From Desulfosarcina ovata subsp. ovata (lineage in GTDB: Bacteria > Desulfobacterota > Desulfobacteria > Desulfobacterales > Desulfosarcinaceae), in assembly GCF_009689005.1 (NCBI RefSeq), contig NZ_AP021879.1, positions 3,162,001 through 3,226,000 of the forward strand: a DNA stretch of 64,000 nucleotides, read 5' to 3'. The notes beneath the pieces are model-generated. The model worked only from the letters and a program-made list of their open reading frames with translations. It ran no database searches and had not been told where the DNA came from. This document shows positions 1 through 64,000 of the stretch, one piece after another. The position numbers were made by a program, and so were the translations under genes. Within the stretch, counting starts at the first letter, position 1. Each line of letters begins with the position of its first letter.

Positions 1-2
1 CC

Positions 3-395
3 TATGCGCCACCCTTCTCACCGGCCATGGACAACATCATTACCGCGGCCAATATCGCCGAGAACAAGCTCAATGGATTTGGCAAGTCCTACACGCCCAT
101 GGAGGTCAAGGCCAAAATCGACAACAATGAGGATTTCATCTTTCTGGATGTACGCTCGCCCCAGGAATTCGAGGAGATGCGCATCGAAGACCCGCGGGTC
201 AAGCTGATCCCCCTGGGAAAATTGCGCGAATCCTTGGATCAGCTTCCCAAAGAAAAGGAGATCGTGGCCTTTTGCAAAATCTCCCTGCGCGGGTATGAGG
301 CGGAGCGGCTGCTTACCGGAACCGGTTATCCCAACGTGAGCTACATGGATGGCGGGGTGGTCTGCTGGCCGTTCGAGAAGTTTGTGGCCGGGTAA
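3..395 (+). CDS. CoA-disulfide reductase-type flavoprotein, C-terminal part with rhodanese domain (partial, 5' end outside window)
   Basis: An open frame enters from the left edge: codons before the internal ATG at 27 read YAPPFSPAMDNIITAAN, the stretch that closes the FAD/NAD(P)-disulfide reductase fold in CoA-disulfide reductases and NADH oxidases (YAPPFS..DP.N.A). The last ~100 residues form a rhodanese domain with LDVRSPQEFEEMRI and the active-site loop CKISLRGYE. Family knowledge: reductase-rhodanese fusions handle CoA-disulfides, persulfides or polysulfides in the cytoplasm. I therefore treat this as the 3' end of a longer fusion gene and not as a free-standing 122-residue rhodanese starting at 27. 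The catalytic reductase half lies outside the window, so its redox Cys cannot be checked. Confidence 0.75.
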   Translation, partial: YAPPFSPAMDNIITAANIAENKLNGFGKSYTPMEVKAKIDNNEDFIFLDVRSPQEFEEMRIEDPRVKLIPLGKLRESLDQLPKEKEIVAFCKISLRGYEAERLLTGTGYPNVSYMDGGVVCWPFEKFVAG

Positions 396-429
396 CCTAT
401 AGTTAGATTGTCGTCCATCATTCATTGGA

Positions 430-491
430 AACCACGGAACACACCGAACACACGGCAATTGGATTTTTGTGTGCTCGTGTGTTCCGTGGTT
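430..491. repeat. Intergenic imperfect palindrome
   Basis: AACCACGGAACACAC near 430 is mirrored by TGTGTTCCGTGGTT ending at 491, leaving a short AT-rich centre. It lies between two convergent genes, so it could fold as a bidirectional terminator in RNA. It also resembles the ACCACGGAACACACGG intergenic repeats that are frequent in deltaproteobacterial genomes. No gene is visible from 396 to 522. Confidence 0.6.
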
Positions 492-522
492 AGCCGCCCT
501 TTAACCGGTGCCAAAGATACTG

Positions 523-1605
523 TCAGGTGAACAACCCTGATCGATTGCAGCCTTCCAGAAAGGCAAGTTTCAGAAAATTCGCTTCGGCAAAAGGCCGCGA
601 TTTGGCTTGGCGCGACAGTGTGGTCAGGAATTCCTCCGGCGTTCTGCCACCGTTTGCCCATTCGTCCTTTACCTGCTCGATCCAGTACTTGCCCTCATTA
701 TCACCGCAGCATTTGGCCTTGTAACGCTCTTCGATTCCATAAACATCCAGCCAGGTATCGATCTCCTCTCTGGCCATTTCAGGTCCTGTGGAGATGTTGA
801 CGTCGTCCGGTGTGATGTTCGTCCAGTCTTTGGTATTCAGCGCAATCTCAATATCGATGGTGGGTGGTGTTGTTTGATAGGGATAAAACGCTTTTCGTCG
901 ACCATTCTTGGTCAGCAAGGGGTCTTTGGCATCATACAAAGGGTCCTTGTTCAGTTTATAGGAGCTGTTGCATTCGTGGCAGGCAGGAGCCAAGTTGTGG
1001 AAATTGATTGAATTGAACGGATACTTCCCCTTGGGCAGGAAATGGTCATAGGCTTCCCGGCGGCTGTGATAAACGCCTTTGACATCATTGATGCCGCAGA
1101 AAGGACATTTGCCCTGCCGATTGACCGTGGTGAATTGCGTATGGTGATCATTCATCTCGCCGATGACATTCCTCAACACTTCCAATTCCAGCAAATCCTT
1201 TTTGTACAGACCTTTGAAGAAAGATGCCAATTCGTTTGCCAAAGGCGGGTTGAACGTATTCAGATCGTCATACCTGGCGATGGCCACAGTCGGATCGTTG
1301 CGGCACAAACCGGCAATGTCGTTGTTACCTCTGAACCATGCTTGAAGTTGGCCGACCTGCTCAGGCGAAAGGTCCGCAAACAGGCCATAGATCCGTTCAA
1401 TATGGCCATTGAAAAAATCCGCACCTTTGGTATCGGAGTAGTGAAACGCCTCCATAACGTCCTTCAACTCGGGCGCTGCGTCGAATAAATCGAGGGAGAA
1501 TGGGGGACCACCCGGCGCTTTGCACCACACTTCAAAAAAGATGAATTCGATGAATTCCTGCATTTTTTCCATGGGATGGGGCACATACGTATAAGCAAAC
1601 AGCAT
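523..1605 (-). CDS. HNH endonuclease, Septu PtuB-like partner of adjacent ATPase
   Basis: 360 residues. A zinc-type HNH core lies at about residues 167-213: CPFC, then YDHFLPKGKYP, then NLAPACHECN. This is the treble-clef arrangement of HNH nucleases (two CxxC pairs, DH dyad, conserved N). The N-terminal ~150 residues are unrecognised. The start ATG (1605-1603) shares one base with the TAA of the upstream ATPase gene, so the two are translationally coupled. ATPase + HNH pairs are the architecture of Septu (PtuA/PtuB), and of ATPase/HNH pairs carried by retrons; here the pair sits at the end of a type I restriction operon. Inferred role: DNA-cleaving effector controlled by the ATPase. Distance to true PtuB families cannot be judged by eye. 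Confidence 0.72.
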   Translation of the reverse strand: MLFAYTYVPHPMEKMQEFIEFIFFEVWCKAPGGPPFSLDLFDAAPELKDVMEAFHYSDTKGADFFNGHIERIYGLFADLSPEQVGQLQAWFRGNNDIAGLCRNDPTVAIARYDDLNTFNPPLANELASFFKGLYKKDLLELEVLRNVIGEMNDHHTQFTTVNRQGKCPFCGINDVKGVYHSRREAYDHFLPKGKYPFNSINFHNLAPACHECNSSYKLNKDPLYDAKDPLLTKNGRRKAFYPYQTTPPTIDIEIALNTKDWTNITPDDVNISTGPEMAREEIDTWLDVYGIEERYKAKCCGDNEGKYWIEQVKDEWANGGRTPEEFLTTLSRQAKSRPFAEANFLKLAFLEGCNRSGLFT

Positions 1606-3371
1606 TAATCGTCGCTTCCTTGCATGCTATCGAGAATAGTCTTGATGAGCAGCATCTTTTCCACGGAATCGCCCAACTGCAGCTCGATCTCATCGATCAA
1701 GGCGTTCTTTTCCGCATCGGTACCTGCCTCGTTCAACGCTTCAAAACGCTTTTTCAGCGCGCCCATTTTCTGTTGAGCAAAACCGCCGATGGTTTCACGC
1801 TTGCCGAAGGTTTTCATGGTGATTTTGTTGATGGACGCACCCAGGGTGTTGTAGTCGGGGCGATTGACGCTGACTATACCAGTGGACGTTTCCTTGTTTA
1901 CCACGAGCACCTGCTCGGGAGTGCTGTCGGAAATCAGGAACGGAGTATGGGTGGTGACGAGTACTTCGCGTCGGACTTTGGGATTTGCCGTTTTAAAGCA
2001 ATCTCGCAAGCGGGTGATGAACTTGGAGCGCCAGTCCGGATTGAAATGGGTCTCGGGTTCGTCCAATAGGAAAAGACTATGGGAGTTGCGGTACAACAGG
2101 CACAACCCCAGGCTATGCAGGAACTGATACTCGCCGTCGGACAAGGATTTGGCATAGATGGGTTCGGTCACACCGGCCTTTTTCAGGACCAGTTCTTCAA
2201 AACGAATCACCAATTCATCCGCCGGCAGAGTGGGAACGGTCTCGTTTACATAGAGGCTGTCGGAAAGATACAGTTCGTTCTTTAATGCATCATTGACCTC
2301 ATACAGGTTCAGGGTCAGCAACATCTGCAGGGATTGAAAGAGATCCATGGCCGAGTCGAAATTGTTGGCAAAGGCGCCGCGGATAGCTTCGGTGACCAGA
2401 TAGTCCAGGTAAAGGGTGTCGGTTTCCGCATCGAGATAGGAGCAGGTGGCGCACCGCTCCAACCGGTCTAATAGCGCGGTTTTGTCCCTTTCATCTGCAG
2501 GTTCGAATTTTTTCAGAATCGGGATTCGATAGATTTTACTACCATCTGCCCCTTCATCCACCTGGACAAACCCTTCAGGGTACTCATTGACTTGGGCCGC
2601 CGTGATTACGATGCTCTTTTTCAGGACGATGCGAAATTGCTCCAGACCCTCGACCCCCACCTCGTCCTTGAACTGCTGCAAGATATCCTGTGTTTCAAAA
2701 ATCAGGTTGCTGACCAGGATGGCCTGATTAAAGGCGTTGTCCAGAAACGCGTGGCGCGCTTCGGGCTTTCCACCATATGAAAGATCTTCTTTCAAACTGT
2801 GCAGATACTCATCCAGTTGGATAAAGCGCAGCTTGAAAAAGGGCAGGCTCAGGATTTCATTCTCGCCCGAGGAATACCCCAGAACATAGTCCGGCAGGAA
2901 ATCACGGGCATCCTGCCGGGTGAGTGGATTCGTTTCGCCGTGGTCGGGGTGGTTCAACCAGAACATTTCAGCGCTTTGACCGGGAGATTTGCTGATTTTA
3001 ATATGGGCAACACTCTCGCTGCTACTGGTTCTCAAACGATCCGGCACCAAAATCAAATATTCCAACTCAAAGCTATTGGGACTGCGGATTTCCGCTTCCT
3101 CGGGCTCGGCAAGAGCTTCGTCGGAATCCTCATCGGCGTTGTTCGCTGCTAAAGCATCGGGAAGATAGGTGAGGTATTGGCACTCCATTTGGTAGAAGAT
3201 GGCGGCCAGCACCTCCAGAATGTTGGATTTGCCGCAGCCGTTGGGGCCGGCCAGAACATAGGGCGCAAAGGGATCGGCACTATCCCGGTCCCACTCCCGC
3301 AGAAAGTGGAGTTCGAACCCGGCTTGCAGGCAACGAAACGGTTCGCCGATGTGTAGCCGCAGCAGTTTCAT
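1605..3371 (-). CDS. Restriction-associated AAA (ABC/SMC-like) ATPase, PtuA/RloA-like
   Basis: 588 residues. Walker A GPNGCGKSN at about residues 42-50, an ABC-like signature AKSLSDGEYQFLHSLG, Walker B SLFLLDEPETHFNPDW and a switch His in VTTHTPFL. This is the OLD/SMC-type ATPase layout seen in PtuA, RloA and proteins annotated as restriction-system-associated AAA ATPases. A long insert of about 350 residues lies between the Walker A and signature regions. The start ATG at 3371 overlaps the hsdS stop by 4 nt (ATGA) and its stop overlaps the HNH start, so it is co-translated with both. No TOPRIM domain was seen. Likely role: nucleotide-dependent sensor that gates the HNH nuclease (inference). 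Confidence 0.8.
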   Translation of the reverse strand: MKLLRLHIGEPFRCLQAGFELHFLREWDRDSADPFAPYVLAGPNGCGKSNILEVLAAIFYQMECQYLTYLPDALAANNADEDSDEALAEPEEAEIRSPNSFELEYLILVPDRLRTSSSESVAHIKISKSPGQSAEMFWLNHPDHGETNPLTRQDARDFLPDYVLGYSSGENEILSLPFFKLRFIQLDEYLHSLKEDLSYGGKPEARHAFLDNAFNQAILVSNLIFETQDILQQFKDEVGVEGLEQFRIVLKKSIVITAAQVNEYPEGFVQVDEGADGSKIYRIPILKKFEPADERDKTALLDRLERCATCSYLDAETDTLYLDYLVTEAIRGAFANNFDSAMDLFQSLQMLLTLNLYEVNDALKNELYLSDSLYVNETVPTLPADELVIRFEELVLKKAGVTEPIYAKSLSDGEYQFLHSLGLCLLYRNSHSLFLLDEPETHFNPDWRSKFITRLRDCFKTANPKVRREVLVTTHTPFLISDSTPEQVLVVNKETSTGIVSVNRPDYNTLGASINKITMKTFGKRETIGGFAQQKMGALKKRFEALNEAGTDAEKNALIDEIELQLGDSVEKMLLIKTILDSMQGSDD

Positions 3372-4930
3372 GACTTGGGGCGCAACTTTATTTGGTTTTC
3401 ATGTTCATTGAAGGTTTGTTCGACTTCACCACGTTTTAGATGCTCAAACAGCCATACTTTGACCTGGTCGTAGTCCTCAATACCCAAAGGTGGGCTCTCT
3501 TCATTCATATAGTCCAGTATATTGAACTCGACTCTTGACCAGAAATCGCTAAAAGACGAAAACCGCTTCGGTTCGCTTGTGAAATAGTCTTCGAAGATTT
3601 GTCGCAGCAATCTTTTTCGTTCCTCCGGATCGGATATCGCCTCATGTTCCAAAGAAGTAAAAGAAGGTGTCCCTGCTTCCGATTCGTTTTCATCATAATC
3701 TATTTGCGGTTCAAATACTTTTTCCAACGGAATCCGGCTTAAATCCAGTTCACCTTTGAAAGCTTTTTGGCTTAGGGCAACGTAGAGGTTTTCCAACTCT
3801 CTGAGGTTTCGTAAGTATATGGATTTTAGATTCTCTACTTTCTTAACTATTTCAGCGAATTGGTTTTGGGCTTCTATCGGAGGGACGGGCAAGGATACAC
3901 TCATTAATTTTTGTTTTGAGATGTTAGGCATAGATCCTGCGGCCCCGCCAGCCAAAGATTGGATAAGTCCGCGTTGTTTTGGATTTATCAATAGCCTCCA
4001 TAAGGATATAGGATTTATTATATTTTTATCCTGTACAACAAGGCGAAAAATCAGATCTGACATCATTAAATGTGGTCTTGTGTTAAAAATGTAAGCACAG
4101 GCAGCGACTAACTGGTAAGTGTTTTTTCGTGAAAAAAGAAGATCGCCATTTTTCACTTCTTTTTCGGGTTTCGGGACGACACTTTGTGGAAGAGCTTTGT
4201 TTTCAATTTCAAGAAAATTGCATGCAGTGACAGCGCCTAACTTTAAAACACCCCACTCATCCTCTTCAGCTTGTCGATTCTCGCATTTTGGACTCCAGCC
4301 GCTTTCTATAGCAGATAACAGTTTTCTTAACGGTCTCTTTTTCCATCCTTTGCTATTTTGTACCGGATCACCAAACATTGCCAGAAAGGTGCTTTTCAGG
4401 AATTCATCCAGCAGGCGCAGGTTCTCTTTGCGTTTGGCAATCAGCGCATCGACGCGACTGAGCAGTGTGGCGATACGGATCTGGTCGTTTAAAGGTGGAA
4501 GAGGAATTTTAAATCTTTTTACATCAGCCTTCGAGAGTTCCTTAAACGTTGCTCCTTTGCCTTTTGCCTGTAATTGATCAATTCGATTTTTTAATGTGTA
4601 ATAAAGAAAAACCACGTTTATGTCTTTTGACGGCACAAGGCTTTTAAATCCCTGGTTGGTACAAACTGGGATCTTATTGATTGCCAACAAGCCTATTGGA
4701 GCTCGAGAACTTAGCAAAAGAGATCCCGGTGGCAACATTTCAGTCGAACATGATTTATAACCTGCTGCCGTGATTTTTTCGACCGAGTCCTCAAGGAAAG
4801 CACTTTTCAAAGAACTGATTTCCTTTGGAGTAACCCAAGGGATGTCACCATTCCAATATTCCTTTTTTACCCTTCTCGGAGTCGCACCGGAAACCACCCT
4901 GCATATTTTACCAAGGGCAATGTTTTTCAT
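3368..4930 (-). CDS. hsdS: Type I restriction-modification specificity subunit HsdS
   Basis: 520 residues with two target-recognition domains, each starting in the usual HsdS way (GKICRVVSGATPRRVKKEYW.GDIPWVTPKEI at the N terminus; a second near residue 200 beginning KKRPLRKLLSAIESGW) and each followed by a helical spacer (PLPPLNDQIRIATLLSRVDALI; PVPPIEAQNQFAEIVKKVENL). The protein would give DNA-site specificity to the HsdM/HsdR complex. It is longer than the usual 400-450 residues because of an acidic C-terminal extension of about 110 residues (from DYDENESEAG on) that is not part of the canonical fold. ATGA overlaps link it to hsdM upstream and the ATPase downstream. Confidence 0.9.
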   Translation of the reverse strand: MKNIALGKICRVVSGATPRRVKKEYWNGDIPWVTPKEISSLKSAFLEDSVEKITAAGYKSCSTEMLPPGSLLLSSRAPIGLLAINKIPVCTNQGFKSLVPSKDINVVFLYYTLKNRIDQLQAKGKGATFKELSKADVKRFKIPLPPLNDQIRIATLLSRVDALIAKRKENLRLLDEFLKSTFLAMFGDPVQNSKGWKKRPLRKLLSAIESGWSPKCENRQAEEDEWGVLKLGAVTACNFLEIENKALPQSVVPKPEKEVKNGDLLFSRKNTYQLVAACAYIFNTRPHLMMSDLIFRLVVQDKNIINPISLWRLLINPKQRGLIQSLAGGAAGSMPNISKQKLMSVSLPVPPIEAQNQFAEIVKKVENLKSIYLRNLRELENLYVALSQKAFKGELDLSRIPLEKVFEPQIDYDENESEAGTPSFTSLEHEAISDPEERKRLLRQIFEDYFTSEPKRFSSFSDFWSRVEFNILDYMNEESPPLGIEDYDQVKVWLFEHLKRGEVEQTFNEHENQIKLRPKS

Positions 4931-6629
4931 CCTATCATTCCCTTCAACTCCAACAACTCCTTCACAATTCCACCTTTAACATCAGCAAGCACCTTCTCGT
5001 CATACTCCTTTCCCACCTCACTCATCAACAACTTATGCAGAATAACCGACGGTTTTTCATATACAATCTCTTCAAAGATTTCTTCCTTATACCGACTCAG
5101 GCTCAAGTCATATTTCTCATTAACGATCTCCTGCCGGGGCACCACAAAATATTTCCGGGTGCGGTCGGTATCCTTTTCTGAATCGCGGTCTTTGAACTTC
5201 TTATTGATCTCTTGTAAGTCGCCAAACCCGTCCAGTTTGTTACGTTTATCGTCCAGAGAGTACCCATCACTCTTCATGTCATAAAACCAGACATGTTCAG
5301 TCCCCGGCTCGCTGACCTTGTCTTCCTTGTCATAAATCTTGGTGAAGAGCAGGACAGCCGTGCTCACCCCGGCATAGGGTCTGAAAACACCGTTGGGCAT
5401 AGTTATGACGGCTTTCAAATCGCAGCGGTCCACCAGGATTTTGCGTGCCGCCACGAATGCTTTAGATGATCCGAAGAGCACCCCCTGAGGCACGATGATG
5501 GCGGCGGTTCCACCTTTCTTGAGCAGGCGGTAGATGGTTTCGACAAAGAGCAGTTCGGTCTTGGTGGTTTTCAGGCTGAGGGATTCGTTGATGTCGCCCT
5601 TGTCGATGCTGCCGGTAAAGGGCGGGTTTGCCATGACAATGTCGTACTGGTTTGGCGCGTTGAAACCTTTGCTCAGGGTATCGCTGTAATCGACATGGGG
5701 GTCGTCGATGCCGTGCATCATCAGGTTCATCAGGCCCAGGCGAACCATGGTGCTATCGAAATCATAGCCCCACAGACTCTCGTTGAGAATGTGCTTGGCC
5801 TTTTCGGTGAGGCCGGCACTGACCGAGGTGCGCACGAATCCGTCCTCGTCGGCCTTGAGATTCTTGGCGCCTTTTTTTAGGGCCAACTGGGTAACGATAT
5901 ACTGAAAGGCTCCCAGCAGGAATCCGCCGGTACCGCAAGCCGGATCGCAAATCCGGTGGCCCAGTTGGGGCTGCACCAGTTCGGCCATGAGCTTGATGAT
6001 ATGGCGCGGGGTGCGGAACTGGCCGTTTTTGCCGGCCGTGGCAATTTCCGAGAGCAGATATTCGTACACGTCGCCCTGGATATCCTGAAATGCCTGGCCC
6101 TTGTTCTGGGAATCCTTTTCGATCTCCCCATAGATATCGCCGATGGCCTTCACCGCTTCGACCAGCAACGATGGCTTGCTGATCATGAAGACCGCGTTTT
6201 TCATGTGTTCGGTAAAGTGGGACCGCTGCCGTTGATATCCTTGAGAAACGGGAACACCTTGCTCAGAACATGCGGCAGCATCTCGTCGGCGGCCATGCGT
6301 TTGAATTCACTCCAGCGCAGGGTCTGGCGGTCGATTGCAAAAGGCTTTTCCCGTTCCGCTTTTTCTTTCTCCGCCTCGACCGGATCTTTTTTGTTGGAGG
6401 TAAAGCGATGTTCGGGCGGAACCCAGGTGCCGGCAAACTTGGAGGTGAAGGGGTCACCGGTGAAGTCGGCATCGGCCTATTGCTTCCGGTCCAGATCGTC
6501 CAACCGTTTCATAAATAGCAGATAGGTGATCTGCTCGATGGCGGTAAGGGGATTGGCAATGCCACCGGCCCAGAATTTGTTCCAGAGCTGGTCGATTTTT
6601 GATTTCAATGCAGGGTTATTTTGCAGCAT
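4927..6629 (-). pseudogene. hsdM: Type I modification methylase HsdM, interrupted by a stop codon and a frameshift
   Basis: The reading frame begins at ATG 6629 inside the end of the upstream gene (14-nt overlap) with typical HsdM N-terminal sequence (LWNKFWAGGIANPLTAIEQI, LLFMKRLDD). TAG at 6479-6477 interrupts it after 50 codons; the same frame then continues ([14 protein letters not shown] ... [15 protein letters not shown]) until a frameshift near 6220, after which the expected [10 protein letters not shown] continues in another frame. From ATG 6204 an intact 425-residue stretch carries SAM motif I DPACGTGGFL and catalytic motif IV NPPF. HsdM methylates adenine and its N-terminal domain is needed for HsdS assembly, so the truncated product is probably inactive. 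Two sequencing errors are an alternative and would restore a normal ~565-residue protein. Confidence 0.82.
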
Positions 6630-8058
6630 CAGTCTTTCCTTTTGCGGTCAATCGATATTTTTGCAAGCGGCTATTGGGTTTGTCGGGGATGGTCATTTCG
6701 ATGACCCCTGCCTCCATGGCACGGGCCAGGTATTCCTTGCTGAAGTGCGTGCGATCCTTTAGACTCAGTGCCTCCATAAGCTCCCCGCGTGTCATTTCCC
6801 CCTGAATGACCGCCAGCAGGCGTTCGACTTGCGGGGTGACTTGCGGGGTGACTTGCGGGGTGACTTGCGGGGTGACTTGCGGGGTGACTTGCGGGGAAGA
6901 TTTCCCTGCGTAGGTCGGCCTGGGGAACTCCAGGGTAAACATGCTGTCAAAGCGGATTTTGACCGGCGGACAGTCGGCCTTTTCCAGGGCCGCGCGGATG
7001 CGCTCGATGCCAGTACCCATCTTTTCGATGTAGTCGCATCTCAACAGCAGCGCGGCAATGTTGGGGTTACGGCACACGCTACGGCGCCCGAAGTCCCTGG
7101 GCGGCAGTCCCTTGGGCAGGCCGCCGGGGTTGTAGATTTCAACCCGGTCATCGAAAATTTCTACCATGACATGGGCGCCCGCCTCGTTGTAGTCGCGATG
7201 GCACACGGCGTTGACCATGGCTTCGCGCAGAGCTACCTCAGGAAGCTCCAGGATCTCCTGGCGGCGGATGGAAGCGCTGGTGATCTCCCAGCGCAGTTGA
7301 AGGTGCTTTTTAAGGAAAATCAGGGCTTCTTCCACATTTTCAAGCAGATTGCCGGTAAGCTCCTTGCGGTCGAGGATATACGCCTTGCCGGTGCCTTTGA
7401 ACAGCGCGCAGACCACACTTACATGGAACAGGCGCTGGGTGGGTTCCTTGGCGAAGAGAAGCACGCCGGTCTGGTTGAGGTAGAATTGGCCCTCTTTTTC
7501 ATCACCGGCCCCTAAATTGAGCAGCAGATTGGCAATATCCTTCTTGGGGGAGATGCCGGCCAGTTTCAGGAAGTGCTCCAGGCGCTTTTGGTCGATCACC
7601 TTTTTCCAGTCCAGGTCAAGCCGGAGCTGCTGATCGAAGCGAACCCGGCCCTCGGCCTGGATAAAGGCTGTGATGTCCTGGGTGCTCATCTTCTGGGAGC
7701 CGGCGCCGTTGCGTAAATAGAACCCCTTGGTACAGCGGTGGGGCCGATTGGCGCCTTCGGGCACGTGAATGACCAGCAACTTGTGTTTGGTGAGTTTTTC
7801 AGCGCGAATGGCCACGGGCGGATCGCAGGCGGCAGCCATATCCTCGATCTGGGCCAGGGTTTTGTTGGACAGATCGGTGCCAATAACTTGATTGTTATCG
7901 TTGACGCCGATGAGGATGCGGCCGCCCGAGGCGTTGGCCAGAGCCACAAGTTCCTTGGGCAGGTCGGCATTGACGCTCTGCTTGAATTCCAGCGTATAGC
8001 CTTCGCCTTCTTCAAGGATGAGGGCCAGCTCTTTGTCGGTGGTTTTGCGGTACTTCAT
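6616..8058 (-). CDS. AlbA_2/Schlafen-type divergent AAA_4 protein (RecG-like HTH ATPase family)
   Basis: 480 residues. The N-terminal AlbA_2 domain shows EFKQSVNADLPKELVALANASGGRIL and GVNDNNQVIG; the middle carries a GHKL-like HATPase_c_4 region (ALREAMVNAVCHRDY, NPGGLP, RNPNIAALL). A repeat tract, PQVTPQVTPQV, at about residues 388-410 links to a C-terminal winged helix (GEMTRGELMEALSL...). Such proteins often sit inside type I restriction operons and may be nucleic-acid-binding regulators or Schlafen-like nucleases. The start overlaps the hsdR stop by 4 nt and its end overlaps the hsdM start by 14 nt, so it is translated as part of the operon. Function is inferred from family and context only. 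Confidence 0.82.
   Translation of the reverse strand: MKYRKTTDKELALILEEGEGYTLEFKQSVNADLPKELVALANASGGRILIGVNDNNQVIGTDLSNKTLAQIEDMAAACDPPVAIRAEKLTKHKLLVIHVPEGANRPHRCTKGFYLRNGAGSQKMSTQDITAFIQAEGRVRFDQQLRLDLDWKKVIDQKRLEHFLKLAGISPKKDIANLLLNLGAGDEKEGQFYLNQTGVLLFAKEPTQRLFHVSVVCALFKGTGKAYILDRKELTGNLLENVEEALIFLKKHLQLRWEITSASIRRQEILELPEVALREAMVNAVCHRDYNEAGAHVMVEIFDDRVEIYNPGGLPKGLPPRDFGRRSVCRNPNIAALLLRCDYIEKMGTGIERIRAALEKADCPPVKIRFDSMFTLEFPRPTYAGKSSPQVTPQVTPQVTPQVTPQVTPQVERLLAVIQGEMTRGELMEALSLKDRTHFSKEYLARAMEAGVIEMTIPDKPNSRLQKYRLTAKGKTDAAK
6829..6896. repeat. 12-bp in-frame tandem repeat encoding Thr-Pro-Gln-Val
   Basis: The unit GGGGTGACTTGC is repeated about five to six times without visible divergence. 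On the minus strand it encodes (T)PQV repeats in the linker before the C-terminal winged helix of the AlbA_2 protein. Because the unit is 12 bp, slippage would change linker length without breaking the frame. Confidence 0.95.
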
Positions 8059-10850
8059 GCTGCCAATTGCTCCGTGAGCTGGAGGATCTCTTCAATTTCA
8101 GCGGGCCTGAACACACCGCGAATCCCTTCCGGATGAATAATGGTAAAAGGCGATTGGATGAGGTCGCGCTTTTCGACCTTTTCCCGTTCGATAATGAAGT
8201 CTTTGAGCAGTTTGAGGAATTCCAACTGGCGACTGTTGAGGTCGGTATGCTCGGTGAGAAACTGGTCGAAGGCACGGGCTACCGTGTCGGGAAAGCTGGC
8301 CAGGATTTCGAGCCCCAGAATGTGGCGGATGAACTGAATGAAGCGTGCTTTGCGGTTCCTGTATACCACCCGCAATAGTTTTTCGGTGATATGTGGATGT
8401 GTCTTATTCAACTGATCGGCCAATTGCTCGGCTTCTTTTTCAGAGATCGCATCACCGGCTATGATTTTTTGCAGGATGGGATTGCTGCGGGTAAGCGACA
8501 ACACCAGAGCTTCGACCATTTCGCGATATCGGGTCACGCTGACAGCTTCGTTTTGCGGGCCGAATTCAACCATCTCTTTGTTGTGCAGCACATCGGTCAG
8601 ATCCAGGTTGACCGTTTCCTGGCCGGGTCCCTGTTGTTCGCGGAATTTCATCAGGGGAGCCAGTCGTTCGGAGAGGTCGTCCAGGACCGCGTCCGTGCAG
8701 GACGTCCAGAAATGCTCCTGCTGCGCGCTTCGAATCAGCGCCGCCTGCCTCGCGACGATGTTAACCGAGAGCGGAAGCTCACCGATCTGCTCGATGAGCC
8801 CGGTTTTCAAAGTGTCGAATCTCGCTTTTTCAGCGCATAAAAGGGCTACGGAAATATCGAGCACATCCTTCTCAAGCCGCATGGCCTTGAAGTCAACCTG
8901 AGAGACGGTTCGAAAAAGCGGCTTGATTTGATCAAGCAAGAACTCGATCTTTTGGGGTGTGAGCCGTGCCCAGAAATTTTCGTCGGAAATCCGATCCAGC
9001 GCCGCTGCCGCCTCGATGATGACCACTGAGGATGCCGGCAGATCCTGAATCTGGCCGCGCAGGATCGCAATTTCCTTTTCAGCGATCGTCACTTGTTCCC
9101 GGGCCAGGGCTTTTTCGATTTTATCGATGCGCAGGCCAGCCAACCGGACGGGCAGCGGGAGCTGGGGCTTTAGCGTCTTGCCCTTGGGTTGGAGCTTGAA
9201 ATATTCGAAGTTATCCCAGCAGTCGAGAATTAAAAAAACATCTTTTTCGATGCACCAGGGTTTGATTTTGGACGGTTCCAGCAAACGGGTACCGCGGCCG
9301 ATCATCTGCCAGAATTTGGTGTAAGAATAGACGGGTTTTGCGAACACCAAATTGACCACCTCATGCACGTCGATGCCAGTATCCAGCATGTCCACACTGA
9401 TGGCAATGCGCGGCATGTCAAGATGCATGAACTGGTCGAGCAGACCGCCTTTCCCGTAAACCCGAGGATCTTCCGATACGAGCACTTTGGCCAATTCACC
9501 GTGGTACTGTGGATAGAGGGCATCGAAAATCTCTTCCATTCGGCGCGCATGGGCCTTGGAGGTGCAGAAGAAAATGGTTTTGCCCGGCAGGACACCGTTG
9601 GGGTCCTTGATGCACTCTTCCATATATTCCTTGACGATCAGCGTGTTGGTGCCTTTGTTGACGACCTGCTTTTCAAGCTGGCTACCCTCGAAGTTGATCT
9701 CTTCGATATCCTTGCCTTCGAGGATGAGTTTTTTCTGGTCCTCCAGGCTGATGGTGCGCTTACTGATCCCCTCCTTTTGAAATTTGGTTTGGATCTTCAT
9801 GACCTGAAAATCGCACAGGTAGGGTGGGGTGCTACCGACTGCTTCTTCATAGGTATAGGCAAAGGTCGGCAGGCCGTCTTCGCAGGCAAACAGCTTGAAT
9901 GTGTTGTGGTCGATGACATCGGTGGGCGTGGCTGTCAGGCCGAGATTGATGGCTTTAAAGTAGTCGAGAATCTCGCTGTAGGTGTTGTAGATGGAGCGGT
10001 GACTTTCATCGATGATGACCAGATCGAAAAAATGGGGTGACATCCGGTTTGCCGGATCCCGAATGATGTTGAGCATGGTCGGATAGGTCGAAACGTAGAT
10101 CCGCCGATCCTTGGCGATGATTTTTTCACCGACGTTGGGCCAGCGGGGTTCGTTGGGCAAATGCTCCTTGAATGCCGATAGTGCCTGTTCACGCAAGGCG
10201 ATGCGATCGACCAGAAAAAGAACCCGCTCGATGTGCGCCGCCCGCATGAGCACATCCACCAGGGCAATGGCCGTGCGTGTTTTTCCCGTGCCCGTGGCCA
10301 TGACCAACAGAAAATCGCGTTTTTTTGATTCGATGGATTCGAGAACGGCACGAATGGCACGGATCTGATAATCCCGTCCGGCGATATCCGTATTGATCAA
10401 TTCGTCGGCCAGCGGTTTGCGGCGCTGACGGATGTAGTGCAAACGTTCCAGGTCGTCTAAGGTCGGAAAGCCGACTACTTTGCGTGGCGGATAGTTTTCC
10501 AGGTCCCAGAAATGAATCTCCAGGCCATTGGTGTAAAAACAGAAGGGCAGAGGACCGCCTTTATCCTTTCGGATATTGTAGCAATACTGTTTGGCCTGTT
10601 CACGGCCGAGGGCCGGGTCCTTGCTGGTCTTTTTGGCTTCGACGACGGCCAGCGGCTTGCGGTCCTTTCCCAGAAGAACGTAATCGCTGAACCGGTGGCC
10701 TCCATACGGCGTGGCGGCTTCGGCGACCTTGGCGGGATCCACCACGATATCATATTCCTGGATCACCTGAGATGGATCATCCACGTTCCATCCGGCATCC
10801 TTCAATGCGATATCAATGAGTTCCTGACGCGTCTGCTGTTCGGTTTTCAT
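8055..10850 (-). CDS. hsdR: Type I restriction endonuclease subunit HsdR (EcoEI-like)
   Basis: 931 residues. The N-terminal nuclease domain has the D...ExK signature (SDYVLLGKDRKPLAVVEAKK, then EQAKQYCYNI). The SF2 translocase motor follows with Walker A MATGTGKTRTAI, motif II IIDESHRSIY, motif III GLTATP and motif VI GRGTRL. The C-terminal ~250 residues match the EcoEI R-type C-terminal domain. This subunit translocates DNA using ATP and cuts at distance when HsdS meets unmethylated sites. It is the first large gene of the operon, 25 nt after a small HTH gene, and overlaps the AlbA_2 gene by 4 nt. With hsdM broken and hsdR intact, restriction without protective methylation would be toxic, so the whole complex is probably silent or the hsdM lesions are sequencing errors. 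Confidence 0.93.
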   Translation of the reverse strand: MKTEQQTRQELIDIALKDAGWNVDDPSQVIQEYDIVVDPAKVAEAATPYGGHRFSDYVLLGKDRKPLAVVEAKKTSKDPALGREQAKQYCYNIRKDKGGPLPFCFYTNGLEIHFWDLENYPPRKVVGFPTLDDLERLHYIRQRRKPLADELINTDIAGRDYQIRAIRAVLESIESKKRDFLLVMATGTGKTRTAIALVDVLMRAAHIERVLFLVDRIALREQALSAFKEHLPNEPRWPNVGEKIIAKDRRIYVSTYPTMLNIIRDPANRMSPHFFDLVIIDESHRSIYNTYSEILDYFKAINLGLTATPTDVIDHNTFKLFACEDGLPTFAYTYEEAVGSTPPYLCDFQVMKIQTKFQKEGISKRTISLEDQKKLILEGKDIEEINFEGSQLEKQVVNKGTNTLIVKEYMEECIKDPNGVLPGKTIFFCTSKAHARRMEEIFDALYPQYHGELAKVLVSEDPRVYGKGGLLDQFMHLDMPRIAISVDMLDTGIDVHEVVNLVFAKPVYSYTKFWQMIGRGTRLLEPSKIKPWCIEKDVFLILDCWDNFEYFKLQPKGKTLKPQLPLPVRLAGLRIDKIEKALAREQVTIAEKEIAILRGQIQDLPASSVVIIEAAAALDRISDENFWARLTPQKIEFLLDQIKPLFRTVSQVDFKAMRLEKDVLDISVALLCAEKARFDTLKTGLIEQIGELPLSVNIVARQAALIRSAQQEHFWTSCTDAVLDDLSERLAPLMKFREQQGPGQETVNLDLTDVLHNKEMVEFGPQNEAVSVTRYREMVEALVLSLTRSNPILQKIIAGDAISEKEAEQLADQLNKTHPHITEKLLRVVYRNRKARFIQFIRHILGLEILASFPDTVARAFDQFLTEHTDLNSRQLEFLKLLKDFIIEREKVEKRDLIQSPFTIIHPEGIRGVFRPAEIEEILQLTEQLAA

Positions 10851-10875
10851 TCCCGCTGAGTCCGCTGGCTACTCA

Positions 10876-11061
10876 TCATTTCGCAGCCCGCCCCGATTTG
10901 ATCCATGCATCGATCTCTTCACGGTCAAATCGCCACTGGCTGCCGATCTTACTGCCTGGAATATTTCCCTTCTGGGCCATGGTATAGAGCTTGGTTCGCC
11001 CCACCTTGAGATAGGCTGCCAGTTCGTCGATGGTCAGCCATTTGTCGTTGGTTGCCGCCAT
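10876..11061 (-). CDS. Small excisionase-family helix-turn-helix DNA-binding protein
   Basis: 61 residues from ATG 11061, chosen because AAGGAAA lies just upstream; a longer frame to 11175 has no ribosome-binding site. The sequence (WLTIDELAAYLKVGRTKLYTMAQKG..PGSKIGSQWRFDREEIDAWI) is the MerR-like winged HTH of the excisionase/phage AlpA type: helix-turn-helix at residues 8-30, then the wing with WRF. Such small proteins commonly precede type I restriction operons. It is probably a local regulator of the downstream hsdR operon (inference). Confidence 0.85.
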   Translation of the reverse strand: MAATNDKWLTIDELAAYLKVGRTKLYTMAQKGNIPGSKIGSQWRFDREEIDAWIKSGRAAK

Positions 11062-11346
11062 GATTTCCTTAAGTGAATTGTAAGATTGCGGTAAGGAATG
11101 ATAAACGATGGTAGGGATTGCGAAGATAAAAAGCAATGAAAATTGCATGTCGGCACAGATTTTAAATAGACACATGCCGGCCAGAAATACGATTTCCAGC
11201 TTATTCAGTGTGTTCCGCAGTTCAAGGCCATATGGCAGACAAAGGCAACACCACCGGCTAAACAGCCGGTGACGGGCGGCCTGCTGATGCGTTCATTTGA
11301 TCGGATAACTCATTTCTGATCAATCGGCAAACAGGGCACGAAGAGA
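11062..11346. other. Intergenic region without a gene
   Basis: No credible coding frame. It must carry the promoter of the HTH-hsd operon (minus strand). An inverted repeat ACCGGCT-AAAC-AGCCGGT lies near 11252-11270 between the end of cooT and the hsd promoter; it lacks a T-tract, so it may be a weak terminator or a protein-binding site. Confidence 0.5.
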
Positions 11347-11547
11347 TCAGGCGTATTCCTCTTCCTCAAACAAAATCCGGTGATCCACCAGATTCATGCG
11401 TTTGATCCTGCCCTTGACGACAATCTGGTCGCCGAAGATGCCCACCAAACGGAAGGTGCCGTCCGGTTCGGGCTCTACCAGGTCCACCGATTTCATCAAC
11501 AGCGTCTCTTCTCCATTCTTGAGGATATAGGCGTTGGCTTCACACAT
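11347..11547 (-). CDS. cooT: CooT-family nickel-binding protein
   Basis: 66 residues, nearly all of which follow the CooT family pattern: MCEANAYI, LLMKSVDLVEPE, FRLVGIFGDQIVVKGRIKRMNLVDHRILFE. Family knowledge: CooT is a small cytoplasmic homodimer that binds Ni(II) through the N-terminal Met-Cys and takes part in nickel delivery to CO dehydrogenase in Rhodospirillum rubrum; the Cys at position 2 is present here. The start overlaps the end of the DUF3842 gene by 8 nt, so the two form an operon. No CO dehydrogenase gene is in the window. Confidence 0.85.
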   Translation of the reverse strand: MCEANAYILKNGEETLLMKSVDLVEPEPDGTFRLVGIFGDQIVVKGRIKRMNLVDHRILFEEEEYA

Positions 11548-11968
11548 GATCGAGTACCTCCTGTAATCGTTTTTCCACCAGGGTCTGTACCAGATGCGGC
11601 AGGGGTTCGGATATCACCCCGATGATCTCGGCGTTCTCCTGAAAAAGGGGCAACAGCAGCTTGAACGCCGAACTGCTGGAAACAGCGGCAGCCATTTTGG
11701 GGGTCACCTCGCCAAGCATGGCATTGGCCCAGGTGATCGTTACCGGACCGACAATACAATGGGCATTGGCCGTCGTGTGGCAGATCGCGTTTTCCCCCGA
11801 GGCGCATTTGTTGGCGCCGGCCCGCAGCATCTGAGATGCAGCGATGGCATTGGTCCCCAGGGCAATCAGTTCGATCTGTTCACCATAGGCGGCTTTGATG
11901 TATTTGATCACGGTCGATCCGATGCCGCCCCCCTGTCCATCTATGACACAAACGCGTTTTCTCGCCAT
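11540..11968 (-). CDS. DUF3842 family protein
   Basis: 142 residues from ATG 11968; an upstream TTG at 11989 would add seven residues (AAGAAGG lies between them). The N terminus RVCVIDGQGGGIGSTVIKYI is a glycine-rich nucleotide-binding-like loop; AGANKCASGENAICHTTANAHCIVGPVTITWANAMLGEVTP follows and holds three Cys and two His that could bind metal or a cluster. Function is not established for this family. Its overlap with cooT suggests a shared role around nickel, which is inference from neighbourhood. Confidence 0.75.
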   Translation of the reverse strand: MARKRVCVIDGQGGGIGSTVIKYIKAAYGEQIELIALGTNAIAASQMLRAGANKCASGENAICHTTANAHCIVGPVTITWANAMLGEVTPKMAAAVSSSSAFKLLLPLFQENAEIIGVISEPLPHLVQTLVEKRLQEVLDHV

Positions 11969-12029
11969 AACCTTCTTTTCAACTGACAATAGATACCGGT
12001 TCCGCGCTATCCGACGGGTGCCCTGAACA

Positions 12030-12086
12030 AAAAAAAGGCCACATGTCCGACAATGCGATGCGCCTGTCGATGCCTTCGTGGCCTGA
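12030..12086 (-). terminator. Terminator-like hairpin in the leader of the DUF3842-cooT operon
   Basis: Read on the minus strand, AGGCCAC and GTGGCCT pair around a ~37-nt internal segment and are followed directly by a run of T. It lies about 60 nt upstream of the DUF3842 start, so it would stop transcription entering the operon, either as an attenuator or as the end of an unseen upstream transcript. No known riboswitch class was recognised in the enclosed segment. Nothing else is seen from 11990 to 12240. Confidence 0.5.
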
Positions 12087-12244
12087 TAAAAAATTGTTTT
12101 TTTAGTGCTGCCGCACCTTCTTGGTACGCCTTGAATGCATTGGTTACTATAATATTCGCACGGCTCAAGTCAAGGAGATTCAGGCCCACCCGCAGGGTAA
12201 CCGCATGTAGATTTCCGGGTTGCTTTTCTTCCCAAAATTAGAGC

Positions 12245-12360
12245 GTCCATGAATGTCAAAGACCAAATGAAAAATGCCAAATGGTGGTATTCTATCTATT
12301 TTAAAATCGATTTCATCTTTCATTTGACATTTGGGCTTTGGCATTTGGCATTTTCCCACT
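12245..12360. repeat. Intergenic imperfect palindrome rich in AAATGCCAAA
   Basis: Two arms of ~45 bp mirror one another: the left arm reads GAATGTCAAAGACCAAATG and AAAAATGCCAAATGG, the right arm CATTTGACATTTGGG and TTTGGCATTTGGCATTTT. Such AAATG(C/T)CAAA palindromes are a common non-coding repeat type in Desulfobacterales. The long frame that runs through it ahead of the transporter gene is fortuitous. Confidence 0.75.
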
Positions 12361-12482
12361 TTCGGGAATGGTGCGTGTTCAGGAACGGCCGGTTTTTGAT
12401 TTTGCTTGCGATTGCCCTGGGCCCACCCGGGCCGCAAAAATGGACCTTGACAAAGCCGGGAGCGGCCCGTAGAAAATTCCGG

Positions 12483-13451
12483 ATGATGAAACGATGGTTT
12501 CCCTATGCGGTGAAAAAACAGTGGTTTCTCATCGGTATGGTACTGATCTTCGCCGCTGTGCTCCTCGACGGCACGCTCAGCCTGGCAAAAATCGGAATCA
12601 TGCTCAAGGCCCATCACGGCGCATCTGTGATGATCGTGGTCATCTTCTTTTTCTCCGGCCTGATCATCGAAGTCGAACAGATCAGCGCGGGCATCCGGGA
12701 TGTCAAGGCCACATCCGCCGCCCTGGTGCTGATCGCGCTGCTGGCCCCCCTGGTAGCGATCGGCCTTTCCCGGATGCCCCTGGAAACCGGTGTGGTGTTG
12801 GGGCTCTTCCTGGTGGCGGCCATGCCGACAACCCTCTCCAGCGGGGTGGTCATGACCGGCCAGGCAGGCGGCAACATTGCCCACGCCCTTTTTGTGACCA
12901 TCCTCTCCAATTGCGTGGCCATCGTCTCCATCCCCCTGGTGCTGCCCCTGCTCCTGCAGCCCCGCCATCTGGCGGCGGATCTTTCCATCGATCAGCGGGC
13001 GATCTTCATCAAGCTGCTGCTGCTGGTTCTTTGTCCCCTTCTGGCCGGTATGGGGGCAAAACGCTTTGGCCTGACCATTACGATCCCGCTGAAAAAACGC
13101 CTGGGCATGATCAACCAGATGATGGTACTGGCGATTGTGTTCATGTCGCTGTCCGGTGCCAGGCAGGTGCTGATGACCCGGGCCGGGGCGGTGCTGGTCA
13201 TCGTGCCATTGGTGGTGGTATTTCACGGGATCCTGCTCATCTTGGCCGCCACGGCCTGCCGGCTGCTGGCAATCGGACCGGGCCGGCGCGAAGCGGTCAT
13301 TTTCATGGGATCCCAAAAGACCCTGCCCTTGGCGGTAATGCTCCAGATCACCTGCTTTCCGACCTATGGGACTGCCCTTCTGGTGTGCGTCCTGCACCAC
13401 ATCGTTCATCTGATGATGGACAGCTATCTGGTGGCCCGCCTGCGCTCTTAG
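12483..13451 (+). CDS. Bile acid:sodium symporter (SBF-like) family transporter
   Basis: 322 residues from ATG 12483 (an alternative ATG follows directly at 12486; no strong ribosome-binding site for either). About ten hydrophobic helices. VLGLFLVAAMPTTLSSGVVMTGQAGGN and the closing SQKTLPLAVML..TCFPTYGTALLVCVLHH match the SBF_like (PF13593) subgroup of the BASS superfamily. Such proteins sit in the inner membrane and move organic anions with cations; the substrate cannot be told from sequence. It stands alone, convergent with the histidine kinase gene (10 nt apart). Confidence 0.82.
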   Translation: MMKRWFPYAVKKQWFLIGMVLIFAAVLLDGTLSLAKIGIMLKAHHGASVMIVVIFFFSGLIIEVEQISAGIRDVKATSAALVLIALLAPLVAIGLSRMPLETGVVLGLFLVAAMPTTLSSGVVMTGQAGGNIAHALFVTILSNCVAIVSIPLVLPLLLQPRHLAADLSIDQRAIFIKLLLLVLCPLLAGMGAKRFGLTITIPLKKRLGMINQMMVLAIVFMSLSGARQVLMTRAGAVLVIVPLVVVFHGILLILAATACRLLAIGPGRREAVIFMGSQKTLPLAVMLQITCFPTYGTALLVCVLHHIVHLMMDSYLVARLRS

Positions 13452-13461
13452 GTCACTGACC

Positions 13462-16227
13462 CTACTCTCCCGGAAACACACTGCGGATGGCCGCGGCAAG
13501 GTCCTTGGCAAGCACCGGTTTCATGAGGACACGGCGGATGCCGGCGTTTTCCACCATCCGCCGGTTGAGTTGTTCGCTGAATCCGGTCAGCATCAATACC
13601 GGCAAATCCGGCCGGATGTCGGTCATCGCCTTGGCCAGGTCTATACCGGTGAGGTTGGGCATGGTCAGATCGGTGATCACCAGATCGAAACGATACGGAT
13701 CGATCCGGAATATCTCAAGGGCATCCACACTGCTCATGCGGGTGGTCACCGTGTATCCCAGCCGCTCGAGCACGCGTTTTTCAAGTTGCACAATGGGCGC
13801 TTCGTCATCTACCAGAAGGATGTTTTCCGCCCCACCGGGTAGAATCTTGTGCTGATCGTCGGACTTACCGGCCGCCTCGGAAGAGAGCAGCGGCAGAAAA
13901 ACATAAAAAGTGGTTCCCTTCCCCTGATGGCTTTCCACCCGGATCTCCCCGTTGCATGCGTTGACGATGCCATGGACGACGGACAAGCCAAGTCCCGTCC
14001 CCTTGCTCTGTTCCTTGGTGGTAAAATAGGGTTCAAAAATTCGGGACAGGTACTCCGGTTTGATGCCGGGCCCGGTATCGGATATGGTCAGGCAGGCAAA
14101 TCGATCCGGTTGCCGGTCGGATGCCCGCTCCCTGGAGTGGGAACTTTCAACTTTCTTCAGCGAGACCGACAGCTTGCCGCCGGTGTTTTCCATGGCATGA
14201 TAGGCATTGGTACACAGGTTCATGACCACCTGATGAATTTGAACAGGATTGGCCATGATCATGGCATCCTTGGCGTCGATGTCCGGTTCGATCTCAATAT
14301 TGGACGGAATGGAAGCCTTCAGCAGTTTCAGCGGTTCGGCCACCAGCGGTGCGATGGGTGTCGGTTTCAGTTCATCGTTGGATTGCCGGCTGAACGAAAG
14401 AATCTGGGCGACCAGCTCCTTGGCGCGCCGGCTGGCTTCGAGAATCGGATGAATGTACCCCCATGCATCGTGATCGTCGGGCAACAATTCCCGGATCAGT
14501 TCCGCGTACCCTATGATGGGCATGAGAATATTGTTGAAATCATGGGCAATGCCTCCGGCCAGCACGCCGATCGCCTCCATTTTCTGTGCCTGTCGAAGCT
14601 GCATTTCCAGACCGGCTTTCTCCTTATCCAACGTTTTTTGTTCAGTGATGTCGGTCACCACGGCAAAACTGCCTGAAAATTCGCCGCCCGTATCATACAG
14701 GGCCGCTGGTGAAATGTAGGTCAGAACCGGTTTCCCGTTCTTCTTTATCCACTTGAGGTCATAGGGTTCGGCTTCGCCGGCCATCCGTTTTTCGCGTTCT
14801 CGATTCAGTTTTTTCAGGTTCACCGGGTCAAGAAACTCCCTGTATTCATGACCGACGATCTCTTCCTGCGAATATCCCAGCATGGCACAGAACTGACGGT
14901 TGACGAAAGCAAAGCGGCCATTGCCATTGATCAGGCAGATGCCCTCACGCATGGTCTCTATCAGCGTACGGTATTTCTCTTCGCTTTCGCGCAACGCCGT
15001 TTCGACCTTCAAGCGTTCATCGATCTGGGTCCGCAGGGCCCGATTGCTGGACTGGAGTTCACTGGTCTTGGCGACAACCGCCTGGGCCAGGGTCGCTTTG
15101 GACCGGCGCAACCGGGCCTCCGAGGAGCGACGATGGAAATCGGAAACCGTCAATCGAAAAGAGAGAAAAACCAGAACCAAAAACGCAACCACAGATGCCA
15201 GCACCGCCTTCATGAAAAAACGATTCTGCCCCTGACGAAAGCCGATGGAAGCGTGCTGGGAAACGATGATCCAGGAATAATCCCGCGTGTCGGATAATTG
15301 ATTCGGTTTTGGTGTCGTCGCACATCCAGGGCACTCTTCCAACGGGTAAATGGTACCGAAGGTGAAAATCCCCTGATCGGTGACCATCTGGCCGTGTTTC
15401 ACGGTGTTGATCCGCGCCCACAACTCAGGATACCTCCTGCCCAGGGTGAGGTTCTGACCATTGGGATACATAAATCCCCATTCATCTTCCGGGGTGGCAC
15501 CCTTGAGCCAGTATCCGTCGGCATTGAGCAGCATCAGTTGTGAATCGCTCCCCTTGCTCGCCGGAGAGAATTGGTTCAGCAAATGTTGAGCGGTATAATT
15601 GATAATAACCATACCGCTCTTTACTTCTTGGCGACTGTAAATCGGCGTGGCAAAACGAATCATCGGTTTGCGCGGTGTTTCCAATTGGTTGTGCTCAATA
15701 TTCAAATCCAGTGGGGAGACATAAATCCCGCCTTTGGTCAGTCTCATGGTTTCGGCAAAATAGTAGCGATGCTTTTTTGCCTGGCGCTCACGATCGGCAA
15801 CGGCCATAGGGGCACCGTTATTTTGGTTGATCCGCACCACCTCCATGCCCGCCCGGTCGATGATGCGAATCTGATCATAGTCGCTATGGGCAGACGAAAA
15901 ATTGATAAACCGGGCTTCCATATCCGACCGGATTTTTGCCAACATCGTTGTTTCCGGGCCCAGCACTCCGCTTGACGCCACCTCGCTTGCCAGAAATCGA
16001 AGGTCCGCGATCACCGGTGCAAGGGCCCTCAGGGTGATCTGTTTGGCCAGAAGTACGCTGGCTTTTTCATTTTCCAGAACGGCTCGTTGATGGTTGCGGA
16101 GTTCAAACCAGTAGACCGTTGCGATACAGCCCAGAACCAGCAAAAAAATTGGTAGAATAATGAGAAGCGTCTTTTTAATGGCCTGGGATTGCTCTTTCGC
16201 CGGTGATGATGGACGTATGGATGTCAT
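13462..16227 (-). CDS. Membrane hybrid sensor histidine kinase (Cache-like sensor, PAS, HisKA, HATPase, receiver)
   Basis: 921 residues from ATG 16227, chosen over ATG 16242 because GGGAG precedes it. TM helix ~20-40, a periplasmic Cache-like sensor to ~295, TM helix ~305-325, coiled coil, a PAS domain ~400-515, HisKA with H-box [21 protein letters not shown], HATPase with [10 protein letters not shown] and [14 protein letters not shown], and a C-terminal receiver domain with LLVDDE, phospho-acceptor Asp in [11 protein letters not shown] and Lys in VLMKP. It senses an extracytoplasmic ligand and signals by phosphotransfer; no separate output regulator lies next to it. The ligand is unknown. 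Confidence 0.93.
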
Positions 16228-16334
16228 CTGTAATACTCCCATAACATGACGGACTGCCGCGTTGCGGAAGATTCACCGTGGTGGGGAATGCAAGGGAAAA
16301 GCCGCCCCAGGGCCAGTGAACCGTTACAGGTTAA

Positions 16335-16354
16335 CCCCATGTTGCAACATGGGG
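16335..16354. promoter_or_regulatory. Perfect 20-bp palindrome upstream of the sensor kinase gene
   Basis: CCCCATGTTGCAACATGGGG is a perfect dyad without a spacer, about 110 bp upstream of the kinase start codon. Such a dyad suits a dimeric regulator, though it could also be a repeat fragment. No gene was found between 16243 and 17120. Confidence 0.4.
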
Positions 16355-16480
16355 AGTTACCGCCAACGCCGGATAGGGATCAAACACGGAGGTCGTCAGG
16401 AGGAAGCGGAGGATGCCAGAACGTGCGAAAAGAAGGATTGCAGCGCAGTGGGAATGGTATTGACCCTCACATGCCATTTT

Positions 16481-16530
16481 ATGATACCAACCGCATGCAC
16501 AGGAATCAAGATGAATGCGGTTGGTATGAA
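16481..16530. repeat. Intergenic inverted repeat, 14-bp arms
   Basis: GATACCAACCGCAT is mirrored by ATGCGGTTGGTAT across an ~18-bp spacer. No T-run follows on either side, so it is not an obvious terminator. It is one of several unrelated palindromes stacked in the region 16330-17100. Confidence 0.7.
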
Positions 16531-16624
16531 TACCACTTTCGGTGGGTTACGGGACAAACTTGAGTTGAAAAAACGGCCGGAGGCAGGTTGATCAGAAAGA
16601 GGCAAGGGGCATCGTTCGGGATGG

Positions 16625-17104
16625 CAGAGCAATCGCATGTAGCCTTGGTATGTGATGTGCGGGCTTGGTTCCAACTTCGTCCACTTACCCCCTCGTTCCC
16701 ACGCTCTGCGTGGGAATGGCTGGCCTTATACGTTCCCACGCAGAGCGTGGGAACGAGAGGTAATATGGGATCAGCCCGTTTTAATCGTTCCTAAATCCAG
16801 GTGGACGAAGCTATAACCAAGCCCTGATGTGCCCTACAGGGCGATCGCGTACGGATCGTTACTATGACCCAAATCGAAATCGGGATCGCTATCGAAATCG
16901 AAAAAAAATGGGACGTAGACATGCAGACTGGATGTATAGCGACTTGCGGTCAATGGTGGTCGGCGCCATAGGAGACTGGAAAACCGGAAACCGTCTATTG
17001 TCCTTTTGTCAACCAGTGATTCCAATATGCATCGTCGATCCCGATTTCGATTCCGATTCCGATTTCGATTTCGATAAACCTGAGTTACATGCGATTGCCT
17101 TGCA
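16625..17104. mobile_element. MITE-like element, copy 1 (~475 bp), with inverted ends CAGAGCAATCGCATGTA
   Basis: The left end CAGAGCAATCGCATGTA (16625-16641) is matched in inverted orientation at 17086-17102 (TACATGCGATTGCCTTG). The flanks carry a near-perfect direct repeat: CGGGATGGCA at 16617-16626 and again at 17105-17114, as expected for a target duplication of 8-10 bp. The interior has no coding frame; it holds another palindrome (16693-16764) and TCGATT hexamer tracts in both orientations (16868-16905 and 17036-17078). Same family as the element at 18390-18542. Non-autonomous; no transposase for it is in the window. Confidence 0.65.
16693..16764. repeat. Palindrome CGTTCCCACGCTCTGCGTGGGAA
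   Basis: CTCGTTCCCACGCTCTGCG and its inverse CGCAGAGCGTGGGAACGAG face each other over a ~25-bp centre. Each arm is itself near-palindromic (CCCACGC-TCT-GCGTGGG). This repeat is scattered widely in bacterial genomes and is nested here inside the larger MITE-like element. Confidence 0.8.
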
Positions 17105-17120
17105 CGGGATGGCAATGCCG

Positions 17121-17318
17121 TCATCCGTCCACTGCCACAAGGGACACGCCAAGCTTGGCCTCGACCGCCTGGACTTTCTGCAGCTGATCCTCGCTGAGTG
17201 TCGACGGTTTCAGGTCGTGGCACTTGAAGGCAAGCAGGGTCTTGCCCAGGTCCTTTTCCAGGTCGGTGATGCTTTTTAAGGTGGCTTCGTTCATGGTGGT
17301 GTCAAGGGAACATAACAT
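17121..17318 (-). CDS. Small hypothetical protein
   Basis: 65 residues from ATG 17318; GAGGAGG lies 9 nt upstream on the minus strand, supporting this start. The sequence is mostly helical and charged (EATLKSITDLEKDLGKTLL, LSEDQLQKVQAVEAKLGVSLVAVD), with one Cys-His pair. I do not recognise a family. A good ribosome-binding site and protein-like composition argue that it is real. It is followed by the MITE-like element and preceded by the PAS-LuxR gene 116 nt upstream. Confidence 0.6.
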   Translation of the reverse strand: MLCSLDTTMNEATLKSITDLEKDLGKTLLAFKCHDLKPSTLSEDQLQKVQAVEAKLGVSLVAVDG

Positions 17319-17433
17319 GGCTGGGTCCTCCTCGGGTTTGGGTTAAGGATCGGTGAGTATGGATCAAATCTAATCCAACCGGGGAAAGAGGGCAATATTG
17401 GCGGATTGACGGGTCACTGACGGGCAAAACCCA

Positions 17434-18339
17434 TCAGTCACTGAGCCCCATAAGAAAGCTTTGCAGGTTGGTGCGGGTGTTGCGCAGGTTTAACTTCTGG
17501 CGCAGGTTGCGCCGGTGAAAATTGATCGTGGCCAGACTGAGGTTGAGCTGATCGGCAATCTCCTTGCTGCTGCGGCCCTCCCGGATCAGGGCGGCGACCT
17601 CGATCTCCTGGGGTGTCAATACCGCCTGGGCCGCCGACAGGCGACGCAGAAACGGCCGGGTCAGATCCCCGAGGCGTGCCTCCAGACTTGCCACCAGCGG
17701 ACGGGCCCTTGCCGGCAGGGGCAGACGGGCCATCCGTTCGAGCACCGGCAGAACCATGCGACGCATATTGTCGAGCACATCGTCCTCCATCTCCCGCTGA
17801 TCCACCTCCCGCTGGCGCAGGAGAACCCTGAGGGCCGTGTTGGACTCTTCCAGTTTTTGTTTCTCCTGCCACAGGGCCTGTTCGCTCCGGCGCAGGCGTT
17901 CCTCAGCCAGTTTCAGGGCCGTAATGTTTTCGTGGCTGACCACAATCCTCACGGGACCGGGGCCGGCGGCCCGGGTCACACGCATGTAGAACCAGCGCCG
18001 TTCCCGTGGTGAATGGCAGGGATAATCCATAACAAACTCTTCCATGCGGCCGGCGATCACATCCCGGATCCCCTGGGCAACGGACGAAGACGCCTCGGCC
18101 GAGTCTCCGCCGGCACTGTCACAAATCTCCAGATAATTGACGTTCAGCGTATCCGGCCGGATGCCGATGCGATTCTCCTCGGCAAAGGCTTTCCAGGCCC
18201 GATTCGTCTCAAGGATGAATCCGTTCTCATCAAGGATGGCCACATGGGCGGACAGGGAATCGAGTATGATTCGGGCCAGTCGACTCTCTCCCGTGGTCAC
18301 TCCTGGTGAACGTTGTCCGTGAATCGCTTTTCTCGCCAT
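17434..18339 (-). CDS. PAS-domain LuxR-type transcriptional regulator
   Basis: 301 residues from ATG 18339, chosen because AAGGAGG precedes it; the open frame continues upstream only into the inverted-repeat element. A PAS domain covers about 20-150 (ILDSLSAHVAILDENGFILETNRAWKAF...VSHENITALKLAE), then a coiled coil, and a LuxR-type HTH at the C terminus (LTPQEIEVAALIREGRSSKEIADQLNLSLATINFHRRNLRQKLNL). It is a cytoplasmic one-component sensor or partner of a kinase; family members of this build are abundant in deltaproteobacteria. The target genes are unknown. Confidence 0.9.
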   Translation of the reverse strand: MARKAIHGQRSPGVTTGESRLARIILDSLSAHVAILDENGFILETNRAWKAFAEENRIGIRPDTLNVNYLEICDSAGGDSAEASSSVAQGIRDVIAGRMEEFVMDYPCHSPRERRWFYMRVTRAAGPGPVRIVVSHENITALKLAEERLRRSEQALWQEKQKLEESNTALRVLLRQREVDQREMEDDVLDNMRRMVLPVLERMARLPLPARARPLVASLEARLGDLTRPFLRRLSAAQAVLTPQEIEVAALIREGRSSKEIADQLNLSLATINFHRRNLRQKLNLRNTRTNLQSFLMGLSD

Positions 18340-18389
18340 GCGCCTCCTTGGAATCAGAACGCGTTTTGCCTCCCGGCCACTACGCACCC

Positions 18390-18542
18390 CAGGGCAATCG
18401 CATGTATCTTGATTTCTTTTTTCGCGGTCATGGACCGCTCCTACAGTTTCCTGTAAATGCGCCAATTTACAGCTTTTGCTGCAGGAGCTGACCTTGCCTG
18501 CGACAATGGTTCCCGATAGTTGGGTTACATGCGATTGCTCTG
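18390..18542. mobile_element. MITE-like element, copy 2 (153 bp), with 10-bp flanking direct repeats
   Basis: Terminal inverted repeats CAGGGCAATCGCATGTA (18390-18406) and TACATGCGATTGCTCTG (18526-18542) differ at one base. The element is bracketed by a perfect direct repeat CTACGCACCC at 18380-18389 and 18543-18552, a typical target-site duplication. Inside are short palindromes (CGGTCATGGACCG; TGTAAATGCGCCAATTTACA; CTCCTACAG...CTGCAGGAG). It inserted just upstream of the PAS-LuxR gene and supplied the open frame 5' of its true start. Confidence 0.8.
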
Positions 18543-18600
18543 CTACGCACCCGGTCTGCTTTTGCATAACCCGGCCAATGCCGGCAGCCGTCGGACCGAG

Positions 18601-19155
18601 TTATGATTCGACTTCGTCATCGATCCACTCCCGGGCCCGGTCCCCCCCCTCGCGCCAGGCATAACAATTGTTTTTCAACCCGCGCGACATCATCTTGAAG
18701 GTATCATAATCGATGGGGTTGCTGATCCTGTAACTCCAGGCGCCTTGAAAGGCGGCCGGTGCCATGGCCGTCAGCAGCTCATGCAGGTGGGTACATCCGC
18801 CTTTGCGCGGCACCAGTTTCCTGATCCGGGCCATAAATCCGCCGGCAATGCACATCCCTTTAAGCGGGGTAAGCGTATGCAGGGTGTCGATGCAATCCGG
18901 GTGGGGAAATTCGGGCATTTCCACCTCGACATCCTTGATGACCATCTCCGGCACCGTGAGCTCCAATCGGACAATCATGTGGTGAACAGTGTAGGGCGGG
19001 CGAATTTCTCCGGAAGGGTGGTGAGAGTCGAGGAAGCGACGATCCTGCAGCGCACCTTCAACAATGATGGTGTCGCCGGAAGCCCCCTCGTAAATAACGG
19101 TATCGATGCTGCGGTTGTGCACAACTTTCTGTCGGGATTTATCGAATACGATCAT
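18601..19155 (-). CDS. DUF2889 family protein
   Basis: 184 residues. DRRFLDSHHPSGEIRPPYTVHHMIVRLELT, MPEFPHPDCIDTL, LKGMCIAGGFMARIRKLVPRKGGCTHLHELLTAMAPAAFQG are characteristic of DUF2889 proteins, which are found in anaerobic and denitrifying proteobacteria and have no assigned function. The conserved H, C and GGCTHLHEL cluster could bind metal (inference). The gene lies 33 nt after the radical SAM gene on the same strand, so the two are probably one transcription unit. Confidence 0.82.
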   Translation of the reverse strand: MIVFDKSRQKVVHNRSIDTVIYEGASGDTIIVEGALQDRRFLDSHHPSGEIRPPYTVHHMIVRLELTVPEMVIKDVEVEMPEFPHPDCIDTLHTLTPLKGMCIAGGFMARIRKLVPRKGGCTHLHELLTAMAPAAFQGAWSYRISNPIDYDTFKMMSRGLKNNCYAWREGGDRAREWIDDEVES

Positions 19156-19188
19156 GCTCGTCTCCGTGCGGTTTGTTTTGTCGCCCCT

Positions 19189-20250
19189 TCAGGGCGACAT
19201 GGAAAGGATCGAATGGGTTTCGCTATCGCCTTCAGGATACTGCTTTTGGGCGGCGTTATCGCAATTCCATCGCCAAATGGTTCGATACAGCCGGCAGACC
19301 AGCATCCGCTCGTTTTGGCGGTTATAGTGGATCCGGCTGGGACAATCCCCCGGACAGATTGCTTCAAGCGCACAACCGGCACAGGCCGTCTGCCGGGGCT
19401 TTGTTTCGTGCAGGGCGGCAAGCCGCGGGTACTGCGGCTGCCAGACGGTACCTGCGGCGAATCGTGCGTCCCCCATGGTCTGCCCGCAGGGATAAACGTC
19501 CCCTCCGGGATCGACGGCCATACTTTCGCCGACGCACGCGTGGCAAAAAACAGGCCTTTTGCGCCGCGCCCGAAGCAGTTCCTGTTCCCGCAGCCGAATG
19601 GGAATTCGCCGACGCTGGTTGACGGCAGTCAACGCCGCCAGCATGCTGTGGATCCCGGTTTCCAACACCTGCGGATCGGCGGGCATGGCGACGCCGCCTT
19701 GACCGGCGCGGCCTTTGCCGACCAAGAGATCCAGGCCGACACCCCGGACGCAACCAAACCCCGCCAGGGTCAACACCAAACGGTCCAGGGTTGCGGCGCT
19801 GGCCTGGGTGACCACGGTGGTGACCCGGAAAGGAATGCCGGCACCTTCCAACTGCTGTAACCCGCGCAAGGTCTCGGCAGCCATCCCACGCTGCTGCTGG
19901 TGGATCGCAGGCGGGCCGTCCAGGCTGACCCCGATTTGAAAATTATATGTTTTGAACAGCGTCAGCAAATCCGGCGTAAGGCACGTGGCATTGGTTTGAA
20001 TTCCCAGGCTGCGGCATCGGCCGGTCTTCCGTGCCAGAATGGCAGCCTTTTCGATGGACAACGGAACCAGGGTAGGCTCGCCACCGGTAAGCTGAAGATG
20101 AAATGGTTTCTGGGATGACGCCTGGCCGATGGCCTGCCGCATCACGGCTTCAGGCATGTCCGTTTCGCTATTTCCGTCACCGTTGTAGCAATAGGCACAA
20201 CGCAGGTTACAGCGGTGGGTCAATGCAAGAATAAGATAACGGATGGCCAT
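19189..20250 (-). CDS. Radical SAM/SPASM domain protein
   Basis: 353 residues from ATG 20250 (MAIRYLILALTHRCNLRCAYCYN). The CxxxCxxC radical SAM motif is at residues 14-21; LTGGEPTL follows. The C-terminal SPASM-type auxiliary cluster region shows FCHACVGESMAVDPGGDVYPCGQ and ACAGCALEAICPGDCPSR. Such enzymes modify peptides or proteins or make cofactors by radical chemistry in the cytoplasm. No candidate precursor peptide with repeated motifs was seen beside it; the DUF2889 protein downstream is the only close partner. It reads away from the neighbouring B12-riboswitch operon, so a link to cobalt metabolism is not shown. Confidence 0.88.
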   Translation of the reverse strand: MAIRYLILALTHRCNLRCAYCYNGDGNSETDMPEAVMRQAIGQASSQKPFHLQLTGGEPTLVPLSIEKAAILARKTGRCRSLGIQTNATCLTPDLLTLFKTYNFQIGVSLDGPPAIHQQQRGMAAETLRGLQQLEGAGIPFRVTTVVTQASAATLDRLVLTLAGFGCVRGVGLDLLVGKGRAGQGGVAMPADPQVLETGIHSMLAALTAVNQRRRIPIRLREQELLRARRKRPVFCHACVGESMAVDPGGDVYPCGQTMGDARFAAGTVWQPQYPRLAALHETKPRQTACAGCALEAICPGDCPSRIHYNRQNERMLVCRLYRTIWRWNCDNAAQKQYPEGDSETHSILSMSP

Positions 20251-20390
20251 GATAAACAATGAAAGTATACTGATTGGTGTTGGCTGGTATGCATAGCCGG
20301 AGAAAGGCAGGTTGTCAACACCGGCGTGATGGTTCTTCACGGTGTTTTTTTCTAACGGCATAAGCACTCATTCACTTTCAAACGCGCTGT
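20251..20390. other. Intergenic region with a plus-strand terminator-like hairpin
   Basis: AACACCG ... CGGTGTT followed by a run of T (about 20317-20350) reads as an intrinsic terminator on the plus strand although no intact plus gene lies upstream. It is probably left over from the deleted receptor gene whose fragment follows, or protects the module A promoter from read-through. Confidence 0.4.
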
Positions 20391-20520
20391 GCTATCGTTG
20401 GCGTAATCAACATTATCACCAGTGTGCCTGAAAAATTGGAAGCCACAGCCAAGGTCGGTTATGGCAGTAACGAAACGATCCGCCATAGCCTCGCGTTGGG
20501 CAAGCGTTTCACGGACAATT
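20391..20520 (+). pseudogene. Fragment of a TonB-dependent receptor
   Basis: Read in one plus-strand frame, 20391 onward gives AIVGVINIITSVPEKLEATAKVGYGSNETIRHSLALGKRFTDN, the end of a TonB-receptor plug (xAIGGVINIIT) and the first barrel strands. There is no start codon and no continuation, so it is a gene relic. It differs from the three intact receptors in the window, so a fourth receptor once stood here. Its 3' edge runs straight into the promoter of riboswitch 1. Confidence 0.7.
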
Positions 20521-20523
20521 CCC

Positions 20524-20549
20524 TTGACAATTCCCAAAAGTCTCGAATA
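20524..20549 (+). promoter_or_regulatory. Predicted promoter of module A
   Basis: A consensus -35 TTGACA (20524-20529) lies 18 bp upstream of CTCGAATA (20542-20549), which occupies the -10 region. The same TTGACA-N12-CTCGAATA arrangement occurs before the module B riboswitch (35259) and, with 17-bp spacing, before the cbiK riboswitch (minus, 53847). Confidence 0.6.
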
Positions 20550-20629
20550 CAAAGTAGTGTTTTAAATTTTTGACAGGCAATCAACGCTTGGCTGCCTCAT
20601 AGCATTCGCAATGCAAAAAAAATAATCAA

Positions 20630-20812
20630 GGGCGTCCATCAGGACTTAATAGGGAATCCCGTGCAAATCGGGAGTGGACCCGCCGCTGTAACATCCATGT
20701 TTTCAGCCCATGCTGGGAACAACGCTGTTGGCCAAGACGCCACTGTTCGATTTTTCTCGAGCGGGAAGGCGGCCAATAGCCGGGTGAAACCAGAAGACCT
20801 GCCTTTGATCGA
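20630..20812 (+). ncRNA. Cobalamin riboswitch 1
   Basis: Conserved B12-box core elements appear in order: GGGAATCCCGTG, AATCGGGAGTGGACCCGCCGCTGTAA (in two pieces around 20645-20690), GCCACTG (~20740), GGGAAGGC and finally CAGAAGACCTGCC. It is followed by GGTAAAAC ... GTGTTTTAC, a putative antiterminator/switch helix, and an intrinsic terminator. Coenzyme B12 binding should switch off module A. Closely similar to riboswitch 2, including the switch helix. Confidence 0.95.
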
Positions 20813-20884
20813 TCGGTAAAACCCAACGTGGAGGATGGTGTTTTACTTACCCTACAGTTGTTCGGTTCGGGATAAAAAACGGTA

Positions 20885-20919
20885 TCCCCGCGCTTTAACA
20901 GGCGCGGGGATTTTTTTTT
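20885..20919 (+). terminator. Riboswitch-controlled intrinsic terminator
   Basis: TCCCCGCGC (20885-20893) pairs with GCGCGGGGA (20902-20910) and is followed by nine T. It lies 15 nt before the first start codon of module A, so it is the expression platform of riboswitch 1. Confidence 0.92.
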
Positions 20920-20933
20920 GGGAGAACGAGAAT

Positions 20934-21971
20934 ATGAAAACACTCAGCGCGATCGTATTGGCCGTGGCCGTTTTTATGGGTGCCCCTGACATCAGCTTTG
21001 CCGACAGCACCGTGCCCGTCGCTTACTGGAAACTGTTGGATGAGGAGCGCTACATCCATCGCTTCGATCTGGAGCGTTTCGGCTGGCGGACAATTCGGAA
21101 CATTCGCCGGCAGAACATGGATGCCGGCAAGAAGACCAAGTTTCTGACGCTTAATGCCCTGCCCCCTTCAGGCAATATCGGCGACATGCGAAAACTCGAT
21201 GGGCAGTACCTGGTGCAGGCCAGTATCCTGGTACGCGATCCCAACGGGGATATCTCCCAGATCCCCGCCATGACCGCAGAAAAAGACAGCATAGGCCTTC
21301 CCGAAGACAACATGCTCATGGGGCGGTATCTGCTCGGCGCCCGAATTCCCTTAGGAGAGCACGATGTGGACGCCGACGGCATCAGCGAGTCCGTCTTTCT
21401 GTGCGCCAAGCATCTGGTCGTTCATCGTAGACATGGCGGACGGATGGGACACGCCTCAGTGGTCTTTTTCGATGATGGCGGGAAGATGCCCCTCGAAATC
21501 GGCCCGGCCATCAACACGGCCAAATCAAAATTCGGAGGCGGCATGCAGATTCCCCACGAGACGTATGAAATGATGGTCAAATACCAGGGTCGCCCCCTGC
21601 CTGGAGCAGCCGTCACGGTAACCACCGAAGGCAGCCAATGGGAAAAGACCTTCATCACCGACAAGGCCGGCAAATTCGCAATCATGCCCACCGATGACCG
21701 TTTTTCCCGGCGTGAATGGCAAAACTACCTTTACACGGCCACTCATCTCGATCGCCAAACGCACACTTACTATGTCGCCACCCTGCCCACGGTTGTCTAT
21801 AGGAACCAACCCGAATGGCGCTCCAAGGCCATGGGGTTCGCCTTCTGGTCCATCATCGGCACCGGTGTCACCCTACTGATGGTGGCCGGCCTGACCCGCC
21901 GACGCCGGCGCCGGGACCGTCAGGCGCTGATCGTCTTCGAAAATCACAGAATTCAAAGGGATCTGCCATGA
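20934..21971 (+). CDS. Exported protein with carboxypeptidase-regulatory-like domain and C-terminal membrane anchor
   Basis: 345 residues from ATG 20934 (GGGAGAACGAG upstream). Signal peptide at 1-23 (AVAVFMGAPDISFADS). The central part has calcium-like DVDADGISES and, at about 210-270, a Greek-key region (YQGRPLPGAAVTVTTEG.....TDKAGKFAIMPTD) as in DUF4198/NikL-type proteins. A single TM helix near 315-335 precedes an Arg-rich tail. The build (signal, periplasmic beta domain, C-terminal TM) parallels CbiL/NikL accessory proteins of cobalt/nickel ECF transporters, so a periplasmic metal- or cofactor-handling role is inferred. First gene under riboswitch 1; overlaps the next by 4 nt. Confidence 0.8.
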   Translation: MKTLSAIVLAVAVFMGAPDISFADSTVPVAYWKLLDEERYIHRFDLERFGWRTIRNIRRQNMDAGKKTKFLTLNALPPSGNIGDMRKLDGQYLVQASILVRDPNGDISQIPAMTAEKDSIGLPEDNMLMGRYLLGARIPLGEHDVDADGISESVFLCAKHLVVHRRHGGRMGHASVVFFDDGGKMPLEIGPAINTAKSKFGGGMQIPHETYEMMVKYQGRPLPGAAVTVTTEGSQWEKTFITDKAGKFAIMPTDDRFSRREWQNYLYTATHLDRQTHTYYVATLPTVVYRNQPEWRSKAMGFAFWSIIGTGVTLLMVAGLTRRRRRRDRQALIVFENHRIQRDLP

Positions 21972-22936
21972 AGATATCCACCCTGCGATGGACCATCCTG
22001 ACCGCCGCCTTTGTCATCCTGCTTTTCGGCGCCTATGGTGGGTTGTACTTTGGTTATTTCCTGCCGACTTTCTCCTGCTGCTGGGTGCGCGCCCGGGCCG
22101 GCACCTGCTTCATGCTGACCCTGCAACGGACGCTGGGCATGTTCACCTGGGAAAGTATGTTCATTCTACTCAAGCAGTTTATTTTCTTCTCGCTTCTGGT
22201 GATTCTCCTCGGCCGGGCATGGTGCGGTTGGCTTTGCCCGCTGGGTTTTGTTCAGGACCTGCTCGACCGTCTGAGGCAAGCCGTGGGCTTGGGGTATGTC
22301 CGCTTTTCGGAGAAGCTGCGCGGCGGTCTGGCGTGGATCAAGTGGGCCTTTCTCGCGGTTGCCGTTCTCCTGCCCATATGGGTCGCCTTTCCGGTGATGT
22401 GCCCGGCCGTGGCCCTGGGGCTGCAAATACCCTTCTGCCAGCTTTGCCCTGGCAAGTACATCCTGCCCTTATGCGTGGGCAACCCCGACCGGATATCGGT
22501 CAATTATGAGAATGGCACCCATGTGGTAATGTCCATCTTGGGGTTGACTTTTTCGATGGTCGCCCTGCTCGGGGCACTGATCAAGCGCCGCTTCTGGTGC
22601 GGCTTTTGCCCCCTGGGCCTGATTCTGGGGTGGTACCGCAAAATCAGTTTCATCAAACTCAAGAAAAATGACGCCGCCTGCACCCGCTGCGAAATCTGCT
22701 ACAACGTCTGTCCCTCGGAAATCACGGAAGTTTTTCGCTCCCAGGGGAAAACGGATGTCACCACGGCCGAGTGCATGCTGTGCCTGAAATGCGTCGAAAA
22801 CTGCCCCGAGGAAGGCGCGCTGAAAGCCACCTACCTGGGCAAGACTATTTACCGGTCCTCACCCGGCAAATTTTTTATCAAACGCGGCGTTAATTTGACA
22901 CCCACTGAATCTGAAGGAGGTATGGGAAACAAATGA
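21968..22936 (+). CDS. NapH-like membrane ferredoxin (4Fe-4S polyferredoxin)
   Basis: 322 residues from ATG 21968. Four to five TM helices; two CxxCP-type motifs at the membrane face (GRAWCGWLCPLGF, RRFWCGFCPLGLI) as in NapH/CcoG proteins; then two classic 4Fe-4S motifs near the C terminus (CTRCEICYNVCP and CMLCLKCVENCP). This protein would pass electrons from the quinone pool or a periplasmic donor to a cytoplasmic acceptor. Together with the downstream activase, which needs a low-potential ferredoxin, it may be the dedicated electron donor (inference). ATGA overlaps couple it to the genes on both sides. Confidence 0.9.
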   Translation: MKISTLRWTILTAAFVILLFGAYGGLYFGYFLPTFSCCWVRARAGTCFMLTLQRTLGMFTWESMFILLKQFIFFSLLVILLGRAWCGWLCPLGFVQDLLDRLRQAVGLGYVRFSEKLRGGLAWIKWAFLAVAVLLPIWVAFPVMCPAVALGLQIPFCQLCPGKYILPLCVGNPDRISVNYENGTHVVMSILGLTFSMVALLGALIKRRFWCGFCPLGLILGWYRKISFIKLKKNDAACTRCEICYNVCPSEITEVFRSQGKTDVTTAECMLCLKCVENCPEEGALKATYLGKTIYRSSPGKFFIKRGVNLTPTESEGGMGNK

Positions 22937-24681
22937 GACATGGGAAATGGTGTATTCTGCTCAAACTGGTAATATCGGCGGTAATGCTCAATGCGGTGAG
23001 TGTCTTTACCTGTCTGGCGGAGGATGGGCAAACCACGGTACAACAACTCGAAGAAATGGTGGTCCATGGCAGCGACATCAACCCCGGCATTTCAATGCAG
23101 CCTGGCAAGACAACCATCGAACTTGACGAATTCTCGGTCATCGGAGACACCGACAATGTAATGGATGTGTTGAAAACCCAGGCGGTGGTCGATTTTAGAG
23201 GCGAAAACGATCTCGACCCCGGGGTTGACAGCATTTATTTACGCGGCTTTGAGAGCTATCGCTTCGTGACGGCGTTGGATGGGGTGACCATTCAGCGTAC
23301 CGGCGGCAACGGCGGCAGCAATCTCGTCGACTACGCCACGCTACCGCCATTTTTGATTGACCGGGTCGAGATTATCCCTGGGCCGCATTCGGCCATGGTT
23401 GACGCCAAGGCCATTGGCGGTGCCATCAATTTTGTCAGCAAGGCGCCACAAACTACGGAAAGCCTTAAGCCGGATCTCATTGTCAAAGGCGGCTACCGCA
23501 CGTACAACACGATGAACAGCACCCTGTCGGCACAAGGCGCGGTCTCAAAGGTCAGCTACGACCTAGCTTACCGTAAATACCGCACGGACGGCTACCTGCG
23601 CAACAGTGCCAGCGACATGGACACCGTCTACGGCCGTTTAGGCCTCGTGCTGCCGCAGGACGGCTTTATCACCCTTGGTGCTTCTTACTCGGATGCGGAC
23701 CGCGAACGGCCGGTCAACAATCCTGCTAAAGACGGCAGTGACTACGATCCCGACTATCCCGTAACCAGCGGTACCTCCCTTGACCCGGGCCAGAATCCAA
23801 CCTGGGATAGCCTTTCCTACAACTACCGTCTCAATTACCAGCAAGCGCTGCCCATCGGCCGTATCAACCTGGGTGCCTTTTACGGCAAAGCCAACCGGGA
23901 TCGGTACTATACCAGCGGCACCAAACTTGTTCATTATGACACACACTGGTGGCAGCAGGGCGGTAAGATCACCGACACGGTGGGTTGGACGGCCAATCAC
24001 ACGACGACGTTGGGCTTTGATTACGCACTGATGCACGATGATCTCATTGAAGATGAGAAGACCAAGCGCATTGACAAGCAGGGCAGCTTTTTGCAGCACC
24101 AGTGGCGCATCCGGCCCTGGCTGAATCTCAAACTGGGGGTGCGCTATGAAGATTTGAACGTCTGGATGAGCGGTAACGACCAAATTTATGAACGTCATTT
24201 TGCCGAATTGATCCCCAAGTCTTTTGTAACCTGGGATTTGGGCGTATTGGCCGCCTGGCTGCACGACACCTCCCTGTCGGCTGGCGTAAGCAAAATCTGG
24301 CATGCCCCGGATGCTCAGTTCATTTATCGCGGCCGAAGCAGGGTCGGTAAAGATCTGGAGCCCGAACATGGCATGGGCTATGACCTGATCCTCAGCCGCC
24401 GATTGTGGCACGATGTTGCCATCAAGATCGATTACTCTTTTTATGAAATCAAAGACTATTTTGTCAGCGCCACCAACGTGGACAAGGTCCACCGCAACGG
24501 CGTGGATGTGGAGCTGAACGGTCACATTATTGATCCGCTATCTTTTTATCTGACCTATGCCTGGCAGGATTTCAAGCACAAGGGCGATGACAAGAACCTG
24601 TTCGACGAATCCTATCTGAATGCGACAGGCTATCCGGCCATTGACCGGACTTATGGTGTTGGCTTGAGCTTCAAATTGTAG
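22933..24681 (+). CDS. TonB-dependent outer-membrane receptor
   Basis: 582 residues; GAAGGAGGT lies 10 nt before ATG 22933. Signal peptide 1-30. The plug domain (~35-165) has IYLRGFESYRFVTALDGVTIQ and GPHSAMVDAKAIGGAINFVSK; the rest is a beta-barrel with many aromatic-rich strands, ending in GVGLSFKL. Regulation by a cobalamin riboswitch points to a corrinoid or cobalt-chelate ligand. It is shorter than BtuB-type receptors in this window (658 and 689). TonB/ExbBD genes are not present nearby. Confidence 0.92.
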   Translation: MRHGKWCILLKLVISAVMLNAVSVFTCLAEDGQTTVQQLEEMVVHGSDINPGISMQPGKTTIELDEFSVIGDTDNVMDVLKTQAVVDFRGENDLDPGVDSIYLRGFESYRFVTALDGVTIQRTGGNGGSNLVDYATLPPFLIDRVEIIPGPHSAMVDAKAIGGAINFVSKAPQTTESLKPDLIVKGGYRTYNTMNSTLSAQGAVSKVSYDLAYRKYRTDGYLRNSASDMDTVYGRLGLVLPQDGFITLGASYSDADRERPVNNPAKDGSDYDPDYPVTSGTSLDPGQNPTWDSLSYNYRLNYQQALPIGRINLGAFYGKANRDRYYTSGTKLVHYDTHWWQQGGKITDTVGWTANHTTTLGFDYALMHDDLIEDEKTKRIDKQGSFLQHQWRIRPWLNLKLGVRYEDLNVWMSGNDQIYERHFAELIPKSFVTWDLGVLAAWLHDTSLSAGVSKIWHAPDAQFIYRGRSRVGKDLEPEHGMGYDLILSRRLWHDVAIKIDYSFYEIKDYFVSATNVDKVHRNGVDVELNGHIIDPLSFYLTYAWQDFKHKGDDKNLFDESYLNATGYPAIDRTYGVGLSFKL

Positions 24682-24769
24682 TTGCGATTGATTCGGCTAA
24701 GAAAGCGGGCCCATCGAACCAATCATAAACGGTCCCTTTCCAATAACCCTTTTGCCCAAGGTGAGCAAA

Positions 24770-26086
24770 ATGAAAATCAGTGATATGGTGGCCAAACGGA
24801 CCCGACGTCTGCTGAAAGGTGTCGCCCGCAGCGCCGCCGTCGAACTGGAACGGTTGCGCTCGATCCCCGGCACACCGGAGGAATTGAACTTTTTCTACGA
24901 TGTGCTGGAAGCGGCTTATGTACGCAACGATCCTGCGCCGATGCTGGATGCGCGGCCGGACAAAGACCTGTTTGTGGGCGTTTACTGCATGGTGGTTCCC
25001 GAGGAGCTGATCTATGCCGCCGGCGCGATTCCGGTACGGTTGTGCGCGGGATGCTTCGAGTCCTCCCAGATCGGCGAGGACCGGGTGCCCAGGGACGGTT
25101 GCCCCCTGGTGAAATCATCCATGGGCCTGTCCATGCAAAAGGGGCTCAAGGTTTTCGACCTGTGCGACATAGTGGCCATTCCCACGACCTGCGATGCCAA
25201 GCGCAAACTGGGCGAAGAACTCTCGGCATTCAAGGAAGTCTGGATGATCGAGACTCCCCACATCAAAGATGCCGACTTCTCGCGGCGCATCTGGATGGAG
25301 CAGATGTACGCCCTGAAGGCAAAACTTGAAACCGTCAAACGCAACGGAACCCGGGGCAAGCGGATCAATGCGCGGCGCATGGCCGCCGCCATCCAGGACA
25401 CGGCCCGTGCCCAAGCGGAAATGCGGCGTCTGCTCTCGTTAAGATCCGCCGAAAAGCCGCTTATCTGGGGCCGACAGGCCACCGCCGTGGTCAACGCCTT
25501 TGCCTACGCGCATGTCAACCGGTGGACCGAAGCCGTTACACGGCTGAACAACCGGTTGGCAGCCATGGCCGAAAACGATCAGCCAATGGCGGACAGCGGG
25601 CGACCGCGCATCTATATTGCCGGCAGCCCCTCGCTCTTTCCCAATCTCAAAATCCCCACCCTGGTGGAGGAGATGGGCGGTGTGGTCGTGGCCGACGAGT
25701 CCTGTGCCGGCGACCGCTACCTGTATGACCCGGTGGGCAGCACGGAAAAAAATCTCAACGACCAGATGCTCGGCGTGGCCTCCCGCTACCTGGCCCCGTG
25801 CGTTTGCCCATCCTTCACCCCCAACGACGATCGGCTGACCCTGATCCAGCGCATGATAACCGACTTTGCCGTGGACGGGGTGTTGTACCATGTACTCAAG
25901 GGGTGCGTTGTCTATGATTTCGAAGTCAACCGAGTCGAAAACGCGCTACGGAACAATCAGATCCCGTTGTTGCGTGTCGAAACCGACTACAACCCTGAAG
26001 ACGTGGAACAGCTTAGGACACGCATCGAGGCATTTATCGAAATGCTCAAATCCAAACGCAGCCGCACGAAACAGGCGGTCTCGTAG
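24770..26086 (+). CDS. 2-hydroxyacyl-CoA dehydratase/benzoyl-CoA reductase-type protein (HgdB/BzdN fold, double-cubane-cluster-like)
   Basis: 438 residues from ATG 24770, preceded by AAGGTGAG; an upstream TTG is less likely. The HgdB-family pattern is clear: YCMVVPEELIYAAGAIPVRLCAGC, DGCPLVKSSMG, DLCDIVAIPTTCDAKRK, ESCAGDRYLYDPV, APCVCPSFTPNDDR, VDGVLYHVLKGCVVYDFE. Cluster-ligand candidates are these conserved Cys. True dehydratases and benzoyl-CoA reductases need two different subunits of this fold; only one is present, with its activase, as in double-cubane cluster proteins (DCCP), which reduce small molecules rather than acyl-CoA. In a B12-regulated operon, a corrinoid or cobalt-tetrapyrrole substrate is the obvious candidate (inference). 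Confidence 0.85.
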   Translation: MKISDMVAKRTRRLLKGVARSAAVELERLRSIPGTPEELNFFYDVLEAAYVRNDPAPMLDARPDKDLFVGVYCMVVPEELIYAAGAIPVRLCAGCFESSQIGEDRVPRDGCPLVKSSMGLSMQKGLKVFDLCDIVAIPTTCDAKRKLGEELSAFKEVWMIETPHIKDADFSRRIWMEQMYALKAKLETVKRNGTRGKRINARRMAAAIQDTARAQAEMRRLLSLRSAEKPLIWGRQATAVVNAFAYAHVNRWTEAVTRLNNRLAAMAENDQPMADSGRPRIYIAGSPSLFPNLKIPTLVEEMGGVVVADESCAGDRYLYDPVGSTEKNLNDQMLGVASRYLAPCVCPSFTPNDDRLTLIQRMITDFAVDGVLYHVLKGCVVYDFEVNRVENALRNNQIPLLRVETDYNPEDVEQLRTRIEAFIEMLKSKRSRTKQAVS

Positions 26087-26100
26087 ATGAGGAAAATAAA

Positions 26101-26892
26101 ATGAGCCAAACCTACTTCGCCGGCATTGACGCCGGTTCCACCTATGTCAAAGCCGCATTAATGGACGAAAACCAGGCCCTGGTGGCCTTTGACCAGCGAC
26201 CGACCGGCATTGACGCCGACGGAACATCGCAAAAGATGATCGCGGCCATGGCCGAGGCCAACGGCATTCCTGCGGATCACATCCAAAATATCATCGCCAC
26301 CGGCTACAGCCGGCGCATCATCAGCATGGCCAGGGACACGGTAACGGAAATCAAGGCCCATGCCCGCGGCGCGGCCTGGTCCGCCCCTAATAGCATCGGT
26401 ATCCGCACGGTGATCGACATCGGCGGGCAGGACAGCAAGGTCATCGTCCTGGACGGCGACAATGAAATCCTCAATTTCGCCATGAATGACAAGTGTGCGG
26501 CCGGAACCGGCCGTTTTCTCGAATCCCTGGCCCGGGTGCTGGAGCTGGACATCAGTGAACTGGGCCCCCTCTCCCTTCAATCGAACATGCCACTTAGCAT
26601 CAACAGCACCTGCGTGGTGTTTGCCGAGTCGGAGGTGGTTTCCCTGGTGGCCCGTAAAAAGAAACGCGAGGATATCGTCGCCGGCATCCATCACTCCCTG
26701 GCCAAACGCATCGCGGCCATGGCCCGCAAGGCAGGCGCACAACCAGGGATTCTTCTTACTGGCGGTGGTGGACGCAACGCCGGTATCGCCAGTGCTCTCG
26801 ACGAGGCCCTTTTGATGGACATCCATGTGCCGGAATACCCCCAGCTCAACGGCGCCTTGGGCGCGGCATTGATTGGAATGACTGAAGACTGA
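26101..26892 (+). CDS. ATP-dependent [4Fe-4S] activase (HgdC/BadF/DCCP-reductase type)
   Basis: 263 residues, 14 nt after the HgdB-type gene. ASKHA ATPase fold: phosphate loops FAGIDAGSTYVKAALMD and DIGGQDSKVIVLDGD, adenosine motif LLTGGGGRNAGI. The two cluster Cys of the homodimer are present in NDKCAAGTGRFLE and NSTCVVFAESEVVS. Family knowledge: such proteins ('archerases') couple ATP hydrolysis to injecting a low-potential electron from ferredoxin into an HgdB-type partner. Here it pairs with the single HgdB-type protein and probably takes electrons from the NapH-like ferredoxin encoded three genes upstream (inference). Confidence 0.93.
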   Translation: MSQTYFAGIDAGSTYVKAALMDENQALVAFDQRPTGIDADGTSQKMIAAMAEANGIPADHIQNIIATGYSRRIISMARDTVTEIKAHARGAAWSAPNSIGIRTVIDIGGQDSKVIVLDGDNEILNFAMNDKCAAGTGRFLESLARVLELDISELGPLSLQSNMPLSINSTCVVFAESEVVSLVARKKKREDIVAGIHHSLAKRIAAMARKAGAQPGILLTGGGGRNAGIASALDEALLMDIHVPEYPQLNGALGAALIGMTED

Positions 26893-26970
26893 CGCGGATG
26901 CCAGGTCCGGCTTTACCAAGGGATCGCGAAAGGCGGAGAGCTCGGCGAGTATGGCCGTTCAGTTGTCATC

Positions 26971-27256
26971 GTTAGGAGAGAGCTTTTTTGAAGTCGCCGT
27001 CCTGGTGGTGACCGCCCATCTTCCCGTGATGATCATCGAGGGCATTATCACTGCATTTTGTGTTGGATTTTTCAAAAAAGTCAAACCGGTTTAACATCGT
27101 GCTTTTTCTGGTGCTGCCCATTACCTTATAGGGAACCATCGCGTTTTTTCTGGGGCCTTTGGCATGCACCCGGGAAGGTCTGCTCCTGGCGGCCCAGATC
27201 ACCCTCAAATCCAATGCCATTCTCATGGTTTTTATCGCCTTGGTCGCAACCATGTC
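26971..27256 (+). pseudogene. Fused remnants of cbiM (3' end) and cbiQ (middle)
   Basis: From 26971 (GAGAGCTTTTTTGAAGTCGC) to ~27085 the DNA matches the last ~100 bp of cbiM at 36085-36190; from ~27090 to 27256 it matches the centre of cbiQ at 37150-37305 and even more closely module C at 51830-51935. A deletion joins the two at ~27088, and a TAG stop interrupts the cbiQ part (ACCTTATAG near 27125). The cobN start follows at once. This shows that a cbiM-cbiL-cbiQ set once lay upstream of cobN here. Confidence 0.9.
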
Positions 27257-27269
27257 CAAGGAGAAACCA

Positions 27270-30200
27270 ATGAATCGAGAAAAGTGCTATGTGGAATTGA
27301 AAAACCAAAATCGGAAGAAAGATAGCCCCCCATTGAAACTCGTCTACTTCAGTGTCACCTCCAATGAAATCCCCAACCTGAGCGAAGCCGCCAGGCTGTT
27401 TGTCGAAAATGTCGCCGCGCTTGACATATTCGCCCGCACGCGCACCCAGCTCGAGAACAACCCGGAACGTCAGGCTGAATTCGTGCGCCGGGCCCTGGCG
27501 GCCGATGCCGTGATCATCACCCTCATGGCCGGGAGTCACTCCTGCCCGGCCTGGGAGGCACTGACCGAAGCTCTTTCCGATCGGCGTGATCAAAAACGCC
27601 CCCTTCCCTACCTGCATATCCAGCCCACCGGCAGCAATCCGGACACCCTGACTTTGGTTCAGAAGCATTCCGACGGCCATGACGATGATGCCTGGCAAAC
27701 CCTGAGCCGTTACTACCGTTATGGCGGAGTCGACAACCTGGGCAACCTGCTGCGCTTTCTCTACCGGCGGGCATGCGGCGGTAGTGTTGCGGTCACGGCG
27801 CCCCGTCAGCCGCCCTACGAGGGGTTGTATCATCCGGACCACGGCCATATCTGTGATGCCGACGCTTACCGATCGGCCCTGGACCCTGCCAAACCCACCG
27901 TGGGCATCTGGTTTTACCAGAATTTCTGGACCAGCAACAACAAAGCGCATATCGATGCCATGGTCCGGGAGGTGGAATCCCAGGGGGCCAACGTGATCTG
28001 CGTCTTTCACATGCGTTTCAAGGACACGGTACTGGGCAACCAGGGGCCCGATTACGTGGTCAAGCACTTTTTCATGAACGATGGCCGGCCGGTCATCGAT
28101 GTGCTCGTCAATCCGGTGATGTTCAGTTTGCAGACAGCGGCACCGGAATACAAAGGCTTACTGGCGCGTCTGAACGTACCGGTCATCCAGGCGATCTCAA
28201 CGGGTCGCAGTATTGCCGAATGGGAGGCCAGCGACCAGGGCCTCAACAATGTGGATATCACCATCAGCGTGGCCCAGCCCGAGTTGGACGGGGTGATCAT
28301 CAACGTGCCGGTGGCCTCCAAACAGTGTGTGGACATCGACCCCCTGACCGGCGCGGCGGTCAACAAATACGTCGCCATTCCCGAACGCATGGCCCGGATG
28401 GTGCGTCTATCGCTGAACTGGGCACGCTTAAGGCGCAAACCCAACGCCGAGAAAAAGGTCGCCATTGTGTTCCACCACTACCCGCCGCGCAATGACCGCA
28501 TCGGTTGCGCCGCGGGACTGGACTCCTTTGCCAGCGTGGTGGATCTGCTCGGCGCCATGAAAAAACAGGGATACCGTGTCGACACCGACTACCCCGATGG
28601 CGACGCCCTGGCCCACCATCTTTTGGCCGGCATGACCTGTGACCGGCGCTGGCTGCCCATGGACCAGATGGCCACGCGTGCCCGGGCCTCGGCCGGCCCC
28701 GGGACATACACCGGCTGGCATGAAAAGCTGCCCCAAACGGTACGCGAGAAGATGACCCACGATTGGCAGCCCATACCCGGCGATCTGTTCGTCCACGACG
28801 GGCGCCTTTTCTTCCCCGGGCTGATCAACGGCCATGTGTTTCTCACCATCCAGCCGCCCCGGGGATATTTCGAGCAACTGGACAAACTCTATCACGATCC
28901 GCACCTGTCGCCGCCCCACCACTACCTGGCCCACTACCGCTGGATCACGGAGACCTTCGGCGCCGATGCCGTGATTCACGTGGGCAAGCACGGCAGCCTG
29001 GAGTGGCTGCCGGGAAAAGCCGTGGGCCTGTCCGCGACCTGCTACCCGGATCTGGCCATCGGTGATCTGCCCAACATCTACCCTTACATCATCAACGATC
29101 CCGGCGAAGGCACCCAGGCCAAACGCCGGTCTTACGCCTGCATCATTGATCACCTGCCCCCGCCGTTGACCAACGCCGGGCTTTACGAAGATCTGGCAGA
29201 AGTGGAAAACCTGCTGTCGGAATATCAGGCGGCCAGGATCCAGGATCAGGGCAAACTCGATCTGCTCGCCCCGATGATCTGGGAAGCGGCCGAAAAAGCG
29301 GAAATCACCGGCGAGTTGAATCTTGATCAAACCACCGCCTTGGGCGACATGGAGACGTTTCTGGAAACATTGCACCATTACCTGGGCGAAATTGCCGACA
29401 CGGCCATTGCCGACGGCCTGCATATCCTTGGCCGGGCACCGGTCGGGCAGCCCCTGGTTCGCACCCTGGTGCAGATGACCCGCCTGGCCAACGGCGAGGT
29501 GCCGCCCCTGCGCCGGGCCGTTGCCGCCGCCCTGGGCCATGACGCGGATTTTCTCACCCAACACCGTGGCCGGGTCATCGATACCGCCTCCGGCGCCACG
29601 GGCGCCCAGCTTTTGGACAGGGCGCACCATCTGTGTGAAGCCCTGGTGGCCGATCTGCTGGCCGGCAGCCATGATCCGGACGTGGTGACAACCGTTCAGC
29701 AGCGCCACCTGGGCAAAGCCACCCCCGATATTACGGACGCGTTGGCCTTCATCCGCGATGACCTCCTGCCCCGCGTGGAGCAGACATCTGGCGAGCAGAC
29801 CGCCTGCCTGGATGCCCTGGCAGGTCGCTTCGTGCCGCCCGGCCCGTCGGGCGCGCCCAGCCGGGGCCAGGCCCATATTTTGCCCACGGGCCGCAACTTC
29901 TACTCCGTCGACCCCCAGAAGATTCCGACAAAGGCGGCCTGGGAGACCGGCAAACGGCTCGCCGATGCCCTGATCGACAAGTACCGGGAGGAGCATGACC
30001 GCTATCCCGACAATGTGGGGCTGATCCTGTGGGCCAGCCCCACCATGCGTTCAAAAGGCGACGATGTGGCCGAAATTCTCTACCTGCTGGGTGTGCGTCC
30101 GGTATGGCAGAAGGGATCGGGCAATGTGCGCGGTGTGGAAATCATTCCCGCGGCGGAATTGGGTCGGCCGCGCATCGACGTGACGCCGCGCATTTCCGGC

Positions 30201-31100
30201 ATCTTCCGCGACGCCTTTCCCCTGCTGGTGGATTTGATCGATACCGCCGTTCAAATGGTGGCGGCCCTGGAGGAAAAACCGGAGCATAATTTCATCCGCC
30301 GGCATGTCATCCGGGACGTCGCGGATCTCACCGCCGACGGCCTGGATGAGACCGCCGCCTTCCGCCAGGCCACCTTCCGCATCTTCGGGTCGCCGCCGGG
30401 CAGCTATGGCGCCGGCGTGGCTCAACTGGTGGAGTCCAAGCAGTGGAAAACCACCGACGATCTGGGTGAGATGTATATCCGCTGGTCGTCTTACGCCTAT
30501 GGCCGGGACACCTTTGGTCAGCCGGCCGAATCCGTTTTCCGGCGGACCCTGGGGCGCATGTCGGTCACGGTCAAGAACGAGGACACCCGTGAAAAGGACA
30601 TGCTGGCCTGCACCGATTTTTACAACTACCACGGCGGCCTGGTCACCGCCGTGCATGCGGTTCAGGGCCGGCGGCCCCTATCCCTGGCCGGCGACAGCGC
30701 GGATCCCGATCAGGTGGTCGTCCGCACCACCACCGAGGAGACCCGGCACATCTTCCGCGCCCGCCTGCTCAATCCCAAATGGCTGGAAGGTCTCAAGCGC
30801 CACGGCTACAAGGGGGCCGGTGATATCTCCAAGGCCATGGATATCATCATCGGCTGGGACGCCACCGCCGACGTGGTGGATGACCACATGTACCGGCGGT
30901 TCGCCGAAAAAGTACCCCTGAACCCGGAAATGGCCGCCTGGATGAAAAAGGTCAACCCCCACGCCCTGCACAACATCATCGACAAGCTGCTGGAAGCTGC
31001 CGGCCGTGGCATGTGGAACGCCGATGAGGATACCCTGGAAGCCTTGCGCGATGCGTATCTGGATGCGGAGGGGGAGATCGAGGAGGTTACTGATCGCTAA
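27270..31100 (+). CDS. cobN: Cobaltochelatase large subunit CobN
   Basis: 1276 residues from ATG 27270 with AAGGAG 6 nt upstream; the frame is open further upstream only because of the cbiQ remnant. CobN/BchH superfamily throughout: PTVGIWFYQNF, VAIVFHHYPPRNDRIGCAAGLDSF, YHDPHLSPPHHYLAHYRW, ADAVIHVGKHGSLEWLPGKAVGLS, GRNFYSVDP, GLILWASPTMRSKGDDVAEIL, DVTPRISGIFRDAFP, IFGSPPGSYGAG, LNPKWLEGLKRHGYKGAGDIS. CobN inserts cobalt into a corrin/sirohydrochlorin-type ring with ATPase partners CobS/CobT or ChlI/ChlD; none is encoded in the window. Last gene of module A; its 3' end overlaps the convergent PepSY gene by 14 bp. Confidence 0.93.
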   Translation: MNREKCYVELKNQNRKKDSPPLKLVYFSVTSNEIPNLSEAARLFVENVAALDIFARTRTQLENNPERQAEFVRRALAADAVIITLMAGSHSCPAWEALTEALSDRRDQKRPLPYLHIQPTGSNPDTLTLVQKHSDGHDDDAWQTLSRYYRYGGVDNLGNLLRFLYRRACGGSVAVTAPRQPPYEGLYHPDHGHICDADAYRSALDPAKPTVGIWFYQNFWTSNNKAHIDAMVREVESQGANVICVFHMRFKDTVLGNQGPDYVVKHFFMNDGRPVIDVLVNPVMFSLQTAAPEYKGLLARLNVPVIQAISTGRSIAEWEASDQGLNNVDITISVAQPELDGVIINVPVASKQCVDIDPLTGAAVNKYVAIPERMARMVRLSLNWARLRRKPNAEKKVAIVFHHYPPRNDRIGCAAGLDSFASVVDLLGAMKKQGYRVDTDYPDGDALAHHLLAGMTCDRRWLPMDQMATRARASAGPGTYTGWHEKLPQTVREKMTHDWQPIPGDLFVHDGRLFFPGLINGHVFLTIQPPRGYFEQLDKLYHDPHLSPPHHYLAHYRWITETFGADAVIHVGKHGSLEWLPGKAVGLSATCYPDLAIGDLPNIYPYIINDPGEGTQAKRRSYACIIDHLPPPLTNAGLYEDLAEVENLLSEYQAARIQDQGKLDLLAPMIWEAAEKAEITGELNLDQTTALGDMETFLETLHHYLGEIADTAIADGLHILGRAPVGQPLVRTLVQMTRLANGEVPPLRRAVAAALGHDADFLTQHRGRVIDTASGATGAQLLDRAHHLCEALVADLLAGSHDPDVVTTVQQRHLGKATPDITDALAFIRDDLLPRVEQTSGEQTACLDALAGRFVPPGPSGAPSRGQAHILPTGRNFYSVDPQKIPTKAAWETGKRLADALIDKYREEHDRYPDNVGLILWASPTMRSKGDDVAEILYLLGVRPVWQKGSGNVRGVEIIPAAELGRPRIDVTPRISGIFRDAFPLLVDLIDTAVQMVAALEEKPEHNFIRRHVIRDVADLTADGLDETAAFRQATFRIFGSPPGSYGAGVAQLVESKQWKTTDDLGEMYIRWSSYAYGRDTFGQPAESVFRRTLGRMSVTVKNEDTREKDMLACTDFYNYHGGLVTAVHAVQGRRPLSLAGDSADPDQVVVRTTTEETRHIFRARLLNPKWLEGLKRHGYKGAGDISKAMDIIIGWDATADVVDDHMYRRFAEKVPLNPEMAAWMKKVNPHALHNIIDKLLEAAGRGMWNADEDTLEALRDAYLDAEGEIEEVTDR

Positions 31101-32547
31101 TCGGTGAGTAAAGACCGGTTATTACCAACCCAGCTCCACCGGATAGAAAAAACAACATCAGTCCATCCCGCATAAGACGGTGCCGCAATAAGAACGGAAT
31201 ATCCAGACAGTGTGGGAATCGGTAAAGCCATCGATTGAGCCGTGCGGAAGCATCATACCGTCTGGCGATGGTGCCGTCGTGCATGTCGATATAGAACAGG
31301 GTATGCGCCGGGTCGTCGAATGTGAGCCTCACCACCGGGAGCCGCAGTTGTCGTTTCTTGTCAACGTAATAGCGGTCGTATGTAGTCAAGATACGATGGT
31401 CGATCGGTTGATGCCCCGTCACGAGCCCCTGTGATGCAGCCAAGATATCTTCCAGGGAAAAACAGGCGATGGGGGAATGTCCAGACGCATCGGCCCGAAT
31501 CAGGAACGATTCGGATGGTGATGTCCAGCACCGATAATAGGTTGTTCCCCTGAAGTACAACAGATCCATTTGACGAACGATATCGTGCGCCTGACTTGTG
31601 TTCAAGGCTTTGGCTGGATGCAATGCGAACCGGGTTGGATCGATGTCCCCGCCTGATAACGCCAAGGTTTCCTCACTCTTTGGTGCCGTGTTACTGTGCC
31701 AGTTAAATGGAGACAGGGACATCATGCCTGAAAACACCCACAGCAGCGTCGTCAGGCCAAAGACCAATCCCAGGTAATGGTGCCATTTTCTGATCCCGAT
31801 AAACAGGCTGGATCTTTTGTAACGGCGACGTCCATATCCTTTCCAGCGGAAGCCAGCAACCCCGATCCACAACCCCAGCAGCACCGCCAGTGTAGCTATC
31901 GCTGAAAGCCAGATAATTACCTGCCGCCATAGTTCCAGATGTTTGCGCAGAACTGTGAAATACAGCCAGTGTGGAATCGATCCCAACCAAACCAGGCCGC
32001 GTTCTTGTTTTGTGACGACCTGGCAGACTTCTCCACTGGTCTTCGACACATACACCCAGGTGGCATCCTCATCCCGGCAGCACAATTTGTACAAGGGCCG
32101 GTACCAGACACCAGTGGCCGTACCGACGGTCCACTGATCCACGCCGTTCAAAGAGCGAATCTCGGCGACATCGATCGTTTTGCCTAAATAGTGGGATGCG
32201 GATTTTATGGCAGACTCGGGCGAAATAGTATCCAATATCGAACCGTCGTCAGCATAAACGACGTTCCGACGGCTTTCTTTCGTACGAAAAAAATAGGCCG
32301 GCCTGTCAATAAGCATATTGAGCCGGGCCTCTATCGGAGGTTCGGACAAACCGGTTTTCGCCCATGCTTCCCGAAAATCGATGGCAATCGTGTCAGCAAT
32401 CAAAGGTGCAGTCCGGGGCAGTCGATCCCGTGAGGTTCGGTGAAACCTCGGATGATCGACATACATCATCACAATTCCGGACAGAAACCATAGGATCATC
32501 AGCGGACCGGTTGTAAGTCCCAGGATTTTATGTGCTTTGCGAAGCAT
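31087..32547 (-). CDS. PepSY-domain transmembrane protein, putative inner-membrane reductase
   Basis: 486 residues from ATG 32547 (AAGGG 6 nt upstream; ATG 32553 is an alternative). An N-terminal TM helix (HKILGLTTGPLMILWFLSGIVMMYV), two further TM helices near 215-240 and 265-290, and a C-terminal one (GLMLFFLSGGAGLVITGLY) frame periplasmic PepSY segments (DTISPESAIKSASHYLG, VYVSKTSGEV; EDILAASQGL, FYIDMHDGTIAR). PepSY_TM proteins such as FoxB/PiuB accompany TonB receptors and are implicated in reducing imported metal chelates. It lies downstream of a riboswitch-controlled TonB receptor on the same strand, so a role in reductive release of a cobalt ligand is inferred. Confidence 0.85.
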   Translation of the reverse strand: MLRKAHKILGLTTGPLMILWFLSGIVMMYVDHPRFHRTSRDRLPRTAPLIADTIAIDFREAWAKTGLSEPPIEARLNMLIDRPAYFFRTKESRRNVVYADDGSILDTISPESAIKSASHYLGKTIDVAEIRSLNGVDQWTVGTATGVWYRPLYKLCCRDEDATWVYVSKTSGEVCQVVTKQERGLVWLGSIPHWLYFTVLRKHLELWRQVIIWLSAIATLAVLLGLWIGVAGFRWKGYGRRRYKRSSLFIGIRKWHHYLGLVFGLTTLLWVFSGMMSLSPFNWHSNTAPKSEETLALSGGDIDPTRFALHPAKALNTSQAHDIVRQMDLLYFRGTTYYRCWTSPSESFLIRADASGHSPIACFSLEDILAASQGLVTGHQPIDHRILTTYDRYYVDKKRQLRLPVVRLTFDDPAHTLFYIDMHDGTIARRYDASARLNRWLYRFPHCLDIPFLLRHRLMRDGLMLFFLSGGAGLVITGLYSPISDQ

Positions 32548-32578
32548 ACACATCCCTTTGGCAATAAAACGTCAAACT

Positions 32579-32606
32579 GGCGTGCAGTCCTTTCGGCCTG
32601 CACGCC
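32579..32606 (-). other. Hairpin between receptor and PepSY genes
   Basis: GGCGTGCAG and CTGCACGCC form a 9-bp GC-rich stem in the 105-nt gap. No T-run follows on the minus strand, so it more likely stabilises or processes the upstream receptor mRNA than terminates it. Confidence 0.5.
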
Positions 32607-32658
32607 GGGTCTGCCAACTCAAAGGTTGTAACGTCGAGTCAATTATTACTGAATCGAT

Positions 32659-34635
32659 CTAAAAATCATATGTGTAGCTGAGCATCAGCGCCAGCGGAGT
32701 GCCCTGGTATTCATAAATAAAGGGTTCACCATCCGAACCGGTGGTTCTCCCGTACCCATATGTGGTATAATCTTTGTCGAAAAGGTTATCCACGCGAAGG
32801 GTCAGCGTATGGGCCAGATCGTTTCCGAAACGGACAAAGCCCGAGATGTCCGTGACCCAGTACTTCCCGTAATTGACGGCCCCGAATTCCGGGTAGTCGG
32901 TGCCGTAAACGTCGCCAATATAGCGAACGGAAAGATCCCCGCCGAACCGGCGGGAGGGATGCCAGTAGCGCAGCAATCCTTTGTAGAAGGATTCGGGGAT
33001 ATGGGTCAATTGAACATCGTCATCTTTGTTGGTCGCATCCGTGTAAACCGCGCTTAGAACGAAACTGAAACCTTTATAGGGTTGCGATGAAAGGCTGATT
33101 GCCCAACTCTCCAAATCCGTTTCACCATCGGTATTCTCGAAAACCAGGTCGTCACCCACGGCAATCATGTCTGTGATTTCTGAATAGTAGTAATCAACTG
33201 CAGCCGTAAAAAGGCCGAAGGTAGCCCCGAGCCCCGCTTCGACATTTAAGCTTTCTTCGGGATCCAAGTCCGGATTGCCGATGGCATAATCTTCGTCGGC
33301 ATAAAGCTCATAGGCGTTGGCCAGCCGGAAATTCGTACCCACTACAGCTCTCGCGAAAAACGGCCCGAAAATCGGTGATCGCGCACTTGCATTCCATACA
33401 AAGCTGTCGCTTCCTCCCGTCTGATTATAACGGCCGCCAAGGGACATTTTCAGGTCGGGAATAAAATTGAAGTGCGGGCGAAGGGCAAAAAAACCGGCGT
33501 ATACTTCCTCGTGATCACCCTTGATGACAACAACCTCGTCTTTTCCCCAGTAATTCTGGTAATCAAAGCCCAGCAACAGCTCGTTTTCTTCGAGAAAGAA
33601 CCAGCTTCCCATCAGATTGACACCCCAATCTTCATATCCCCACAAGGCTTCGTTGTAAACAAACGTGCCGTCGAGTTCTTGCCGGGTGTATTCGGTCCAC
33701 CACTCGTGATAATAGGCTTTAACGTAGTAGGATAAATCTTCTGCAATATCGTGATCCCATTTTAGAATACCCACATATTCGGTCCGATCGTTTACCGCCT
33801 TGTCTTCGTCGACTCTCATGAAATCGGCTTCCGCTTCGTTTCGCAGGATTGAACCCCGCAAGACCGCCCCGTTTCCCCAATCGACGTTTCTCTCGTACTT
33901 GGCCAACAGGCTATTTCTTATGTAACCGCGATCTTTTCGGGCAGCCCCTTCGATATGATCGTAATCTTCGTCACAAAAAGTCTGATACCCCTCCCATGCA
34001 TCGTAGGATCCGTAAATCAGAAACCCGTTTTCGTTGATGGTTTCCGAGAGGTACCCATGGGCTTCGGCGGCATCATAACTCCCATATCCGGCCCCCAGGC
34101 TTCCATGTCGTTCTTTGGTGACCGGTTTGGTGATGATGTTGATCACGCCTGATGTGCCGTCTGTGCCGTAATACAGCCCCTCACCGGTCTTTAACACCTC
34201 AATCCTGTCGATCATCTTCACGGAAAGGGTGTCCAGATAGCCCCTCCCGTAAAGCCGGTTGTTGATCCGGACGCCGTCGATCAGGAAAATCACCCGCTTG
34301 GTGTCCCCTCCGTTCATACTCATACGCATATAGTCACCGCGACCGCTTTTTGAAGATACATAGAGACCCGGCACCAGGCTTTCCAATATCTGGTTGACAT
34401 CAGCATATCCTCCGGCGGTTATCTCTTCACCGGTGACGATTTCCACCTTGTGACCGAACTCCTCCAGTTCGCCCGACAGGCGTTCCTCTATTTTCCTCCC
34501 CTCGACAACCATTTCTTCGAGCTCTTGCGTCTCCGAAAAAGATAGGGCCAAACAGGCAGGCATCATAACAAGAACAAGAGTGCCGTACAAAAAAAGTCGT
34601 AACATGAATTTCATCGATCGCGTGTTTCCAACCAT
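32659..34635 (-). CDS. TonB-dependent receptor, BtuB-like (cobalamin-riboswitch controlled)
   Basis: 658 residues from ATG 34635; GGAGGAG lies 5 nt upstream. Signal peptide 1-31. TonB box-like ELEEMVVEG, plug with DVNQILESLVPGLYVSS, RGDYMRMSMNGGDTKRVIFLIDGVRINN and IEVLKTGEGLYYGTDGTSGVINIIT; a 22-strand type barrel follows, ending TLALMLSYTYDF with the C-terminal Phe needed for outer-membrane insertion. Riboswitch control and the 105-nt spacing to the PepSY gene indicate a corrinoid or cobalt-chelate uptake unit. Confidence 0.93.
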   Translation of the reverse strand: MVGNTRSMKFMLRLFLYGTLVLVMMPACLALSFSETQELEEMVVEGRKIEERLSGELEEFGHKVEIVTGEEITAGGYADVNQILESLVPGLYVSSKSGRGDYMRMSMNGGDTKRVIFLIDGVRINNRLYGRGYLDTLSVKMIDRIEVLKTGEGLYYGTDGTSGVINIITKPVTKERHGSLGAGYGSYDAAEAHGYLSETINENGFLIYGSYDAWEGYQTFCDEDYDHIEGAARKDRGYIRNSLLAKYERNVDWGNGAVLRGSILRNEAEADFMRVDEDKAVNDRTEYVGILKWDHDIAEDLSYYVKAYYHEWWTEYTRQELDGTFVYNEALWGYEDWGVNLMGSWFFLEENELLLGFDYQNYWGKDEVVVIKGDHEEVYAGFFALRPHFNFIPDLKMSLGGRYNQTGGSDSFVWNASARSPIFGPFFARAVVGTNFRLANAYELYADEDYAIGNPDLDPEESLNVEAGLGATFGLFTAAVDYYYSEITDMIAVGDDLVFENTDGETDLESWAISLSSQPYKGFSFVLSAVYTDATNKDDDVQLTHIPESFYKGLLRYWHPSRRFGGDLSVRYIGDVYGTDYPEFGAVNYGKYWVTDISGFVRFGNDLAHTLTLRVDNLFDKDYTTYGYGRTTGSDGEPFIYEYQGTPLALMLSYTYDF

Positions 34636-34684
34636 AGTAACTCCTCCTTCATTCTTTTATTGGTTCAACTCGTTGCTGTCTTCC

Positions 34685-34716
34685 AAGAGGAGCGACTCGC
34701 AAGAGGAGCGACTCGC
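34685..34716. repeat. 16-bp tandem duplication in receptor leader
   Basis: AAGAGGAGCGACTCGC occurs twice in tandem between riboswitch-4-side terminator and the receptor start (minus). Each unit contains GAGCGACTC, a small dyad. Effect unknown. Confidence 0.75.
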
Positions 34717-34858
34717 CGGCTGGATTTATAGCTATCACTATCGAACTTGATACGCTTTATCCCGTAATATCCCCGGATATGACCGCTTCACATCCAGAAA
34801 CCCCGCTGAGGGCCAGAATGCCGAAAGCCGGAATACTGCGTGTATTAGCGGTCATGAT

Positions 34859-34892
34859 AAAAAAAAACCCGGACCGCAAAAATCGATCCGGG
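34859..34892 (-). terminator. Riboswitch-controlled terminator of the TonB receptor
   Basis: On the minus strand CCCGGA ... TCCGGG forms a 6-bp GC stem with a ~13-nt loop, followed by nine T. It lies just 3' of the cobalamin aptamer. Confidence 0.85.
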
Positions 34893-34954
34893 ATCTCCCT
34901 TTTACATCCACAGATAGTACTTAGGTTCGACGTCGTCCTCGTGGTCGACCCTCT

Positions 34955-35147
34955 TCGGGTTCAGGCAGGTATTCTGACTCCCGGATCTTCCTACCGGCTG
35001 CGCCTTCCCGACCTGTCGGTCAGTGGCAATGTGCAGCTTTCGTCCCCGGTTACAGCGGCGGGTCCGTCCCCGACTTTCACGGGGTTCCCTCTTGGCAATC
35101 CCCCTTGCATAGTTCTCAACAGCAAGTGGACTCGCACCTGATCCTCT
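34955..35147 (-). ncRNA. Cobalamin riboswitch on the minus strand, upstream of the TonB receptor
   Basis: Read on the minus strand: AGGTGCGAGTCC, GGGAACCCCGTGAAAGTCGG, GGACGGACCCGCCGCTGTAA, GCCACTGACC, GGGAAGGCGC and GAGTCAGAATACCTGCC, in the order and spacing of the B12 aptamer. A candidate -35 TTGACA is at 35197-35192. Ligand binding should repress the receptor-PepSY unit. Confidence 0.95.
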
Positions 35148-35258
35148 TCTCTTTTCTAAAATCATACCGCCGTACCAGGAATTTGTTTGCATGTCAACGT
35201 TAGAGGGTATTTGGCAGCGCTGGCAGATCTGTGAGATGGGGTTACATTAAGAATTCTA

Positions 35259-35284
35259 TTGACAATCCTTTAAATTCTCGAATA
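35259..35284 (+). promoter_or_regulatory. Predicted promoter of module B
   Basis: TTGACA (35259-35264) with CTCGAATA at 35277-35284, the same 18-bp offset as the module A promoter at 20524. It precedes riboswitch 2 by about 25 nt. Confidence 0.6.
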
Positions 35285-35307
35285 GGAATCATTGTTCTCT
35301 CAATTAA

Positions 35308-35485
35308 AGGTGTCCGCCAGGACTTAATGGGGAATCCCGTGTAAATCGGGAGTGGACCCGCCGCTGTGACATCCATGTTTCCACCGCATGCCGGAAACGA
35401 CGCTGCTGGCCAATACGCCACTGTTCCGTTTTTCATGGACGGGAAGGCCGCCAGGAGCCGGATGAAACCAGAAGACCCGCCTTTG
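35308..35485 (+). ncRNA. Cobalamin riboswitch 2
   Basis: GGGAATCCCGTG, AATCGGGAGTGGACCCGCC, GCTGTGAC, GCCACTG, GGGAAGGCCGCC and CAGAAGACCCGCC appear in order. The final box has CCCGCC in place of the usual CCTGCC. The following GGTAAAACCC ... GTGTTTTACC switch helix is almost the same as in riboswitch 1, so the two are recent paralogues. Confidence 0.94.
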
Positions 35486-35560
35486 ATGAATCGGTAAAAC
35501 CCAACGTGGAGGATGGTGTTTTACCCCAATAGAGTCGATCGGTCCGGGATAAAAAACGGT

Positions 35561-35596
35561 ATCCCCGTGCCCTAACAGGTGCGGGGATTTTTTTTG
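35561..35596 (+). terminator. Riboswitch-controlled terminator before cbiM
   Basis: ATCCCCGTGCC pairs with GGTGCGGGGAT (one G-U type mismatch) and is followed by eight T; the cbiM start lies about 23 nt further on. Confidence 0.92.
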
Positions 35597-35618
35597 GAGC
35601 AAACAAGGAGTATGTATC

Positions 35619-36248
35619 ATGCACATATCAGAAGGTGTTATTTCAGCACCGGTTCTCATCGGCAGCGGCGTCCTCACAGTGGCAGGCACCGCCATCGGAT
35701 TAAAAAAAATGGACTATGAGCACGTTGCCCAGGCGGGGATCCTGTCGGCAACCTTTTTCTTGGCCTCCCTGATCCACGTTCCCATCGGCCCGTCCAGCGT
35801 CCACCTGTTGCTCAACGGTATTGTGGGGCTGATGCTTGGATGGGGGGCCTTTGCGGCCATCCTCGTGGGGCTGGCCCTGCAAGCCATGCTTTTTCAGTTC
35901 GGGGGGATTACCGTTCTTGGGGTAAACACCCTGAATGTGGCCGGTCCGGCCGTGTTGTGCTACTACCTGTTCGGTCGGCTGGTGCAGAAGGACACCGGAC
36001 TCGCCGTTGTCGGGGCCTTTGCCTGCGGGGCACTTTCGGTGCTTCTGACGTCACTCATGGTCGCACTTTCCCTGCTTTTTACGGAGGAGAGCTTTTTTGA
36101 AGTCGCCGCCCTGGTGGTGACGGCCCACCTTCCCGTAATGATCATCGAGGGCATTATCACTGCATTCTGTATTGGATTTCTCAAAAAGGTCAAACCCGAT
36201 TCACTGCCTGGTTTTTCAACAAGCCCCGGGGAAAGCACTGTCCAATAA
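35619..36248 (+). CDS. cbiM: Cobalt ECF transporter substrate-binding membrane protein CbiM
   Basis: 209 residues from ATG 35619 (AAGGAG upstream). The N terminus MHISEGV is the metal-binding signature of CbiM/NikM, where the amino group, His2 and a further His bind the ion; the second His is in GPSSVHLLLNG. Six to seven TM helices; QAMLFQFGGITVLGVNTLNVAGPAV and VVTAHLPVMIIEGIITA are family landmarks. It recognises Co(II) for ECF-type import. First gene of module B under riboswitch 2, ten nt before the cbiL-like gene. Confidence 0.95.
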   Translation: MHISEGVISAPVLIGSGVLTVAGTAIGLKKMDYEHVAQAGILSATFFLASLIHVPIGPSSVHLLLNGIVGLMLGWGAFAAILVGLALQAMLFQFGGITVLGVNTLNVAGPAVLCYYLFGRLVQKDTGLAVVGAFACGALSVLLTSLMVALSLLFTEESFFEVAALVVTAHLPVMIIEGIITAFCIGFLKKVKPDSLPGFSTSPGESTVQ

Positions 36249-36258
36249 GGAGAACGTT

Positions 36259-36909
36259 ATGAAACGAAACAAAAAAAAAGTGCTACACCAGGCAAACAGA
36301 TGTCTCATCCGGACAGTTTTGCCAACCATTATTTTCATTCTGGCCGCAACGGGTCCCGCACTGGCCCACAAGTTTCTCGCCAGCGGATGGGTGGAGGGGG
36401 ATACGGTTGTTCTTGAGGCGGCTTTTGGCAACGGAGACATTCCCCACAATGCCGAAGTCCTTGTTTTGGACGACGCGGGCACCCTGCTTCTTTCCACTAC
36501 CACCGATGATGAGGGAATCTGTTCATTTACAATTCCCCAAAAAAGCGCCCTGCACATTAAAGTAAAGGCCGGCATGGGACATCAGGCTAAGATCCTTATC
36601 CCTCTGGAGGAGGTGGCAGCCGCCTTCCCAGCAAAGGATACGCCTGCCGCCTCGGCGGCGTTGCCGTCAACCGAAGCGGATAGAACCGCACCAGCTGATT
36701 CGCAAATGGTTTCAGGTCTTAGCGCACAGGGAATTCAGGCCATCGTGGAAAAGTCCCTGGATAATAAGCTACGTCCCATTATCCGCAAACTCTCGGTAAA
36801 AGAGAATACCGGGCCAAACGTTAAGGATATCGCCGGCGGCATTGGTTATATCTTCGGTCTGGTGGGCATTGGGACCTATTTCAATTATCGGCGGCGAAAA
36901 AAAGCCTGA
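36259..36909 (+). CDS. cbiL: CbiL/NikL-like periplasmic accessory protein of the cobalt transporter
   Basis: 216 residues from ATG 36259 (AAGGAG 6 nt upstream). Signal peptide ending GPALA-HKF, a beta-sandwich domain (SGWVEGDTVVLEAAFGNGD, VLVLDDAGTLLLSTTTDDEGICSF), a Pro/Ala-rich linker, an amphipathic region (IQAIVEKSLDNKLRPIIRKLSV) and a C-terminal TM helix (GGIGYIFGLVGIGTYFNY). Found in place of cbiN between cbiM and cbiQ in many deltaproteobacterial cobalt/nickel ECF operons. It probably aids metal delivery at the membrane. The symbol here means the transport protein, not the precorrin methyltransferase of the same name. Confidence 0.85.
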   Translation: MKRNKKKVLHQANRCLIRTVLPTIIFILAATGPALAHKFLASGWVEGDTVVLEAAFGNGDIPHNAEVLVLDDAGTLLLSTTTDDEGICSFTIPQKSALHIKVKAGMGHQAKILIPLEEVAAAFPAKDTPAASAALPSTEADRTAPADSQMVSGLSAQGIQAIVEKSLDNKLRPIIRKLSVKENTGPNVKDIAGGIGYIFGLVGIGTYFNYRRRKKA

Positions 36910-36928
36910 ATCACGGGTAAAGACGCCT

Positions 36929-37693
36929 ATGTTGAGTGAATCCTTTGCTCAGGGAGTCTCTCTGCTCCACCGGCTCGATCCACGGTTGCGGATTGTTTTT
37001 GCCACGCTGTTTTCATTCCTTTTGGCGCTGTCCCTGAAGTTTCCCACCCTGGTCAGCGGACTGGCTCTGTCCGTCATCTTAGTGTGGATCTCCCGGCTTC
37101 CCCGGATGGAAGTCGCCAAGCGGCTGACCGTCATCAATATTTTCAACATTGTGCTTTTCTTGGTGCTTCCCGTTACCTTCGAGGGAACCACCGCGTTTTT
37201 TCTGGGACCGGTGGCATGCACCCGGGAAGGTCTGCTCCTGGCGGCCCGCATCACCCTCAAATCCAATTCGATTCTCATGATTTTCATTGCCCTGGTCGCC
37301 ACGATGTCCATTGCCACCCTGGGGCATGGATTGAACCGGCTCCACATGCCGCAGAAAATCGTCTATCTGATGCTGATTGCCTATCGCTATGTATTCGTGC
37401 TGGAACAGGAATACCAACGACTGAGCACGGCCATCCGGATCAGGGGGTTTGTCCCTAAATCCAATATACATACCTATAAGACCTATGCCTATCTGTTCGG
37501 CATGCTGCTGGTCCGCGCCCTGGCAAGGGCGGATCGGGTCTACCAGTCCATGCTGTGCCGGGGATTCAAAGGAAAGTTCTATTGTATTCATCAATTCTCT
37601 TTTTCCCGGACGGACCGGATCTGGTCGGGTTGTCTGTTTTTAACCCTGATTTTGCTGGGAGGAATGGAATGGCTGGCGCCAACAATCTTCTGA
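36929..37693 (+). CDS. cbiQ: Cobalt ECF transporter transmembrane (T) component CbiQ
   Basis: 254 residues from ATG 36929 (weak ribosome-binding site, 19 nt after cbiL). SLLHRLDPRLRIVFATLFSF and the two coupling helices with Ala-Arg-Gly-type motifs (STAIRIRGF; SMLCRGFKG) identify the EcfT family. It links CbiM to the ATPase CbiO. No intact cbiO follows or occurs elsewhere in the window; only an N-terminal stub remains downstream, so energising must rely on an ATPase encoded elsewhere. Confidence 0.93.
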   Translation: MLSESFAQGVSLLHRLDPRLRIVFATLFSFLLALSLKFPTLVSGLALSVILVWISRLPRMEVAKRLTVINIFNIVLFLVLPVTFEGTTAFFLGPVACTREGLLLAARITLKSNSILMIFIALVATMSIATLGHGLNRLHMPQKIVYLMLIAYRYVFVLEQEYQRLSTAIRIRGFVPKSNIHTYKTYAYLFGMLLVRALARADRVYQSMLCRGFKGKFYCIHQFSFSRTDRIWSGCLFLTLILLGGMEWLAPTIF

Positions 37694-37737
37694 TTGATCT
37701 CGAGACGTCTGTTATTCCTATCCAGGTCGGGGCCTGA
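37669..37737 (+). pseudogene. Stub of a downstream overlapping gene, probably cbiO
   Basis: ATG 37669 lies inside the last codons of cbiQ with GGGAGG just upstream and reads MAGANNLLIDLETS... for 22 codons. The decayed third copy has the matching start MAGADTILIDVAGT at 52145. Two related N termini in the same overlapping position suggest a truncated gene; in canonical cbiM-N-Q-O operons this is the ATPase cbiO. The remaining sequence is too short to prove the family. Confidence 0.5.
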
Positions 37738-37793
37738 AACAGCGGAGTTGAGAACCGGATCACCTGCAAATTGTACGGCGGAGAGAAAAAAAT

Positions 37794-38378
37794 GGTCAGC
37801 CCGCCGAATCCGTTTTCCGGCGGACCCTGGGGCGTATGTCGGTCACGGTCAAGAACGAGGACACCCGTGAAAAGGACATGATGGCCTGCACCGATTTCTA
37901 CAACTATCACTGCGGCCTGATCACTGCCGTGCATGCGGTTCAGGGCCGGCGTCCCTTCTCCCTGGCCGGCGACAGCGCGGACCCCGATCAGGTGGTCGTA
38001 CGCACCACCACCGAGGAGGCCCGGCACATCTTCCGCGCCCGCCTGCTCAATCCCAAATGGCTGGAAGGTCTCAAGCGCCACGGCTACAAGGGGGCCGGTG
38101 ATATCTCCAAGGCCATGGATATCATCATCGGCTGGGACGCCACCGCCGACGTGGTGGATGACCACATGTACCGGCGGTTCGCCAAAAAAGTGCCCCTGGA
38201 CCCGGAAATGGCCTCCTGGATGAAAAGGGTCAACCCGTATGCCCTGCACAACATCATCGACAAGCTGCTCGAAGCCGCCTCCCGGGGCATGTGGCAGGCG
38301 GATGAGGAAACGCTGGACGCGTTGCGGGAAGCCTTTTTAGACGCGGAGGGGAAGATTGAGGAGGTTACTGATCGGTAG
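37794..38378 (+). pseudogene. 3' remnant of cobN
   Basis: From 37794 the DNA and protein follow CobN of module A (its base 30516 onward) at roughly 95% identity to the stop codon: about 194 residues including MSVTVKNEDTREKDM and LNPKWLEGLKRHGYKGAGDI. Everything upstream of that point (about 85% of the gene) is missing. The ATG at 37792 is out of frame with the remnant, and no ribosome-binding site serves the internal ATG 37836, so it is not a functional chelatase. Confidence 0.9.
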
Positions 38379-38393
38379 CAAGAAATATTTCTG

Positions 38394-38422
38394 TTGACAA
38401 ATCAAGACCAATCCCATTATGG
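38394..38422 (+). promoter_or_regulatory. Predicted promoter upstream of the third plus-strand riboswitch
   Basis: TTGACA (38394-38399), 17-bp spacer, TTATGG (38417-38422). No good alternative is seen nearer to the riboswitch at 38750, so the leader would include the palindrome and MITE-like element that lie in between. Confidence 0.4.
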
Positions 38423-38457
38423 GATAGTGTTCATTTTAGATGTGTTTGTAACCCTCT

Positions 38458-38540
38458 CGACCAAAACCCGACGACAAGGCAAAAAATACTTCCATGCGTA
38501 GCATCGCATCTATGATGCGATCGTTTTGGAATGTTTTTGG
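38458..38540. repeat. Intergenic palindrome next to the MITE-like element
   Basis: ACCAAAACCCGAC...AAATACTTCCA is mirrored by TGGAATGTTTTTGGTT, with a nested GCATCGCATCTATGATGCGATC dyad in the centre. It abuts the element starting at 38541. Confidence 0.6.
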
Positions 38541-38706
38541 TTAAGGATCGGGAATTTTATTAATTGAACAAAATTGCTTGTTCTTGCGCCCGTCTTCCGC
38601 GTTGCATCAACGGCCACATACTCCCAGTATGCAACCGTTGATGCGCCTTGAAGACGAACACAAGCCCGGCGCAATTACGTCCAATTAATTTCATCCCCGA
38701 TCCTAA
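38541..38706. mobile_element. MITE-like element with inverted ends TTAAGGATCGGG / CCCGATCCTAA, short form
   Basis: The left end TTAAGGATCGGGAATTTTAT (38541-) and right end ATTTCATCCCCGATCCTAA (to 38706) are inverted copies. The interior is an imperfect palindrome (GTTCTTGCGCCCGTCTTC ... GAAGACGAACACAAGCCCGG; apex CATACTCCCAGTATG). A second, longer copy is at 55656-55981 with about 95% identity over the shared part. No coding capacity. Confidence 0.8.
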
Positions 38707-38749
38707 GCGGACTTCGGTCGTGACGTTCAGGCAAACACGCGTACGGTCA

Positions 38750-38925
38750 TGGGTGTCCTTTGAGGACTTAATAGGGAATCCCGTTAAAGTCGGGAGCGGA
38801 CCCGCCGCTGTAATCCCGTATTTCTTAAGAAGAAAACCTTTACAGCAGTATGATGCCACTGTTTCCCGGCAGGGAAATGGGAAGGCGGCTGTAAAGGCGG
38901 GAAAGCCAGAAGACCTGCCGTCATG
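38750..38925 (+). ncRNA. Cobalamin riboswitch 3 (plus strand, BtuB-like receptor)
   Basis: GGGAATCCCGTTAAAGTCGG, GAGCGGACCCGCCGCTGTAA, GCCACTG, GGGAAATGGGAAGGC and GAAAGCCAGAAGACCTGCC appear in order; CTTTACAGC ... GCTGTAAAG forms the peripheral helix. A terminator follows at 38990. Confidence 0.95.
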
Positions 38926-38989
38926 ACTCTTTTTGAAAAGCCTTCGTGGGCAAGGCCTTTTCATGACGGTTCAGTGGATAAAATCGGGG

Positions 38990-39028
38990 AATCCCGAACC
39001 GGTAACCAACCGGTTCGGGATTTTTTTT
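38990..39028 (+). terminator. Riboswitch-controlled terminator before the BtuB-like receptor
   Basis: AATCCCGAACCGG pairs perfectly with CCGGTTCGGGATT across a 7-nt loop, followed by a run of T. It is 46 nt upstream of the receptor start. Confidence 0.93.
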
Positions 39029-39073
39029 CGATCCGGCGACTCATTTTCATTGTTGAAGCGGAGGAGGTTCGGA

Positions 39074-41143
39074 ATGAAACGATTTGTAATCCAGTTGAAT
39101 CACAGGCGGTTTTTCTCTTCTATTTTCCTGATCGGTCTGATTTTGCTTGCCTTTCAACATCCTGTCACGGCAGATGAATCCCAGGCCAGTCAACCTGCGG
39201 CAGAGATAGTAAGTATGGATGACATCGTCGTCACCGCCACGAGATCGGAAAGATCGGCAGCTGAGATATATGCCGACGTGGAGGTTATCTCCAGCGAGGA
39301 GATTGCCGACTCGTCCAGCAATGACCTGCTGGATTTGTTGCGGGGAATCCCCGGTATGGACAACCGGGGGCAGACAGGCCAGGGCGGATGGTTTTCCACT
39401 GACATCAGGGGCATTGACAGCAGCCGGGGCATGTTGATGATGGTCGATGGGGTGCCGTTGAATTCCGGATTGTCCGACTTTACCTATACTTCCGGTATCG
39501 ATCTGAGTATCATCGACCAGATCGAGGTGGTCAAGGGAAACTTTTCTTCTCTTTACGGAAGCAACGCCATGGGTGGGGTAATCAACGTCATCACCAAGAA
39601 AAGGGAGACCGACGGTTTCGACATTACCGGCAGGATGGACGCCGGCGACTTCGGGTTCTATGAGTATGGGTCGAACGTCATCGGCCGAAAGGGCAGGCTG
39701 ACCTATTCCATCAATGCCAGCCAGCAGCACTTCGACAACCGCTACCGCCGGGATCAACAACTGGAATATGAGAGAAGCGGCATGATGGGCAATTATACGT
39801 ACACCAAGGTTTATACCGATATCGAGGATGCCGATTCCGACAACTCGAGGGTATTCGCCCGCATCGACTATGATGTGGACGACACCACGGGCTTCACTCT
39901 CTCAGGAAATTATGCCACGTCAAGCGAAAATTTGGGAAAAAGCGAGAATTTGCCTACGGTTCGTGATCTCGGGGACAAGGAGCAGGACACCTATTTCCTG
40001 AACCTCAACGCCCACACGACCCTCCTGGATGATCTGGATCTAGATTTACAGCTCTATACCAACTACGACGAGCGAGACACCAACAAGGAACAGCGGGTCA
40101 GCAGCGGAATGATGGGGTCGTCCTATGAAATGGGTCATCAGAATTTCTGGGGCCGCAACAACGGCCTGCAAATCAAGGCCAACAAATCAATCTTTGCAAG
40201 ACACTATATTACGTCCGGCATCGATGCTAATTACAAGCAAGGGTACTGGAAGGAAACCTATGAGGACGGCGAGGTGATCGACACGACCCTGGACAAAACC
40301 ATGACGAACTACGCGGTCTACCTTCAGGACGAAATCGACTTGGCCCCGGTGACGATCACCCTTGGCGGGCGCTACGATGCCAATTCCGAGTCGGAAGACG
40401 CCTTTTCGCCCAAGCTCGGGCTTTTCTATAAAATGTCCGACAGGATCAGTTTTCATGGTTCCGCTGGGAAAGCATTTCGTGCGCCGACGCTTCAGGAAAT
40501 GTACCAGCCGACCTGGCTGATGGGCATGTACTTGTTTTATTCAAACCCGGACCTGGAGCCCGAAACCGTCTGGTCCTACGATCTGGGAACCACAATAAAA
40601 ATAACCCCGAAAATCGATTTCTTCGTGACCGGCTTTTATTCCAAGGCCGAGGATCTCATTAGCACTTCGCCGACAATCATCGACGGTCAAACGGTGAGAA
40701 TTTATGAAAACTTGGAGGAGGTGGAAACTGACGGTTTCGAAGCCGGCATTGAGGGCTGGCTGACGCCGTGGCTGACCTTCAACCTGAACTACACCTACAC
40801 CCACTCGGTGGAAAAGGGTGAGGGGCGCCTGGCGGATGTTCCCCTGCACCAGGCCAATTTAAGCTTGGGAACCAGAACCCCCATCGGGAAACACCTTGTC
40901 CTGAACACCACACTCAATGCCAGGTACAGCGGGGAAACCACTTATGTCGACAGCATGACCGACATGACCGTGGAGAAACTGGACGGCTTCACGGTCATGG
41001 ATTTTATCGTGCGCCTCAACATTCTGGAAAAGCACAGCCTTAAATTCGCCATGTACAACATTCTCGACGAGGAATACCAGGTACACGGCTCCAATCTCGG
41101 CCCCGAACGATATTTCTGGGCAGGCGCGGAGTTCACGTTCTGA
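39074..41143 (+). CDS. btuB: BtuB-like TonB-dependent receptor
   Basis: 689 residues from ATG 39074 (GGAGG 7 nt upstream; earlier in-frame ATGs lie in the riboswitch leader). Signal peptide 1-36. TonB box/N-terminal DDIVVTATRSERS, plug with DLLDLLRGIPGMDNRGQTGQGG, RGIDSSRGMLMMVDGVPLN and IEVVKGNFSSLYGSNAMGGVINVITKK, then a long barrel ending RYFWAGAEFTF. DIVVTATR and the overall build are typical of BtuB-type vitamin B12 receptors, consistent with the riboswitch. The exact ligand (cobalamin, other corrinoid or cobalt chelate) cannot be read from sequence. Confidence 0.92.
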   Translation: MKRFVIQLNHRRFFSSIFLIGLILLAFQHPVTADESQASQPAAEIVSMDDIVVTATRSERSAAEIYADVEVISSEEIADSSSNDLLDLLRGIPGMDNRGQTGQGGWFSTDIRGIDSSRGMLMMVDGVPLNSGLSDFTYTSGIDLSIIDQIEVVKGNFSSLYGSNAMGGVINVITKKRETDGFDITGRMDAGDFGFYEYGSNVIGRKGRLTYSINASQQHFDNRYRRDQQLEYERSGMMGNYTYTKVYTDIEDADSDNSRVFARIDYDVDDTTGFTLSGNYATSSENLGKSENLPTVRDLGDKEQDTYFLNLNAHTTLLDDLDLDLQLYTNYDERDTNKEQRVSSGMMGSSYEMGHQNFWGRNNGLQIKANKSIFARHYITSGIDANYKQGYWKETYEDGEVIDTTLDKTMTNYAVYLQDEIDLAPVTITLGGRYDANSESEDAFSPKLGLFYKMSDRISFHGSAGKAFRAPTLQEMYQPTWLMGMYLFYSNPDLEPETVWSYDLGTTIKITPKIDFFVTGFYSKAEDLISTSPTIIDGQTVRIYENLEEVETDGFEAGIEGWLTPWLTFNLNYTYTHSVEKGEGRLADVPLHQANLSLGTRTPIGKHLVLNTTLNARYSGETTYVDSMTDMTVEKLDGFTVMDFIVRLNILEKHSLKFAMYNILDEEYQVHGSNLGPERYFWAGAEFTF

Positions 41144-41160
41144 TCAACATTAAATAAAAG

Positions 41161-41241
41161 CCGGAGGAGAACCGATCCGGCGCTGCCGGGGGATCATGGA
41201 TGTTATGCCCCCCCTTGTACCGCCGGCGCCTCCGGTTTTTT
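41161..41241. terminator. Terminator between convergent receptor and chelatase genes
   Basis: CCGGAGG (41161-41167) pairs with CCTCCGG (41229-41235) and is followed by six T on the plus strand; GC-rich inner pairs (GCCGG/CCGGC) extend the fold. It ends the BtuB-like transcript and may also act on the minus strand. Confidence 0.7.
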
Positions 41242-41259
41242 CAAAATCGGGAGTACGCG

Positions 41260-44200
41260 TTAGCCCTGATCCGTTCTCTCTTCTATATCGCCTTCGAGGT
41301 CCAGATACATCTGCCGGAGAGAATCGAGTTCCGCTTCCGACGCGTCCCAATAGCCTCGCTTTTGCGCCTCGAAAAGGCGCTGAAGAATATCGCCGACCGC
41401 ATAAATATTGTTCTCACTGAGTTTTTTGAACATCTCCCGGTCATCAAGCAGGGTTTCCTTCACGGCACTGAAGATCCAGCTTTCCACCCTTCCTGTGGTG
41501 GCACTCAGACCCACCAGATTTTCGACCCGATCGGCCAGGTGCTGGGCCCCGTGCACCCCATGCTCCAGCAGGCCGTTGATATACTCGGGATTTAGAAGCC
41601 GCGTGCGGACGCTGATCTGGACGGCCTTGCCGGCCTCGTCCGTGTATATTTTGCTGGACGACGAATCGGTATAGAGCATAACCGGCATTTCTCCCCGCAC
41701 CTCGCCGACGGCTTTGGACAGGCCGCCGAAGTATTCATAGTAGTGATCCAGATCGGTGATGGAGTAATCCACGGAACTTCTCACCTGGGAGACCACCTCC
41801 ACCTGTTTGAGATTGGATTCGAACAGGGACCGCTGCGCCTCGCCCCGTCGGGTCCGGGTATACAGATGCTTCTGGGCGCTCAAGTATCCCTCGGCGATCT
41901 CGGATTCATCCGTCCAGGCCCTGTTTTCAATCATGGTGGTCAGGCCCGTTCCGTACTGTCCCTCAGGGGGGCCGAAAATTCTTCCCCGGGACAGTTGCGC
42001 CGCCTCCTTTTCACCCATCTGCTTGCTCAGTTCGGCCTCCCGCCGGTCGGCGTGCTTTTTCATGAAATTCATTTCATCCGGTTCGTCGGCCGTGCACACG
42101 GCGTCCACCACCTCGTCCAGAAAATCGATCATATTGGGAAACATGTCGCGAAAAAATCCGCAGATGGTCATTACCACGTCGATCCGGGGACGGCCCAACG
42201 CTTCCAGGGGAACCAGGGCAAACTTTTTTTCAAAGGCGTTTTGGGTGGGAATGATCTTCACCCCCAGGTAATGCAGGATCTGCCCGATGGTCTCGCCCTT
42301 GGTTTTGGAGGTCTCCAGCCCCCACAGCACCAGGGACACGGTTTCCGGATAGCGGCCGTTTTCCTTGAGGAAAAAGGCCAGGGTGCTCTCGGCGATCTGG
42401 CGCCCCCGTTCCACCGCCACCTCGGACGGTACCAGGCGGGCATCAAATTGGAACATATTGAAGCCCGTGGGAAAAACCTCCGGGTCCCGAATGACATCGC
42501 CTCCGAGATGCGCGTCCAGATACCGACCCTCCAGGCAGCGAAGGAGCCCGCCGAGCTCATCGCTCGTTTCCAGTCGCTGCAGGCAGACTTGCCCAAAGGC
42601 CAGGGCCTTGTCAAGCGCCCGGGCCTGCTCGGGGGAAAGCGTCGCCCGGACGTCTTTCGCATAGCGGCCACTGCCAAAATAGTGGTCCGCCACCAGGGCC
42701 TCGGCGATCTCACAGGCCCGTTCTTCCCGCCGGATGGGCGGGACTTCCGCTTCCACCAAAGGCCGGATAATCTCTTGTATGGGATACAGGTCGCCGCGTT
42801 TCCAGCTTAAAATCGCCGAAAGAAAAGACGCCTTCTCGGCATCTGAAAACATCGCTCCGATCCGATGCAGCCCCAGGGGCATCAGGGACGTCTTCATACG
42901 AATCAATTCGCCGGCGATGGCATCCACATCGTGCGGGTCATCGGCAATGAGCTTCATCTGCTCAGCTTTTTGAATTATTTTCTCATACAGCTCTTTTTGC
43001 TGCACCGGCGCAAGGCTCGCGGCCGACTCGTAATCGGCGATCAACTCCTCAAGGGCCAGGATGTCTCCATAGGCGCCGGACCGTTTGAAGGCCGGGCCCG
43101 AGTAAGAGACCAGGCAAGCATGGGTCCGCCGCTTGGCAATGATGGCCTCAGAGGGGTTGCCGGTATAGTAATAGTAAAAATGGGGGCAGGTCCCGATCAG
43201 GTAATCCGGGTAGCAGTCCGCCGACATGCCGCTTTCCTTGCCGGGCAGAAATTCGAGGCTGCCGTGGGTGCCGACGTGAACAATGGCATCCGCCCCGAAG
43301 TCCTCCTCCAGCCACTGGTAAAAGGCGGTGTACTGGTGCTGGGGCGGCATCACCTTGTCATGGTAATTTTTGGCCGGGTCTTCGAACCGTCCCCGGGAGG
43401 GTTGAAGCCCAATGAAGATGTTTTTGTCGATGATGCCCGGAATGAAATACTGCTCTCCGTCAGCCATAATGGTCCCTGTGGGATCGCCCCATTCGGCGGT
43501 GCTCCGCTCCAGAAAACGGCGCTTTAATGTCTCATGGGACCTGGGCAAAAGCGCATCCCGGTCAACGCACAGCAAATCCTCTGATGGCTTAGACCATTGG
43601 GCCGTATTGCAGCACCCCCCGTCCATGAAGGTCGCTTCGAGTCGCTTGGCCGTGACATCGCCCACGACGTAGCCGTTTTGTCCGAGAAACCGGCAGATAT
43701 TTTCAACGGATTGAAAGGTATCCAGAAACGCCCCGCCACCGACGCTGGCCTCCCCCGGCGGATAATTATAGAGAATGAAGGCAATCTTTTTATCCTTGGC
43801 TTTCTTCTTTCGCAGTGCGACGTAGTAAGCGGACTTCTCTTCTATTTTGTCGAACCGGTCGGGAATCAGGGTCAGTTCGGAAAGGTCCGGGATGGTCTGG
43901 CTGGGAACGGGCTGGAGCCCGGCGATGGGAATGGTATCGACCACGCCGTCGAGCTCCGGCAGCATGATACCGATGATCAGCTCCGCCGGTCCGAAGCCGG
44001 TCAACCGCTCTTTCCAATCTTCGATTTTGCGTTTGTTCATGAAAATCGGGTGCAGTACCGGCACCCCCAGCTGCCTGAACACGGAAAGCCCGGCCTCCTC
44101 GTTGCCGCCCATGGGACCGGCGCCGAAGCGAAAGGGAAGGAAATCCCACACCACGTCCAGTTTCAGACCCTCGGCCAGATGCTTTTCGATGAGTGCGAAT

Positions 44201-45030
44201 TTCTTCTCGCCCGTGTACACGCCCATGGGCACCACATTCCAGTTGGCGGCCAAACGGTCCATGATCTGTGAAACGATGCCGAAACTATGGTAGGGATAAT
44301 TTCTCAGGGAATAGAGCAGGCCCACGGTCGGCCGACCGTCGTCCCAGGCGACGTCTTGCCTGAAGGCATCAAAGCGCTTGTAACCGGTCTGGGTCCGGGG
44401 ATCGAACAGCACCAGGTCCGAATAATCAACAATGGGCCCGGGTGCCGGCAAATCCTTCATCCCGCAATACCGCTTCAAGACCAGCAGAATCATGTTGCGG
44501 ATGTTCTCGAACCCGGCAAAGGTCCAGGCCTTTTGCAGCAGCAACCAGTCGTGCATGCCCCTGGCGGATCGGCTGACCTTGCCCGCGACCGCGGCCATTT
44601 TCATCATCCGGTCCGGATCCATGTTACGCATGCCGGACGCGGCTTTATTTTTGCCCGCACCCATTTTTTTTGAGAATTTGTCAAAGGCGAAGGCACCCAG
44701 CCGGGTTCGGCGCCTCAGGTATTCCGTACCGCTGCCAATGACCGCCAGGTCCTTGTGGTACTCGCGGACGGCCCCTTCAATGACGTTCACGGTCGCTGAA
44801 TCCGCTCCCATGAGATCCAGGAACACGAAATCCGATGCCAGGATACTCTCCCGAATTGGCCCGTGTTTGGTCGAATGGTCCCTGGCCTCGCCGATGTAAA
44901 AGCTGGCGATCGTAATCTCGTCCTTGAGCGCCCTCTTTATTTCAGGAGATTTGCGGAAGTAAACGACCACCTCGTCCACATACTTCAGCCCGGCACTTGA
45001 GATGCAAACAAACGTCAAACGGCAAGACAT
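41260..45030 (-). CDS. CobN/BchH-family chelatase large subunit, second paralogue
   Basis: 1256 residues; start ATG 45030 overlaps the upstream ATPase gene by 16 nt. Landmarks of the superfamily: [155 protein letters not shown]. The N-terminal ~170 residues ([18 protein letters not shown]..., [10 protein letters not shown]) resemble the DUF3479-type domain of magnesium chelatase BchH more than CobN. It diverges strongly from the CobN of module A. In a B12-regulated transporter operon a cobalt or corrinoid-like substrate is more likely than magnesium protoporphyrin. Confidence 0.88.
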   Translation of the reverse strand: [1256 protein letters not shown]

Positions 45031-45818
45031 ATCGGCTCCCTACTGAGAAAATGTTTACCCACGGCGCTGCATACAAAGCGATGCGTATAGGCGTGTTGCG
45101 GGTTTGTGAGAATTTCCCGTGGCAAGCCCAGCTCCACGATGCGCCCTTGGTACATGACCGCGATCCGGTCCGCAATGGCCGCGGTCAGGGGCAGGTCGTG
45201 GGAAATGAATATCATCGCAAACCCGTATTCCTGTTTCAGGGTCATCAGCAGGCGGATGATTCTGGCCTGCACCGAGGTGTCCAGGCAGGAGGTCGGTTCG
45301 TCGGCAATGATCAGTTGCGGCCTGAGGGAAATCACACGGGCGATCAGGATGCGCTGCAACTGCCCGCCGGAAAGCTGGGCCGGCCGGCGGTGCAGCAGCT
45401 CCCTGCCCAGCCCCACATCGTTCAGCCGGCGGACGATATCCGTTTCACTGACCGACTGGTAGGTCTTTTTGCCAAGCGTCCGAAACACCTCCCGCATGCT
45501 CTCCATGACACTCATGTCCGGATGAAGGGCGTCGCTGAAATTCTGGGTGATCATCTGCACCTTTTTTCTGAATTCTCTTTCAGGCATCCGCCGTTTGCCG
45601 AAAATATCGTTTCCAGAAAGCATCACCTGTCCGCTGTCCGGGGCCGTCGCCCGCAGCAGGATCGATGCCAGGGTTGTTTTGCCGGATCCGCTCTCTCCCA
45701 CGATCCCGAGGGTCTCGCCCCGCCTCAGGTTAAAGGAGACATCATCGAGGGCCGTAATTTTACACCTTGAAAACAGGCTGCCGTCGAAGGCCTTGAATAG
45801 ATTATTGACTGCCAGCAT
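45015..45818 (-). CDS. ABC transporter ATP-binding protein, OppF/DppF/NikE type
   Basis: 267 residues from ATG 45818 (MLAVNNLFKAFDG); the frame is open upstream only across the end of the previous gene. Walker A GESGSGKTTLAS, signature LSGGQLQRILIA, Walker B LIIADEPTSCLDT, switch IFISHDLPL, and the C-terminal YQGRIVELGL..HAYTHRFVCS of the peptide/nickel importer family. One of two ATPases of the importer; overlaps the preceding ATPase gene by 17 nt and the following chelatase by 16 nt. Confidence 0.92.
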   Translation of the reverse strand: MLAVNNLFKAFDGSLFSRCKITALDDVSFNLRRGETLGIVGESGSGKTTLASILLRATAPDSGQVMLSGNDIFGKRRMPEREFRKKVQMITQNFSDALHPDMSVMESMREVFRTLGKKTYQSVSETDIVRRLNDVGLGRELLHRRPAQLSGGQLQRILIARVISLRPQLIIADEPTSCLDTSVQARIIRLLMTLKQEYGFAMIFISHDLPLTAAIADRIAVMYQGRIVELGLPREILTNPQHAYTHRFVCSAVGKHFLSREPICLAV

Positions 45819-46764
45819 GGGTACACCATACCGTGTGGTTAGCGTCAATTTTTCTGGCCGCATAGGGATGGGGGGCATCATCTTTTCCTCGTTGGCATCG
45901 CGGTTGAAAGGGGCACCCGTCGTGGGGTTCACCTTGAGTCGCTTCAATATTTTCGTCAAGATCGGGGGCAAGCCCGTTTTCGGGCATGGCGTGAATCAGC
46001 ATGGCGGTATAAGGATGGGCACTTTGCTCGAGCACCTGCCGGCTACCGCCCTTTTCCAGAAAACGTCCATGGTAGAGAATGCCGACATGATCCGCCAACC
46101 GGTGGGCAACCGTCAGGTCATGGGTCACCAGCACCATGGACACACGTCGGGAGGCCTTGATTTCCAACAGGGTTTCCAGCAGGGTTTCCTTGAGTACCGG
46201 ATCCAGCGCCTTGGTGGGTTCATCGGCAACGACCAGCACGGGATCGCAGCAATAGGCCAGGGCAATGAGCACCCGCTGTTGCATTCCCCCCGACAGCTGA
46301 TACGGGTAGGCCCGGTAGACTCTGCCGGCCTCCTTTAAGCCGAATGTCTCCAATAGATGGATCGAGCGGTCCCGGAGCGTCTTTTTTTTCATCTTCGGGA
46401 AATGGGCCCTTAGCGTTTCCGACAAATGCTCGCCGATGCTCATCAAAGGATTCAAGGCTGTCGTATGCTGGGGCAGCACGGCGATCTCCCGGGCATAGAG
46501 GCGTCGCAGCGCCGATTTCCCGAGATCGAGTATCGGCTGGTTGTCGAACCAGATCTCCCCGGCTACCGATGCACTCGGCTCCAGCCGGTTGACGATGGAG
46601 CGGCAGACGACCGATTTTCCCGCCCCGCTTTCCCCGGCAATGGCGAACACCTCCCCTTTGCCCACCTGAAAGGAGACACCCGCCAGCGCCCGTACGCACC
46701 CTTCGGAGGTGGTAAAGCTCACCTGCAGTTGCCTGACATCCAGAACGACCGGATCTTTTCTCAT
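45802..46764 (-). CDS. ABC transporter ATP-binding protein, OppD/DppD/NikD type
   Basis: 320 residues from ATG 46764, overlapping the permease stop by 4 nt. Walker A GESGAGKSVVCR, signature LSGGMQQRVLIAL, Walker B LVVADEPTKALDP, switch MVLVTHDLTV; the C terminus holds the Cys motif typical of OppD-type ATPases (HDGCPFQPRCQRG...VWCTHAG), which in homologues binds an Fe-S cluster. Partner of the next ATPase. Confidence 0.92.
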   Translation of the reverse strand: MRKDPVVLDVRQLQVSFTTSEGCVRALAGVSFQVGKGEVFAIAGESGAGKSVVCRSIVNRLEPSASVAGEIWFDNQPILDLGKSALRRLYAREIAVLPQHTTALNPLMSIGEHLSETLRAHFPKMKKKTLRDRSIHLLETFGLKEAGRVYRAYPYQLSGGMQQRVLIALAYCCDPVLVVADEPTKALDPVLKETLLETLLEIKASRRVSMVLVTHDLTVAHRLADHVGILYHGRFLEKGGSRQVLEQSAHPYTAMLIHAMPENGLAPDLDENIEATQGEPHDGCPFQPRCQRGKDDAPHPYAARKIDANHTVWCTHAGSQ

Positions 46765-47549
46765 GCGCTGTCCTTCTTGAGTGCCTCTCCCAAAAGATTG
46801 AAAGAGAGCACGGTCAGACAAATCAAAATGCCGGGGAAAATCGCCAGGTGGGCGGCGCTTCGGATATAGGTCGTGCCATTGGTCATCATGGCCCCCCAGT
46901 CCGGCGTCGGCTCCGTGATGCCCAGTCCCAGAAAACTCAAGGAAGAGGTCATCAGAATCATCATTCCCATCCCCAGGGTGCCCAGCACGAGCAACGGCCG
47001 TGCAATGGCCGGAAGAATGTACCGGCGCAGGATATATACGCTGCCTAGCCCGGTCAGCCGGGCCGTAACGACATGGTTTGCATTTTTAACGTTTAGTACC
47101 AGGGAACGGGTCAGGCGGGCATAGCGGGTCCACCCGGTAAGGGCGAAAACAAAGATCATGTTCCCGATACCGGCCCCCATGGTACCGATCAGCACCATGG
47201 CCACGATAAACGACGGCAGCGCCATGATGGTGTCCGTCACGCGCATGAGAATTTCATCCACCAGACCGCCGAAATAGCCGGCAACCATCCCGATGCATGC
47301 GCCGATGAGAAGACAGATGGCCAGAATCGATGCCGCCAGTCCCAGCGACACCCGCACGCTGCAGATCAGGCGGCTGAACATGCAGCGTCCCAGCTCGTCG
47401 GTGCCAAATAGAAAAGTGCTGGACGGCGGCAACAATCGCTGATCGATGTGGGGCTGATACGGATCGTTGGGCGACAGGTGCTGACCACCGAGGGCCAGCA
47501 CGATCAGCAAAAGGATAAACAGAACATAAGGTTTTTTTAGCAGGCTCAT
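46761..47549 (-). CDS. ABC transporter permease, OppC/DppC/NikC type
   Basis: 262 residues from ATG 47549 (MSLLKKPYVLFILLLIVLALG), overlapping the previous permease by 4 nt. FLFGTDELGRCMFSRLI and the EAA-loop ARLTGLGSVYILRRYILPAIARPLLV are hallmarks of the family; LGLGITEPTPDWGAMM closes the pattern. Five to six TM helices. Forms the inner-membrane channel with the OppB-type permease. Confidence 0.93.
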   Translation of the reverse strand: MSLLKKPYVLFILLLIVLALGGQHLSPNDPYQPHIDQRLLPPSSTFLFGTDELGRCMFSRLICSVRVSLGLAASILAICLLIGACIGMVAGYFGGLVDEILMRVTDTIMALPSFIVAMVLIGTMGAGIGNMIFVFALTGWTRYARLTRSLVLNVKNANHVVTARLTGLGSVYILRRYILPAIARPLLVLGTLGMGMMILMTSSLSFLGLGITEPTPDWGAMMTNGTTYIRSAAHLAIFPGILICLTVLSFNLLGEALKKDSA

Positions 47550-48499
47550 ACCCCCACCCGGCTTCCGGTAACCTGCACCCGTTGATCCATTAGAATGTAG
47601 AACAGGTCGACAATGAAGTTCATGCCCACGATCAGCACGCCCATAAACAGCACCAGCCCCTGAATCATGGTAAAATCCCGCCCCAATACCGCATCGGTCA
47701 TACACTTACCGATACCCGGCCAGGCGAAAATGCTCTCCACGATCACCGATCCTTCCAGCGCCATTAAAAACTGAAGCGAAAGATGGGTAACAATGGGAAT
47801 CAGGGCGTTTTTCAGAATATGGACAAAGAAAATTCGATGGCGGGGCACCCCCCTCAGCTCGGCATAGGCCACATAATCCGCCGACATCAGGTCAACGGTG
47901 GTCGAGGTGACCAGGCGGGTGGTATACCCGACTCTGGAGCTCACCAGGACTGCCAGGGGAAGCACGAAATGGGCGACGGACCCGTATCCATATGACGGAA
48001 GCAGGGTCCATTTGACTGTCAGGCCGTAGATCAGAACGATGGCCAGATAATAGTCCGGGACCGAGACCGTAATTGAGGCCGTCCACTGGGTCATCCGGTC
48101 GACGAAACTGCCCTGGTGAACCCCGGCGTATATTCCCAAGGGAATGGCCAACGCCGATGTGAAAAGGATGGAAAGCACCGCCAGTTGCAGAGTGTAGGGA
48201 AACCGCTGCATGATTTCATCCCAAACCGGTGCGTCACTTCTCAGGGATCGTCCCAGATCGCCGCTCAGCACCCGGCGCACCCAGTTAAAATACTGAACGG
48301 GAAGCGGATCGCACAGGCCGTGTTCGGCGGCCAACCGGTCGATCACCGTGTTTGAAATCAGGGTTGATCCGTATTTGTCCAGGGCGATAATGGTTGCCGG
48401 GTCCCCGTCGGTAAAGCGCATGAGACAAAAGGTGAGCGTTACCACCCCAACCAGAACCAGCACGGCATTGGCGAATCGTTTGAGGAAAAAGCCGGCCAT
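47546..48499 (-). CDS. ABC transporter permease, OppB/DppB/NikB type
   Basis: 317 residues from ATG 48499, 3 nt after the binding-protein stop codon. GDPATIIALDKYG and DLGRSLRSDAPVWDEI match the N-terminal family region; the EAA loop is AELRGVPRHRIFFVHILKNALIPIVTHL; VESIFAWPGIGKCMTDAVLGRDFTMIQG is the conserved C-terminal box. Six TM helices. Confidence 0.93.
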   Translation of the reverse strand: MAGFFLKRFANAVLVLVGVVTLTFCLMRFTDGDPATIIALDKYGSTLISNTVIDRLAAEHGLCDPLPVQYFNWVRRVLSGDLGRSLRSDAPVWDEIMQRFPYTLQLAVLSILFTSALAIPLGIYAGVHQGSFVDRMTQWTASITVSVPDYYLAIVLIYGLTVKWTLLPSYGYGSVAHFVLPLAVLVSSRVGYTTRLVTSTTVDLMSADYVAYAELRGVPRHRIFFVHILKNALIPIVTHLSLQFLMALEGSVIVESIFAWPGIGKCMTDAVLGRDFTMIQGLVLFMGVLIVGMNFIVDLFYILMDQRVQVTGSRVGV

Positions 48500-48502
48500 G
48501 GA

Positions 48503-50167
48503 TCAGATCTTCTTCATGTTCCAGAGATTTTGATCCGCCCCCACCCACTCTTCGGGCGGAAACACGAACTCACCGAGATCCTTACGATACGCAGCCACTT
48601 TTTGCTCGTTGACGGCAAAAAGAATGATCTGTTTGGCATGCACGCGTCGCTGGATTTCAAATGAACAGGCTTTGTAAGTATTCCAATCGGTGCTCTGATT
48701 ATACTTCTGGATCGCGTCCTCCAGCGCCGGATCGTCGATATGAAGGGACCACCGTCCGCCCTTGTTCGAGAACTGCTGGCTGAGATTGAGGTAGAAAGAG
48801 GGAATGTTGCTGTGGGTGGCGATATCGAACTGCATCTGGGCCAGAATTTGAAAGGTACTGCCCGTTTCTTTCTGATCGATCGTCAGATCGATGCCGATGT
48901 CCCGGAAAAATTCCCGCATCAGCACGCTAACCGTGGGCACCTTTCCGGACAGGATGGACAGATGCAACTCCCGGCCGCCATATTCCCGAATCCCGTCACC
49001 GTTTGTATCGATGATGTTTTTGGCGTCCAGAATGGCTCGCGCCTTTTGCACGTCATAGTCGTACAGCTTCAAAGAGGGGTCGGTCAGGGGGGATGTGGGG
49101 CCCAAGGGGCCGGGACAGATCGTAACCGTATCGCCCAACAGTTTCTGAATCGCCTTGACATCAATGGCGTACTTCAAGGCACTTCTGATCTGGGGATCGT
49201 CAAAAGGCGGCCGGGTGTGGTTCACAATCATCAGGCGTGTGCCCCAGTTGTCGGCCATCGTTACCTTGATCTTCTCATTATTCTTCAACAACTTGATGTT
49301 CTCGGCACTGAGGGTGCTGTTGGGTGTTTCGCCGGTAAGGTCCACTTTTCCCGACTCCAGCGCGATCGCCCGCGCTGCGGCGTCCGGAACAACCTGCCAG
49401 TCAATCCGGCTGAATCGCGGCGTCCCCTGCCAGTAGACGTCGTTGCGCACCACACTGAAGCATCGATTTTTCAGATGCCGCTCCCCATCCCAGATATACG
49501 GCCCGGTCCCCACCGGCCAGGCAACGACATAACCAGGAGATGCCGACTTGTCGGTCGCAACGGACTTCTTCATCATGGCCATGGCCGGGCTGTTCTCAGA
49601 TCCGGCTTTCGGCCTGGGCATCTTCATCGCGGGGGATGGGCCTGTTGATGGGCCGGCCTTTATGCTGGCCGGCGCAACGATGGCGTTGGTTGAACTGGCC
49701 AGCAAGGTAAACAAGGTGGGGTGGGGCCGTTTGAGGACCAGTTCGACCGTGTGCGCGTCAATGACGTTCACGCTTTGTAAAACGCGTACGACGTTCGACC
49801 AGTTCCCGCTTTTGAGTTTCTCTACATTTGCCCTGACCGCCGCGGCATCGAAGGGGGTGCCGTCGTGAAAGGAGACCCCTTTTCTCAAGTAAAACACATA
49901 GCTCTTTCCGTCTTCCGAGACCGTCCACGACTCGGCCAGGCAGGGTACCGGGTTGCACGCGGCATCCAGGTTCACCAGTGTTTCATAGATAAGCGCCGCC
50001 GGTTCCCACATGCCGTAGGGGGAATAATCGCCGGTGCGGGTAGCATCCCGACCCGTTGCGATCGTTAGAACATCGCGATCCGTTTCTTCCGTTTGTTTTT
50101 TTTGGGTGGCCAAAATAAAAAAGAACACCGATAGAACGATAACGGTAATAACGGTTATTTTTTTCAT
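48503..50167 (-). CDS. Periplasmic solute-binding protein of the Opp/Nik family (SBP_bac_5)
   Basis: 554 residues from ATG 50167 (GGAGATAAGC upstream). N-terminal hydrophobic export segment (ITVITVIVLSVFFFILA) without a lipobox Cys. LIYETLVNLDAACNPVPCLAESWTVSEDGKSYVFYLRKGVSFHDGTPFDAAAV is the family signature; ALKYAIDVKAIQKLLG and ARAILDAKNIIDTNGDGIREYGG follow. Residues ~168-212 are an unusual Met/Pro/Lys/Ser-rich low-complexity insert (PAMKMPRPK, SPAMAMMKK). NikA-like proteins of this family bind nickel or cobalt chelates; riboswitch control suggests cobalt, a cobaltophore or a corrinoid. Confidence 0.9.
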   Translation of the reverse strand: MKKITVITVIVLSVFFFILATQKKQTEETDRDVLTIATGRDATRTGDYSPYGMWEPAALIYETLVNLDAACNPVPCLAESWTVSEDGKSYVFYLRKGVSFHDGTPFDAAAVRANVEKLKSGNWSNVVRVLQSVNVIDAHTVELVLKRPHPTLFTLLASSTNAIVAPASIKAGPSTGPSPAMKMPRPKAGSENSPAMAMMKKSVATDKSASPGYVVAWPVGTGPYIWDGERHLKNRCFSVVRNDVYWQGTPRFSRIDWQVVPDAAARAIALESGKVDLTGETPNSTLSAENIKLLKNNEKIKVTMADNWGTRLMIVNHTRPPFDDPQIRSALKYAIDVKAIQKLLGDTVTICPGPLGPTSPLTDPSLKLYDYDVQKARAILDAKNIIDTNGDGIREYGGRELHLSILSGKVPTVSVLMREFFRDIGIDLTIDQKETGSTFQILAQMQFDIATHSNIPSFYLNLSQQFSNKGGRWSLHIDDPALEDAIQKYNQSTDWNTYKACSFEIQRRVHAKQIILFAVNEQKVAAYRKDLGEFVFPPEEWVGADQNLWNMKKI

Positions 50168-50209
50168 GCTTATCTCCTTCAGTAACTTATCCACTTGTAA
50201 CCGCCATGC

Positions 50210-50261
50210 AAAAAAGAAACGGGACCTTTCTATCTGGCATGTGATAGAAAAGCCCCGTTTT
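50210..50261 (-). terminator. Riboswitch-controlled terminator before the binding-protein gene
   Basis: On the minus strand AAACGGGGCTTTTCTATC pairs with GATAGAAAGGTCCCGTTT (small bulges) over a 6-nt loop, followed by CTTTTTTG. It lies between the aptamer and the start codon. Confidence 0.85.
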
Positions 50262-50309
50262 AGGCTTCTTAATTACTTTTCGCACTTACCCTATGCGAAA
50301 ACAGTTTTT

Positions 50310-50571
50310 TTGGCAGGTCTTCTGGCTCTCCCGCCTTTACAATAACCTTCCCACCCCCCGATCGAGAGCAGTGGCGTTTCACCGGTGACCAATATCGTGT
50401 CCAAAGAGCCGTTGAAGGCGACGGTGTGGATAGCCATCTTCTTCCTTCGCGGGCACAAATATGAGGCTGCCGGTATTGTAAAGGTTCCCTCGACAAAGGG
50501 GCCGGGATTACAGCGGCGGGTCCGCTTCCGATTCTCACGGAATTCCCTTTTAAGCGCCGTGGCGCACCTTA
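50310..50571 (-). ncRNA. Cobalamin riboswitch 4 (minus, Opp/Nik-type importer and second chelatase)
   Basis: On the minus strand: GGTGCGCC, GGGAATTCCGTGAGAATCGG, AAGCGGACCCGCCGCTGTAA, GCCACTGCTC, GGGAAGG and GAGAGCCAGAAGACCTGCC. The helix between CCTTTACAATA and TATTGTAAAGG encloses a long variable insert (~100 nt), which makes this copy the largest of the five. Confidence 0.95.
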
Positions 50572-50583
50572 TATGAGAAAGTC

Positions 50584-50611
50584 ATTATGTACAAATACTT
50601 CTAATTGTCAA
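50584..50611 (-). promoter_or_regulatory. Predicted promoter of the importer-chelatase operon
   Basis: On the minus strand TTGACA (50611-50606), a 16-bp spacer and CATAAT (50589-50584), 13 nt upstream of the riboswitch. This is the best sigma-70-type promoter among the riboswitch leaders. Confidence 0.65.
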
Positions 50612-50700
50612 GGGCCATTCCAATTTGTGTCAGGACAGTCGAATCAGAGTCCCTATTTTTAGTTGACAATTCAAAAGCAAATTTAAAAGGAGCACGCATC

Positions 50701-51273
50701 ATGCACATATCAGAGGGTGTTATTTCAGCACCGGTTCTCATCGGCAGCGGCGTCCTCACAGTGTCAGGCACTGCCATCGGATTAAAAAAAATGGACTATG
50801 AGCACGTTGCCCAGGCGGGGATTCTGTCGGCAACCTTTTTCTTGGCCTCCCTGATCCACGTTCCCATCGGCCCGTCCAGCGTCCATCTGTTGCTCAGCGG
50901 TATTGTGGGGCTGATGCTTGGATGGGGGGCCTTTGCAGCCATCCTCGTGGGGCTGGCCCTGCAAGCCATGCTTTTTCAGTTCGGGGGGATTACCGTTCTC
51001 GGAGTAAACACCCTGAATGTGGCCGGCCCGGCCGTGTTGTGCTAATACCTGTTCGGTCGGCTGGTGCAGAAGGACACCGGACTCGCCATTGTCGGGGCCT
51101 TTGCCTGCGGGGCACTTTCGGTGCTTCTGACGTCACTTATGGTCGCACTTTCCCTGCTTTTTACGGAAGAGAGCTTTTTTGAAGTCGCCGCCCTGGTGGT
51201 GACCGCCCACCTTCCCGTAATGATCATCGAGGGCATTATCACTGCATTCTGTATTGGATTTCTCAAAAAGGTC
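50701..51273 (+). pseudogene. cbiM: Second cbiM copy, interrupted
   Basis: Starts at ATG 50701 (AAGGAG upstream) and follows cbiM of module B at ~97% identity, but TAC (Tyr) has become TAA at 51043-51045, ending the frame after 114 codons. The rest of cbiM continues in the same frame to about 51273, where a ~400-bp deletion fuses it to cbiL sequence. It has no riboswitch of its own; TTGACA at 50663 may be a promoter remnant. Confidence 0.93.
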
Positions 51274-51583
51274 GTTATCCCCCTGGAGGAGGTGGCAGCC
51301 GCCTTCCCGGCAAAGGATACGCGACGCCCCGACGGCGTTACCGTCAACCGAAGCGGCTAAAACCGCACCTGCTGATTCGCAAATGGTTTCGGGTCTTAGC
51401 GCACAGGAAATTCAGGCGATCGTGGAAAAGTCCCTGGATAATAAGCTGCGTCGCATTATCCGCAAACTGTCGGTAAAAGAGAATACCGGGTCAAACGTTA
51501 AGGATATCGCCGGCGGCATTGGTTATATCTTCGTTCTGGTGGGCATTGGGACCTATTTCAATTATCGGCGAAAAAAAGCCTGA
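51274..51583 (+). pseudogene. cbiL: Second cbiL-like copy, 3' part only
   Basis: Sequence from IPLEEVAAAFPAKDT onward matches residues ~115-216 of the module B protein, including the TM helix. Signal peptide and beta domain are gone through the deletion, and a 2-nt loss near 51320 (GATACGCGACGCCCCG) shifts the frame relative to the fused cbiM part. No usable start codon. Confidence 0.88.
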
Positions 51584-51602
51584 ATCACGGGTAAAGACGC
51601 CG

Positions 51603-52169
51603 ATGTTGAGTGAATCCTTTGCTCAGGGAGTCTCTCTGCTCCACCGGCTCGATCCACGGTTGCGGATTGTTTTTGCTACGCTGTTTTCATTCCTTTTGGC
51701 GCTGTCCCTGAAGTTTCCCACCCTGGTCAGCGGACTGGCCATGTCCGTCATTCTGGTGTGGATATCCCGGCTTCCCCGGATGGAAGTCGCCAGGCGGCTG
51801 ACCGTTGTTAACATTTTCAACATCGTGCTTTTTCTGGTGCTGCCCATTACCTTCGAGGGAACCATCGCGTTTTTTCTGGGACCGGTGGCATGCACCCGGG
51901 AAGGTCTGCTCCTGGCGGCCCGCATCACCCTCAAATCCAATATAAATACCTATAAAACCTATGCCTATCTGTTCGGCATGCTGCTGGTCCGCGCCCTGGC
52001 AAGGGCGGATCGGGTCTACCAGTCCATGCTGTGCCGGGGATTCAAAGGGAAGTTCTATTGTATTCATCAATTCTCTTTTTCCCGGACGGACCGGATCGGG
52101 TCCGGTTGTCTCTTTTTAACCCTGATTTTGCTGGGAGGAATGGAATGGCTGGCGCCGACACTATTTTAA
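51603..52169 (+). pseudogene. cbiQ: Second cbiQ copy with a 66-codon internal deletion
   Basis: 188 residues against 254 in module B. The two are nearly identical on both sides of a clean in-frame deletion that removes SILMIFIALVATMS... to ...RIRGFVPKSN. The break is at the direct repeat AAATCCAAT, which in module B occurs at both ends of the missing segment (near 37259 and 37458), so slippage or short-repeat recombination explains it. The lost part holds one TM helix and a coupling helix, so the product should not function. Confidence 0.9.
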
Positions 52170-52189
52170 TTGACGTTGCAGGAACTTGA
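52145..52189 (+). pseudogene. Stub of the gene after the second cbiQ, probably cbiO
   Basis: ATG 52145, overlapping the cbiQ end in another frame with GGGAGG upstream, encodes MAGADTILIDVAGT and stops. It matches the stub MAGANNLLIDL at 37669 in position and sequence. Family assignment rests on operon convention only. Confidence 0.45.
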
Positions 52190-52248
52190 GTTTCAGGCAG
52201 TTGCGCGCAACTGCCGCTATGCGCTACGGTGGCCAGTGATAGACAAAC

Positions 52249-52308
52249 AAAACGGCTCGAAAGTATCGCGCGGGCACCCCTTCCCGCCAGACTATCGAGC
52301 CGTTTTTA
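52249..52308. terminator. Bidirectional terminator between the cbiQ copy and cbiK
   Basis: AAACGGCTCGA and TCGAGCCGTTTTT pair, with an inner GCGGG...CCCGC helix; T-runs lie on both sides (TTTTTATTT on plus; TTTTGTTTG on minus). It separates the convergent genes. Confidence 0.82.
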
Positions 52309-52332
52309 TTTCTGCAGAACAGGCGCTTGCGC

Positions 52333-53319
52333 TTACTTCAGCGCAATGCCCGCATCCTTGGCGGCATCCCGGATATGTTCGACAAAAATTCCGGCAAAGG
52401 CGTCATTGGAACCCAGGCCTTTCAAAACCGGCATGACTTTCAATCCCTGTTCCTCGATCAAGGTTTTCCAGGAATCGTCTTCTTCACTGGCCATGTCGTT
52501 GGTCGCATGATCTCCTGCCACGATCATGAATGGCTTGAGTATGACCTTGTCGCCCTTGGTGCGGGAGAGACATTTAAGCACATCATCTATCGACGGATAG
52601 CCTTCCACGGAGCCGATGATCGTTTTCACGGCGGGATACATCTCGCGCATGGCCTTGGCGGTTTCGCTATAAATGCCCGTTGACCAGTGCTCGTTGCCGT
52701 GGCCCATGTACACCAGGGTGGCCTTGTTCTTCTTGGCCATGGCAAAATCGTCGGCCAGGGTCTTGATGGCTTTCTCCACATCTTCATGATAGTCGTATTG
52801 CGGCCCCACGGTACCCAATGCCGGGCGGCCCATGGCGATTTTGTGAAAAGGCATCCACTTTTGCTTCATTGTGCGAATGGAGCGCATGGCATTGACGTAG
52901 GACGTCAGATCATGGGACTGTTCCATGAAGAACATATGCGTGGGCTGCACGATGATGTCCGTGTACCCCTCTTCCCGCAGGTCACCAAAGGTGGCGATAA
53001 TGTTCCTGACGTAGAGAATTTCCTCGGGGATGCCCTTGCCAAGCCACGTCTTTGCGTCGGCCTGCCGCTCTTTCCATACCGAGCGGATGATGTTGGACGT
53101 AAAGGTAACCTTCACCGGAACGCCGGGAAACGCTTTTTTGACCTTTGCCTGAATATTGGTGATGGCGCTCACCGCCTCGGGTACGGTGGTACCGAAACTG
53201 GCCAGGATAATGGCGGTTTTGGATTCGGTCAGTTGACCGCCGCCGGAGGCCAGGGCTTGGATGGACATTGAGGCCATCAGAAACATTGCCAACAAACAAA
53301 CCATGAAACTTTTTCTCAT
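52333..53319 (-). CDS. cbiK: Exported CbiK-type sirohydrochlorin cobaltochelatase
   Basis: 328 residues from ATG 53319, chosen because AAGGAGGAG precedes it; the frame runs on upstream without a ribosome-binding site. A Sec signal peptide (FMVCLLAMFLMASMSIQALASGG) precedes a class II chelatase: KTAIILASFGTTVPEAVSAI, TDIIVQPTHMFFMEQSHDL, TLVYMGHGNEHWSTGIY, IIGSVEGYPSIDDVL, LKPFMIVAGDHATNDMASEEDDSWK. The metal-site His residues are in PTHMF and MGHGNEH. Periplasmic CbiK is known from Desulfovibrio vulgaris, where a transport role rather than B12 synthesis was proposed. Control by a cobalamin riboswitch supports a role in cobalt or tetrapyrrole handling at the cell surface. Confidence 0.92.
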   Translation of the reverse strand: MRKSFMVCLLAMFLMASMSIQALASGGGQLTESKTAIILASFGTTVPEAVSAITNIQAKVKKAFPGVPVKVTFTSNIIRSVWKERQADAKTWLGKGIPEEILYVRNIIATFGDLREEGYTDIIVQPTHMFFMEQSHDLTSYVNAMRSIRTMKQKWMPFHKIAMGRPALGTVGPQYDYHEDVEKAIKTLADDFAMAKKNKATLVYMGHGNEHWSTGIYSETAKAMREMYPAVKTIIGSVEGYPSIDDVLKCLSRTKGDKVILKPFMIVAGDHATNDMASEEDDSWKTLIEEQGLKVMPVLKGLGSNDAFAGIFVEHIRDAAKDAGIALK

Positions 53320-53579
53320 TTTACATCTCCTCCTTGTTACGTTGATTGATGTAGAATAGATGCCAATGCGATTCGGGAAAAAGTATCGGAGGCAGGCTGC
53401 CTTGACATGATCATGGTTCCCATGTGGAAACCATGTCACAATGGAAGGGACATATTGATTTGCCGGCATACTTAATTCCTGAAGCAATGGCCGGTAGAAG
53501 AGTGCGTTTAGCCTGCTCGTAGGACGTTCCTCGTCCTGCTATGGCTTTCCTATGGCACCTAAACACCCTCAATGCATTC
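53320..53579 (-). other. Leader between riboswitch 5 and cbiK
   Basis: No gene. A stem AGGACG-AGGAA-CGTCCT (about 53521-53537) lies within a larger AGCAGG...CCTGCT-like repeat but lacks a T-run, so no clear terminator is visible; this riboswitch may act on translation or through a weak Rho-dependent site. Confidence 0.4.
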
Positions 53580-53743
53580 TGGCAGGTCTTCTGGCTTTCC
53601 CCCGTCTTTAAGCGCCTTCCCATTTCAGTAGCCTGAAACAGTGGCCTCATGCTTGAAGACGTTCCCGGTGTTAGCGGGCAGGATTACAGCGGCAGATCCG
53701 CCTCCGATTTTAACGGAGTTCCCTATTAAGCGTATCGCACCTG
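53580..53743 (-). ncRNA. Cobalamin riboswitch 5 (minus, cbiK)
   Basis: On the minus strand: GGTGCGATACGC, GGGAACTCCGTTAAAATCGG, GGCGGATCTGCCGCTGTAA, GCCACTGTTTC, GGGAAGGCGC and GAAAGCCAGAAGACCTGCC. The fourth block reads GGATCTGCC instead of GGACCCGCC, compensated by the paired GGCGGATC, but the B12 box is intact. Confidence 0.93.
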
Positions 53744-53822
53744 AATACATTACCGTATGAAAAATTCGGCGGCCACGTCCAGAGTGTCATTCCTCCGACC
53801 GCAGCAAACCAGAAACATGAGA

Positions 53823-53847
53823 TATTCGAGTTATGTTATTTTGTCAA
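53823..53847 (-). promoter_or_regulatory. Predicted promoter of the cbiK transcript
   Basis: Minus-strand TTGACA (53847-53842) followed 17 bp later by CTCGAATA (53830-53823), matching the motif before riboswitches 1 and 2. Confidence 0.55.
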
Positions 53848-53929
53848 TCCTTTCGCTGATGGCGACCAGGGTAAGCATATGTAACTTAGGCGAGCATATT
53901 GAGACGCTTTCCAACACGGGTATGAGTGG

Positions 53930-55159
53930 TTACTGCTCAAAGTGTCGTTCAATGGCCGTCATAACAGCGTTCGTGTTTTTCCCCGGCGTGTTGCACATGA
54001 CAACGAAGCGGTACAGTTCGCCGTCGGTGCCCGACAAGAAGCCCGCCCGTGTCCGGACCCCTTTCAAGTGCCCGGTTTTATAAAACTGCCGTCCTTTCCG
54101 GGGTATCAAATCGTGATAGGGTTCATAGTTCTGCAGTATTTTCAGCATGGCCCGGGCGGTAACGCGGTTTTCGCGGGAAATTCCCGAAGCCTCGACGACA
54201 CGCCCGGTTTCAATTCCCAAATCAACGCGGTAAAAACCTCTCAACACCTGCAGGCCCTTGTCCACGGTTGCCGGCGGCCCCACCATCTCCGCGCCCATGA
54301 CCAGAAGGATTTGATTGGCGATGAAATTGTTGGAAAACCTCAAGAGCTCGCTCACCACTTTATCCAGCGTCGCGTCGGACCGGTGCAACCACATCAACAC
54401 ATCCGATTCCGGATCGACCCGGCCGGGTCTGACGGTACCGGTAACCCGCACGCCGGCCTGATTGAGGAAATAACGAAAAAGCCCTCCGGCATAGTGCAGG
54501 GCTTCGGATCGGTCGGCGGCCAGGGTAATGCGGCCCCGGATGATACCCGAGGTGGCGATTTTGGGAATCACCGATGGCAACAAGGGGGTCTGGCGCTCAT
54601 CGCTGACCCAGACGCCGTTTTCCTTTCTGAAGGCAACCGTATTGAAATTGACACACAGGGCGCCGTTGGGCGCATCGTAAGGCTGCGTGGACGTACCGCG
54701 TCCGGGGATGTAGATCGATTTGGCAAAGAAGGCGTCGTCCAAAACCAGGTCATGGACGGCTGGAACGAGGGTCGCCAGATGCCGGGCAATCTTTCCAATC
54801 GTTTCGGAAACCAACAGGGGATCGCCGTATCCCTTGATTTTCAGGTTATTGTGCGAATCCAGATAAAATTCGGTCCTGAAACGGTAGTCGGGACCCAATT
54901 TCTCAAGGGCCGTCAAGGTCGTCAGCAACTTGAGAATCGAGGCCGGCACCAGGGGACGGTCTTCATGGACCGCGGCGATGATCCGGCCATCCGGCGCGGC
55001 GACCAGGATGGCATCCCGGGGACCCGCCAGGACGGACAGCCGCCGGACAAAATCGGCCTCTGGGGGTGTTTCAGCGGCCCACGACGTGGCAGCGGCCAGT
55101 ATTGCAGCCGCCATCGACAGACAAGCCCACCGCGCCCCGTACTGTTTCATCTTCCCCAT
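53930..55159 (-). CDS. dacB: D-alanyl-D-alanine carboxypeptidase/endopeptidase, peptidase S13 (DacB/PBP4 type)
   Basis: 409 residues from ATG 55159 (GAGAGG upstream; GTG 55180 and ATG 55150 are alternatives). Signal peptide ending TSWAAET. Penicillin-binding motifs are all present: SxxK in VPASILKLLT, SxN in LLRFSNNFIANQ, KTG in QFYKTGHLKG. It acts in the periplasm on peptidoglycan cross-links. Compared with E. coli PBP4 (~477) it is short, so the inserted domain between SxxK and SxN is reduced. It stands alone, divergent in neither direction from any partner gene. Confidence 0.93.
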   Translation of the reverse strand: MGKMKQYGARWACLSMAAAILAAATSWAAETPPEADFVRRLSVLAGPRDAILVAAPDGRIIAAVHEDRPLVPASILKLLTTLTALEKLGPDYRFRTEFYLDSHNNLKIKGYGDPLLVSETIGKIARHLATLVPAVHDLVLDDAFFAKSIYIPGRGTSTQPYDAPNGALCVNFNTVAFRKENGVWVSDERQTPLLPSVIPKIATSGIIRGRITLAADRSEALHYAGGLFRYFLNQAGVRVTGTVRPGRVDPESDVLMWLHRSDATLDKVVSELLRFSNNFIANQILLVMGAEMVGPPATVDKGLQVLRGFYRVDLGIETGRVVEASGISRENRVTARAMLKILQNYEPYHDLIPRKGRQFYKTGHLKGVRTRAGFLSGTDGELYRFVVMCNTPGKNTNAVMTAIERHFEQ

Positions 55160-55426
55160 ACGCCTCTCGTTTTTCCTCACAGCAATCCATTTAAAATAGC
55201 ATTGTTTTCCCGCTGTTTTTCTAAGAATCGCTGACTATTCATCGGCTGGCTAATTGCTTACAGTTTTGTTGCACTTTTTGATCATAACCTGAACTAAATT
55301 TTTCGAAGAACTGATCGAATTGCCATGCTGGTACAAACCTGAACCGCATAATTACAATTGCTGTGATCATCATAAACCCGGTGGAAACACCGATTTTTGC
55401 CGGAATTGGCGAAAACTATAAAGCCG

Positions 55427-55456
55427 CGTCACATCCCCACGCGCGCGGGGGTTTTG
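55427..55456. repeat. Solitary type I-E CRISPR-like repeat
   Basis: The segment around TCACATCCCCACGCGCG and GGGGGTTTTG fits the type I-E repeat pattern (...ATCCCCAC-GC-GTGGGG...), with a CCCCACGCGCGCGGGG dyad. Only one unit is present; there is no second copy at spacer distance and no cas gene in the window. Confidence 0.35.
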
Positions 55457-55558
55457 CTTCCGGTGACAAAACCTTTTGGCAGTTTTGGCAGTGGCGGGTG
55501 GTGGCTGTTTTGCGTGGGGATCGATGAAATCCGCTTGACGACTGGGCCAGGTAAAAAA

Positions 55559-55604
55559 TGGGTCGGAGCACAACGGAGTATAGACCGCGTTTAACTCCGA
55601 CCCC
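55559..55604. repeat. REP-like hairpin GGGTCGGAG...CTCCGACCC
   Basis: 9-bp arms separated by ~27 bp; TTTAACTCCGACCCC is a common end of REP-associated (Y1 transposase) repeats. On the minus strand a run of T follows, so it could also terminate transcription. Confidence 0.6.
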
Positions 55605-55655
55605 ATGCGGGATTGTGTGATGCCAGGGAAAGGTGCTCCCGCAAAATGGATTATC

Positions 55656-55981
55656 TAAGGATCGGGAATTTTATTAAGGCGATTTCTGTCAAAGAATATA
55701 CCCGCCTGCTTGTCTTTTCATCCGTCTTCTGCGTTGGGCTTTTCCACACATAGCCCCACTATGCGTAAAAAAGCCCGCCTTGAATACGAATGAAAAATCC
55801 TGCGCATCCTGGTATATTCTTATCCGCCAATCGCCTAATTAAACGAAATTGCTTGTTCTTGCGCCCGTCTTCCGCGTTGCATCAACGGCCACATACTCCC
55901 GGTATGCAACCCTTGATGCGTCTTGAAGACGAACACAAGCCCGGCGCAATTACGTTCAATTAATTTCATCCCCGAGCCTAA
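55656..55981. mobile_element. MITE-like element with inverted ends TAAGGATCGGG / CCCGAGCCTAA, long composite form
   Basis: Ends match those at 38541-38706 and the right ~140 bp (55842-55981) are ~95% identical to that copy. The left ~165 bp (55678-55840) form a second, different palindrome (GCGATT...CGCCTGCTTG... mirrored by ...AATCGC, apex CATAGCCCCACTATG). Two palindromic units inside one pair of ends suggest a composite or an ancestral longer form. Confidence 0.78.
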
Positions 55982-56261
55982 ACCATTCTGCTTTCTCATC
56001 GTACCTCTGGATCAGCGGTGCTTCAAGTCCATCATCACAAAATTGGATGATCAAGACCTTTCCTTTTTTGGCGTCCTTAGCTTTATCAGAATAATACGTT
56101 CTGTCTATTATGGGAAATTTTGCGAGATGGTCCTCTGCCATCAGTGAGATGACGAAACTACCGCCGACCGGGCACAAAAAACATTTGTACTTTTCGGAAT
56201 TACCAGGCGGGTTATCGTATTTCGCTTTTTTCCCACAAAGGGGGCAGATTTGAGTTGGCAT
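55956..56261 (-). CDS. Hypothetical zinc-ribbon protein, C terminus supplied by a MITE-like element
   Basis: 101 residues. Two CxxC pairs at the N terminus (QICPLCGKK ... YKCFLCPVGG) form a zinc ribbon; the rest (FVISLMAEDHLAKFP, KGKVLIIQFCDDG) is unrecognised. The last residues (FRLGDEIN) and the stop codon lie within the inverted end of the MITE-like element, so the original C terminus was probably lost. ATG 56261 has no strong ribosome-binding site. May be a decaying gene. Confidence 0.5.
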   Translation of the reverse strand: MPTQICPLCGKKAKYDNPPGNSEKYKCFLCPVGGSFVISLMAEDHLAKFPIIDRTYYSDKAKDAKKGKVLIIQFCDDGLEAPLIQRYDEKAEWFRLGDEIN

Positions 56262-56958
56262 TTGCTACCGCCTTTAATTTTGTGGTTTTCGTATTTTTTG
56301 ATCTGATCCTTAAGGACTTCCTCCAACAAAGCAGCACGCCAGCGCCCATGAGGGATACCGGAGGTGGCAGGCGGCACATTCAGCAAAATAAAGTGGGCAA
56401 GACCTCTCCCCAAGAGGTCTTACCCCAGGGGGATGATTTGGAGGAGGAGCAACCTCCGACGCTGACTACGCATTCAAGCATTCATTGTGCCAAAATTACA
56501 TAACGATAATATTTCATATAGTTATTGGTATTCGATCACAATTGTTCAGCATTATTCCATCACATATCTGTAATATATATCTTCAGAAATTACAATAACG
56601 TAATATATATGCAAAATCAGAAACCGGTCTTCAACGCGTGTTGAACGTTTATTGGATTGTCCATAACTTCCTCAGAGTTCACTTTACAACCAAAAAAGTG
56701 CCTGCTGTCAGTTTAGGAGTATACATTCCGAGAAATCGAAGCCGGACTCGCGGCAGCCGGATTTACAAAAATAAAACAGCTTCAGGATAAGCGCATGTTT
56801 TCTTTGGTCGAAGGCTACAAGGCCTAACATCTTTATCGGATAGAAGCGGAATAGCAGAGGGGCTATATATGGCAATCTTTATAAACCTGCATAACGAAAA
56901 ATAGGTTGTAGTGGTCAGGTGGAACCAAACTTGGTTTTTAGTTGTCTGATAATAATTT
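56262..56958. other. Intergenic region, ~700 bp, AT-rich, no credible gene
   Basis: Short frames here lack ribosome-binding sites and family features. A perfect hairpin AAGACCTCT-CCCCA-AGAGGTCTT lies at 56399-56421 without a T-run. From 56500 to 56650 the DNA is strongly AT-rich with ATATATAT stretches. No clear terminator for the CHAT operon (minus) was found. Confidence 0.5.
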
Positions 56959-59900
56959 TCAAAGCCCTCCATCACCGGCAAGAATAAACGGTGCCCAAAA
57001 GATAGGGTGGGCATAACTACACTTCCCTTGGCCAGGGCCATCGATAAGTGCGATACGCGACAGACGAAGTGCCTCTGCTTTGGAAATATTCGGAGTTCGG
57101 TCTATATATTTGAAAAGTCCAGTAGTAAGAGCCTTTGCACTGTTGGTTTCGACTGGCCAGCTCGTAGCAAGCAAAGATTTTGCACCAGCATAGAAAAAAG
57201 CTTGCCCTAGCCCGGAGAGCATTTCCTTGCCTTTGCCCTTTGGAGCTGCGGTATTGCATGCGGATAGTACAACCCAGTCGGCATTTAACTTGAGCCACAT
57301 GATCTCACCCATCGTCAGTAGGCCATCATCGTCCTTGTTATGTAACAATGATGGATGACTTAAGGCCAATGCCGGCTGGCCTAAACCGTCAATGTCGCCG
57401 GGCATTAGCCCATGAGTCGCAAATACGATTATTCTTTTATTCATTAGATCCATATTCTTAATACGGGCTTCAGTGGCTTCAAGCCCGAGGAAAACGTCAG
57501 TGGTGGGATCGGCACCAACGGCCAAAGCGATTTGCCTGACTTCATCCGCAGTTTCAGGAAGGCGGGGCAGCATTGAATGCCTGAATGACGAAAGATTGTC
57601 TCCCTTGGCAACTGGCGTCGCTCGTAAATGCAGGCCCCTTTGTGCGATGGCAACTTCTCCATCATCCACCTCAACAGAATCAGGTGAAAACCAAGGATCA
57701 CCAAACCCGGCGAATGTGTTAGCAGGTTGGCTGGAGGATTTCCGATTTCTGAGATAAAGAATGGACTCTACTGACGGTAGTTGCGAAACGGCATGGGTAC
57801 GGGCCAACCAGGGAATGGTTTTGTATTCGGAAAACCAAATATCGGATTTGTGCTGAATTGAACCGACAGGTTTCGAAATTAAAAGAGAAATGGGCAGGCG
57901 ATCCATCGGTGCATTAGCAGCTACCATAATTACACGTGAATTTTCCCAGCCCTGTTTAACGGGAGCCAATAGTTTTCTGTAAAGTTTGTAAGACAATTCT
58001 GTGTCAAATGTCGGTATATCCTCAACGGTACGAATATCGTTAGGCGTTAACGATTTGCGTAACCGGCTAATCTCACGCCCCAGAACTTCAGAACTAATGG
58101 GAATGCTGGCAAAGGCGACTTCCCCAGTTTTTCCAAATGCCCAGACATAAGTAGATTTCTGCCCTGTGAAAATTGATAGAATCGCCTCGTCTTTTTTAAG
58201 CTTTTTTTTGATATCCGTTAAGGAAACAGATCCCGGTGAGGTCAATTTATTATATTGCGGATATCGATAGGCAATTTCTTTGTTCAAAACATGTAAAGCG
58301 TCTCTTAATTCATCTCCCTTGGTTTTAAGCTCTTTAATGACCTTGTCACGGTGCTTGATATCATCTATCCCCATTGATGCAGCAATCCGGTTTTTGTTAG
58401 CCGTTATGTTCATCTCCAAATCTTGTTTTTGCCGGATGATGGCTACCAATTCAGGATCCCCAATTGCAAAACGATTAGCGCTTCGCGACAAGGCCTGATC
58501 GACTGAATGACACTGGATGGCATCGACCGCCTCAAACGCTTTAATTGCAGATAAGGTATCACCGGTCCTAAATAATAGCTCTACGTACCCTTCCAGAATC
58601 CGATCTAGTCTAATTTTTCGGGTATAGTATCCTATGGTGGCCCCTAATTGTTCCCGGTAGCGGGATATAAAATCCATCATAAATTGATCTAAAATTTTTA
58701 GGGCCTCTACATCGTTTCCTTTGGCTGAAAGAGTTAATGCATACAAAGCTTGGGCTTCTGAAACGGTATAATCGTTTTTGCCAAATTGCAATTTGGCCTT
58801 TTCATACGCTAATAAAAATTGATCCTGGGCTTCTTGTATGTAACCATTGAAAAATAGTGCCATTCCTCGATCAACCCTACCTTCAAACAGCTGCTCATAG
58901 GTTTTCGGATCGGCAGCCATTTCCTTTTGGATAAGGTCATACTGTGCTAAGGCTTGTGCATAGTCTTCCTGCGCTATAAAGACCCGGGATAATGCTTCGC
59001 GTGATGAGGCTAATACAAGGGATCCAGGGGCTGAAGAGTATTGGTTGGGTAGATCATTCATGGTAAACATGTTGATAACAGTATTGGCAATTTTTTTGCT
59101 GTCTTCAAAACGTCCCTGCTCATAAAAAATTTGGCTTAAAGTAATAAGTATTCTCGGCAACATGTAATAGTGACCAGAGTGTTCTAAACTTGTTCGAGCC
59201 CAAGACTCTGCTTCTATAAGTTTTCCCTGCCACAGCAAAGAACTTGCTATGCCGATCTTGACATGAGCCAAAAGATAGCTTTGTCCTGAATATCGAATGG
59301 ATGATCTAAGTTGTCGAATTTGTGTTAAACAATCTAACGCTTTATAGAAGTATGTTTCAGCACCTTTCATATCTCCTTCTGCAAATTTAATTGAGGCCGA
59401 TGATAGACTGGAAAGATAAGAAGATTTTAATTGCCATTTTAATTTATTTGAGCCAAACGATCCATAATAGTTGTTTCGAGCACGGGCAAGCGCATGTTTA
59501 GCTCCGATAAAATCTCCTGATTCAGCAAGAATCATAGCTTGATCAAATTGTAGTTCTGCAATTGTTCGAGAAGAGTGACCGGGGGCTACTCCTATGCTGG
59601 CTTTTGAATAAAGAATAGCTTGGTCCATATAACCTAAAAAATAGCACCTTCGAGCATCTTCCTGCAGATAGAAATACCCTTTGTTTGAGCCTTTATAAAA
59701 GTCTACTAATTCATCAAATTCTGACAAGGTGTATTCAGGTGGCGCATATAGTGATATAATATTTTTTTGGTAATATTCCACGATTTGTTCGATCTTGGTC
59801 CCAAGTCTTCTCGGTGGCGGTTCTAATGTTTCACCATGAAACTTCAGCGTTAATACTTGGGCATCTTTTACACTGATGGCTTTATGACAACCAAGAAATG

Positions 59901-59961
59901 GTATAAGCAAGAAAATTAAAATTATGCGGACCACAAATGAGTCAAAAATAATTTTTCTCAT
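56959..59961 (-). CDS. TPR-CHAT domain lipoprotein (caspase-like protease)
   Basis: 1000 residues. Lipoprotein signal with lipobox IPFLG-C at about residue 24, so it is anchored to a membrane. Residues ~90-480 are helical repeats of TPR type (AYEKAKLQFGKNDYTVSEAQALYALTLSAKGNDVEAL and others), a coiled coil lies near 520-570, and the CHAT protease domain fills 640-1000. The catalytic His (IIVFATHGLMPGDIDGLGQPAL, ~849) and Cys (WVVLSACNTAAPKGKG, ~901) are both present. The end PIFWAPFILAGDG is typical of CHAT. Family knowledge: TPR-CHAT proteases cut partner proteins on receiving a signal. An extracytoplasmic anchored form next to OmpA/DUF4384 proteins is uncommon. Confidence 0.9.
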   Translation of the reverse strand: MRKIIFDSFVVRIILIFLLIPFLGCHKAISVKDAQVLTLKFHGETLEPPPRRLGTKIEQIVEYYQKNIISLYAPPEYTLSEFDELVDFYKGSNKGYFYLQEDARRCYFLGYMDQAILYSKASIGVAPGHSSRTIAELQFDQAMILAESGDFIGAKHALARARNNYYGSFGSNKLKWQLKSSYLSSLSSASIKFAEGDMKGAETYFYKALDCLTQIRQLRSSIRYSGQSYLLAHVKIGIASSLLWQGKLIEAESWARTSLEHSGHYYMLPRILITLSQIFYEQGRFEDSKKIANTVINMFTMNDLPNQYSSAPGSLVLASSREALSRVFIAQEDYAQALAQYDLIQKEMAADPKTYEQLFEGRVDRGMALFFNGYIQEAQDQFLLAYEKAKLQFGKNDYTVSEAQALYALTLSAKGNDVEALKILDQFMMDFISRYREQLGATIGYYTRKIRLDRILEGYVELLFRTGDTLSAIKAFEAVDAIQCHSVDQALSRSANRFAIGDPELVAIIRQKQDLEMNITANKNRIAASMGIDDIKHRDKVIKELKTKGDELRDALHVLNKEIAYRYPQYNKLTSPGSVSLTDIKKKLKKDEAILSIFTGQKSTYVWAFGKTGEVAFASIPISSEVLGREISRLRKSLTPNDIRTVEDIPTFDTELSYKLYRKLLAPVKQGWENSRVIMVAANAPMDRLPISLLISKPVGSIQHKSDIWFSEYKTIPWLARTHAVSQLPSVESILYLRNRKSSSQPANTFAGFGDPWFSPDSVEVDDGEVAIAQRGLHLRATPVAKGDNLSSFRHSMLPRLPETADEVRQIALAVGADPTTDVFLGLEATEARIKNMDLMNKRIIVFATHGLMPGDIDGLGQPALALSHPSLLHNKDDDGLLTMGEIMWLKLNADWVVLSACNTAAPKGKGKEMLSGLGQAFFYAGAKSLLATSWPVETNSAKALTTGLFKYIDRTPNISKAEALRLSRIALIDGPGQGKCSYAHPIFWAPFILAGDGGL

Positions 59962-60041
59962 AACAATTTTTATGCAAATTAAAGGTCATTCTTTAACACT
60001 GGACATTAAAGAAAACTATTCTTTTAAGGTTACTGCTTTAA

Positions 60042-61169
60042 TTAGCGATGGATGAAAAAAAGGCGCACCATATAAACATTATTATTTTCACTTGATTCAG
60101 CCTTAGATTCTGCTAACTTTGAACTTCGAATGTCTTGTTCATTTTTGGTTTCTATTGTTTCATGGACAATTCCACCTAATCCTCTCGTTTTAAAGGTGCC
60201 TTTTGAATTTTCAGCCATTAGAGGCATCATCGCTTCATCGGAAACTAGTTCAGCACAATAAGCATTCGGGTCATCAATTGTTTTTTTTGCTGCGAAAAGG
60301 ATTATTTGTTCTTTACCAGACTTATCGTCCAGAAAAAACCATTGCCCTGGCGACGGCAGCCGCCTGTAAGAATCCGGCGGAACGGGATTGTTACTATCGG
60401 AGAATTTGGCGTTCGGAAAAAGTGGTTGCTGTTTCCCGATGGTATCTACCTGATACAAATATACATACATTTGATCTGTGGTTTTAAACTCCACGGCATA
60501 GCGATCATCAGCGGCTAATGTTTCGCCATCGGAAACAACTTCCTCAACCTGCCCGCGCAAACACTTAACTTGCATCACAACCGGTTGATTACCGTCAATA
60601 GACAGGTCAAATGCTTTCAAGGTGTTTTTGATCACTACTCGCCGATTTTGGTGCCGTGCGGTTTCGTCGGTATTGGGGCCCAATGGTTGGGTTTCACCAA
60701 ACCAGGCTACTTCAAATTGCTTGGAATCAAGCTCGAAATTGTCTGCCAGATAGTTTCGCACAGCCAATGCCCGCCTTTGAGAAAGATCCATGTTGTGCTC
60801 CTCCGTTCCCAAATCGCAGGTATGGCCTTCCAATTGGTATAAATATCCGCGCAGGGCCTTTTTCTCCAGTGCCTGCCCCAAGTTGGTCAACACGGCTTTG
60901 GATCGTTCACTCAACTTGGCGCTGTCCAAGGCAAACGTCAAATGCATTGTAACACTTGGTTTAGAGGGAATCTCCTGGATACCACCTATTCCGCGGAATT
61001 TAAATCTTGGCTTCTTTTCGACCGGTTCGTTAGTTTCAGAAGACGCTACAGATTTAGGGGGTGACAACGCTTCGGTAAATTCATCAACAGATAGAGACTC
61101 CGCAGCCTGGGCAACAAGGGGAAGGAAAGCTAACAGAAGGCAAGATATGAACAATCGTAGCATATACAT
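60042..61169 (-). CDS. OmpA-like peptidoglycan-binding protein with DUF4384 domain
   Basis: 375 residues from ATG 61169, with GGAGG 5 nt upstream (ATG 61181 overlaps that site and is rejected). Signal peptide 1-24 (LLAFLPLVAQAAES). OmpA domain at ~75-190: LTFALDSAKLSERSKAVLTNL, LEGHTCDLGTEEHNMDLSQRRALAVRNYL, RHQNRRVVI; these hold the Asp and Arg that bind diaminopimelate. A DUF4384-like domain follows (AVEFKTTDQMYVYLYQVDTIGKQQPLFPNAKF..., WFFLDDKSGKEQIILFAAK). DUF4384 often accompanies caspase-like proteins. It lies 80 nt upstream of the CHAT gene. Confidence 0.85.
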   Translation of the reverse strand: MYMLRLFISCLLLAFLPLVAQAAESLSVDEFTEALSPPKSVASSETNEPVEKKPRFKFRGIGGIQEIPSKPSVTMHLTFALDSAKLSERSKAVLTNLGQALEKKALRGYLYQLEGHTCDLGTEEHNMDLSQRRALAVRNYLADNFELDSKQFEVAWFGETQPLGPNTDETARHQNRRVVIKNTLKAFDLSIDGNQPVVMQVKCLRGQVEEVVSDGETLAADDRYAVEFKTTDQMYVYLYQVDTIGKQQPLFPNAKFSDSNNPVPPDSYRRLPSPGQWFFLDDKSGKEQIILFAAKKTIDDPNAYCAELVSDEAMMPLMAENSKGTFKTRGLGGIVHETIETKNEQDIRSSKLAESKAESSENNNVYMVRLFFIHR

Positions 61170-61245
61170 GGTAACCTCCATATCATTACTTTAGTTTTGG
61201 TGTTATCAGCTACCGGTTGGCAAATATATTGCCTAAAATCGGAGT

Positions 61246-62244
61246 TTAACGATGTTCGAATTCCAGCAGATAGACCCGCTTCTTGGATGTTTGAAATTTG
61301 TCGGCATCAATTTTAACCTCGCTCCCACCGTTGCCATCCATGGTGAACGTTGCACCCGGCAAAGTTGCCCGGGTCAACTCCTTCGCACCCAAATATTCCA
61401 TTAACTCGGCACCGATCCCGTTGCGGGCTGTCTCATGATTAGCTTTGTTAAGCTGCCGCCCGAGTTCCTCCAATTTGGTGTCAGCTTTGGGCGCGGCAAT
61501 GACGTAAATTCGCTCAATACCCTTTTGTTTATCAAGAATAAAACTACTTTCCGGTCCAGGCAGTGCGAAGGCGGATTGTCCCTTGACCGGATTAAGATTA
61601 TTTACCTGTACGTCCCCAAAACTTTCCATCGGAAACAGCATGGAGAGTTGGTTTGCTGCATCAGATTGGAATATATATAAAAAACAGTCTTGTTCGGGCA
61701 TAATAAGGAACTTGTAGCGGTCGCCGGACATCATTCGGCCGCCTGATTTCAAGCGAAGGGGCTGTGGGGACCAACGAGGACTATAGATCAGGGCCGCATG
61801 CAATTCGATTGGCAAGGAATCCGACTGAAATTCTGTGGATTCCTTTTTTGACATACTATCAGGGGGCACAGATTTTTTTACCGATTCTGTTGCCAGGGGC
61901 ATATTCAAAAACAGATGGCAGTATAGATCCGGCCCTATTCTTCGATCAATATACTCATCTATATCATTTGCATACCGGTGAATCGCATCAAGAGTTTCTC
62001 GGTCGATTTTACCAGTCACAGTCAGTTGGTATCCATGTCGTTTGAGCAATGCCTGGATGGTTGAAATTTGAGTCTCGCTGGAAACATTCTCAAAATCTTT
62101 TCTGACCATTTTGATCACGACGGGGTCAGGTTCGGCACCCGGAATGCAGCGCCAGTAAGGGACTTCAAATAGCCGTCCCAATAGCTGGAGCGTGCTTAAT
62201 TCAACCAGAATCCTTACCCCATCTTTTCCGCTTGAATTTAATAT
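61246..62244 (-). pseudogene. DUF4384 protein, 5' end cut off by an IS element
   Basis: The frame is open from 62244 (after a stop in the IS end) and reads GKDGVRILVELSTLQLLGRLFEVPYWRC before the first possible start, a TTG at 62181, so protein-like sequence precedes any start and the N terminus is missing. It includes a peptidoglycan-binding-like helical stretch (ISTIQALLKRHGYQLTVTGKIDRETLDAIHRY) and a DUF4384 domain (MMSGDRYKFLIMPEQDCFLYIFQSDAANQLSMLFP... ERIYVIAAPK). 64-76 nt upstream of the OmpA gene, so it was the first or an early gene of the CHAT operon. Confidence 0.75.
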
Positions 62245-62246
62245 TT

Positions 62247-64000
62247 ACTGTAATTTCTAATAGTTGAGTCATACGCTAAGGCGTTTATGGCACTACTTAT
62301 TTTTTATACCTCATATTTTACCACTTTTCCTGGACTATGAGGCACACCCAGTGCATCATAAATTTTTAGTTGACGAGACTCTGCTTTTGTGCTTTTTCTA
62401 ACATGTATTGTCTCGCCATTTTTACTTCTCATTACTGCTGTTGTTCGATTTTGGCCGTCTAATTCTTTTCTCAAATCGGACCAACTTGTATGAATCCCAT
62501 TTTCTTTAAGTCTAAACCTGATTGTATGAACGTGGTGATAAGCTAATAATGTGATAAAGAGATGTCCTTTTACTCTCCTCGTTATTTGATGAAACACCGG
62601 CCGTAAACCCAACTCCGATTTTAAACTTCGAAATACAGCTTCAAGATCAGTCAACATCGTATATGTACGCCAAAGAATAGTTTCATCCAGATCGTTCAAG
62701 TTTGTTCTCAAACAATAAACGCCTGGATTTGAATCTGAAGAGTCAGAATTTTTTTTTATCTTCCAGGTAATCTTTGTCGCCTTCTTTGATCCTTTATCTT
62801 TATGGATGGTAATCTCATAATTTTTAGCAGCTTTGGTATATTTTTGTTTCAGCCGTCCTACTTTTTCAACAACCTTCTCATAAATCTTTAGCCGACCTTT
62901 TTGATTTAAACCATCGTTCAATGATTTTAAGTCTGCTTCAAATCTTTCTGAAAATCGATTTTGAATGCTCTGATCCTTTTTTTCTCGCTCACTTGAATGA
63001 CAATAAATTTCAGTCTCTTCTGTTTCCTTGACATATTTTTTGTACGCTTTAACAATGTAATCCTTATCTCTTTTTACTTCAACAGCTTTATCATGATCAA
63101 ATTCTCTATATCTTTTCCTGCTGACAACAAGGTATCGGTAATGATTCGCCTGCAACCATTGTACATTATCGTTTGTTGCTATCCCGGCATCCATTACGAC
63201 AACTGGTTTCTTTTTATCAAAAACACTCATCTGCTTATCGTCTTCTAATGAACTTTCTGATGGTTTATTCAAGCTTGAAATCATTTCTTCCAGTGTTGAT
63301 GGCTCACTAACGTTTCCGGAAAATATTTTACTTCTTCTTGGAAAGCCGCTACTGTCCAAAACTAAAGCCAAAGTTACCAAGGGACAGTCTGAGCGTTTTT
63401 CTTTTGATTTTCCATGCTTGCCAAGTTCATTATACTTACAGCTTCCCTCAAAAAATGTGTTTGTCAAATCATAAAGTGTAATTATTTCTTCAAAACCAAA
63501 CAAAAAACGTTCTCGGTTGTATAAATGCCTTTCAATCGCTTCTTTGTCTTTGTAAATACGGTCAGATATTTCATAGATTCGTTTTAGCGACATACTTTCA
63601 TAGTCATAGCCGATTAATTCGCCTAAACCGCTTCGATTTTGCAGCCAGTAATGCGTTGATAACTCACTGCCGGGAACCGCCATTCGACCAACTATACTTC
63701 CGATTGCAGCTGCTATTTGATGATTATTATATCCAAGACCTTCAAATATTTTATCCAATTGTAATTTGAGAAATGTTTCATGTGATACATGTTCAATACT
63801 AACGCTACGCGGTCTTATAAGTTCAAGACTATCGATATCAATCAAACGGTAATCGGGGGCATCTATACTATCGTTTTTGTCTGTATTGTTGTTTTGACTC
63901 GACCGGGTTTGTATGATTTGTGCAGCATAATGCTGTGCGGCTTGCTCAATTTTTTCCGGCAATTTAAACAAACTTGATTGACCATTAATAATTCCCTCAA
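62247..64000 (-). mobile_element. IS1634-family insertion sequence (continues past window end)
   Basis: Transposase gene plus a non-coding end of ~55 bp. The end near CTGTAATTTCTAATAGTTG (from ~62250) is the presumed terminal repeat next to the truncated DUF4384 gene; the other end is outside the window, so inverted repeats and target duplication cannot be checked. Confidence 0.75.
62304..63971 (-). CDS. IS1634-family transposase
   Basis: 555 residues; full length by the family's usual 500-570. The DDE residues fit: Asp in ITLYDLTNTFFEG, Asp in VVVMDAGIATNDNV and Glu in MLTDLEAVFRSLKSELGLRPVFH. VTLALVLDSSGFPRRSKIFSGNVSE is a family landmark. It cuts and pastes the element. The coding sequence looks intact and its base composition is clearly more AT-rich than the cobalt region, in keeping with recent arrival. 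Confidence 0.92.
   Translation of the reverse strand: MFKLPEKIEQAAQHYAAQIIQTRSSQNNNTDKNDSIDAPDYRLIDIDSLELIRPRSVSIEHVSHETFLKLQLDKIFEGLGYNNHQIAAAIGSIVGRMAVPGSELSTHYWLQNRSGLGELIGYDYESMSLKRIYEISDRIYKDKEAIERHLYNRERFLFGFEEIITLYDLTNTFFEGSCKYNELGKHGKSKEKRSDCPLVTLALVLDSSGFPRRSKIFSGNVSEPSTLEEMISSLNKPSESSLEDDKQMSVFDKKKPVVVMDAGIATNDNVQWLQANHYRYLVVSRKRYREFDHDKAVEVKRDKDYIVKAYKKYVKETEETEIYCHSSEREKKDQSIQNRFSERFEADLKSLNDGLNQKGRLKIYEKVVEKVGRLKQKYTKAAKNYEITIHKDKGSKKATKITWKIKKNSDSSDSNPGVYCLRTNLNDLDETILWRTYTMLTDLEAVFRSLKSELGLRPVFHQITRRVKGHLFITLLAYHHVHTIRFRLKENGIHTSWSDLRKELDGQNRTTAVMRSKNGETIHVRKSTKAESRQLKIYDALGVPHSPGKVVKYEV

Follow-up and report, generated by a model that had tools for sequence, protein, structure and literature searches.

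A double-cubane type of reductase module stands behind a cobalamin riboswitch in the window, i.e. the whole stretch of 64,000 nucleotides from Desulfosarcina ovata subsp. ovata that was analysed; both the module type and its control region are well supported. From gene content and context, the module may be a B12-repressible, ATP-driven low-potential reductase for the acquisition of cobalt, as a corrinoid or as a chelate, a reading that falls a little short of probable. The features are detailed in Table 1.

Table 1. Features of the riboswitch-led operon and of its sister copy in the window
Feature	Positions	Strand	Basis
Cobalamin riboswitch aptamer (RF00174)	20613..20820	+	82.6 bits, gathering score 31.5, E 7.7e-19
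Intrinsic terminator of riboswitch	20884..20911	+	12 pairs, then T run
Exported protein ('CbiL-like'), C-terminal membrane anchor	20934..21971	+	predicted Zcp/DUF4198 metal-binding-protein fold
NapH-like membrane ferredoxin	21968..22936	+	profile match, below napH cut-off
TonB-dependent receptor	22933..24681	+	nearest NCBIfam model NF049945, below cut-off
HgdB-type protein, double-cubane kind	24752..26086	+	PF06050, six [8Fe-9S] ligand cysteines
HgdC-type activase ATPase, two cysteines	26101..26892	+	TIGR00241 and sequence
cbiM 3'-end remnant	26978..27108	+	protein 79.6% over 49 aa; DNA 88.6% over 131 bp
cbiQ remnant, stop-interrupted	27084..27258	+	protein 84.5% over 58 aa; DNA 87% over 169 bp
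CobN, cobaltochelatase large-subunit type	27270..31100	+	TIGR02257
Sister host-operon copy: riboswitch, cbiM, cbiN-like, cbiQ, cobN 3' fragment	35291..38378	+	

Control region and gene order

The initial annotation had placed a cobalamin riboswitch with a terminator ahead of the genes and had named their order and families; these points were borne out by the open reading frames and the profile searches, and the start, given as 20524, was corrected to 20613 for the aptamer. The terminator sits between the aptamer and the first ATG, at 20934. Terminator-like sites showed no overall enrichment in the region (11 against a shuffle mean of 12.2), and the stem of this one was the longest among those listed. 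Cobalamin riboswitches numbered six in the window and 24 genome-wide. Gaps between successive genes, from the exported protein to CobN, were -4, -4, 70, 14 and 377 bp, the last of which makes co-transcription of cobN with the module only putative. In a neighbouring B12-riboswitch unit on the minus strand (35156-31087), a TonB receptor gene stands together with one for a PepSY_TM protein.

HgdB-type protein and activase

The HGD-D domain of the HgdB-type protein was matched at full length (PF06050, 304.3 bits, positions 1-342 of 342). Its cysteines C79/117/147/318/352/385 align with C36/73/100/263/293/327 of BzdN as given in the available part of PMC11971306, and the six [8Fe-9S] ligand cysteines were invariant in 17/17 relatives. 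The score against the curated model NF040772 was 336.7 bits, under the cut-off of 350, and the protein is therefore called double-cubane in kind and is not assigned to that equivalog. The activase exceeded the TIGR00241 cut-off (244.7 against 125.4 bits) and has one cysteine in NDKCAAGTGRF and one in INSTCVVFAES, which we take to be cluster ligands. No second HGD-D reading frame was found in the window operon by ORF and profile searches; four further HGD-D genes were detected genome-wide, each some 80 kb or further off. The missing second subunit and the retained double-cubane cysteines make an acyl-CoA dehydratase or benzoyl-CoA reductase, the acyl-CoA alternative to the original proposal, unlikely.

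NapH-like and exported proteins

The NapH-like protein fell far short of TIGR02163 (78 bits, cut-off 213). Its extra cysteines 37, 47, 157 and 160 were kept in 17/17 relatives, and the predicted periplasmic loops carry two cysteines each in all 17. For the exported protein, the predicted model (pLDDT 74) matched seven Zcp/DUF4198 entries (structures determined with Co, Zn, Cu or Ni) at Z 16.1-17.1; the next row scored 6.6, and rows at Z 6.6 or less were disregarded. A metal-binding-protein fold of the Zcp/DUF4198 kind is thus predicted. In profile searches the window protein had no DUF4198 match (CarboxypepD_reg 26.2 bits, cut-off 32.3), and its paralogue in L036 reached 30.6 bits against the DUF4198 cut-off of 34.

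CobN and the duplicated host operon

The window cobN is intact; its product scored 998.8 bits against TIGR02257 (cut-off 822) and 830.9 bits against the BchH model, barely above the cut-off of 829, and its HxGxHG motif reads HVGKHG. It was nearest to the true CobN 7c6o (826 bits; HmuS 9d26, 358 bits), and no signal peptide was seen on inspection of the sequence. By score, a HmuS-type de-chelatase is less likely than CobN proper. AAA+ partners (CobS/CobT or ChlI/ChlD) were absent among the window operon genes; ChlI/ChlD-type genes lie at other places in the genome (L100/L101 and L097), and the host has two CbiK-type chelatases. The genome also has a HmuS-type relative (L106), and a ChlH-type relative lies at 41260-45030 of the window. 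A long TTG start of cobN (27159) falls inside the cbiQ remnant, and the ATG at 27270 is the likely start.

The riboswitch region 20624-20918 is 86% identical in DNA to 35301-35595, and the cobN 3' end is 92.5% identical to the fragment at 37793-38377. Judged by these matches and the cbi remnants, the module sits within a duplicated riboswitch-cbiMNQ-cobN operon, i.e. a mosaic, an arrangement that counts against a role in cobalt acquisition.

Recurrence of the module

Counts cover 25 module loci, from which the duplicates L148 (= L047), L118 (= L049) and L145 (= L051) were excluded, as was L150, which overlaps L053. A NapH-like gene was present in 24 (that of L060, behind a competing ORF, was recovered by tblastn) and an activase in 23; TonB receptors were found in 15 of the 25 stretches, DsbD_2 genes in 10 and CobN-type genes in three. 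CbiM, CbiQ or CbiO genes lie near the modules of L036, L050 and L051.

A riboswitch precedes the module at four loci: the window, L047, G565 and L056. That of L047 (4055-4238) is followed by a module beginning at 4385. In G565 the riboswitch (42529-42729) leads 16 same-strand genes, never more than 30 bp between neighbours, which comprise TonB, ExbBD, BtuFCD, CobN and the module and end in the order CobN, exported protein, NapH, HgdB and activase. The planctomycete operon L056 has two riboswitches, BtuF, NapH, HgdB, BtuFCD and CbiZ; no activase was found within the 21 kb examined, though NapH-like and HgdB-type genes are there. At the other 21 loci no riboswitch was found within the stretches examined, several of them short contigs; G582 has 11 elsewhere and none at its module. 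Some of these loci carry TonB receptors, cobalt/nickel ECF genes or FeoB.

The HgdB tree was built without the rows OUT_DCCP_own and OUT_L018, with three generic DCCP rows as comparison. The three riboswitch-led Desulfobacterota loci (window, L047 and G565) form one clade in it (support 99/97), which L048, with an adjoining CobN gene, joins at 89/96, not starred.

Among 21 loci with a CobN of the window type, the HgdB/activase pair was present in only two. A fixed HgdB-activase-CobN pathway, as first suggested, is not upheld: most CobN relatives lack the pair, an outcome that the initial annotation had itself named as refuting, and the window pair lies inside a duplicated operon. With CobN-type genes in so few module stretches, CobN as an obligate partner is likewise unsupported. 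The proposed co-occurrence of the pair, riboswitch and cobN recurs for the riboswitch (4/25), for BtuFCD with CobN (G565) and for BtuFCD with cbiZ (L056, whose stretch has no activase), and not for CobN in general (3/25). What survives of the ATP-driven reductive corrinoid or cobalt pathway is a double-cubane-type pair under a riboswitch, with a recurrent B12 link; the fixed CobN partnership does not.

Proposed function and alternatives

Repeated placement of the module in corrinoid or cobalt uptake contexts supports a role in cobalt acquisition, and CcoG and the Ram/RACE proteins, described below, are precedents for it. Low cellular B12 would let the riboswitch permit expression; the activase, at the cost of ATP, would charge the double-cubane protein with an electron, and cobalt in a corrinoid or chelate that has been taken up would receive it, the NapH-like protein being probably the membrane partner. 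Two outcomes may be considered: a Co(II) corrin could be reduced to the Co(I) state, in which it can be adenosylated or re-loaded, or chelated cobalt could be loosened by the reduction and become available to the importer CbiMNQ and to chelatases. CobN would belong to the same regulon, and its direct partnership with the module is only putative. The electron acceptor, the electron direction and any CobN coupling are what we infer here. The full proposal is tentative: a double-cubane reductase, fuelled by ATP and switched by B12, would cooperate with the membrane ferredoxin and with an exported protein that binds metal, and would either bring Co(II) down to Co(I) or remove the cobalt of a corrinoid or chelate that has been taken up.

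FeoB beside the module in L055 (Ruminococcus) counts against cobalt, as the metal could be iron. The 21 loci with no riboswitch in the stretches examined, the L056 stretch with its missing activase and the presence of the module at only two of the 21 CobN loci also speak against the cobalt reading. The module might be a general metal-chelate reductase, in which electrons pass outward through the NapH-like protein, helped by DsbD_2 at loci that have it, and complexes of several metals brought in through TonB receptors are reduced in the periplasm; cobalt would be one such metal, and the riboswitch would have been captured in some lineages only. The TonB receptors and DsbD_2 genes, the ECF cobalt/nickel genes, DUF4198 proteins and FeoB, and the paired loop cysteines of the NapH-like proteins agree with this, as does the neighbouring unit with its PepSY_TM protein, a family that includes periplasmic ferrisiderophore reductases (PMC13038864, in the portion available). 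The four riboswitch-led loci, two of them with BtuFCD, nevertheless indicate cobalt or a corrinoid, and we regard the general reading as rather unlikely.

A HmuS-like coupling, in which the pair supplies electrons for reductive demetallation or ring reduction and CobN takes the metal out of an imported tetrapyrrole or swaps it for another, appears improbable. CobN adjoins the module in G565 and lies 377 bp from it in the window, a more distant CobN stands beside it in L048, the paralogous module has four CobN-like genes upstream, at some 12 to 50 kb, and HmuS activity requires NADH, as stated in the available excerpt of PMC12583661; but the window CobN scores with CobN proper and shows no signal peptide, and the module is absent from 19 of the 21 such CobN loci. 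That an acyl-CoA or small-molecule reductase was merely put behind the riboswitch by recombination, with no cobalt role, would fit the insertion into a duplicated operon and the closest CobN relatives (72%; L164, L165), which keep riboswitch and CobN and lack the module, but is improbable given the riboswitch or BtuFCD linkage in L047, G565 and L056, the single HGD-D subunit and the double-cubane cysteines.

The cobalt-acquisition reading would, if true, give a double-cubane protein a physiological role, bring an ATP-driven reduction into the acquisition of metals or vitamins by anaerobes, and provide a route of cobalt or corrinoid reduction distinct from CobR, flavodoxin or RACE. The available part of PMC11971306 describes double-cubane proteins as having an unknown biological function. 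In the open literature no paper was found joining cobN, 2-hydroxyacyl-CoA dehydratase and riboswitch, and no relevant one linking double-cubane, BadF and TonB. Among the matches listed, 2-hydroxyglutaryl-CoA dehydratase never appeared alongside cobalamin, riboswitch and TonB, no title on a double-cubane ATP-dependent reductase concerned B12 uptake, and none on nitrogenase-like proteins and TonB concerned the paralogous locus. A double-cubane subfamily with near-constant partners, one clade of which has a B12 switch and corrinoid-uptake genes, makes the role testable with cobalt or corrinoid substrates.

Comparison with known systems

Among solved structures, the HgdB-type protein is closest to the DCCP with its activase (6ENO/7YYL; 201 bits, E 2.2e-58), presumably from Carboxydothermus. 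Both have the cluster cysteines and one HGD-D gene with an activase; generic DCCPs of relatives share about one-third identity with the window protein, and the module differs in its near-constant NapH-like partner and, in one clade, the B12 riboswitch. With class I benzoyl-CoA reductase (BzdNO) and the 2-hydroxyacyl-CoA dehydratases it shares the HGD-D fold and the activase, with [8Fe-9S] ligands as in BzdN, but the scores are only 77 bits against BzdN and 56 bits against the dehydratase beta subunit, and the operon has no second subunit gene.

Ram/RACE proteins are single activase/ferredoxin proteins with no known HGD-D partner. Their ATP-driven delivery of low-potential electrons is alike; for the window module a corrinoid or cobalt target is only proposed here. 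According to the available part of PMC10418091, they use ATP to reduce corrinoid proteins to Co(I) and, unlike the window module, belong to corrinoid methyltransferase systems. CcoG, as described in the accessible portion of PMC7558416, is membrane-bound, contains two tetranuclear FeS clusters and reduces a metal ion, Cu(II). In being a membrane FeS protein it resembles the NapH-like protein, which differs from CcoG and NapH by its extra cysteines in predicted periplasmic loops, its activase/HgdB partner and its low napH score. Finally, the window CobN resembles the CobN/ChlID cobaltochelatases by its TIGR02257 score and motif, whereas HmuS is membrane-anchored and no anchor was seen in the window CobN.

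Operon layout and control element

The operon described in the initial annotation was accurate, all of its parts (riboswitch, terminator, gene order and families) having been recovered (see table). Behind the cobalamin riboswitch, genes encoding an exported protein, a NapH-like ferredoxin, a TonB receptor, an HGD-D (PF06050, HgdB-type) protein, an activase and CobN follow codirectionally in this order. The first three are joined by 4-bp overlaps, and the subsequent gaps are of 70 bp (TonB receptor to HGD-D), 14 bp (HGD-D to activase) and 377 bp (activase to cobN). The closest NCBIfam model to the TonB receptor was NF049945 (FCYXU motif type, a name that we take to indicate a possible selenoprotein family), yet the receptor has a shorter sequence with just two cysteines, both close to its N-terminus.

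Features of the window and their positions
Feature	Position	Strand	Evidence or remark
Radical SAM protein	19189-20367	-	sub-threshold peptide-maturase model matches
Cobalamin riboswitch RF00174	20613-20820	+	82.6 bits, E 7.7e-19
Intrinsic terminator	20884-20911	+	sequence; 12 pairs then T run
Exported protein	20934-21971	+	
NapH-like ferredoxin	21968-22936	+	
TonB receptor	22933-24681	+	
HgdB-type protein	24752-26086	+	
Activase	26101-26892	+	
CobN	27270-31100	+	
PepSY_TM protein	31087-32553	-	
Second TonB receptor	32659-34635	-	
Riboswitch of second receptor	34947-35156	-	
cbiM-cbiN-cbiQ copy	35291-38378		
cobN fragment	37793-38377		behind cbiM-cbiN-cbiQ
cbiM-cbiN-cbiQ copy	50605-52169		shortened frames
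CbiK-type chelatase with riboswitch	52333-53759	-	riboswitch 53564-53759

Protein families

The window HgdB-type protein covered the entire PF06050 model and, among solved structures, matched best a double-cubane cluster protein (201 bits), with lesser matches to BzdN (77 bits) and the 2-hydroxyacyl-CoA dehydratase beta subunit (56 bits). All six cysteines listed for the [8Fe-9S] cluster of BzdN (PMC11971306) aligned to C79, C117, C147, C318, C352 and C385 of the window protein, and these were invariant in 17 of 17 aligned relatives. By sequence it is thus assigned to the double-cubane kind, without being filed as that equivalog, because its NCBIfam score was 336.7 against a cut-off of 350. 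A second HGD-D subunit was not found in the window operon; four further HGD-D genes were found in the rest of the host genome, the nearest about 80 kb away. Activases spend ATP to drive electrons into HGD-D partners. The window activase was above its model cut-off and has two cysteines positioned as in known activases, presumably cluster ligands.

The CxxxCP and ferredoxin cysteines of the NapH-like protein were conserved in 17/17 or 16/17 relatives, the exception being a short frame from Candidatus Anammoxibacter (locus L056). Cysteines 37, 47 and 157, 160 (17/17) lie two by two in two predicted periplasmic loops, the topology being derived from hydropathy and charge alone.

Link of the HgdB loci to cobalamin riboswitches

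Among 25 distinct HgdB loci compared (window, L036, L037, L047-L061, L146, L147, L149, L151-L153 and L186), four operons were headed by a cobalamin riboswitch: the window, a Desulfobacterales MAG (L047; riboswitch 4055-4238, module from 4385), genome G565 (42529-42729) and L056. No riboswitch was detected in the stretches examined of L036, L037, L048-L054, L055, L057-L061, L146, L147 and L151-L153, some of them short contigs. In L186, whose entire genome was searched, the closest was hundreds of kb from the module, and none of the 11 riboswitches of genome G582 (L147) was at the module. Since riboswitches are few per genome (24 found across 7.63 Mb in the host, 5 across 2.6 Mb in that of L047), four such placements by chance look unlikely.

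The most convincing example is the operon of G565. On a single strand, with gaps of 30 bp or less, its riboswitch is followed by DUF3450, MotA/ExbB-domain, ExbB, ExbD, TonB, TPR, CcsA-like, ResB-like, BtuF-, BtuC- and BtuD-type, CobN, exported, NapH-like, HgdB and activase genes; identities to the window were 56% (CobN), 51% (exported protein), 71% (NapH-like), 66% (HgdB) and 74% (activase). After the activase, a second riboswitch heads a TonB receptor, ChlD and ChlI. In L056 two riboswitches head BtuF, NapH and HgdB, then BtuF, BtuC, BtuD and CbiZ types, with no activase found within the stretch. In Desulfobulbus rhabdoformis (L048) the module adjoins genes for a CobN (31% identity to that of the window), a DUF4198 protein and a protein related to the window radical SAM protein; no riboswitch was detected in the 14 kb examined.

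In the HgdB tree, the window sequence shared a clade with L047 and G565 (99/97), and L048 was the next to group with them (89/96, not starred). No riboswitch was seen in their sister group (n = 8; L036, L049, L050, L051, L057, L058, L146 and L147). The L056 HgdB is placed separately on a long branch, and its riboswitch link thus looks independent, with the usual long-branch caution. Among the open-access papers listed in the literature searches, none was found to describe an HgdB/activase operon under B12 control, most subscription papers being outside the search. In the B12-linked clade, the electron acceptor of the module may be cobalt, within a corrinoid or chelate, a reading that we hold tentatively.

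Distribution of the module and its exported partner

The HgdB subfamily was present in 11 of 389 genomes of the host class, host included (E < 1e-145, best four candidates per genome scored). The next match (G041, 2.2e-126) was retained as a distant member; those below it (2.8e-118 and weaker) were generic double-cubane proteins. It was also detected in 6/395 genomes of the host phylum (host included; E up to 1e-75, single-protein query) and, at E up to 1e-120 and with the source genome included, in 2/324 of the L056 phylum and 2/398 Bacillota (phylum of L055), where the second match reached just 1.6e-121. Ten loci came from one scan across named genomes.

Partners were counted by tblastn (E 1e-8) on stretches of 3 to 64 kb, which makes absences weak: NapH-like genes were found in 24/25 loci (missing in L052), activases in 23/25 (missing in L056 and L152, whose contig stops soon after HgdB), TonB receptors in 15/25, DsbD_2 in 10/25 and CobN in 3/25. 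In the exported protein, a signal-like N-terminus is followed by a beta-rich domain and, at the C-terminus, a helix. All sequence models were below their cut-offs, and the Zcp-like assignment is from the predicted fold (pLDDT 74.4, pTM 0.67), which matched Zcp (Co, Cu and Zn entries) and a Ni-bound DUF4198 protein with Z 16.1-17.1; the best match outside this group had Z 6.6. A general metal-chelate reductase is considered rather unlikely.

Additionally, Ruminococcus flavefaciens (L055, 7056-14977) has in a row two HgdB-type genes, a NapH-like gene whose product carries a DUF4198-like extension, an activase gene, a gene weakly similar to DsbD_2, and FeoB. In an Omnitrophota MAG (L052, 2181-4616) and a Calescamantes MAG (L054, 7593-9989), the gene immediately ahead of HgdB encodes a putative glycoside hydrolase of the GxGYxYP type. 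A paralogous host NapH-HgdB-activase-DsbD_2 set (L036, 8139-17830; G000:C1, ~2.6386-2.6483 Mb), with no riboswitch within L036, precedes nitrogenase-like D, K and NifH-type genes; upstream (L096-L098) are four CobN-like genes, ChlI/ChlD-type genes and oligopeptide-type ABC transporters.

Relation to CobN

A search for CobN of the window type gave 21 matches at E up to 1e-250 in 17 of 389 genomes, and all 21 neighbourhoods were examined. BtuC-type genes were neighbours in 14/21 and ChlD/ChlI-type genes in 11/21. A cobalamin riboswitch was within the stretch at 15/21 (three of the other six are contigs below 7 kb) and HgdB with activase adjoined two (window and G565), so that CobN of this type usually belongs to the B12 regulon, with the module an occasional companion. 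Of the HgdB-activase-CobN pathway proposed in the initial annotation, the link of HgdB to a riboswitch recurs, but a fixed partnership with CobN is not supported. HmuS is described as a reductive de-chelatase within the CobN superfamily (PMC12583661); demetallation coupled to CobN is improbable for the module.

In 12/21 loci, a gene related to that of the window radical SAM protein was beside CobN. CcsA-like and ResB-like genes precede BtuF in B12-riboswitch CobN operons (L100, 6736-8339; L154, 41-1686; L166, 15028-16631; and others), which suggests a membrane tetrapyrrole or redox step. The host genome has at least nine long CobN/ChlH/HmuS relatives, among which each of the three chelatase classes is represented, judged by the best-matching solved structure, plus two CbiK-type chelatases, and in the window one CbiK-type gene lies right behind a riboswitch.

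Origin of the window arrangement

Positions 20624-20918 shared 86% DNA identity with 35301-35595 (the riboswitch ahead of cbiM), the final 585 bp of cobN were 92.5% identical to the cobN fragment, and remnants of cbiM and cbiQ sit between the activase and cobN. In the two CobN relatives of highest identity (72%), a riboswitch accompanies CobN but the module is absent. The simplest reading would be duplication of a riboswitch-cbiMNQ-cobN operon with replacement of cbiMNQ by the module in one copy, so that riboswitch control in the window is probably a capture. Other loci also show riboswitch control of this HgdB family, and a module without any cobalt role is improbable.

Two further cbiM-cbiN-cbiQ copies, similar to each other, plus a cobN 3' fragment, mark a recently duplicated region. 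Next door, a riboswitch heading the second TonB receptor and the PepSY_TM protein forms a second B12-controlled receptor unit, with a possible reductase.

Proposed function and comparison with known systems

With cobalt as acceptor, a step at the membrane would be favoured, since the Zcp-fold and NapH-like proteins are the usual partners; a cytoplasmic corrinoid step would be allowed because BtuFCD, CbiZ and CobN are present in the riboswitch cases. Among known systems, double-cubane proteins are described to reduce small molecules (PMC11971306), CcoG to reduce Cu(II) (PMC7558416), and Ram/RACE proteins to carry out the ATP-driven reduction of corrinoid proteins to Co(I) (PMC10418091).
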